Virus record (IMG/VR): IMGVR_UViG_3300046000_004086
Location: 1 to 20,741 of that record
From: a virus
Strand: one strand, 5' to 3'
DNA: 20,741 nt
Shown: one piece after another, positions 1 through 20,741 of the stretch
How the letters are laid out: each line of letters begins with the position of its first letter
How positions within the stretch are numbered: position 1 is the stretch's first letter
Made by a program: the position numbers and the translations under genes
Notes under the pieces: generated by a model
Database searches by the model: none
What the model was told of the DNA's origin: nothing
What the model saw: only the letters and a program-made list of their open reading frames with translations

Positions 1-395
1 TCAAAGATTGAATCCCAATCAACGTTGTTTATGTGCAAAGGATGTTCTGGATCCCAACCTTGCAAATACTGTGCAAGTCCAGTTACCCACCGATTGATAG
101 GTTCTCTAAGTATCACAGCATACTGGGCATTTTGCAAGTGCTCAGACCATGTTGAAACATTAATATTATATTGTGTTGGAATGTCTTCGTAAAATTTTTG
201 TGTACGGTAGTTAAACAAATATCCTGGCGTATGATGTTTGGTCCAACTGCTGGCATTTTTAGGAATGTGAATGTAAATCAAACATCTTGATGGGTTATCT
301 TTTACAATGCAATAGCTTTGCCCATTCCCGGCCTGATTAGGTCCTGCTGGATCACCATCATCAACAAATTTAGGTCCTGTTGGTTTTTTAAACAT
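1..395 (-). CDS. Sulfotransferase-like protein, 3' end cut by window edge
   Basis: The reading frame is open from an ATG at 395 to the window edge, giving the first 131 residues of a longer protein. Residues 40-52 (IYIHIPKNASSWT) match the 5'-phosphosulfate-binding loop of PAPS-dependent sulfotransferases, and residues 94-105 (VILREPINRWVT) match their 3'-phosphate-binding motif (R-x-P-x-x-R). Such enzymes move sulfate from PAPS to a hydroxyl or amine, often on a glycan. The acceptor is unknown here and the C-terminal half is outside the window. The start lies one base after the clamp stop codon, so it is probably translated from the same transcript as the polymerase and clamp genes. No clear Shine-Dalgarno is visible, which suggests coupling. 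Family assignment is fairly sure, substrate is not. Confidence 0.8.
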   Translation of the reverse strand, partial: MFKKPTGPKFVDDGDPAGPNQAGNGQSYCIVKDNPSRCLIYIHIPKNASSWTKHHTPGYLFNYRTQKFYEDIPTQYNINVSTWSEHLQNAQYAVILREPINRWVTGLAQYLQGWDPEHPLHINNVDWDSIF

Positions 396-396
396 A

Positions 397-1119
397 TCAC
401 TTGCTTTGTGCTGGTAAGATATAATTGTAAACAGCAACACCCGAATCTACAGTAATTTTGGCAGCGCCATCATCACTGATGCGAATGGTCTTGTCTCCAG
501 TCAATGACAAAATACTCATGACTTGCTGAGCAGGCCACGACCAAGCACGTTTTAATTGTCCGTTTACGCCAGGGTGAAACACAAAGTTACCAGCGTGTGT
601 GCTATGATCACCAAAGAAAAACTTCAAGTCGCCGTTTTCAGTCTTGGCTTGGAAATGTGGTTCTTCGGCATTGGCCTGTGCTTGCATACGCAGGCGTTGT
701 ATGGCAGCCACAGTAGGCTCAAACTCAATGTGCCAGTTTACACCTTTGAACTTGGGTGTCTTGAGTTTCTCAGTCACAATAGCTTCGGCCATGAAACGAT
801 AGTTGTTTTGAAAATCGCCTGCGGCATTTTCAAATTTGATGCCATCAGGCTCGCCACCTGCTCGACGACTCAAGCTAAGTTTGGCATTTTCTTTGTACTC
901 CTGCAAGTTCAACAGAATTTTGATCTTGGCCAAGTTTGGCATGCCAAATGTGCCCACAAAGTCTGGATGTGGATTTTTAAATTCACCTTCCACAACCACG
1001 CTCATGTCTTCGGCAAGGCCTACAATTTGTGTGGCTTTGTCATCGCCCACAATCTTGATCAAATCAATGCATCCAAGATCATGTGTGTGTTGTACTAAGT
1101 CTAATAGATAATCTCTCAT
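397..1119 (-). CDS. 45: Sliding clamp, T4 gp45-like DNA polymerase processivity factor
   Basis: This 240-aa protein is close to the usual length of T4-type gp45 (about 228 aa) and has its overall pattern: an N-terminal alpha/beta repeat with LAEDMSVVVEG and KIKILLNLQEY strands, and a C-terminal repeat ending in GVAVYNYILP. The trimeric clamp encircles DNA, tethers gp43 polymerase and, in T4, also activates late transcription with gp33 and gp55. It sits in the polymerase transcription unit, 33 bases after the methyltransferase-like gene. An AGGAG Shine-Dalgarno (1128-1132) lies 8 bases before the ATG, so it has its own translation signal. In T4 the order is 45-44-62-regA-43; the clamp loader genes are not between polymerase and clamp here. 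Confidence 0.87.
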   Translation of the reverse strand: MRDYLLDLVQHTHDLGCIDLIKIVGDDKATQIVGLAEDMSVVVEGEFKNPHPDFVGTFGMPNLAKIKILLNLQEYKENAKLSLSRRAGGEPDGIKFENAAGDFQNNYRFMAEAIVTEKLKTPKFKGVNWHIEFEPTVAAIQRLRMQAQANAEEPHFQAKTENGDLKFFFGDHSTHAGNFVFHPGVNGQLKRAWSWPAQQVMSILSLTGDKTIRISDDGAAKITVDSGVAVYNYILPAQSK

Positions 1120-1152
1120 TTTGTATACTCCTAATGTTTAAGTTTAACAGGT

Positions 1153-2097
1153 TTATTTAGAATTTGCAACTATTCTGGCTAATGTTTGTCCGCCTCTAAG
1201 CGAATCTATTTCTCCGGGTTTTTGGAACTCAAACCATGCAACGTCGGCAGGGCCATTGTGACGATGCATGAGTTCAAACCCCAATGCTTCAGCATGTTCT
1301 TGAATCAACGATCCCGGAGTGTAGCACATGTAACTGCGCTCGGCCAATGCAACTCCGTGAGCACGATCACAATCGTTGTAGGTAAAAAACACCACTCCAC
1401 CAGGACGAAGTTTTTTCCATAGCTCGTCCAAATACTGACAGATCAATTCCAATGGTTTGTAATTGAAGTAATTGTAAGCAAAGCAATATCCAAACTGAGC
1501 ATCTGGCAACAGTGGAAGTATTGGTTTTCCTAGAATCTCTTCGGCTGTGTACAATCTTAACCTACGTCGATATTCTTCAGTAAATCCTTGACAGGCAGGT
1601 TCTAGCAATTCAAGATTGTTGTCAATCATGTACAATGGGTCCAATGGTACCAATTGCTCCACGTGTTGTTCCAGTGCTGGCCTAAAAATCAATCCAGGCA
1701 CACGCCAATCTGTGTAGCGTAAAATTCTACCTTGCAATAATTCGGCACTTTCAGGATCGCAACGTAGCTTGCGATTGAGAATGTGTTCAGTAGTGTCGTA
1801 ACACATTTCGTGCTGAAACAATCTCAAACTTTCACGCAAATATTCTGGATGTTGCGCTGCCATGGCGTCAATCACATGACTGCGTATAGCGTCAATGGTA
1901 TGATTGAATTGCTGGAAACTTTCATTAATTTTGTTACCGTTGGCAATAATGCCTTGTGTAAATTTGTTAAATTGCACATTGTGGTTGGCAATTTTGTGTA
2001 TCACAGCATCAAGTCTGTGACGGGCTTCTTGATGAATTTGCCCTAATTCAAATTCATCAATGTGGTTTAAGTAATCAACAAGTTCGCTCAGTTTCAT
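1153..2097 (-). CDS. SAM-dependent methyltransferase-like protein with helical N-terminus
   Basis: The 314-aa product starts at the ATG at 2097, which overlaps the polymerase stop as ATGA; a longer in-frame ATG at 2157 lies inside the polymerase gene and is unlikely. Residues 1-85 are mostly helical and polar, coiled-coil-like. Residues 132-240 resemble a class I methyltransferase: LDPLYMIDNN at 152-161 fits the strand ending in the acidic SAM-ribose ligand, and LDELWKKLRPGGVVFFTYND at 223-242 is a typical motif III to strand 5 region. The glycine-rich motif I is degenerate (GLIFRPALEQ, 135-144), so SAM binding may be altered. Substrate unknown. Its place between polymerase and clamp suggests co-expression with replication genes, not necessarily a role in replication. 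Confidence 0.65.
   Translation of the reverse strand: MKLSELVDYLNHIDEFELGQIHQEARHRLDAVIHKIANHNVQFNKFTQGIIANGNKINESFQQFNHTIDAIRSHVIDAMAAQHPEYLRESLRLFQHEMCYDTTEHILNRKLRCDPESAELLQGRILRYTDWRVPGLIFRPALEQHVEQLVPLDPLYMIDNNLELLEPACQGFTEEYRRRLRLYTAEEILGKPILPLLPDAQFGYCFAYNYFNYKPLELICQYLDELWKKLRPGGVVFFTYNDCDRAHGVALAERSYMCYTPGSLIQEHAEALGFELMHRHNGPADVAWFEFQKPGEIDSLRGGQTLARIVANSK
1154..1161 (-). promoter_or_regulatory. Possible late promoter before the clamp gene (one mismatch)
   Basis: On the minus strand this reads TCTAAATA, one mismatch from the T4 late octamer TATAAATA. It overlaps the stop codon of the upstream gene and would give a leader of about 30 bases before the clamp ATG. One-mismatch octamers are expected by chance in AT-rich gaps, so this is only a candidate. 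Confidence 0.3.
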
Positions 2098-4754
2098 TCG
2101 AATGAGAATAGTGATGTAAAAGTGTTTTCTGTGTTGGTAGCAGACGCAAGGTCCCAATCCAACACACCCAGCAAGTTGTCAATCTTTTGATCCACAACTG
2201 TTGCTTCCATTTCTGCGTCGTCAAACGGCAAGTCTTTGAACCATTGCGGCAGGTGCATCTCGTCTGTGGGATAGCCAATTGATGTCCACCCCAAAGCGTT
2301 TGATTTTAGTTTACACACAATGGTTTTCATCCCGTCTACAACCTGCATTGAGTAATTGTCTGAATGCATTTTACGCAAGTTATTCCAGTTTAGTGCGGCT
2401 CGCACATGTCCAGGCATGTTGGCACGACCCAGTCGTTCTTCTTCTTTGCCGTACTTGGTCAAGTTATTCACACGCTTGGGTGACCCTTTCTCCCAGCCTG
2501 GCCGCTCTTTAAACTCATACTTGAATTCTCTAATGCGTTCAATAATCTCATCTCGTTGCGTACCTGCTAGTACTTTATTTAGAATTTCTAACAGGAAGTC
2601 TTGAATTACTTTGGGCGTGTCACTGCGCTTCAAATCCAAGCCCATGGCCTTGGTCTTGCCAATCTTGCCGTCTACATCTAATCGCTTGCCTTCCAAGTCA
2701 ATGATGTTTACAGCATACCGCTTCTTGGTAATGAACAAACTGCGGTCAGCAACCAGTTCACGGCCTGCTTTGATCAATGCGCCCATGTCTCTAGGACAGT
2801 GGAATGCCTGTTCCATAAACGCCGGAAAGCTCTCGTTCACTTGATCAGCAATTGAGTCATACAGTTGTATGCAAGTTTCTTTTGACCATTCCATACGCCC
2901 TTCAGCAACTTCTTTTTCCAGGATAGGCCATGCAGAAAAATAGCATGAGTCTGTATCACCATAGATGATGGCCTTGCCTGTGTGATCATATTCGCCTGTG
3001 ATGCATTCGTTGATGTGAGCATCCATGTGCTTGGCAATTGATCTTCCGGCCAGTGTGGTGGACTGACCAATACGCTTGTCAAAGAATCTACAGCCTGGAT
3101 TCAAAATAGCGCCGTACAAGGAGTTAAGGTTAATCTTCTTGACCAACTGCCGCTTGTCCCAGAACGCAATCTCTTTGGGATCTTTGGTCTCTTTCTTCTT
3201 GGCCTGTAGTTCTTGGCGTTCACGATACCAACGCTCCAGCAGGCCGGGGATGATACCTTTCTTCTCGTAAGTGAGAATGGTGCCATTGGCAGTGAGGATC
3301 CAAGGCTGGTTGCTATCAAAGATCATGTGCCAGATTTCCATAGCCGAGTGTACACTCTCTTCGCCACCTTCCCAGTCAATGGTAATTTCTGTGCCACGTT
3401 GCTGTTCCATTACAGCAGTATATTCTAAACTGGCAAACAAACCTTCCCATGCAGCCGCAAAACTTTGTCCTTTGGCCATGTTGGCTTTGATCAAATGATC
3501 AGTCATGGTCTGCCGCAACTGGCCTACTACAGTTTCTGGGCCCATGTTCATGGCACGAATAGCTGATGGATATAGACTGTTGATGTCCACTGATCCAACC
3601 CACATGTGCAAGCCCTTTTTAGGGTATGCCACATACGCACCTGCGGCCTGTGTGTCATCGTCTGTAAGGCGTTGCTTGCGATTGGGCACAACCATGCCAC
3701 GCTCGTGTGCTTCGTTGATAATGGCCTGTTCAGTTACTGCCACAGCACCCATTGTGGTTTGTAGCAACACAGTATTGGCATGTGCCAGTTCATTTGCCAA
3801 ATCCAAGAAACGCAGTTTCTTGTCCAACTTGGCAATGATCATGGTGTCTTGGCGGTTGTACTCAATGAACTTCTTAAAGTGTTGGTTGTACAATTGATCC
3901 AGTGTGCCTTCAAACTGTGTTTTGCGTTCGCCCAGTTCGTATTCACCAATGGCATCCAAGCTGTATGAGTGTCGTTCTTCGTATGTGTACTTGCGATACA
4001 ACTGCATGTAATCCATATGCACACGACCAATCAAGTCATATGTTTGATTTTCTGCACCAAAGCGTTCAAACATCCTTTGCTTGGGAAACTGTCCCCACAA
4101 ACAAAAACGTCTAGTATCGTCCTTGCTGAGTATTCTTGTGGTACGATTTACTGTGTAAGGAATGTCATAGCCTTCTGAGTTCCAGCCTGTTAGCACATCT
4201 GCACCTTCGATCACATCCAAGAACATCTTGATCATATCTTCTTCACGTTCAAACAAGATGGTATTTTCAAACTCACTCACCAGTTCTTGTGCAGTGTCCC
4301 AGCTTAGATGTTTAGGCGGCACAGCTAATGTGATCATTTGATCCAGCCAATCCAAATATATAGATATTGCAGTGATGGGATTGAACGGATCTGCCACAGG
4401 CGAGAATCCACGCTCTTGGTCAAACGCAACTTCAATGTCAAAAAATGCTGTGTGTAATTCAGGAGCATCTTGATCTTTGTAGTTTTCTTCTAGGCATCTA
4501 AAGATGGGATTGATGTCAGATTCATACAACTGTTTGCCTGACTGGCTGCGAACTTCCTTGCGAAATTCTTTGTTGTTGCGCGATGAGAATCTATTTACAG
4601 GTGTGCCATAGATGCTCTGGAACTTGCCTCTAGGATCGTCGTAGTAGAAGATGTAGTTGGCAGGATATTCCCGGTAGACTCGTTCGCCATTGCGTCGTTC
4701 TACAACATGGATGCGATCGTGTTCACGATCAAAAAGTGCGTCAATATAACTCAT
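2094..4754 (-). CDS. 43: DNA polymerase, family B, T4 gp43-like
   Basis: The 886-aa protein (T4 gp43 is 898 aa) carries every diagnostic motif. Exonuclease: Exo I AFFDIEVAF (103-111; D106, E108), Exo II NSEGYD (192-197), Exo III YNRQD (299-303). Polymerase: motif A DINSLYPS (390-397, catalytic D390), motif B KKINLNSLYGA (539-549), motif C YGDTDS (598-603, D600 and D602). The extreme C-terminus, TFTSLFSFE, resembles the clamp-binding tail of T4-type polymerases and fits the gp45 gene in the same unit. It replicates phage DNA with 3'-5' proofreading. The start is supported by GGAG (4759-4762) just upstream of the ATG, and an exact late promoter octamer lies about 60 bases upstream. No frameshift, intein or split is seen. 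Confidence 0.97.
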   Translation of the reverse strand: MSYIDALFDREHDRIHVVERRNGERVYREYPANYIFYYDDPRGKFQSIYGTPVNRFSSRNNKEFRKEVRSQSGKQLYESDINPIFRCLEENYKDQDAPELHTAFFDIEVAFDQERGFSPVADPFNPITAISIYLDWLDQMITLAVPPKHLSWDTAQELVSEFENTILFEREEDMIKMFLDVIEGADVLTGWNSEGYDIPYTVNRTTRILSKDDTRRFCLWGQFPKQRMFERFGAENQTYDLIGRVHMDYMQLYRKYTYEERHSYSLDAIGEYELGERKTQFEGTLDQLYNQHFKKFIEYNRQDTMIIAKLDKKLRFLDLANELAHANTVLLQTTMGAVAVTEQAIINEAHERGMVVPNRKQRLTDDDTQAAGAYVAYPKKGLHMWVGSVDINSLYPSAIRAMNMGPETVVGQLRQTMTDHLIKANMAKGQSFAAAWEGLFASLEYTAVMEQQRGTEITIDWEGGEESVHSAMEIWHMIFDSNQPWILTANGTILTYEKKGIIPGLLERWYRERQELQAKKKETKDPKEIAFWDKRQLVKKINLNSLYGAILNPGCRFFDKRIGQSTTLAGRSIAKHMDAHINECITGEYDHTGKAIIYGDTDSCYFSAWPILEKEVAEGRMEWSKETCIQLYDSIADQVNESFPAFMEQAFHCPRDMGALIKAGRELVADRSLFITKKRYAVNIIDLEGKRLDVDGKIGKTKAMGLDLKRSDTPKVIQDFLLEILNKVLAGTQRDEIIERIREFKYEFKERPGWEKGSPKRVNNLTKYGKEEERLGRANMPGHVRAALNWNNLRKMHSDNYSMQVVDGMKTIVCKLKSNALGWTSIGYPTDEMHLPQWFKDLPFDDAEMEATVVDQKIDNLLGVLDWDLASATNTENTFTSLFSFE

Positions 4755-4790
4755 TGTTCTCCGTTTGTGGCCGGTAAGCCATGATTCATG

Positions 4791-4811
4791 CTCGTAACGA
4801 GAGCGACTCGC
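4791..4811 (-). repeat. Two adjacent short palindromes in the polymerase leader
   Basis: CTCGT-A-ACGAG (4791-4801) is a perfect 5-base inverted repeat and GCGA-C-TCGC (4803-4811) a perfect 4-base one, side by side between the late promoter and the polymerase start. T4 gp43 represses its own translation through a leader hairpin, so a regulatory role is conceivable, but these lie about 36 bases before the ATG and do not cover the ribosome binding site. Confidence 0.35.
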
Positions 4812-4814
4812 AGA

Positions 4815-4822
4815 TATTTATA
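4815..4822 (-). promoter_or_regulatory. T4-type late promoter TATAAATA upstream of DNA polymerase
   Basis: On the minus strand this is an exact TATAAATA, the octamer recognised in T4-like phages by gp55-bearing RNA polymerase with gp33 and the gp45 clamp. With T4 geometry (octamer at -13 to -6) the transcript would begin near 4809 and have a leader of about 55 bases. It lies in the 96-base gap between the amidinotransferase and polymerase genes, in the right orientation. Finding it ahead of a replication gene is slightly unexpected, since T4 polymerase is an early/middle gene. Confidence 0.65.
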
Positions 4823-4850
4823 TTAGACAGTGTGTTGATAGGAAATCTTA

Positions 4851-5915
4851 TCATGCTCGATTCAAGTCGTTTGTGATGCAGTGTATACCAGCGTCCCAAA
4901 AATAACGATGCCTAAACGGCGACACATGAACTTCGATACCGTGTCTAGCACAGGCCTGTTCAACTTGATCATTGTGACTGGACACCACAATGTTCTTTTG
5001 ATCAATCACAAGTATGTTAACATCAAACACAGTTTCGCTGGCATTGCCCACCCAAGACTCAAAGTAATGTTCAACCATGTGTACAAGATTAGGATCTGAT
5101 TCAAATCCTGGAATGTTCCAGCGTCCACGATTGTGTTTCATGCTGGCACGAAATTCCGCAGTGTCTGCATAGTCACTTGGCGGCAAGTAAACCACTTCCC
5201 ATCCAGGGAAGGTGTCTGCATAAGTTGGAACATCTCGTAGGCTAATAATCAACCCAGGTGTGACTGGACAATAGGTAGCATCTCCGTGGCCACCTGCATT
5301 CACAATGCGATTGCGTGTGCGAGGAAACAGTTGATTGACTTTGGCCAACAGTTGTGTTTGATCTTCATCATAGCTTTGAGTGGCAAAATACAAGTCTTGA
5401 CCAATGCGACTCACAAAGCATCCTGACACTACATCAAGATCAGTATGGCGTACTGTGTTGCCTTGCGATAACACATGCTCAATGACGTTTTGATAACAAC
5501 TCAATTTGGCACGATGTTGTGCAAGATCTCGCTGTTGAAATTCTAGCCAAGTCAGATCAGTTTGATTAGCGTATGCTCTTTGAGCATGCGAGCTGTTGGG
5601 CTGTTGCGGAACCCACAGTTCATCATGAATCATGATGAAGTAATCTCTTGGAGTTACAGGTGGTGACACCCAATGATCATGAATTTTCAAAGCACTGAGA
5701 TCCTCAGGCAGTTGAGGACGCAACACACGGATTCCGAACCGGCCATGCAATAGTGCAATAAGGGCTTGATAATCTTGTTCAGTTTCTTCTGCTAACGTTT
5801 GGAAACGTTGGCGTGTGTTACGATCTTGGATCCAATGGTAATAGTCCGGCGGGTACGTCATACCGACCACGCATACCTGTAATGGATCCCAGTGTTGAAA
5901 AACTTGATAGGTCAA
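4851..5915 (-). CDS. Amidinotransferase / arginine deiminase-fold enzyme
   Basis: The 354-aa product belongs by motif to the guanidino-group-modifying (GME) superfamily that includes glycine and inosamine amidinotransferases and arginine deiminase. Visible landmarks are PRDYF (89-93, the conserved PRD strand), GGHGDATYCP (208-217, with the catalytic GHxD at 209-212) and GIHCITND (343-350, with nucleophilic Cys346). All three catalytic regions are intact. Such enzymes transfer or hydrolyse the amidino group of arginine-like substrates through a Cys adduct; which substrate is used here cannot be read. The most complete start is TTG at 5915, overlapping the DsbA stop as TTGA, which implies translational coupling; no Shine-Dalgarno is visible. 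The first internal Met would remove the N-terminal strand. Confidence 0.82.
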   Translation of the reverse strand: MTYQVFQHWDPLQVCVVGMTYPPDYYHWIQDRNTRQRFQTLAEETEQDYQALIALLHGRFGIRVLRPQLPEDLSALKIHDHWVSPPVTPRDYFIMIHDELWVPQQPNSSHAQRAYANQTDLTWLEFQQRDLAQHRAKLSCYQNVIEHVLSQGNTVRHTDLDVVSGCFVSRIGQDLYFATQSYDEDQTQLLAKVNQLFPRTRNRIVNAGGHGDATYCPVTPGLIISLRDVPTYADTFPGWEVVYLPPSDYADTAEFRASMKHNRGRWNIPGFESDPNLVHMVEHYFESWVGNASETVFDVNILVIDQKNIVVSSHNDQVEQACARHGIEVHVSPFRHRYFWDAGIHCITNDLNRA

Positions 5916-6172
5916 AGAGTTTTACCAACTGTTTCTAAAATAGTTTCCAGGGTTTCGTGATCCTGTTTCTCTTTGCCAAACTCGGCCTTGTGTGCCAGCT
6001 TGATGGCCTTCTTGAGAATAGCAGGCTTGATTTCTAGCTCTTCGGCCACAGCCTTCACAGTGTCAGTAAGTCCGCCATTGAGAGTTTCAATCTCGTGAAG
6101 AACCTGCATGCCTTCGTTGATGATCTGAGTGAGTTTGAGTTTTTGCTCGCCGTTGAATGTTTTGCTGCTCAT
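5912..6172 (-). CDS. dsbA: DsbA-like double-stranded DNA-binding protein
   Basis: This 86-aa helical protein resembles T4 DsbA (89 aa) in size, charge pattern and layout: an N-terminal helix, a central 'INEGMQVLHEIETL' helix, then AEELEIKPAILKKAIKLAHK (about 48-67), which aligns with the 'DELGVDGKMFNRLLALYHK' part of T4 DsbA, and an acidic tail. T4 DsbA binds dsDNA near late promoters and modulates late transcription. The start has the best ribosome binding site in the window, AGGAGG (complement of 6177-6182), and lies just below a near-consensus sigma70 promoter. The next gene overlaps it by four bases. Identification rests on short-protein similarity from memory, so it is likely but not certain. 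Confidence 0.62.
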   Translation of the reverse strand: MSSKTFNGEQKLKLTQIINEGMQVLHEIETLNGGLTDTVKAVAEELEIKPAILKKAIKLAHKAEFGKEKQDHETLETILETVGKTL

Positions 6173-6190
6173 AGAGCCTCCTAAAACAAT

Positions 6191-6219
6191 ATTATATAGA
6201 TTTATTTAAAGAAAGTCAA
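6191..6219 (-). promoter_or_regulatory. Near-consensus sigma70 promoter for dsbA and amidinotransferase
   Basis: On the minus strand the sequence reads TTGACT (6214-6219), a 17-base spacer, then a perfect TATAAT (6191-6196). This is one mismatch from the bacterial housekeeping consensus with ideal spacing, placed about 20 bases before an AGGAGG ribosome binding site. It would be read by unmodified host RNA polymerase, which suggests early expression of the DsbA-amidinotransferase pair. Confidence 0.75.
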
Positions 6220-6237
6220 TGTATGGTTGCTCGTTTT

Positions 6238-6304
6238 GGATCATTGGGTAGCGAATCCAATGACCCGGGCAGCAGCCGCCCACTCGGTCCTAAGGCCAGA
6301 GTTC
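6238..6304. other. GC-rich structured intergenic stretch with two hairpins
   Basis: Between the end of the 514-aa gene (6305) and the promoter at 6191-6219 lies a patch with two stem-loops. The first has arms 6238-6247 and 6257-6266 (GGATCATTGG / CCAATGACCC), ten pairs with one A-C position that becomes G-U in minus-strand RNA, and a nine-base loop. The second has GGGC / GCCC arms (6267-6270, 6278-6281). Neither is followed by a T-run on either strand, so a classic rho-independent terminator is not supported. It could be a processing site, a protein-binding site or a small structured RNA. Confidence 0.45.
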
Positions 6305-7849
6305 TTATGTGCGGCGGATTTGTTTGATTAAGTGGCGGCTTGGATCAAAGTTTTTGCTCCAAGTCAAAGTTTCTGCAACAATCTTCTCTCTTAGTTTTTT
6401 CTTTTTAGTCTTTGTGGGCAGAGTTTTTGTTTGCTTTGTAGGCAGTTTGGTCTTGCGACCTGTGTATCCAGGAACCTTGCCGGCTGCTCCTGAACCAGGG
6501 GCGTCTGCTGGAGCAGGTGCTGGTGGTCTACTAGCTCTTTTTGCTGTCTCAGCATCAACAACTGCTTTCATTCTTGGATGTAAATCTGTTCTTGCGGCAT
6601 ATTTGGATAATAGTTCATCCGGCGCTTTTGCCGTATCTCTAACTAAATTAGCTATTTGAACATCACTTGGTTGAGCGGCTGTCACTCCTGGTGCTGGTGC
6701 TGGTGCTGGTGCTGGCTCTGCTGCCGTGACTCCCAGTTGGTTTACAAAACTCAACAAGGCCTTGGCATCTTCTACTGACAGATTGGCCAATTCAACTTGT
6801 ATATCGTCCCAACTCAATTGGCCACGGCCCACATACTTGGTGCCAGCCTGTTTGCCCTTGGAGTAGGCCTGTGACATTCCGGTGAATGCACCTCTTGTGG
6901 CACCAGCAGCAGTTGAGAGCGCACGTGGTGTTGCAGCAATTACGTTTCCTGTGGCTTTTAGAGCTTGTTTGCCCTTGTCGTATGCTTGGCTCATTCTGCT
7001 TTTGTTTGGTACCACAGGTGCTACTGTAGGAGGCAAACGTTCTTCCAATGCACCAGCAGCCTTTTTAGACAATATCTGTTTGACTATTTCCAACTGCTTG
7101 GCGTCAAGAGCTTGAATGGATTGCACTAGAGGTTTGTTTTGCATCACTTGTGATGCGGCAATTTTAGCATACAACGGATCACTTGGAGAAATCTTTTGTC
7201 CACCAATGCTGACTGTTTCAGGCTTGCCACCAGTTGGGGTTCCTGCAATTGCTGATCCCAATGCACCGGTTGCGGGTTCTGCGGCAGGTTCTGTGCCAGC
7301 ACCGCCAGCAGGTGCTGATGAAAGTGCTTCAAGTTCTTTGTTTAGCGCATTGCGTCTTGTTTTGTAGGCTGCATCTAAATTGCGCAGTTCTGTTTTGACT
7401 GTGTCGGCATCTCGTGTGGCTGCTGCACCGCCACCACCGCCAGAAGCAGCAGGTGCAGGTGTGGCTGTTGCACTACCACCCGACGGCCCAGAAAAATCAC
7501 TAGGCACATAGGGCTTGCCGGTACGAGGATTGATTGTGTTAGATCCAATTGGCATTTCTGCTTTACCGCCGGCCTTGGCGCCAGATGTGTCACCATAGGC
7601 TGAGCCAGGCACTAAACTGCCAGCATCATCTTCGCCGCCGATGCCTTTTACTGATCCACGATAACCTTTTTTAATTGCTCGACCCAGGCCTTGCGGAACA
7701 CCTGCCACAGCGCCTGCTGTTTTGCCAATGCCTCCTAGAACGCCTCCAGCGGCTCGCCCAACCTGGTCCCAGCTAATTTCGTCAAGCTGTTGCTCGTTGA
7801 CTGGAGTGGTTGGTTTAAGTAAATCAGTGTATATCATTTTAGCGTTCAT
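6305..7849 (-). CDS. Conserved phage protein, low-complexity Ala/Gly/Pro-rich, function unknown
   Basis: I do not recognise a function for this 514-aa protein. Residues 18-50 (QLDEISWDQV followed by a Gly/Ala-rich stretch) resemble the modules in the 495-aa and lysin-type genes further right. Residues 86-141 and 180-210 are disordered Ser/Gly/Pro/Ala. Residues 150-175 are a charged helix. A 17-residue unit starting MSQAY-x-KGKQA occurs twice (286-302 and 325-341), linked by an Ala-rich hydrophobic segment. A PA-repeat follows at 379-387 and a very basic Lys/Thr tail at 463-490. The end (TWSKNFDPSRHLIKQIRRT) looks like a short conserved C-terminal module. It overlaps the 241-aa gene by 11 bases and ends the Dps operon. 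A scaffold-like or packaged internal protein is possible but unproven. Confidence 0.75.
   Translation of the reverse strand: MNAKMIYTDLLKPTTPVNEQQLDEISWDQVGRAAGGVLGGIGKTAGAVAGVPQGLGRAIKKGYRGSVKGIGGEDDAGSLVPGSAYGDTSGAKAGGKAEMPIGSNTINPRTGKPYVPSDFSGPSGGSATATPAPAASGGGGGAAATRDADTVKTELRNLDAAYKTRRNALNKELEALSSAPAGGAGTEPAAEPATGALGSAIAGTPTGGKPETVSIGGQKISPSDPLYAKIAASQVMQNKPLVQSIQALDAKQLEIVKQILSKKAAGALEERLPPTVAPVVPNKSRMSQAYDKGKQALKATGNVIAATPRALSTAAGATRGAFTGMSQAYSKGKQAGTKYVGRGQLSWDDIQVELANLSVEDAKALLSFVNQLGVTAAEPAPAPAPAPGVTAAQPSDVQIANLVRDTAKAPDELLSKYAARTDLHPRMKAVVDAETAKRASRPPAPAPADAPGSGAAGKVPGYTGRKTKLPTKQTKTLPTKTKKKKLREKIVAETLTWSKNFDPSRHLIKQIRRT
6690..6713 (-). repeat. Hexanucleotide tandem repeat, four GGTGCT units (plus strand)
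   Basis: Four exact GGTGCT copies lie in frame in the 514-aa gene and encode alternating Ala-Pro. Being a multiple of three, copy-number change by slippage would lengthen or shorten the linker without breaking the frame. Confidence 0.85.
6827..6994 (-). repeat. Two-copy protein repeat (MSQAY-x-KGKQA) within the 514-aa gene
   Basis: The units lie at 6947-6994 and 6827-6877. They share MSQAY, KGKQA and a trailing K-x-x-G, and are separated by a 23-residue Ala/Thr-rich stretch. The pattern suggests internal duplication with divergence. Confidence 0.7.
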
Positions 7850-8564
7850 CCAAATAATCTTGTTGGCTTGCTTGTTGAGCCTGTTGCTTCATTGCTCTGC
7901 GTTTTTGAAACAACTTTACTGCCATGTCAGCATGATCTAGTTTTTTAAATTTGCTGGGCATGGATCTATCACCTTGTCGCAGTTCAAATCCATCCTTTTC
8001 GTTGCCATAACATTCAAAGGTAACACCATATTCCATGGCGTAACTTTTTACCGGAGCAGATGATGTTTCTGACATGTCATTGATAGGCTGTTGTGGGTTG
8101 CCTAACTGAGTGTCTACTTTATCTTCAATGCCATGCACTGTGCTGGGATCTGTCAACTCGTAGTCATCTTCTTCAATTTCTTCTTCGGCTTGACCCTTTT
8201 CTATTGCGTCAACTGCTTTGTCTTTGAGTTCGCGGTCGACTCGAACTTTCTTTTCCAGTTGATCAAGATATTGTGTAAGGTCTTTCTTGACCTTGCTCAA
8301 CATATCTTCTTCAACTTCTTGCATGGCTTCTTCTAGTGCAGATTTTTTAGGCTCTACGGAATCACCTACCATGTATCCATCCATTGGATGTGCTGGATCT
8401 TTTTTGGCACGCAACGCAGGACTGGCTGATTTGGGTTTGAACAATGCCGGCAACTGCGGCACACCTTTTTGTTGTGTGTTAAGCCCATGCTTGACACCCA
8501 CCGGAGTAAGTTTGCCTTCTACTGCCGCAAGGCGTTCCAGTATTGATCTAATGTCTGAACTCAT
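7839..8564 (-). CDS. Conserved phage protein, acidic and helical, function unknown
   Basis: The 241-aa protein begins MSSDIRSILERLAAVEGKLTP, a short amphipathic helix. Residues 20-75 are a proline-containing linker (GVPQLPALFKPK, HPMDGYMVG). Residues 77-135 form a highly charged helix rich in Glu and Lys (EEAMQEVEEDMLSKVKKDL), likely coiled coil. Residues 172-225 look like a small alpha/beta domain (YGVTFECYGNEKDGFELRQG, then KKLDHADMAVKLFQKRR). I recall similar proteins only as hypothetical proteins of marine phages. Its ATG overlaps the Dps stop as ATGA, so it is translationally coupled to Dps; whether the proteins interact cannot be read. Confidence 0.8.
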   Translation of the reverse strand: MSSDIRSILERLAAVEGKLTPVGVKHGLNTQQKGVPQLPALFKPKSASPALRAKKDPAHPMDGYMVGDSVEPKKSALEEAMQEVEEDMLSKVKKDLTQYLDQLEKKVRVDRELKDKAVDAIEKGQAEEEIEEDDYELTDPSTVHGIEDKVDTQLGNPQQPINDMSETSSAPVKSYAMEYGVTFECYGNEKDGFELRQGDRSMPSKFKKLDHADMAVKLFQKRRAMKQQAQQASQQDYLDER

Positions 8565-9001
8565 GCTCTTTCTTCTTTCAGGTAACTTCTCAGCATCCAG
8601 CCATGCTTTTGATGAGCATCGATGCGTTCAGCAATGAAGTTAGCAATACCTTGCTGATTTTCTTCAGTTGCTACTTGGAAGACTTGATTGAGAAGATCCA
8701 GCATTTGGCCGTTGTTGGCCAGGAGTTCTTCTAGCATGAGTCGGGCACGTGGAATTTTTGTTTGGCCCTGTATTTTTGTTAATTCTACAAATCGTTCAAA
8801 ACTACCAGGAGCATAATCGCCCAAGGCACGTATGTATTCTGCTGTGGGATCTGTGGCACCATAAACATCGTCATGGATTGCGTCAAAGAAAGCGTGGAGC
8901 TGGCCAAAGTCTGGGCCTTCTACGTTCCAGTGGAACTGTTTGGCTTTTAAAGCAAAAGCTTCTTCAGTTGCCAGGAGTGTTTTTAAAGCGTCCGCTAACA
9001 T
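8561..9001 (-). CDS. dps: Dps-like ferritin (starvation DNA-protection protein)
   Basis: The 146-aa protein has the Dps signature. All four ferroxidase ligands are present with the spacing of E. coli Dps: H24 in FHWN, H36 in LHAFF, D51 and E55 in TDPTAEYIRALG (E. coli H51, H63, D78, E82). D40 matches the additional conserved acidic position. Dps forms 12-subunit shells that oxidise iron with hydrogen peroxide and store it, and many bind DNA. The start at 9001 is supported by the Dps N-terminus (MLADALKTLLATEEAFALKA) and an AAGGAAT element just upstream; the longer in-frame ATG at 9061 adds an unrelated basic stretch. There is no long basic N-terminal tail, so DNA binding by the classical route is doubtful. 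It overlaps the 70-aa gene upstream by 38 bases. Confidence 0.92.
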   Translation of the reverse strand: MLADALKTLLATEEAFALKAKQFHWNVEGPDFGQLHAFFDAIHDDVYGATDPTAEYIRALGDYAPGSFERFVELTKIQGQTKIPRARLMLEELLANNGQMLDLLNQVFQVATEENQQGIANFIAERIDAHQKHGWMLRSYLKEERA

Positions 9002-9176
9002 TCTTATTCCTTTTGTATTCCTTGGGCGTGTTAGGCGTAGGATCAGTTGTATATTTACCACTCAACAAGGATCCGCCTGATCTTGACACCATGCCTAATG
9101 CCTGGCTCACAGGTGCTATACTACCAGCACTGGTACCGCCCACTGACGCATTTTCCATAATTTCTTGAATTTTCAT
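8964..9176 (-). CDS. Small conserved phage protein (70 aa), function unknown
   Basis: This 70-residue protein starts MKIQEIMENASVGGTSAGSI and ends in a basic KEYKRNKNVSGRFKN tail. The N-terminal MKI-x-E-I-M-E-x-A pattern resembles the opening of other short phage proteins, and the Gly/Ser-rich middle suggests disorder. I take it as real because its ATG overlaps the preceding stop by one base (TAATG, 9174-9178), it bridges two clear genes in one operon and its tail looks composed, not random. Its last 38 bases overlap the Dps start in a different frame. Confidence 0.68.
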   Translation of the reverse strand: MKIQEIMENASVGGTSAGSIAPVSQALGMVSRSGGSLLSGKYTTDPTPNTPKEYKRNKNVSGRFKNTPGN

Positions 9177-9460
9177 TACAGTATTTCCAACTCGCCGCCA
9201 CTGTCTATCATGCCAGGACCATCAACCACACGCCAATTCAGCTGTTGTATCGACGCTAATGTTCCAGGCAATAATTCGTAGCGCAACTTGTACTTACCTG
9301 GTTCTCCGGCAATTTGGAAAGACTCTTCCAGGTGCTGATTGCGCCAGACCCATGTGCGTTCTGTAAACAATTCATTATTGACGTAAGCTCTGTAGGTTGG
9401 AGGATCAGTCCAGCCTTGGCAATAAACCTCGCAAATTACCTTGACAAACTTTTTGTTCAT
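9176..9460 (-). CDS. Small beta-rich phage protein, function unknown
   Basis: The 94-aa protein from the ATG at 9460 (MNKKFVKVICEVYC) has alternating hydrophobic strands and aromatic residues (RTWVWRNQHLEESFQI, KYKLRYELLPG, NWRVVDG), suggesting a compact beta-sandwich with possible ligand- or protein-binding role. An ATG at 9475 would add five residues. I prefer 9460 because a late-promoter-like octamer at 9466-9473 overlaps the longer version. No Shine-Dalgarno fits either. It is the first gene of the leftward Dps chain and diverges from the radical SAM operon. Confidence 0.7.
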   Translation of the reverse strand: MNKKFVKVICEVYCQGWTDPPTYRAYVNNELFTERTWVWRNQHLEESFQIAGEPGKYKLRYELLPGTLASIQQLNWRVVDGPGMIDSGGELEIL

Positions 9461-9465
9461 AAAGA

Positions 9466-9473
9466 TATTTATC
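9466..9473 (-). promoter_or_regulatory. Late-promoter-like octamer GATAAATA, leftward
   Basis: On the minus strand this is GATAAATA, one mismatch from TATAAATA. With T4 late geometry the start point would fall on the A of the ATG at 9460, giving a leaderless message for the Dps chain. Confidence 0.45.
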
Positions 9474-9485
9474 ATTAAGTGGGTC

Positions 9486-9493
9486 TATAAATA
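9486..9493 (+). promoter_or_regulatory. T4-type late promoter TATAAATA, rightward
   Basis: An exact TATAAATA lies only four bases before the ATG at 9498. With T4 geometry the transcript would begin at about 9499, so the radical SAM message would be leaderless or would use a slightly shifted start point. Confidence 0.6.
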
Positions 9494-9497
9494 TTGC

Positions 9498-10544
9498 ATG
9501 CTAAAACTGAATGATATACGCAAAGTACATGTGGAATTGACCACTAGATGCAATGCCAGATGCCCCATGTGCATGAGAAACTATCGAGGGTATGATTACA
9601 ACAGTGGGTACCCGTTATGTGAACTCAGTGTTGGGGATTTCAAGAAGATTCTAACTCCTGACGTTTTAGCACAGCTGATTCAACCTGACCCGCCTATTGG
9701 CGATCGTGTGCCAATCATATACGAATTTAGAGGTGTGGCGTTCAATGGAAATCTAGGTGATTTCGCTTCTGCACGTGATGCTGTTGAAATAGTAGAATAC
9801 CTGGTTGAGCACCGGGTACCTGTTATTATCAATACAAACGGATCAGTTCGCAGTCCAGAATGGTGGGCAAGACTGGCTCTACCCAAAGTTACAGTGGGTT
9901 TTGCTATTGATGGCCTAGCAGACACACATCATTTGTATCGCCAAGACACAGATTGGCATAGAATAATTTCACATGCTCAAGCATTAATTGACGCTGGTGG
10001 GCAAGCCATATGGAGATTTGTGCCATTTGATCACAATCGTCATCAGGAACAGGCCTGTAGAGACATGGCCGCACGAATGGGTTTTGCAAAGTTTGAAAAT
10101 ATCTACGATGGAAGAGACCGTACGTCGGTATACAATCGAGATGGCACCTTCAGTCACAAAATTGGTCCAGACCCTGGCAGTCTTACCAATCAAACAGTGC
10201 ATCCTTTTTTGGAAAGCCATATCACTTGGTACGACGCCAAAACAATCACACATCACAAAGATACCCCTGTACTAGACATGCAGTGTCATCACAAACGCAA
10301 TCGAGAAATATACATAGCCGCTGACGGTTCTGTTTATCCCTGTTGCTTTTTGGGATTTTACCCACACACCATGAATCATCCTGGCAACCAAGAATTGGCG
10401 CCGTTGGTAACAGAAAACAATGCATTGGAATATCCTCTTGAACACTGCCTTGAGTGGTTTGATCGTGTGGAACAAACATGGGATGCGGCCAGTATCTCTG
10501 CTGGTAGAACTTATCAGTGTGTGGTAACTTGCAATCAAACATGA
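9498..10544 (+). CDS. Radical SAM protein with SPASM-like C-terminal cysteines
   Basis: The 348-aa protein carries the CxxxCxxC iron-sulfur motif (C18, C22, C25 in TTRCNARCPMC) that binds the 4Fe-4S cluster and SAM. Later cysteines at 263, 282, 283, 317, 341 and 345, with the setting YIAADGSVYPCC, match the SPASM/twitch region that holds auxiliary clusters. Related proteins act on peptides, sugars or small metabolites; the substrate is not visible. The start at 9498 places HVELTTRCNARC at the normal distance from the N-terminus, and the longer in-frame ATG at 9441 would cross the divergent promoter and overlap the neighbour. It opens a four-gene operon with a methyltransferase and two glycosyltransferase-like genes. 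Confidence 0.9.
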   Translation: MLKLNDIRKVHVELTTRCNARCPMCMRNYRGYDYNSGYPLCELSVGDFKKILTPDVLAQLIQPDPPIGDRVPIIYEFRGVAFNGNLGDFASARDAVEIVEYLVEHRVPVIINTNGSVRSPEWWARLALPKVTVGFAIDGLADTHHLYRQDTDWHRIISHAQALIDAGGQAIWRFVPFDHNRHQEQACRDMAARMGFAKFENIYDGRDRTSVYNRDGTFSHKIGPDPGSLTNQTVHPFLESHITWYDAKTITHHKDTPVLDMQCHHKRNREIYIAADGSVYPCCFLGFYPHTMNHPGNQELAPLVTENNALEYPLEHCLEWFDRVEQTWDAASISAGRTYQCVVTCNQT

Positions 10545-11152
10545 ATAAAGATCTACAGCGATTTATGAGTCAGTTTTATCGACAGTCCATACAACCTAAA
10601 AATAGTGATCGTGGATTTAGCAGCTACGACGGCACTCAATATTTGAGAGATAACATAATTAAGTTGTTTGAAAAACACAGTATTCAAAGTGTATTTGATG
10701 CTGGATGCAATGATTGCGGATGGGCAAATGCTCTGGCGCAATATGTTGATTATCATGGCGGCGACATTGCTCCAGGATTAATTGCAGAAGCCTGGGCCAA
10801 TTGGCCAGACCTAGACATTCAAATTCACGACATTACTACAGATCCAATACCCAGTGTGGATGCAGTGTTAATGCGAGATGTTACTATACATCTAAGTCAT
10901 TCTGACAGACACAAAGTAATAAAAAATTGGATCAGCAGCGGAGTACCATGGATGTTAATGACACATTGTTTGGACCATAGTGAAAATATCATGTTTGATG
11001 AATACACAACCCAATTTCCAGTTTATCAAATAAACTGGAGCATAGAGCCGTGGAATTTTCCACAGCCAGTTGACTGCGCAAATGAAATGCCCGGTGGTAA
11101 CGGCCGTGTGTTAGGTCTTTGGCACAGAGATCAAATTATCAATTTGTTATGA
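10541..11152 (+). CDS. Class I SAM-dependent methyltransferase
   Basis: The 203-aa protein has motif I VFDAGCNDCG (51-60), the D-x-G-C type SAM loop, then YHGGDIAPGLI (71-81) with the acidic ribose ligand in GGDIA, and DAVLMRDVTIHLS (107-119) as motif II/post-II, similar to small-molecule and sugar methyltransferases. N-terminal residues 1-35 (FMSQFYRQSI, SDRGFSSYDG) probably cover the substrate site. The ATG overlaps the radical SAM stop as ATGA; an in-frame ATG at 10517 lies within the upstream gene and is rejected. The family is clear, but the acceptor is unknown. Given the neighbours, O-methylation of a sugar is a reasonable inference. Confidence 0.85.
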   Translation: MNKDLQRFMSQFYRQSIQPKNSDRGFSSYDGTQYLRDNIIKLFEKHSIQSVFDAGCNDCGWANALAQYVDYHGGDIAPGLIAEAWANWPDLDIQIHDITTDPIPSVDAVLMRDVTIHLSHSDRHKVIKNWISSGVPWMLMTHCLDHSENIMFDEYTTQFPVYQINWSIEPWNFPQPVDCANEMPGGNGRVLGLWHRDQIINLL

Positions 11153-12018
11153 CTGTAGCAAGAGTATTGTTCCTAGCACGATATCGTGTGCCACATGCGT
11201 GTTTTGCCATGCAGTGGGACCATAATTTACTGGGTATAGATTACACCATAATAGCGTCACCAGTGCCGCAACATGAACTGTGGCCAGTGTTTGAACGCTA
11301 TGGTATTGATACTTCACGGTTAAAATACATGAATGACAGTGTGATATACGAACAGTATCCTGAAGTCAACAACTGGGTGTTCGACAATGACTATCGAGGT
11401 TGGTGGTTGCGACAACAAGCAATCAAACTGGCCTACAGAGACCTGTTGGAAGAAGATGTCATACTCATGCATGACTGTGACACTTTTATGATTGAACCTT
11501 ATAGATGTTGGGATGGTGAACAATTGAATTATCTTGTGATACCTGACACCAAACACGGCAGCTATAATGGGGTATTTGAAAGTATTACTGGATTGCCAGA
11601 AGCCAGCCCGCATTGTTTTGTAACAGAACTAGTGCCTGTACTGCGCACACACTGGCTTGAATTGCGCAAACTGTTGGCTCAACGTTGGCCTGACAAACTG
11701 TGGCTGGACGCTATCATTGACGCTGTTCCTGGCATGCCCACAATACCCCCCTGGGGCACAGGCGAAATAATCAAATGGTTTTCAGAATATGAATTGATAG
11801 GAAACTGGGCAGCATGTTGTGATTCCATCAACTACACTTTTCAGAAACGTTTTGAATACAATAAATTGGAGCTGTTGTCTACATTGAATGCCAGGGAATT
11901 CAATTCAGTTTGCGATGCTGTGCCCGACCTAAGTCAAAGCATGCAACTTGATTGGGACACATTGGACATACCCAACTTTGAACATTATCAACACATGGTA
12001 AAGCAATGTACACAATGA
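11149..12018 (+). CDS. Glycosyltransferase-like protein (DUF6492-like), with DxD-type motif
   Basis: The 289-aa product resembles GT-A-fold glycosyltransferases of the DUF6492 kind. Residues 85-115 hold WWLRQQAIKLAYRDLLEEDVILM followed by HDCDTFMI; the D-x-D (D109-C-D111) fits metal/nucleotide-sugar binding. A later SYNGVFESITGLP and PPWGTGEIIKWFSEYE could form the acceptor side. A homologous arrangement is seen in the minus-strand gene at 14431-15276. The ATG overlaps the methyltransferase stop as ATGA; the longer ATG at 11119 is inside the previous gene. Sugar donor and acceptor unknown. Confidence 0.75.
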   Translation: MTVARVLFLARYRVPHACFAMQWDHNLLGIDYTIIASPVPQHELWPVFERYGIDTSRLKYMNDSVIYEQYPEVNNWVFDNDYRGWWLRQQAIKLAYRDLLEEDVILMHDCDTFMIEPYRCWDGEQLNYLVIPDTKHGSYNGVFESITGLPEASPHCFVTELVPVLRTHWLELRKLLAQRWPDKLWLDAIIDAVPGMPTIPPWGTGEIIKWFSEYELIGNWAACCDSINYTFQKRFEYNKLELLSTLNAREFNSVCDAVPDLSQSMQLDWDTLDIPNFEHYQHMVKQCTQ

Positions 12019-13133
12019 CATATCCAGCAAAGTTCCGATATCCTGTGTATCAGCCTGCATCACAAAGCATTGATGTCACAGCTGACTGGGGTCAGGGTAG
12101 ATTTGAAACTACCAATGATCCTGCGTTAGCACTGAGTCAGCCCTGGTCTGTGGCAGCAGTTCGTGTGCTGTGCAACGAGCCCGGCGTGTTTGATTATGAT
12201 CCAGCATTGGCTGACATGGATCTCAGCCAGTTTGATTTGGTACTGCTAAGTGACATTGAATACTACAGTGTTAAAGAAATACGTGCCTGGATTGGAAAAA
12301 ACAAAATTCAACGTTATGTGTTGGCCCTGGGCGGTCTTGTGCAAGGAGAAGAATTGGATCAGTCCTGCATGGTATATCGCCCTTGGTGGGCTTACAATCT
12401 CTTACGACACAACGAATACCAAGACACTTATCAAGATCAAAAACCCTACATGTTTGAAGCACTGTTAGGAGCACGTAGACCGCACCGTGACTATGTGATG
12501 ATGGCCATGGACAAAACTGCACTGTTGGATCGTAGCATTGTGACCTACAGAGACTGCTTTGAAGGCAAATTGATTGACAGAAACTGTGATCAATTTCAAC
12601 AGACTTTTTATGACACTCCGCTAAAGTGGCCTTACGTGAGTGCAAACTTAGATCCTGCATGGGAAGTCACACACAACATCACTCGCAGTATCAGTCCTTA
12701 TGTGCCTTGGAACATCTATCAACGCAGTCATTACAGCATTGTTTGTGAAACACTGGGCACTGGCACAACATTTTTCTGGAGTGAAAAAGTTACCAAGTGT
12801 TTGCTGGCCAGAAGAATTTTTGTGTTTTTTGGCGCACAAGGATTTCTCGCTCGCATGCGCGAACTGGGGTTTGAAACATTTAGCAGTATCCTTGACGAAA
12901 GCTACGATGAACATCCTGTTGACAGCATAAGATTTGAACGTGCCATGCATCAGGTATTGCAGTTGGCGTATTTTGAAAATCCCAAAGTGCTGTACGAACG
13001 CATACAAACCATATTGGATCACAATCAATCTAGATTGCGCAGTTACCAGATTCAATTTCAAGCCACAATGTCTGATCTACTGCATCAACACATCGAAGGC
13101 GGGCATTGGTTATGGGATGACGAAGTGAGTTGA
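12015..13133 (+). CDS. Glycosyltransferase-like protein (GT10/fucosyltransferase-like C-terminus)
   Basis: The 372-aa protein begins at the ATG at 12015, overlapping the previous stop as ATGA; the ATG three codons upstream (12006) is also possible. The central FEALLGARRPHRDYVM (about 147-162) and the C-terminal HYSIVCET followed by FFWSEKVTKCLLARRIFVFFG (about 239-273) and LARMRELGFETF are recognisable: the E-T-x(n)-S-E-K-x-x-K-x-L-L-A pattern resembles the nucleotide-binding region of GT10 and related GT-B enzymes. The N-terminal half (DLSQFDLVLLSDIEYY, RYVLALGG) fits a first Rossmann-like domain. Last gene of the plus operon; its final 24 bases overlap the convergent SGNH-like gene, so there is no room for a terminator. 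Confidence 0.72.
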   Translation: MTYPAKFRYPVYQPASQSIDVTADWGQGRFETTNDPALALSQPWSVAAVRVLCNEPGVFDYDPALADMDLSQFDLVLLSDIEYYSVKEIRAWIGKNKIQRYVLALGGLVQGEELDQSCMVYRPWWAYNLLRHNEYQDTYQDQKPYMFEALLGARRPHRDYVMMAMDKTALLDRSIVTYRDCFEGKLIDRNCDQFQQTFYDTPLKWPYVSANLDPAWEVTHNITRSISPYVPWNIYQRSHYSIVCETLGTGTTFFWSEKVTKCLLARRIFVFFGAQGFLARMRELGFETFSSILDESYDEHPVDSIRFERAMHQVLQLAYFENPKVLYERIQTILDHNQSRLRSYQIQFQATMSDLLHQHIEGGHWLWDDEVS

Positions 13134-13925
13134 AATGTGCTGATAGAAGTTTTCAGCAATTTTTTCCTGTCCTTCGGGGCCAGAATGATATCCAGGATCG
13201 TCTCCTGAAAATGGGTAACTGCCGCATATGGCTTGAGGACTTTTAGTTGTGTCTAGCTGTATGAAGTGATCAGGGATAAGTTTTGGAAACGCATCACGCC
13301 ATAGGTTATGATTGTCAGGATCAAATGGCCACAGCAAGTTGGGCAACACCAAGAACTGGATGTCATCTAGGAACATAGAGATCACACCTTCGCGAATCAT
13401 CCACTCATCCTGTTGCTTTTTCCAAGCATTGTCGTAGATTGAATCAATCCAGTGCCGTATGCCGTTCTGCGCTTGTTTGGTAATGCGGCCCTGTCTGTAG
13501 GGATGATCAAAGTTTTCTGCAAGAGTAAAAATAGTTTCACAAATCATGTTTGACGGTTCCCGACCATAGTTTACATTGCGGATGCCATCTTGTCTATTGT
13601 AGCCATTGCCCAGTTTTCTATTTTGTAAGTGACGCTCTAGTGGAGGGTTTTCTCCGGCACTGGGTGCTTGAGTCCAGTCGTAGGGCACTGAATTGGCAGG
13701 TATTTCCATACGATCCCAAAAGGTAGGACCAATCACAGCAAAGTCTGGACGCTGTCTGCGTATTTCATCTATCTGTATGCGTATGCCGCCGTTTGAACAG
13801 CCTTGGCGTGCCAGGTTGACCAATTCCCAGCCACCTAGTTTTTCAGCCAGACGTTCACTCCAAGCAGTGCCTGGCAAAGTTTGACTTACGGCCGAAAACG
13901 AGCAGCCTGCTACCATTAATTTCAT
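13110..13925 (-). CDS. SGNH/GDSL hydrolase-like protein
   Basis: The 271-aa protein shows SGNH blocks: MVAGCSFSA (4-12) as block I with candidate nucleophile Ser9 (a G-C-S variant of the usual G-D-S), NLARQGCSNGGI (37-48) supplying the block II Gly and block III Asn, FAVIGPTFWDRME (62-74) as the strand before the oxyanion area, and DPGYHSGPEGQ (243-253) as block V with His247. In the standard family the last acid and base are D-x-x-H; here D243 and H247 are four apart. Such enzymes remove or add acyl groups on sugars and lipids. Its ATG overlaps the deacetylase stop as ATGA. Ester hydrolysis or acyl transfer on a glycan is inferred from context. Confidence 0.73.
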   Translation of the reverse strand: MKLMVAGCSFSAVSQTLPGTAWSERLAEKLGGWELVNLARQGCSNGGIRIQIDEIRRQRPDFAVIGPTFWDRMEIPANSVPYDWTQAPSAGENPPLERHLQNRKLGNGYNRQDGIRNVNYGREPSNMICETIFTLAENFDHPYRQGRITKQAQNGIRHWIDSIYDNAWKKQQDEWMIREGVISMFLDDIQFLVLPNLLWPFDPDNHNLWRDAFPKLIPDHFIQLDTTKSPQAICGSYPFSGDDPGYHSGPEGQEKIAENFYQHISTHFVIP

Positions 13926-14434
13926 AGTGTTTCCTTGTAACTGTTTTGATGTTCTTTGCTGTGAAAACTAGCAATAATTTCTTTGTGCATGGGCAATTCA
14001 TCTAGTGTGTATGTGCCGGACGGAATTGTATATGTAACTCCTTCACCAGGTCGTGCAAATGTCACCAGTCGAGGATGCCACTGCACTGCACGATGTACCA
14101 GCACATGATGTATGTGTCCGTAGTCACCCAGTTCGTCATGTGTGAGCACTAGATCATAGTCACGAGCCAACTGCCAACAGGCCCGTTCAGCGGATTCTTC
14201 AGGCCAGCGTGTGAACACCTTTTGTTCGTTGTCATGCCAGTGATCTTCAAATCCCAAGAACACACATTCAATGCCACGCTGTTTCCAAAATGTTGAAAGT
14301 TCCGCACCACGTGGATCTTGCGCAGTGTAAGTTAGGTACCCAATGGTCCAGTTGTGCTCGGGATGTGCATGAATGTAACTGTAGCCAAATATCACACAGT
14401 CATCTGGATGCGCTACCAAACACAATGCGTTCAT
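13922..14434 (-). CDS. PIG-L/LmbE-family N-acetyl-sugar deacetylase
   Basis: The 170-aa protein has the zinc motif AHPDD (8-12) directly after the first strand and a second motif GHIHH (106-110) in THDELGDYGHIHHVLVHRAV. In PIG-L/LmbE/MshB enzymes the AHPDD His and second Asp plus the last His of G-H-x-x-H bind zinc, and the first Asp of the pair is the general base. All are kept here (H9, D11, D12, H110). At about 170 aa it is shorter than most members (200-300 aa), a compact core version. These enzymes remove the acetyl group from N-acetylglucosamine-type sugars on lipids, thiols or antibiotics. It sits between a glycosyltransferase-like and an SGNH-like gene, joined to both by four-base overlaps. 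Confidence 0.88.
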   Translation of the reverse strand: MNALCLVAHPDDCVIFGYSYIHAHPEHNWTIGYLTYTAQDPRGAELSTFWKQRGIECVFLGFEDHWHDNEQKVFTRWPEESAERACWQLARDYDLVLTHDELGDYGHIHHVLVHRAVQWHPRLVTFARPGEGVTYTIPSGTYTLDELPMHKEIIASFHSKEHQNSYKETL

Positions 14435-15276
14435 TCCAGATCCCAGGCCACACTTTGGCCGCGATCAATCAGCAGCATCTTAAATGCAGTTTTTTGTTCT
14501 GGTAACATTTTTGACCAAGCATTTCGATGAATACTTACTGTAAGAGTATTTTTATCACGCATGAGTTCAAGTTTCTTTTGAATCAGATCAACTTCGCTGT
14601 GACAAACATTAACTATTGTTCCAATTGAATTGTGTTCAGTATAAAAATGATCTAGGGTGCCATATTTGTATTGGCAGAATCCCGAGTACAGCATGAATTC
14701 TGTCAGCATGCCTTGACGCTGAAACCATGTGGGAAAACTTTCACGTGTTTTGATTGTGGTATCAGCAATCATAAAGCGTACTGTGTCATTGTGAAAAAAG
14801 AACGGCACACCACCTGGACCAGCTTGTTTGGTCATGTTGATATCAAACAACTGATCCACAATGTCTTTGCTGGGTTTAAACACATCAAACACATTCATTT
14901 GTCCCACAGTAAGCTGACCATTCTCGTTGACCAATTTGGATATTTCCAAGGGTCTAACAAATATAGTCTTGGCGTCCAAGACCATGGTATAAACATTGTA
15001 ACTTATAGATGCAGTAAGAAGTTTTAGAGCCTGTTGACTTACCCAGCCGTTTTCTACCCAGGTACTGCTGAATGCTGTGCGTGGCACCACCAAGACTGAA
15101 CTTGCTAGATCTCCCCACCATGCAGGATCAATTTTTTCCGCTAGGGTTTCGTAATCATTGAGAACCACATAGATATTTCTTATACCTATGTTGCGACAAT
15201 GGTTGTGTATGCTTTGTGCCTGAATTTTAAGGATCGGCAATTCCTGTTCAAATACTACTGTGCAGATATCAATCAT
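14431..15276 (-). CDS. Glycosyltransferase-like protein (DUF6492-like), altered DxD
   Basis: The 281-aa protein resembles the plus-strand gene at 11149-12018 in layout: NIYVVLND (34-41), then NGWVSQQALKLLTASISYN (76-94) and VYTMVLDAKTIFVRPL (95-110). In GT-A enzymes the D-x-D or D-x-N sits at that point; here it reads L-D-A-K, so one acidic residue is replaced by Lys and metal binding may differ. QMNVFDVF (125-132) and GGVPFFFHNDT (154-164) may form the rest of the active site. It is first in a three-gene minus-strand set with the deacetylase and the SGNH-like protein. Identification is by pattern and parallel with its neighbour, so moderately sure. Confidence 0.68.
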   Translation of the reverse strand: MIDICTVVFEQELPILKIQAQSIHNHCRNIGIRNIYVVLNDYETLAEKIDPAWWGDLASSVLVVPRTAFSSTWVENGWVSQQALKLLTASISYNVYTMVLDAKTIFVRPLEISKLVNENGQLTVGQMNVFDVFKPSKDIVDQLFDINMTKQAGPGGVPFFFHNDTVRFMIADTTIKTRESFPTWFQRQGMLTEFMLYSGFCQYKYGTLDHFYTEHNSIGTIVNVCHSEVDLIQKKLELMRDKNTLTVSIHRNAWSKMLPEQKTAFKMLLIDRGQSVAWDLE

Positions 15277-15309
15277 GCAGTTATGTATTTGGGTTTTGTG
15301 CTGGCCTGA

Positions 15310-15666
15310 TTATTTTCCGGCGGCAAACAATGCAGCGCCGCGATTGAAACTGTCGCTCCAGCTTGCGGGTTGTCGGCCACTGCGCTTTTGACTCCAGGCA
15401 TATCCTGCTCTGTGACCAGAGCAGTCTTTGGTACATTGTGAACCCAGAAAACTTAATTCACGCAGTTGCTCGCGTGTCCACTTGTCAGGAATTGTGCCGT
15501 GTTTTTTCACAAACTCGTCGTGCAATTGTTTGCCGGTAATGCCGTAGTCACGAGCAATGGTCTGCATCATGTGATCAATTGCACTGTAGCTCTTGGGATC
15601 ATCTAGATCTTTCTCCAAGTCTTCTACTGCACCTTCTTTCAACTGTGCAAACTCGTGTGCTCTCAT
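15310..15666 (-). CDS. Conserved phage protein with CxxxC-type C-terminal module
   Basis: The 118-aa protein opens MRAHEFAQLKEG, similar to the MRANEFVTENF opening of the gene at 17157-17750. Residues 27-62 (SAIDHMMQTIARDYGITG, then LHDEFVKKHGTIPDKW) look like a small helical domain. Residues 74-118 (SQCTKDCSGHRAGYAWSQ, then SWSDSFNRGAALFAAGK) form a second unit with a C-x-x-x-C-x-x-H cluster that could bind metal. I recall both units as recurring separately in marine phage proteins of unknown role. The ATG overlaps the stop of the 495-aa gene as ATGA. Confidence 0.78.
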   Translation of the reverse strand: MRAHEFAQLKEGAVEDLEKDLDDPKSYSAIDHMMQTIARDYGITGKQLHDEFVKKHGTIPDKWTREQLRELSFLGSQCTKDCSGHRAGYAWSQKRSGRQPASWSDSFNRGAALFAAGK

Positions 15667-17150
15667 TTTTTAGGTTGTACTGCGGTTGGTACATTCCGGT
15701 ACACACGCTTGTTGGGATCATACACAGTTTTCAACGGACCCAAGCCAGCTAGTTTCTTAACTCTGGCAACCATGGCTTGATAGTCGTCACCGTAGTCGGC
15801 TTCTTTTTCTTTGGGGGCTGTTTCATTTAATCGTGCCAACTGTTGTTTGATACTGTTAATTTGATTTTGAATTCCTTTTTGTTGGGTCCAAACTCTGTAA
15901 TCATCACTGTATTCAAAAGAAGGGTCATATTGTTTTTCTAATTCTTGTAGCTTTGCCTGAAGAGTTGCTTGTTCGTCTGACATATTTTGTTCTTCCAATT
16001 TACCAGAATTGTGTGCTTTCCATGCAGTGGCGTAAGCAATGCCTTTTTCTTTGTCGGTTATTTTGCCGTCTTTGGCATAGGATTTTTTAATGTGCCGGAC
16101 CATGCGTTCTGCTTTGTCGCCAGGCGGTGCTTCTTCTGCTACCCCTTCGTTCATTTGCTTCAGCAGTTCTTGTGCTTTTTCAACGCTAATCAAGAACCTA
16201 CCAAAGCGATCAGGATTAGCGGCTTTTTGTAGATATTCTTTGCTGAATCCTTGTGGAGCTTCTGCTTTTGCAGGAGCTGTGTCAGTTGCTTGTTGCGTTG
16301 CAATAGGCTTGCCGGTCAAGCGGTTGATGCCAGGATCATCGCCGGGCATGACTCTAGCACTGGCACCACCTGCGCCCATGGCCATAGTTCCTGCTAACGC
16401 AGCAGCACCTAATGCACTTTTCCATCCTTCGTCAAGCTCGCCTTCCGCCACACCTTGTGATTCAAAATTATCTATATTTCTAGAAACTCTACGCTCACTG
16501 CCTTGAGAAGGGAATCCTGAACTTTGTGATTGCGGCGCAGGTCTTCCTGGGGCATACTTAGATAACTTTTCAGTGGCTTTTTCTCTAGCAATAGTCATCC
16601 ACATTTGTTGTTGTCTGCGATCAATAGGCTGGCCACGTGTGGCAACTATTTGTTCATAGATTGCTCGTGCCATTTCCTCTATGTCTTTATTGTGTTGCAC
16701 ACGAGGATCATCTTGACGCATGTTTTGGAATTCTCTTGAAACATCAACGGGACGCGATTGTGCCATTGCAGATCCAGCCGCACCTGCCACAGCCGCCGCA
16801 CCCAAGCCTTTTAAGAATCCTCTACGGTCTATCTCTTCTAATGAGCCTTCCGCCACACCTTTTTTCTTGTTTAACACTTTGTTTAGAATCTTTTCACCAT
16901 GTTTGGCTACTTTTTCAGGTGTGGTTGCTTTGGCAGTGTATTCTTTCTTGCCGGCGTCTGAATCGTTGCTGCCATCACGGCCTGGAGGAGTTTGTGATTT
17001 GTCCATTTCATTGACTGATTCAGCAGGCACACAGTTGTTCACACGAGTGCCGCCCTTCATTTTGGTCTTGGGATTGCCAATCTTTTTGCCGGTCCAGCAT
17101 TTGGGGTCCAGGCGCACTTTTTCTTCAGTAAATAGGTCGTTGAGATTCAT
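15663..17150 (-). CDS. Mosaic phage protein with three GVAE modules and an internal Tat-like segment
   Basis: This 495-aa protein appears to be a string of short units. Residues 11-42 (RLDPKCWTGKKIG to RVNNCVP) hold two cysteines. Residues 47-95 are charged and disordered. GVAEG at 98-102 leads into IDRRGFLKGLGAAAVAGAAG and AMA-Q (128-131), a Tat-signal look-alike but internal. Residues 145-205 are helical. A second GVAEG at 233-237 leads into LDEGWKSALGAAALAGTMAM and an Ala/Gly stretch to 265. A third, GVAEE (336-340), is followed by APPGDKAERMVRHIKKSYAK and a helical unit to about 385. Residues 390-445 are coiled-coil-like. The last 45 residues form another basic unit. Function unknown; a virion or cell-envelope role is a guess. 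It follows the acetyltransferase gene by six bases. Confidence 0.8.
   Translation of the reverse strand: MNLNDLFTEEKVRLDPKCWTGKKIGNPKTKMKGGTRVNNCVPAESVNEMDKSQTPPGRDGSNDSDAGKKEYTAKATTPEKVAKHGEKILNKVLNKKKGVAEGSLEEIDRRGFLKGLGAAAVAGAAGSAMAQSRPVDVSREFQNMRQDDPRVQHNKDIEEMARAIYEQIVATRGQPIDRRQQQMWMTIAREKATEKLSKYAPGRPAPQSQSSGFPSQGSERRVSRNIDNFESQGVAEGELDEGWKSALGAAALAGTMAMGAGGASARVMPGDDPGINRLTGKPIATQQATDTAPAKAEAPQGFSKEYLQKAANPDRFGRFLISVEKAQELLKQMNEGVAEEAPPGDKAERMVRHIKKSYAKDGKITDKEKGIAYATAWKAHNSGKLEEQNMSDEQATLQAKLQELEKQYDPSFEYSDDYRVWTQQKGIQNQINSIKQQLARLNETAPKEKEADYGDDYQAMVARVKKLAGLGPLKTVYDPNKRVYRNVPTAVQPKK
16356..16454 (-). repeat. GVAEG/Ala-rich module, copy 2 (495-aa protein, residues 233-265)
   Basis: The unit reads GVAEG, LDEGWKSALGAA, then an Ala/Gly/Met-rich hydrophobic stretch. 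It is closest to the copy in the lysin-type gene (18509-18598): both have L-[DE]-E-x-W-K-S-A-L and A-M-A-M-G-A. Confidence 0.75.
16440..16456 (-). repeat. 17-base exact repeat, copy A
   Basis: GCCTTCCGCCACACCTT on the plus strand recurs exactly at 16845-16861. It encodes the GVAEG core with one preceding codon part. Identity at the third codon positions suggests recent or maintained relation of the two modules at DNA level. Confidence 0.85.
16758..16859 (-). repeat. GVAEG/Ala-rich module, copy 1, Tat-signal look-alike
   Basis: Residues 98-131 of the 495-aa protein read GVAEG, then DRRGFLKG, an Ala/Gly/Val hydrophobic core and A-M-A before Gln. Twin Arg at 109-110, F-L-K, a core of about 15 residues and an A-x-A cleavage-like site are all features of Tat signals, but the segment starts 97 residues into the protein. 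The 17-base repeat copy B is at 16845-16861. Confidence 0.75.
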
Positions 17151-17156
17151 GATAGT

Positions 17157-17750
17157 TTATTTATTGCGTTTGGCTTTAGCACGTCCGGCCTTCATGTTGG
17201 CCATCCAGTGAGCTAATTGCCCTTTGCGACCGCCTTGTTTGGCCACTTTACGCAGGGTGCCAACTGACGCTTTGGTGGGCACACCGTGTCGCTTTGAATC
17301 GCCTTTGTCCTGCGGATTACGCCCATCAGCAAAGTTTTCGTTTAAGCCCGTTAATTCTTGTTCACCCTGTGGTGTCAAGAACCAAAAACCATCCCCAGGA
17401 GTAACAATTGACCCAGCATTTTCCAAGCTATCGTAAACATTTTGTTGTGCATCGGTAATACCGCGGATGTCTTGTTGAAAATCCAACCCGTGATTGTTGG
17501 CAACATCAATTGCTTTCATCAACAGCAATTTACCGTAACCTTGTCCTTGCCAACGTGATTCAACTTCTGCTTCATTGTTGACATCATCTGTATCAGCGCC
17601 TCGTACAAAATTAAAATGTCCTACGTATTTTCCATGCACTGCAAGTGTTATTTGAAAACTGTGTGTGTACCCATCAGGTGTAGTAACTGTAAATTTTACA
17701 GGATTCCGGCCATCAGCAAAGTTTTCTGTTACAAATTCATTTGCTCTCAT
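17157..17750 (-). CDS. GNAT-type acetyltransferase with basic C-terminal module
   Basis: The 197-aa protein has a GNAT core at about 18-125. Strands ITLAVHGKYVGHFNF lead to AEVESRWQGQGYGKLLLMKA (61-80), which contains the acetyl-CoA pyrophosphate loop Q68-G-Q-G-Y-G73 and the following helix. The end of the core (VYDSLENAGSIVTPGDGFWFL) fits the last helix and strand. GNAT enzymes pass an acetyl group from acetyl-CoA to an amine; the substrate is unknown. The core is bracketed by two copies of ENFADGRNP (9-17 and 138-146). The second begins a separate basic unit (150-197: KRHGVPTKASVGTLRKVA, RKGQLAHWMANMKAGR) that looks able to bind nucleic acid. The ATG overlaps the lysin-type gene stop as ATGA. 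Confidence 0.8.
   Translation of the reverse strand: MRANEFVTENFADGRNPVKFTVTTPDGYTHSFQITLAVHGKYVGHFNFVRGADTDDVNNEAEVESRWQGQGYGKLLLMKAIDVANNHGLDFQQDIRGITDAQQNVYDSLENAGSIVTPGDGFWFLTPQGEQELTGLNENFADGRNPQDKGDSKRHGVPTKASVGTLRKVAKQGGRKGQLAHWMANMKAGRAKAKRNK
17158..17165 (-). promoter_or_regulatory. Possible late-promoter-like octamer AATAAATA
   Basis: On the minus strand this is AATAAATA, one mismatch from TATAAATA, overlapping the acetyltransferase stop codon and seven bases before the ATG of the 495-aa gene. The placement resembles the two octamers near 9466-9493, but a chance match is quite possible. Confidence 0.25.
17313..17339 (-). repeat. ENFADGRNP repeat, copy 2
   Basis: This encodes ENFADGRNP at residues 138-146 of the acetyltransferase. 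It shares a 17-base exact core, CCATCAGCAAAGTTTTC (plus strand), with copy 1 at 17700-17726. Confidence 0.85.
17700..17726 (-). repeat. ENFADGRNP repeat, copy 1
   Basis: This encodes ENFADGRNP at residues 9-17 of the acetyltransferase, just before the GNAT core. The two copies bracket the core at about 360 bases distance. Confidence 0.85.
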
Positions 17751-20741
17751 AGCACCGCCATATATTCTTTAAATTTATTGTGTCGCTGTTGCACCACATG
17801 TGTTGGTTCACCAGCATTGATGGCCTTTACAACTTCAATTGTATTGTTGAAGTTCTTCACATTGGGTCTAACTTGATTTTTCCAGAACCATAATGCAATT
17901 TGAGCACCCACATCCAGTTTGCTGGCCAACTCAGGATTTTTTACCAATCTGTCATCGCCAAATATTTGCTTGCTTGCTCGAGTGTAATTGTCTCGTCCGG
18001 TAAGTTGAATAAACCCACGCCCTTTAAATAGTTCGCCATCACCTTTGACTTTGTTGCCCAGTTGTTTGGCCAGTTTGGGTTTTTCATACTTGGCAAATCT
18101 TTGTTTACTGCCCACTTCCTTCATCTTGGAAAAGTCCCAGCTTTCATGTCTGGTCTGTGCCATGAACTGTGCCAGTTCTACACCTCGAAGTCCTGCGGCC
18201 TTGGCAGCAGTTTGAAGCGCGGCCTCGGCGTCACTGTTCATGCTTAACAATGTGACTTCGCTATCTTGTGCGGGTGAAACTTTTGATGTGGCTGGCTGTG
18301 CAACTTTAGTAGGCAGCGGTTTCACTGTGGATTTTGCCGCAGCAGGTTTTGAATAGTCGGGCACTAGAACCTTTTGTCCTATTTCCAATTTGGTATTACG
18401 ATCCATCTTGTTTAGTTTGAATATCTCTATTGGATTCACATTATTTTGTCTTGCTATGCTGTACACTGTGTCACCTGGTTCAACTGCCTGGCGAACTATT
18501 TCAGGAACTTTTGCACTTGCACCCATGGCCATTGCACCGGCCATTGCACCTGTTGCCAATGCAGATTTCCAGTCTTCTTCTAATTCTGCCACACCTTCTG
18601 TCATGATGGGATACACTTCAAAGCCTTCGCCTGACACACCCCGGCCATTGTTACGCAGCCATTGTGCAGCCACTCTGTTGGCATCTGATTGATTGTTGCC
18701 CACGCCTGAGAATCTGTAAACTTCTTCACCGTTTACTAACACCTTCCAAGCACCAGAGAACGTGCCGGGTGTGGCTCGTTGTTGTGCCAAGTCTGTTGTG
18801 CTTCCAGGGTAGATTACCTCTATATCTGGTTCAATGTCAATAATACCACTTTGTTCAGCATCTGATCTAGAACCTTCTCTAGTTCTTACTACAAAGTCGC
18901 TGGGATTGTAACCGGTTAGGCTTAACCACAGTCTTGCTTCTGTCTCTGCGGCTGCGCGGTTTGTTTGCTGGGGATTAAAGTAAACTTGGTTATTGCTTCT
19001 ACTAGCCAATTCCCAAGGTCCAGGACCAGTTGGTCTCAAAGGGTTCACATCTGTTTGGCCTGCATCTGCAGGCCGATCCCATTGTTCAGTGTCCACCACC
19101 ATGTAGTCAGCAGCAACTAAATTGTTTCTAGCAGCCCAGGCTTGGAGAACATATCTACCTTGCGCTTGCTCTGCTGGATTACCCATGTTGAATCTAAACT
19201 GATAGTCAGGCGTGACACCGCGTGATTGGCCATACAAGGCTGGATCTGAGCGTGGCACAATAGCATAGCGACCATTAGGATCATTAGGTCTGCCGGGTGG
19301 AGCAGGAGGGCTGGTGAAGGCACTGGCGGTGTCGTCACTGTCAGTAGATCGAACACTAAAAACCGCTGCGGCGTCTTGTGCGCTCATTCCGTGTTGACCA
19401 TGATTGACATAATCTTGCAACCTGGTCAACTGATCTGCTGTATTGCGAGGCGAGAATTCAGTATCTGGCACAGCCTCACCTGTTTGTTTGTTATAGAGTT
19501 CATGTGTTCCTGAACCAGACTTTTCTTCGTATGGACGCACAGGTTCGGCCACAATGGATTGTCGGGTGTTAGCCCAAGACGGATAGCCATCATCGCCCAA
19601 GGCTTTTTCAATGGCTTCTTCCTTACTTGACGCAACAACTTCTACACTGGCATAACTATTGCCAGGATTGGAAACGTTCCACCACATCTTTTCACCGCTT
19701 GTTTTGCCACGTTTTTCTTTGCGTTGCAGTTGTGCTTGTTTCACAAAACTACGCAAGGCTGCCCGGGGAATCTTGCCAGCCACATAGTCAGCAAAGTATT
19801 TGATGGTGTCTGACCCTTTTTGGTCTTGAGTCAATAGTTTGTACAGTTTCTTTTGGTATTCTTCTCGGTAGGCTTCAGGGTTGAGTGCCGCACTCATGGC
19901 CACTGTGAAACGCAACAGGGTGTTTTCAATCTTGTCAAAGTTGTCATCCAGCCAATCGCCGCCTGGTGAGCGGAATTCAATATGTCCGTCTTTGGTGTTG
20001 ATTGATGTGTATTTGTCTGTGTAACCTCCGTGAATGGCTTTGGAAGCCAGTTCGCCCATTTGGCCTTTCATCTTGTCCAACAATTGCTGTGCTTCTTCGG
20101 GTCGTTGTCGCACACGATCACGCACCTTGCCTAGTGCAGATTTGGCGTAGGTATTTGAACTACGTCCAAATTGTTTGAGCACATACTCGTCGCCTAACAA
20201 CAGGGCCAGTTTCACAAAGTCCAGCTTGTCCAAGCTGTATTCAGGCACAGAAATGTTGATGTGCAGGCCAGTTGAACTGTTGGTATAAACGCCCATGCGT
20301 CCAGCCCAGGTCTTTACAGCATTCAAATCTTTCAAGAGCTCGTCAATAGGCATGGGCGGGCTCACAAACTCCAGGCCTTCGTCGCCGTCATTGTCGCCTT
20401 CTAAACTGCCGTCTGGTTCCACTATATAAAACTGATTGTTGGGTCCAGGTCTGTCGCCTGACTGATGGTATCTTGTGTTCACTCGCACTTCACGGCCCAC
20501 AGCCTGACTGAATTCATCTGCTACCTGATCTGCATCAATCTCACCGGTGTTTATCATAGTCCAGTACGGCCAACTTATCTCGTAGGCGTTTTCAACGCCA
20601 CTCATGACATCAAGGTCTTCGGCGTCTAGCCAGTCGCTCTCGTCGTAATTGTCTTGATTTTCTTCCCGCCATTCATCAAACGCCTGTTGATAATAATCAC
20701 TAGAAGGATCAGCGTCTACATTGGCTGCAAATTCCTTCTCT
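17747..20741 (-). CDS. Amidoligase-like / LysM / GH19 lysin fusion protein, 5' end outside window
   Basis: The frame stays open from the right edge (at least 998 codons), with no in-frame start in the first 45 codons before Met at 20605, so the gene begins outside the window. Numbering from that Met: residues 1-250 resemble the amidoligase family (ATP-dependent COOH-NH2 ligase, glutamine-synthetase-like fold), with GLEFVSPPMP (77-86), STGLHINISV (111-120) and HIEFRSPGGDW (208-218). Residues 305-360, 464-506, 538-577 and 618-667 look like small diverged alpha/beta repeats. A GVAE/Ala-rich module lies at 670-699. LysM is at about 708-750 (PGDTVYSIARQNNVNPIEIF). A GH19 chitinase/lysozyme-type domain fills 795-952, with AQTRHES (candidate Glu821 and Glu830) and GRGFIQLTGRDNY (862-874). 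It probably binds and cuts peptidoglycan; the ligase-like part is unexplained. Confidence 0.85.
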   Translation of the reverse strand, partial: EKEFAANVDADPSSDYYQQAFDEWREENQDNYDESDWLDAEDLDVMSGVENAYEISWPYWTMINTGEIDADQVADEFSQAVGREVRVNTRYHQSGDRPGPNNQFYIVEPDGSLEGDNDGDEGLEFVSPPMPIDELLKDLNAVKTWAGRMGVYTNSSTGLHINISVPEYSLDKLDFVKLALLLGDEYVLKQFGRSSNTYAKSALGKVRDRVRQRPEEAQQLLDKMKGQMGELASKAIHGGYTDKYTSINTKDGHIEFRSPGGDWLDDNFDKIENTLLRFTVAMSAALNPEAYREEYQKKLYKLLTQDQKGSDTIKYFADYVAGKIPRAALRSFVKQAQLQRKEKRGKTSGEKMWWNVSNPGNSYASVEVVASSKEEAIEKALGDDGYPSWANTRQSIVAEPVRPYEEKSGSGTHELYNKQTGEAVPDTEFSPRNTADQLTRLQDYVNHGQHGMSAQDAAAVFSVRSTDSDDTASAFTSPPAPPGRPNDPNGRYAIVPRSDPALYGQSRGVTPDYQFRFNMGNPAEQAQGRYVLQAWAARNNLVAADYMVVDTEQWDRPADAGQTDVNPLRPTGPGPWELASRSNNQVYFNPQQTNRAAAETEARLWLSLTGYNPSDFVVRTREGSRSDAEQSGIIDIEPDIEVIYPGSTTDLAQQRATPGTFSGAWKVLVNGEEVYRFSGVGNNQSDANRVAAQWLRNNGRGVSGEGFEVYPIMTEGVAELEEDWKSALATGAMAGAMAMGASAKVPEIVRQAVEPGDTVYSIARQNNVNPIEIFKLNKMDRNTKLEIGQKVLVPDYSKPAAAKSTVKPLPTKVAQPATSKVSPAQDSEVTLLSMNSDAEAALQTAAKAAGLRGVELAQFMAQTRHESWDFSKMKEVGSKQRFAKYEKPKLAKQLGNKVKGDGELFKGRGFIQLTGRDNYTRASKQIFGDDRLVKNPELASKLDVGAQIALWFWKNQVRPNVKNFNNTIEVVKAINAGEPTHVVQQRHNKFKEYMAVL
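18509..18598 (-). repeat. GVAE/Ala-rich module, copy in the lysin-type protein
   Basis: Residues 670-699 (from Met 20605) read EGVAELEEDWKSALATGAM, then A-G-A-M-A-M-G-A-S-A-K. The unit sits directly between the repeat region and LysM, and parallels the module at 16356-16454 in the neighbouring gene. Confidence 0.75.
18605..19216 (-). repeat. Three diverged tandem protein repeats
   Basis: Residues 464-506, 538-577 and 618-667 each show a strand (YQFRFNMG, NQVYFNPQ, WKVLVNGEEVYRF), a helix with A-x(n)-A-x-x-W or L-W (AQGRYVLQAWAARNN, AAAETEARLWLSLTG, SDANRVAAQWLRNNG) and a closing strand (DYMVVDT, DFVVRTR, GFEVYPI). Similarity is by pattern only. Confidence 0.55.

Follow-up and report, generated by a model that had tools for sequence, protein, structure and literature searches.

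The window, the whole 20,741-nucleotide stretch of DNA analyzed here, is a 20.7-kb fragment of a virus record. Between positions 9498 and 15276 it carries seven open reading frames on two converging strands, all of which are present at the coordinates and on the strands reported in a first-pass annotation of this DNA. These genes, referred to here as the cassette, and two promoter-like elements are as follows.

9486 to 9493, plus strand: TATAAATA, an octamer resembling a T4 late promoter, which ends 4 bases before the RSAM start codon
9498 to 10544, plus strand: RSAM, a radical SAM/SPASM-twitch protein of 348 amino acids (assigned from Pfam, PDB relatives and invariant cysteines)
10541 to 11152, plus strand: MT, a class I SAM methyltransferase and optional member (PF13649, phrog_3382)
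11149 to 12018, plus strand: GTa, a GT-A-type glycosyltransferase-like protein related to DUF6492, with an invariant DxD motif (PF20102 via relatives)
12006 (or 12015) to 13133, plus strand: GTb, a GT-B-fold glycosyltransferase (AlphaFold model, family alignment A4)
13110 to 13925, minus strand: SGNH, an SGNH-fold hydrolase or acyltransferase-like protein with a GCSFS motif (PDB matches of its model)
13922 to 14434, minus strand: PIG-L, a PIG-L family zinc deacetylase with AHPDD and GHxHH motifs (PF02585)
14431 to 15276, minus strand: GTc, a DUF6492 glycosyltransferase-like protein with DAK in place of DxD (PF20102)
15277 to 15288, minus strand: ATACATAACTGC, a putative promoter element directly before the GTc start codon

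The genes are tightly packed. The earlier description of nearly every junction as a 4-base overlap is borne out at four of the co-directional junctions, and the fifth, between GTa and GTb, overlaps by 13 bases if the first ATG of GTb (12006) is used or by 4 bases (ATGA) if translation starts at the ATG at 12015. The 3′ ends of the two converging arms overlap by 24 bases. Hydropathy analysis of the cassette proteins revealed neither membrane segments nor signal peptides.

The window also encodes a DsbA-like protein and a family B DNA polymerase, whose nearest cultivated relatives are those of two jumbo phages, Sinorhizobium phage Phosso (50% identity) and Agrobacterium phage Atu_ph07 (47%). Relatives of the cassette occur in IMG/VR records as long as 364 kb, and a T4-type Gp23 capsid protein (E ~1e-98) is encoded in 8 of 11 long records. 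Thus, these sequence relationships show that the window derives from a jumbo phage belonging to the T4 superfamily. Among cultivated phages there was a single weak match to RSAM, four matches to PIG-L at 29%, and none to SGNH or GTc. A cellular origin and cellular relatives were rejected, as a scan of the genome collection with an RSAM profile returned only three remote matches, which leaves RSAM with practically no close counterpart in cells.

The family assignments differ in how directly they can be made. RSAM matches the Radical_SAM family (PF04055; E = 6e-7, 30.2 bits, cut-off 29.5), scores just under the cut-off for SPASM (PF13186; E = 8e-4, 20.1 bits, cut-off 21.5), and, like every member of its family, is matched by NCBIfam twitch/SPASM models at scores far under the equivalog cut-offs. 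Its CNARCPMC motif and C263, C282, and C283 are invariant (alignment A1), and RSAM therefore has the CxxxCxxC motif, the domain, and the C-terminal cysteine-rich region of a radical SAM/SPASM-twitch protein. The closest PDB relatives are the anaerobic sulfatase-maturating enzyme and ChlB. MT matches Methyltransf_25 (PF13649; E = 5e-6) and phrog_3382 (E = 1e-24). PIG-L is placed among the PIG-L deacetylases by its score (PF02585; E = 1.4e-10, 42.2 bits, cut-off 28.2) and by its AHPDD...H zinc motif, with H9, D11, D12, H107, H109, and H110 invariant (alignment A3); a PDB sequence search gave nothing at the thresholds used.

No convincing Pfam match was obtained for SGNH. Its structural model is of moderate confidence (pLDDT 69.7), and the top eight PDB matches are all SGNH hydrolases (best E = 1.7e-3). 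Residues S9, N45, and H247 are invariant (alignment A2), and the putative triad has the spacing D-PGY-H rather than DxxH. The model is consistent with a role in acyl editing. In an otherwise different small contig (L160), an SGNH gene adjoins a PIG-L gene, with no RSAM within the available 7.3 kb.

Among the glycosyltransferase-like proteins, GTc is a clear match to DUF6492 (PF20102; E = 3e-9, 36.7 bits, cut-off 22.9). GTa by itself matches this family weakly (E = 0.011) and is connected to it only via its relatives, 26 of 29 of which match PF20102 (best 7e-6). Every member of the GTa family carries the DxD motif of canonical GT-A enzymes, a motif that GTc lacks: DAK occupies this position in 62 of 63 GTc family members and DSK in the remaining one. 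Neither GTa nor GTc had a PDB match by sequence at the thresholds applied, and the notion that the two are clear paralogues was set aside because all that profile comparison uncovered was one weak motif in common (probability 11%). GTb has no Pfam match, but a confident AlphaFold model (pLDDT 93.8) has PDB matches that are mostly GT-B-fold enzymes (best E = 1.9e-3). Because no match of either the GTb or the SGNH model passes an E value of 0.001, these two folds are assigned from the agreement among the highest-ranking matches.

The first-pass annotation proposed that the seven genes constitute a single pathway, as opposed to accessory genes that vary independently between relatives. The convergent arrangement is more than a chance occurrence: it is present in at least 60 contigs, of which 47 remain when the set is dereplicated, and gene order and strand orientation are constant across relatives. 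Because the contig sets recovered with RSAM and PIG-L queries overlap, co-occurrence was counted separately for RSAM-selected contigs. SGNH, PIG-L, and GTc are present in 40 of the 41 contigs that were selected by RSAM alone and that extend at least 6.5 kb downstream, and RSAM is found in 70 of 72 PIG-L-selected contigs with enough room. RSAM, SGNH, PIG-L, and the DUF6492 glycosyltransferase GTc do not vary independently and form a core of four genes.

The remaining genes are associated with this core to different degrees. GTa and GTb are both present in 52 of 64 contigs; in one contig a GTb-like gene is present but no GTa lies within range, and the others lack both. Apart from this one partial case the pair comes and goes together, and the divergence of the two is tightly correlated (r = 0.83). 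GTc and PIG-L exist as one 451-residue fusion protein in one contig (L156), and therefore probably work together. By these observations the genes behave as one unit, of which MT is not a fixed member. MT occurs in only 12 of 64 contigs, and in a 92%-identical sister (L003/L005) the sequence corresponding to positions 10572 to 11130 is missing, an internal deletion that leaves the first and last MT codons and shows the gene to be dispensable.

Two further genes had been suggested to add decorations. The sulfotransferase named at positions 1 to 395 is truncated at the edge of the window, and its family match is below the Pfam cut-off (E = 0.031). The acetyltransferase (17157 to 17750) begins with a peptide resembling a T4 capsid-targeting sequence. 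Because the flanking genes differ among relatives, neither was accepted as a member of the unit.

Comparison with the sister phage gave dN/dS values of 0.02 to 0.12 for cassette genes, which indicates purifying selection. Catalytic motifs are invariant across the family alignments, the unusual point being the DAK of GTc. Some phages whose polymerases are 97 to 99% identical nevertheless differ sharply in their cassettes, sharing ~89% identity in SGNH, ~50% in GTc, ~49% in GTa, and ~41% in GTb, whereas other pairs with similar polymerase identity have near-identical cassettes (90 to 98% for the window and L005). The simplest reading of this pattern is that alleles are exchanged within a fixed slot. 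Dps, encoded just outside the cassette, also varies (73%), and allele exchange is therefore not confined to the glycosyltransferases.

The T4 late promoter has the sequence TATAAATA. This octamer occurs twice in the window, compared with 0.41 copies expected. Of 51 distinct relatives, 49 carry it 3 to 7 bases ahead of the RSAM initiation codon; of 1180 predicted gene starts in cassette loci, no more than 34 have a copy within 20 bases. An ATAAATA motif is reported to precede structural genes of the jumbo phage CBB and has been predicted in GAP32 (PMC5259590). At the start of GTc, ATA[C/T]ATA is present in 39 of 59 distinct relatives and TAAGTA in another 13; 11 of these 13 TAAGTA elements come after the T-run of a terminator-like hairpin. 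In most of a second lineage group, such a hairpin precedes the AT-rich GTc element. From their sequence and placement, these elements may serve as promoters for late, near-leaderless transcripts of the cassette.

In roughly ten distinct loci of this second lineage group, the gene just upstream of GTc encodes an outer-membrane porin (E ~1e-36) or Gcw_chp. The porins are of the Gram-negative type, and the plasmid-borne homologues nearest to them come mostly from Burkholderiales, which suggests, but does not prove, such bacteria as hosts for the second group. A transcript shared by the porin gene and GTc was judged unlikely because a terminator-like hairpin separates them in most cases. In the lineage of the window itself, porins are encoded elsewhere in the genome, and one flank of the cassette has genes carrying capsid-targeting-like N-termini. 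The cassette is not adjacent to the major capsid gene in long relatives. All 11 long relatives encode proteins of the nucleotide-sugar epimerase/dehydratase family, several within ~11 to 17 kb of the cassette; in one of these (G001), the epimerase/dehydratase gene adjoins a DegT-family aminotransferase-like gene ~17 kb from the cassette.

The proposal that the genes build and deacetylate a sugar fits the enzyme families found. Our leading interpretation, with a probability of about 0.48, is that the cassette encodes one cytosolic, probably late pathway that makes an amino-sugar glycan for the host envelope. In this scheme we infer what each enzyme acts on, the sequence of the reactions, their late expression, and where the product goes. 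GTc would transfer an N-acetylhexosamine to an acceptor, and PIG-L would remove the N-acetyl group and leave a free amine, two steps whose joint action is supported by the GTc-PIG-L fusion. The SGNH enzyme may then remove or add an acyl group, RSAM might oxidize or rearrange the sugar or the acceptor, and the GTa-GTb pair would lengthen the chain by adding sugars that differ from strain to strain. In phages that have MT, this enzyme could add a methyl cap. The product would most likely be delivered to the cell envelope and so alter the surface that an infected cell presents. The porin neighbors and nucleotide-sugar genes favor this destination. Points against the interpretation as a whole are that late timing fits virion modification as well as it fits an envelope change, that a terminator-like hairpin mostly separates the porin gene from GTc and porins lie elsewhere in the lineage of the window, that allele exchange reaches beyond the glycosyltransferases to Dps, that the GTc motif is noncanonical, and that the SGNH model is of moderate quality.

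The same glycan pathway could instead decorate virion proteins of the capsid, tail, or fibers, a possibility close to the envelope reading but ranked below it. The late-promoter-like TATAAATA before RSAM argues for virion modification, although late timing would suit an envelope change equally well. All the enzymes appear to be cytosolic, the compartment in which virions assemble; capsid-targeting-like N-termini are encoded in one flank in the lineage of the window; and a sugar-modification-like cluster lies near a tail-fiber gene in Pelagibacter phage Mosig. The distance from the major capsid gene and the proximity to outer-membrane protein genes in the second group are harder to reconcile with virion decoration, and the unit includes no gene for an acceptor protein. 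It is doubtful that the cassette produces a small-molecule conjugate (aminoglycoside-like or resembling bacillithiol or mycothiol) or modifies a peptide by radical SAM/SPASM chemistry. A glycosyltransferase paired with PIG-L does resemble the first half of bacillithiol and mycothiol synthesis, and the solved structures nearest to RSAM include a protein-acting SPASM enzyme, but neither a cysteine ligase nor a precursor-peptide gene was seen in the unit, and glycosyltransferases as its most variable members better fit surface diversity.

Glycosylation of modified phage DNA, carrying hydroxymethyl-pyrimidine or 7-deazaguanine, appears improbable. T4 beta-glucosyltransferase is among the weak GT-B matches of the GTb model, and in one long relative GTP cyclohydrolase I (E = 3e-39) and a QueE-like radical SAM protein (identified by eye), both 7-deazaguanine-pathway-like, are encoded within ~30 kb of the cassette. 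However, members of the thymidylate synthase/dCMP hydroxymethylase family were found in none of 11 records of 209 to 364 kb, some of which are fragments, compared with 9 of 14 genomes in a positive control. This is evidence against T4-style DNA glucosylation, for which these are prerequisite enzymes, and the modified-nucleotide target raised in the first-pass annotation was rejected in this form as the main reading. PIG-L and SGNH, moreover, have no role in known DNA glucosylation. Least probable of all is that unrelated accessory genes lie together by chance: MT and the GTa-GTb pair are absent from some relatives, but the four core genes are kept as a set in constant order and orientation, and both the correlated divergence and the fusion speak against coincidence.

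Phage-borne sets of sugar-modifying genes are already known, and the cassette can be set beside several related systems. In bacillithiol (BshA-BshB) and mycothiol (MshA-MshB) synthesis, glycosyl transfer is followed by N-deacetylation by a PIG-L enzyme. The GTc-PIG-L fusion backs the parallel with this pairing, but GTc is DUF6492-like rather than GT4, and a Pfam scan detected no cysteine ligase (BshC/MshC) within the seven-gene unit. Xanthomonas phage PhiXhv-12 (PV764601) encodes a PIG-L protein of 29% identity adjoining a glutamine-fructose-6-phosphate aminotransferase and a glycoside transferase; this phage belongs to another lineage, its genes all lie on one strand, and radical SAM and SGNH genes are not annotated. 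In Pelagibacter phage Mosig EXVC030M, a surface-modification-like cluster close to a tail-fiber gene is likewise built of two converging arms and includes MoaA-like radical SAM genes, methyltransferases, and a sugar aminotransferase, but its gene set is different and its RSAM match is only 21% identical over 53%. Our literature search, which covered few subscription journals, found no paper describing the gene set, core, or layout of the cassette. The sugar genes of large lytic phages are usually listed singly, with no joint role considered. The cassette, in comparison, is a defined unit common to many uncultivated phages. Its core is fixed, a fusion links two of its steps, its glycosyltransferases vary, and it has likely regulatory elements, so that a concrete pathway could be rebuilt. 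More speculatively, it may represent a phage-specific, radical-SAM-dependent route to an undescribed amino-sugar conjugate, in which a fixed four-enzyme core is combined with glycosyltransferase alleles as a serotype-like cartridge of lytic jumbo phages.

Seroconversion modules are carried by temperate phages and employ membrane flippases and glycosyltransferases. These modules (gtrABC and O-antigen acetylases) are likewise phage-borne and centered on glycosyltransferases, and they alter host surface sugar; one report describes a phage that modifies O-antigen (PMC8787464). Family scans of the seven proteins identified no gtrA flippase, gtrB bactoprenol glycosyltransferase, or gtrC membrane glycosyltransferase, consistent with the lack of membrane segments. 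Unlike seroconversion modules, the cassette resides in a jumbo T4-like phage and combines cytosolic glycosyltransferases with radical SAM, PIG-L, and SGNH enzymes. Should its product alter the host envelope, the cassette would be a lytic-phage counterpart to seroconversion, and if it decorates virions, it would be an example of complex glycans made by a phage with radical SAM chemistry.

A different, second radical SAM-like protein is encoded immediately after the radical SAM/SPASM gene (RSAM) in two relatives, the uncultivated-phage contigs L053 and L158; the remaining cassette genes are absent from L053. The minus-strand arm can also include an extra, smaller SGNH-like protein (about 240 amino acids, with a GCSYMEAY motif), located between the SGNH-fold gene and RSAM in L110, L135, L145, L156, and L157 and found mostly in relatives without the glycosyltransferase pair GTa-GTb. 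Genes for Gram-negative porins or Gcw_chp proteins, whose N-termini are signal-peptide-like, are present in the jumbo phages' own genomes, wherein a Porin_4 match above the cut-off was obtained in 9 of 17 records. Such porin or Gcw_chp genes also occur at loci other than those given here.

L053 11044-11922, second radical SAM-like protein
L158 11343-12248, second radical SAM-like protein
L145 7975-9096, porin or Gcw_chp protein
L146 7980-9149, porin or Gcw_chp protein
L149 7941-9092, porin or Gcw_chp protein
L156 8415-9134, porin or Gcw_chp protein
L157 8415-9149, porin or Gcw_chp protein

GTP cyclohydrolase I is encoded together with QueE- and QueD-like genes, the latter two recognized by eye, in L258 (1179-10087) and L260. 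In the long relatives, these three genes lie close to nucleotide-sugar genes and to the gene for a B12-binding radical SAM protein, suggesting a 7-deazaguanine pathway. In the window, a single ORF (17747-20605) combines amidoligase-like, LysM, and GH19 chitinase-like endolysin domains.

Many unrelated proteins share short N-termini resembling the T4 capsid-targeting sequence, such as MRANEFVTE or MNLNDLFTEE, including those encoded by upstream genes in relatives and by three window genes.

15310-15666, capsid-targeting-like N-terminus
15663-17150, capsid-targeting-like N-terminus
17157-17750, acetyltransferase, capsid-targeting-like N-terminus

The two patterns are found at the N-termini of 51 and 24 of 1808 proteins, respectively; internal windows of proteins give an expectation of approximately 3.6 and 0. 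Such proteins may be internal head proteins, among them the acetyltransferase that the first-pass annotation had proposed as an additional decorating enzyme.

What the first reader, a model, noticed from the sequence alone, without database searches (positions are those of the whole stretch)
17747..20741. One polypeptide combining an amidoligase-like domain with LysM and a GH19 lysin
Amidoligase-family enzymes form amide bonds with ATP, while LysM plus GH19 bind and cut peptidoglycan. A protein that could both make an amide link and degrade the wall is odd. One inference is that the ligase part modifies peptidoglycan peptides or attaches the protein covalently to a virion or wall component. 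The size (at least 998 codons) fits a virion-associated entry lysin better than a simple endolysin, and no holin-like gene is next to it.
Basis: partly seen in the sequence, partly recalled or inferred. Interest (0 to 1): 0.65.

Follow-up and report, generated by a model that had tools for sequence, protein, structure and literature searches.

The report
Cassette polyprotein packed in phage heads
The odd "ligase plus wall-cutting enzyme" is the tail end of a giant phage protein made of swappable parts, which looks built to be packed in the virus head, cut apart there by the phage's own protease, and injected into the host as a set of separate enzymes.

Summary
It is not one bifunctional enzyme. 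IMG/VR relatives show it is the 3' part of a 560-2560 aa cassette polyprotein of T4-like jumbo phages: NTase, HExxH protease, amidoligase with beta-beta-alpha-beta repeats, then swapped cassettes (deaminase, ADP-ribosyltransferase, GNAT, GH19). In 32 of 49 relatives with complete 3' ends the protein stops where the window's amidoligase module ends; fused ones mostly continue with a small hxE linker. Module boundaries fall on [ILVM]xE, close to published T4 gp21 sites: 57 of 104 close module copies have it exactly at the junction, against a 1.6% background. Neighbouring and standalone modules begin MRAxEF(I/V)xE, like T4 internal-head-protein targeting sequences, and a relative encodes the gp21-type protease. 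I infer head packaging, cleavage at hxE and ejection as separate enzymes. Sec/Tat-like signals sit directly after hxE in several cassettes, including LysM-GH19, so cleavage might unmask export signals (hypothesis). The amidoligase has a glutamine-synthetase fold; its substrate is unknown.

The parts
17747..20740 (-). 3' part (997 codons) of the cassette polyprotein, 5' end cut by the contig
19718..20740 (-). amidoligase (GS-fold) domain, residues 1-341; active-site residues E108, E124, H160, E255, R257 present; the ExE of the first strand lies upstream of the contig end
18605..19717 (-). about five beta-beta-alpha-beta units joined by disordered linkers (residues ~342-712); copy number differs between relatives
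18575..18604 (-). junction MTEGVAELEE (residues 713-722): natural end of the amidoligase module followed by [ILVM]xE sites (MTE, VAE, LEE)
18512..18574 (-). signal-peptide-like segment DWKSALATGAMAGAMAMGASA directly after the LEE site
18359..18484 (-). LysM domain
17750..18196 (-). GH19 lysin domain; putative catalytic E866 and E875 (HES...KE, nine apart) invariant in the eight aligned modules
17157..17750 (-). next cassette as its own gene: targeting-like start MRANEFVTE|N, GNAT-like domain, basic tail ENFADGRNPQDKGDSKR...; the same cassette is fused in frame into the polyprotein in L016
15663..17150 (-). second cassette protein (MNLNDLFTEE start) with an internal Tat-like signal (SLEEIDRRGFLKGLGAAAVAGAAGSAMA) and a Sec-like signal (ELDEGWKSALGAAALAGTMAMGAGGASA), both after hxE
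15310..15666 (-). small protein with targeting-like start MRAHEFAQLKE|G
   Evidence: its relative
8964..9176 (-). 70-aa ORF with targeting-like start MKIQEIMENAS, upstream of a Dps/ferritin-like gene

Best explanation
The ORF is the 3' part of a cassette polyprotein of a T4-like jumbo phage, of the 'polyvalent protein' kind. SHOWN by sequence: complete relatives run NTase - HExxH protease - GS-fold amidoligase - repeat units - exchangeable C-terminal cassettes; cassette borders coincide with [ILVM]xE; many of the same cassettes occur as separate genes starting with MRAx[E/D]F...xE, and then the hxE of the start and the hxE of the linker fall at the same place relative to the module; a relative has a gp21-type S77 prohead protease and a gp23-type capsid protein. 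INFERRED: the MRAxEF starts target the proteins to the prohead core as T4 capsid targeting sequences do; the prohead protease cuts at hxE, so that amidoligase-plus-repeats and LysM-GH19 become separate proteins in the mature head; they enter the host with the DNA. HYPOTHESIS: in cassettes with a Sec- or Tat-like signal after hxE (LysM-GH19 here), cleavage makes the signal N-terminal, so the injected enzyme could be re-exported to the periplasm and act on peptidoglycan from inside early in infection. The amidoligase would act in the cytoplasm on an unknown substrate. The confidence given covers the polyprotein, cleavage and head-packaging reading; the signal-unmasking step alone is about 0.4.
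For: Architecture and cassette swapping in 48 non-redundant NTase-headed proteins, all with HExxH, 41 with amidoligase. 32 of 49 relatives with complete 3' ends stop at the ...VxPxM end of the amidoligase module; most fused ones continue P[IV]M[TASN]E. Homology breakpoints near [ILVM]xE: 503 of 1111 against 259.6 expected, while ten other residues in place of E give ratios 0.73-1.14. Module after a targeting-like start compared with the same module internal: hxE exactly at the junction in 57 of 104 contexts (>=60% identity), 0-11 at offsets of 1-4, background 1.56% per position. 55 of 549 non-redundant ORFs in these loci start MRAx[E/D]F, like T4 IpII/IpIII MKTYQEFIAEA; T4 CTS function is in PMC9026906 and the Alt sites ITE-6 and LTE-619 in PMC5694885. 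S77 protease 2e-24 and gp23 7e-98 in the 364-kb relative. Of 21 internal signal-like segments in cassette proteins, 18 lie within 12 aa after hxE (null 17%). Minimal form in L075 9362-10072: targeting-like start, IDE|GWRDW, signal-like segment, GH19. Separate endolysin in G001. GS fold: VIA-align Z 9.9, rmsd 3.7 over 166 residues, top rows all glutamine synthetases.
Against: No virion proteomics, no cleavage data, no activity: packaging and processing rest on motif statistics. Related sequences are not independent, so z-scores overstate the strength. The window's own junction (MTE, VAE, LEE) has M or V at P3 for two of three sites, whereas the T4 sites quoted in PMC5694885 are ITE and LTE. A loose CTS motif is not significantly enriched over the whole 364-kb genome (9 against 4.8 in shuffles); the strict form stands out only around this locus. 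The window record itself holds no protease or capsid gene (20.7-kb fragment). Why a phage would inject a secreted lysin at the start of infection is not explained.
Confidence: 0.72

Rival explanations
1. Polyprotein processed not by the prohead protease but by its own N-terminal HExxH metallopeptidase, before or after injection, as proposed in general for polyvalent proteins.
For: All 48 NTase-headed relatives keep an HExxH-type motif; Iyer et al. 2017 propose self-processing by zincin-like domains.
Against: The boundary motif is hxE, which matches published T4 gp21 sites; it is the same in separately encoded cassette proteins that lack the metallopeptidase.
Confidence: 0.12
2. The LysM-GH19 part is made as a separate secreted lysin by internal translation start (for example ATG at residue 713), so the fusion is only apparent.
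For: M713 lies 10 residues before the signal-like segment, and internal starts are known in other endolysins (abstract of PMC12203907).
Against: No Shine-Dalgarno-like stretch before M713, and L044 and L060 have no ATG/GTG/TTG within 25 codons upstream of the same segment while the hxE is kept.
Confidence: 0.1
3. One reading: a single virion enzyme in which the ligase modifies peptidoglycan or anchors the protein while LysM-GH19 cuts the wall during entry.
For: The domains are adjacent in one frame, and an independent amidoligase...GH19 fusion exists in L115.
Against: The domains occur apart in nearly all relatives and the junction is a standard module border; the module after the amidoligase is often something else, such as a deaminase, ADP-ribosyltransferase or GNAT.
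Confidence: 0.05
4. A tail-associated lysin or an ordinary endolysin that has by accident been fused to the upstream gene.
For: GH19 endolysin families match this part well.
Against: A separate GH19 endolysin lies beside a spanin-like gene in G001; the module recurs with targeting-like starts and hxE linkers in several loci.
Confidence: 0.06

Closest known systems
Polyvalent proteins (Iyer et al. 2017, PMC5512222)
   Same: Large multi-domain proteins of phages with disparate enzymes (NTase, zincin, GNAT, ADP-ribosyltransferase, ParB-like, lysozyme) in changing combinations, predicted to be injected with the DNA.
   Different: The main text does not mention LysM or signal peptides and no amidoligase was found in it by the words searched; it explains processing mainly by embedded peptidases. 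Here boundaries carry hxE sites fitting the T4-type prohead protease, and the family lies in T4-like jumbo phages.
T4 internal proteins IpI-III and Alt (CTS plus gp21 cleavage)
   Same: Short N-terminal targeting sequence M-K/R-x-x-E-F-h-x-E, cleavage at hxE, variable cargo.
   Different: T4 cargo is one module per gene; here several modules are strung together with repeated hxE linkers, and some carry export-signal-like segments after the site.
Amidoligase_2 (PF12224), free-standing homologue in Agrobacterium phage Atu_ph07
   Same: GS-fold domain with ExE, E, E, H and ExR residues.
   Different: Atu_ph07 has it as a protein of its own (500 aa) near portal and prohead genes; here it is part of a polyprotein with added repeat units.
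GH19 endolysins (phrog_181; PWe2 endolysin 9ms7)
   Same: GH19 domain with the HE...E pair.
   Different: Joined to LysM and a signal-like segment inside a polyprotein, in phages that can also have a normal GH19 endolysin.

Membership tests
Polyvalent proteins | two or more domains of disparate biochemical activity in one polypeptide | tested here: met
Polyvalent proteins | variable domain combinations among relatives | tested here: met
Polyvalent proteins | delivered into the host with the DNA | not testable with these tools
   only inferred from targeting-like starts and hxE sites
T4-type internal head proteins | N-terminal capsid targeting sequence ending in hxE | tested here: inconclusive
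   seen in neighbours and in standalone amidoligase and GH19 relatives; the window protein's own start is missing; the NTase-headed starts (M-N-I-x-E) are only roughly similar
T4-type internal head proteins | phage has a gp21-type (S77) prohead protease | tested here: met
   found in 2 of 6 records of relatives, the two longest; not testable in the window fragment
T4-type internal head proteins | cleavage in proheads and presence in virions | not testable with these tools
   needs proteomics
Amidoligase_2 / GS-fold ligases | family score above the curated cut-off | tested here: met
   26.5 bits against 22; up to 40.5 in relatives
Amidoligase_2 / GS-fold ligases | GS fold | tested here: met
   AlphaFold2 pLDDT 76, pTM 0.51; Z 9.9, rmsd 3.7, 166 residues, all top rows glutamine synthetases; Foldseek alone weak, 7e-3
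Amidoligase_2 / GS-fold ligases | conserved metal and ATP ligands | tested here: met
   ExE (27/29, at least 90%), E238, E254, H290, E385, R387 invariant in A1; the mapping to GS residues is from general knowledge; the first motif is outside the window
GH19 lysins | GH19 domain with catalytic glutamates | tested here: met
Canonical endolysin | sits in a lysis cassette with holin/spanin | tested here: not met
   no such neighbour of the module in the window; the lysis-type GH19 plus spanin-like pair lies elsewhere in G001

The most novel reading that the evidence does not exclude
Prohead-protease cleavage both frees the cassettes of a head-packed polyprotein and unmasks Sec/Tat signals, so that a phage injects enzymes into the cytoplasm which then re-export themselves to the periplasm: a two-step, cut-to-activate delivery route from virus head to host envelope.
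Probability: 0.38. Interest if true: 0.82.

Novelty: new variant of a known kind. Interest (0 to 1): 0.62.

Why it matters
It would extend the T4 internal-protein principle (one targeting tag, one effector) to a modular system in which environmental jumbo phages assemble and exchange whole strings of effectors behind one protease motif. It gives a simple rule for finding unknown phage effectors: cut predicted proteins at MRAxEF...hxE starts and hxE linkers. The export-signal idea would show how a phage can address injected proteins to a second compartment of the cell.

Tried and rejected
Loose CTS motif over the whole 364-kb genome: 9 against 4.8 expected, not informative. PF00182 over whole records under-reports the phage GH19 (none in G001, although PHROGs finds an endolysin family at 7e-77). 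PDB sequence search with the amidoligase profile gave only coiled-coil noise. Fold search of the repeat region: no match better than E 0.67; pTM 0.26, so no fold is claimed. The genome-contig scan gave one fragment in a Burkholderiaceae MAG (L095, perhaps phage DNA), not followed. HTH_Tnp_1 match inside LysM (0.0015, below cut-off) is taken as chance. Internal translation start for the lysin: not conserved. DNA repeats at linkers: only short or diverged ones in the window, so no claim of homologous recombination at linkers. The deaminase pattern failed (zero hits where Pfam finds the domain), so deaminase counts are not quoted from it.

Full report
OBSERVATION. Window 17747-20740 (-) is one open frame of 997 codons plus stop that runs off the contig end. 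The record is a 20,741-base IMG/VR virus fragment. Pfam finds Amidoligase_2 (69-261), LysM (753-794) and GH19 (849-959), each above its curated cut-off.

WHAT IS MISSING UPSTREAM. Relatives in IMG/VR supply the absent 5' part. L010, 97% identical over the shared stretch, encodes 1466 aa: an N-terminal nucleotidyltransferase-like domain, a metallopeptidase motif (HELAHCRQ), the complete amidoligase domain beginning GAIAGMEFEMIVPG, repeat units, then a deaminase and a basic tail in place of LysM-GH19. A search with the N-terminal part gave 38 loci, whose proteins span 562-2560 aa with different C-terminal cassettes: cytidine deaminase, ADP-ribosyltransferase, GNAT, M48 peptidase and ParB-like domains, and GH19 with or without LysM. 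Of 48 non-redundant NTase-headed proteins all have an HExxH-type motif, 41 the amidoligase, 3 a GH19. The amidoligase subfamily alone had 274 confirmed stretches in IMG/VR.

THE BORDER BETWEEN LIGASE AND LYSIN. In 32 of 49 non-redundant relatives with a complete 3' end, the protein ends within 12 aa of the final ...V-x-P-x-M of the repeat region. The window has ...EGFEVYPIM|TEGVAELEE|DWKSALATG.... Where relatives run on, the next residues are of the same kind: PIMTESVTES, PIMTEGLAES, PVMSESIAEG, PVMAESLQE, PVMSEDDLEEGW. L115 is a second amidoligase...GH19 fusion, with a different GH19 and no LysM, apparently formed separately. LysM-GH19 itself sits behind other modules in L015, L042-L045 and L061. 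So ligase and lysin are exchangeable neighbours, not one enzyme.

A CLEAVAGE-SITE GRAMMAR. I took homology breakpoints between non-redundant proteins of these loci: 503 of 1111 lie within 8 residues of [ILVM]xE against 259.6 expected; with D, Q, K, R, N, S, T, G, A or P in place of E the ratio is 0.73-1.14; with G, A, N or S after the E the ratio is about 3. Second test: modules that directly follow a targeting-like start in one gene were located inside other proteins; at 60% identity or more, 57 of 104 internal contexts have hxE exactly at the junction, 0-11 at offsets 1-4, background 1.56% per position. The later peak at offsets 5-7 is a conserved motif inside the amidoligase module (DLFEINM). 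Clear cases: MRASEFITE|AFDQPYK in L043 and ELPE|AFDQPYK in L016; MRANEFIVE|SDERA in L015 and ANEFIVE|SDERA inside L003/L102, where the old gene start is still readable in the fusion. Sequences are related, so I use the contrasts between motifs and offsets, not the z-scores, as evidence.

LINK TO T4. T4 IpII and IpIII start MKTYQEFIAEA; ten residues suffice for packaging, targeting resting mainly on positions 4 and 7 and processing on 8 and 10 (PMC9026906). T4 Alt is cut at ITE-6 and LTE-619 (PMC5694885). In the loci here 55 of 549 non-redundant ORFs begin MRAx[E/D]F (or MKA), mostly followed by (I/V/L)xE, including a small GH19 protein (L075); standalone amidoligases also do so (MRALDFILE|N in L157). 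The 364-kb relative has a gp21-type S77 protease and a gp23-type capsid protein, whose N-terminus holds LKE|NASSGS. Head packaging and cleavage are inference from this.

EXPORT SIGNALS. Signal-like segments inside cassette proteins lie just after hxE: 18 of 21 internal ones within 12 residues, against 17% for random positions; they fall into at least a WKSAL-type Sec-like and a RRGFLK-type Tat-like group, with copies that are not independent. An internal signal peptide would be useless unless cleavage made it N-terminal. An internal translation start does not explain it in general, since L044 and L060 have no usable start nearby. This is why I propose signal unmasking, at about 0.4. The Pfam TAT_signal scores (18.1-22.3 bits against 22.7) stay under the curated cut-off.

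THE ENZYMES. The amidoligase alignment keeps ExE, E, E, H and ExR, and the model aligns to glutamine synthetases with Z 9.9 over 166 residues, rmsd 3.7, all top rows being GS or GS-like; Foldseek alone is weak. Viral predicted structures named 'amidoligase enzyme' from uncultured Caudovirales match at 2.5e-39. The substrate is unknown. The GH19 keeps its HE...E pair. The repeat region is modelled as small beta-beta-alpha-beta units with no PDB match; pTM is low. G001 has a separate GH19 endolysin next to a spanin-like gene, so the cassette lysin need not be the lysis enzyme.

COMPARISON. Polyvalent proteins (PMC5512222) are the closest kind; searches of that text found no LysM and no signal peptide, and it proposes release of domains by embedded peptidases. 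Literature searches in the held library found no description of hxE-linked cassette polyproteins or unmasked export signals in T4-like phages; subscription papers are mostly not held. I class this as a new variant of a known kind.

Noticed in passing
window 15663-17150 (-): Second cassette protein with both an internal Tat-like and an internal Sec-like segment, each after hxE; 940 aa in L010 and 495 aa in the window, so it too exchanges modules.
   Followed up: partly
window 8561-9061 (-): Dps/ferritin-like protein (PF00210, 1e-23) next to a 70-aa ORF with a targeting-like start; possibly another head-packed protein.
   Followed up: no
window 9441-15276: By eye: a cluster with a radical-SAM-like gene (CNARCPMCMRNY), methyltransferase-like, glycosyltransferase-like and PIG-L-like deacetylase genes between the cassette genes and the Dps gene.
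   Followed up: no
window 5912-6172 (-): Transcription-regulator family match (phrog_639, 4e-9; weak DsbA match in Pfam), fitting a T4-like phage.
   Followed up: no
L010 4018-4770 and relatives, N-terminal ~250 aa of the polyprotein: Nucleotidyltransferase-like domain present in all complete NTase-headed polyproteins (phrog_36119, 5.5e-45); function unknown.
   Followed up: partly
L095 1-204: Fragment of the same amidoligase family in a Burkholderiaceae MAG, perhaps a phage contig binned with its host and a hint at the host group.
   Followed up: no
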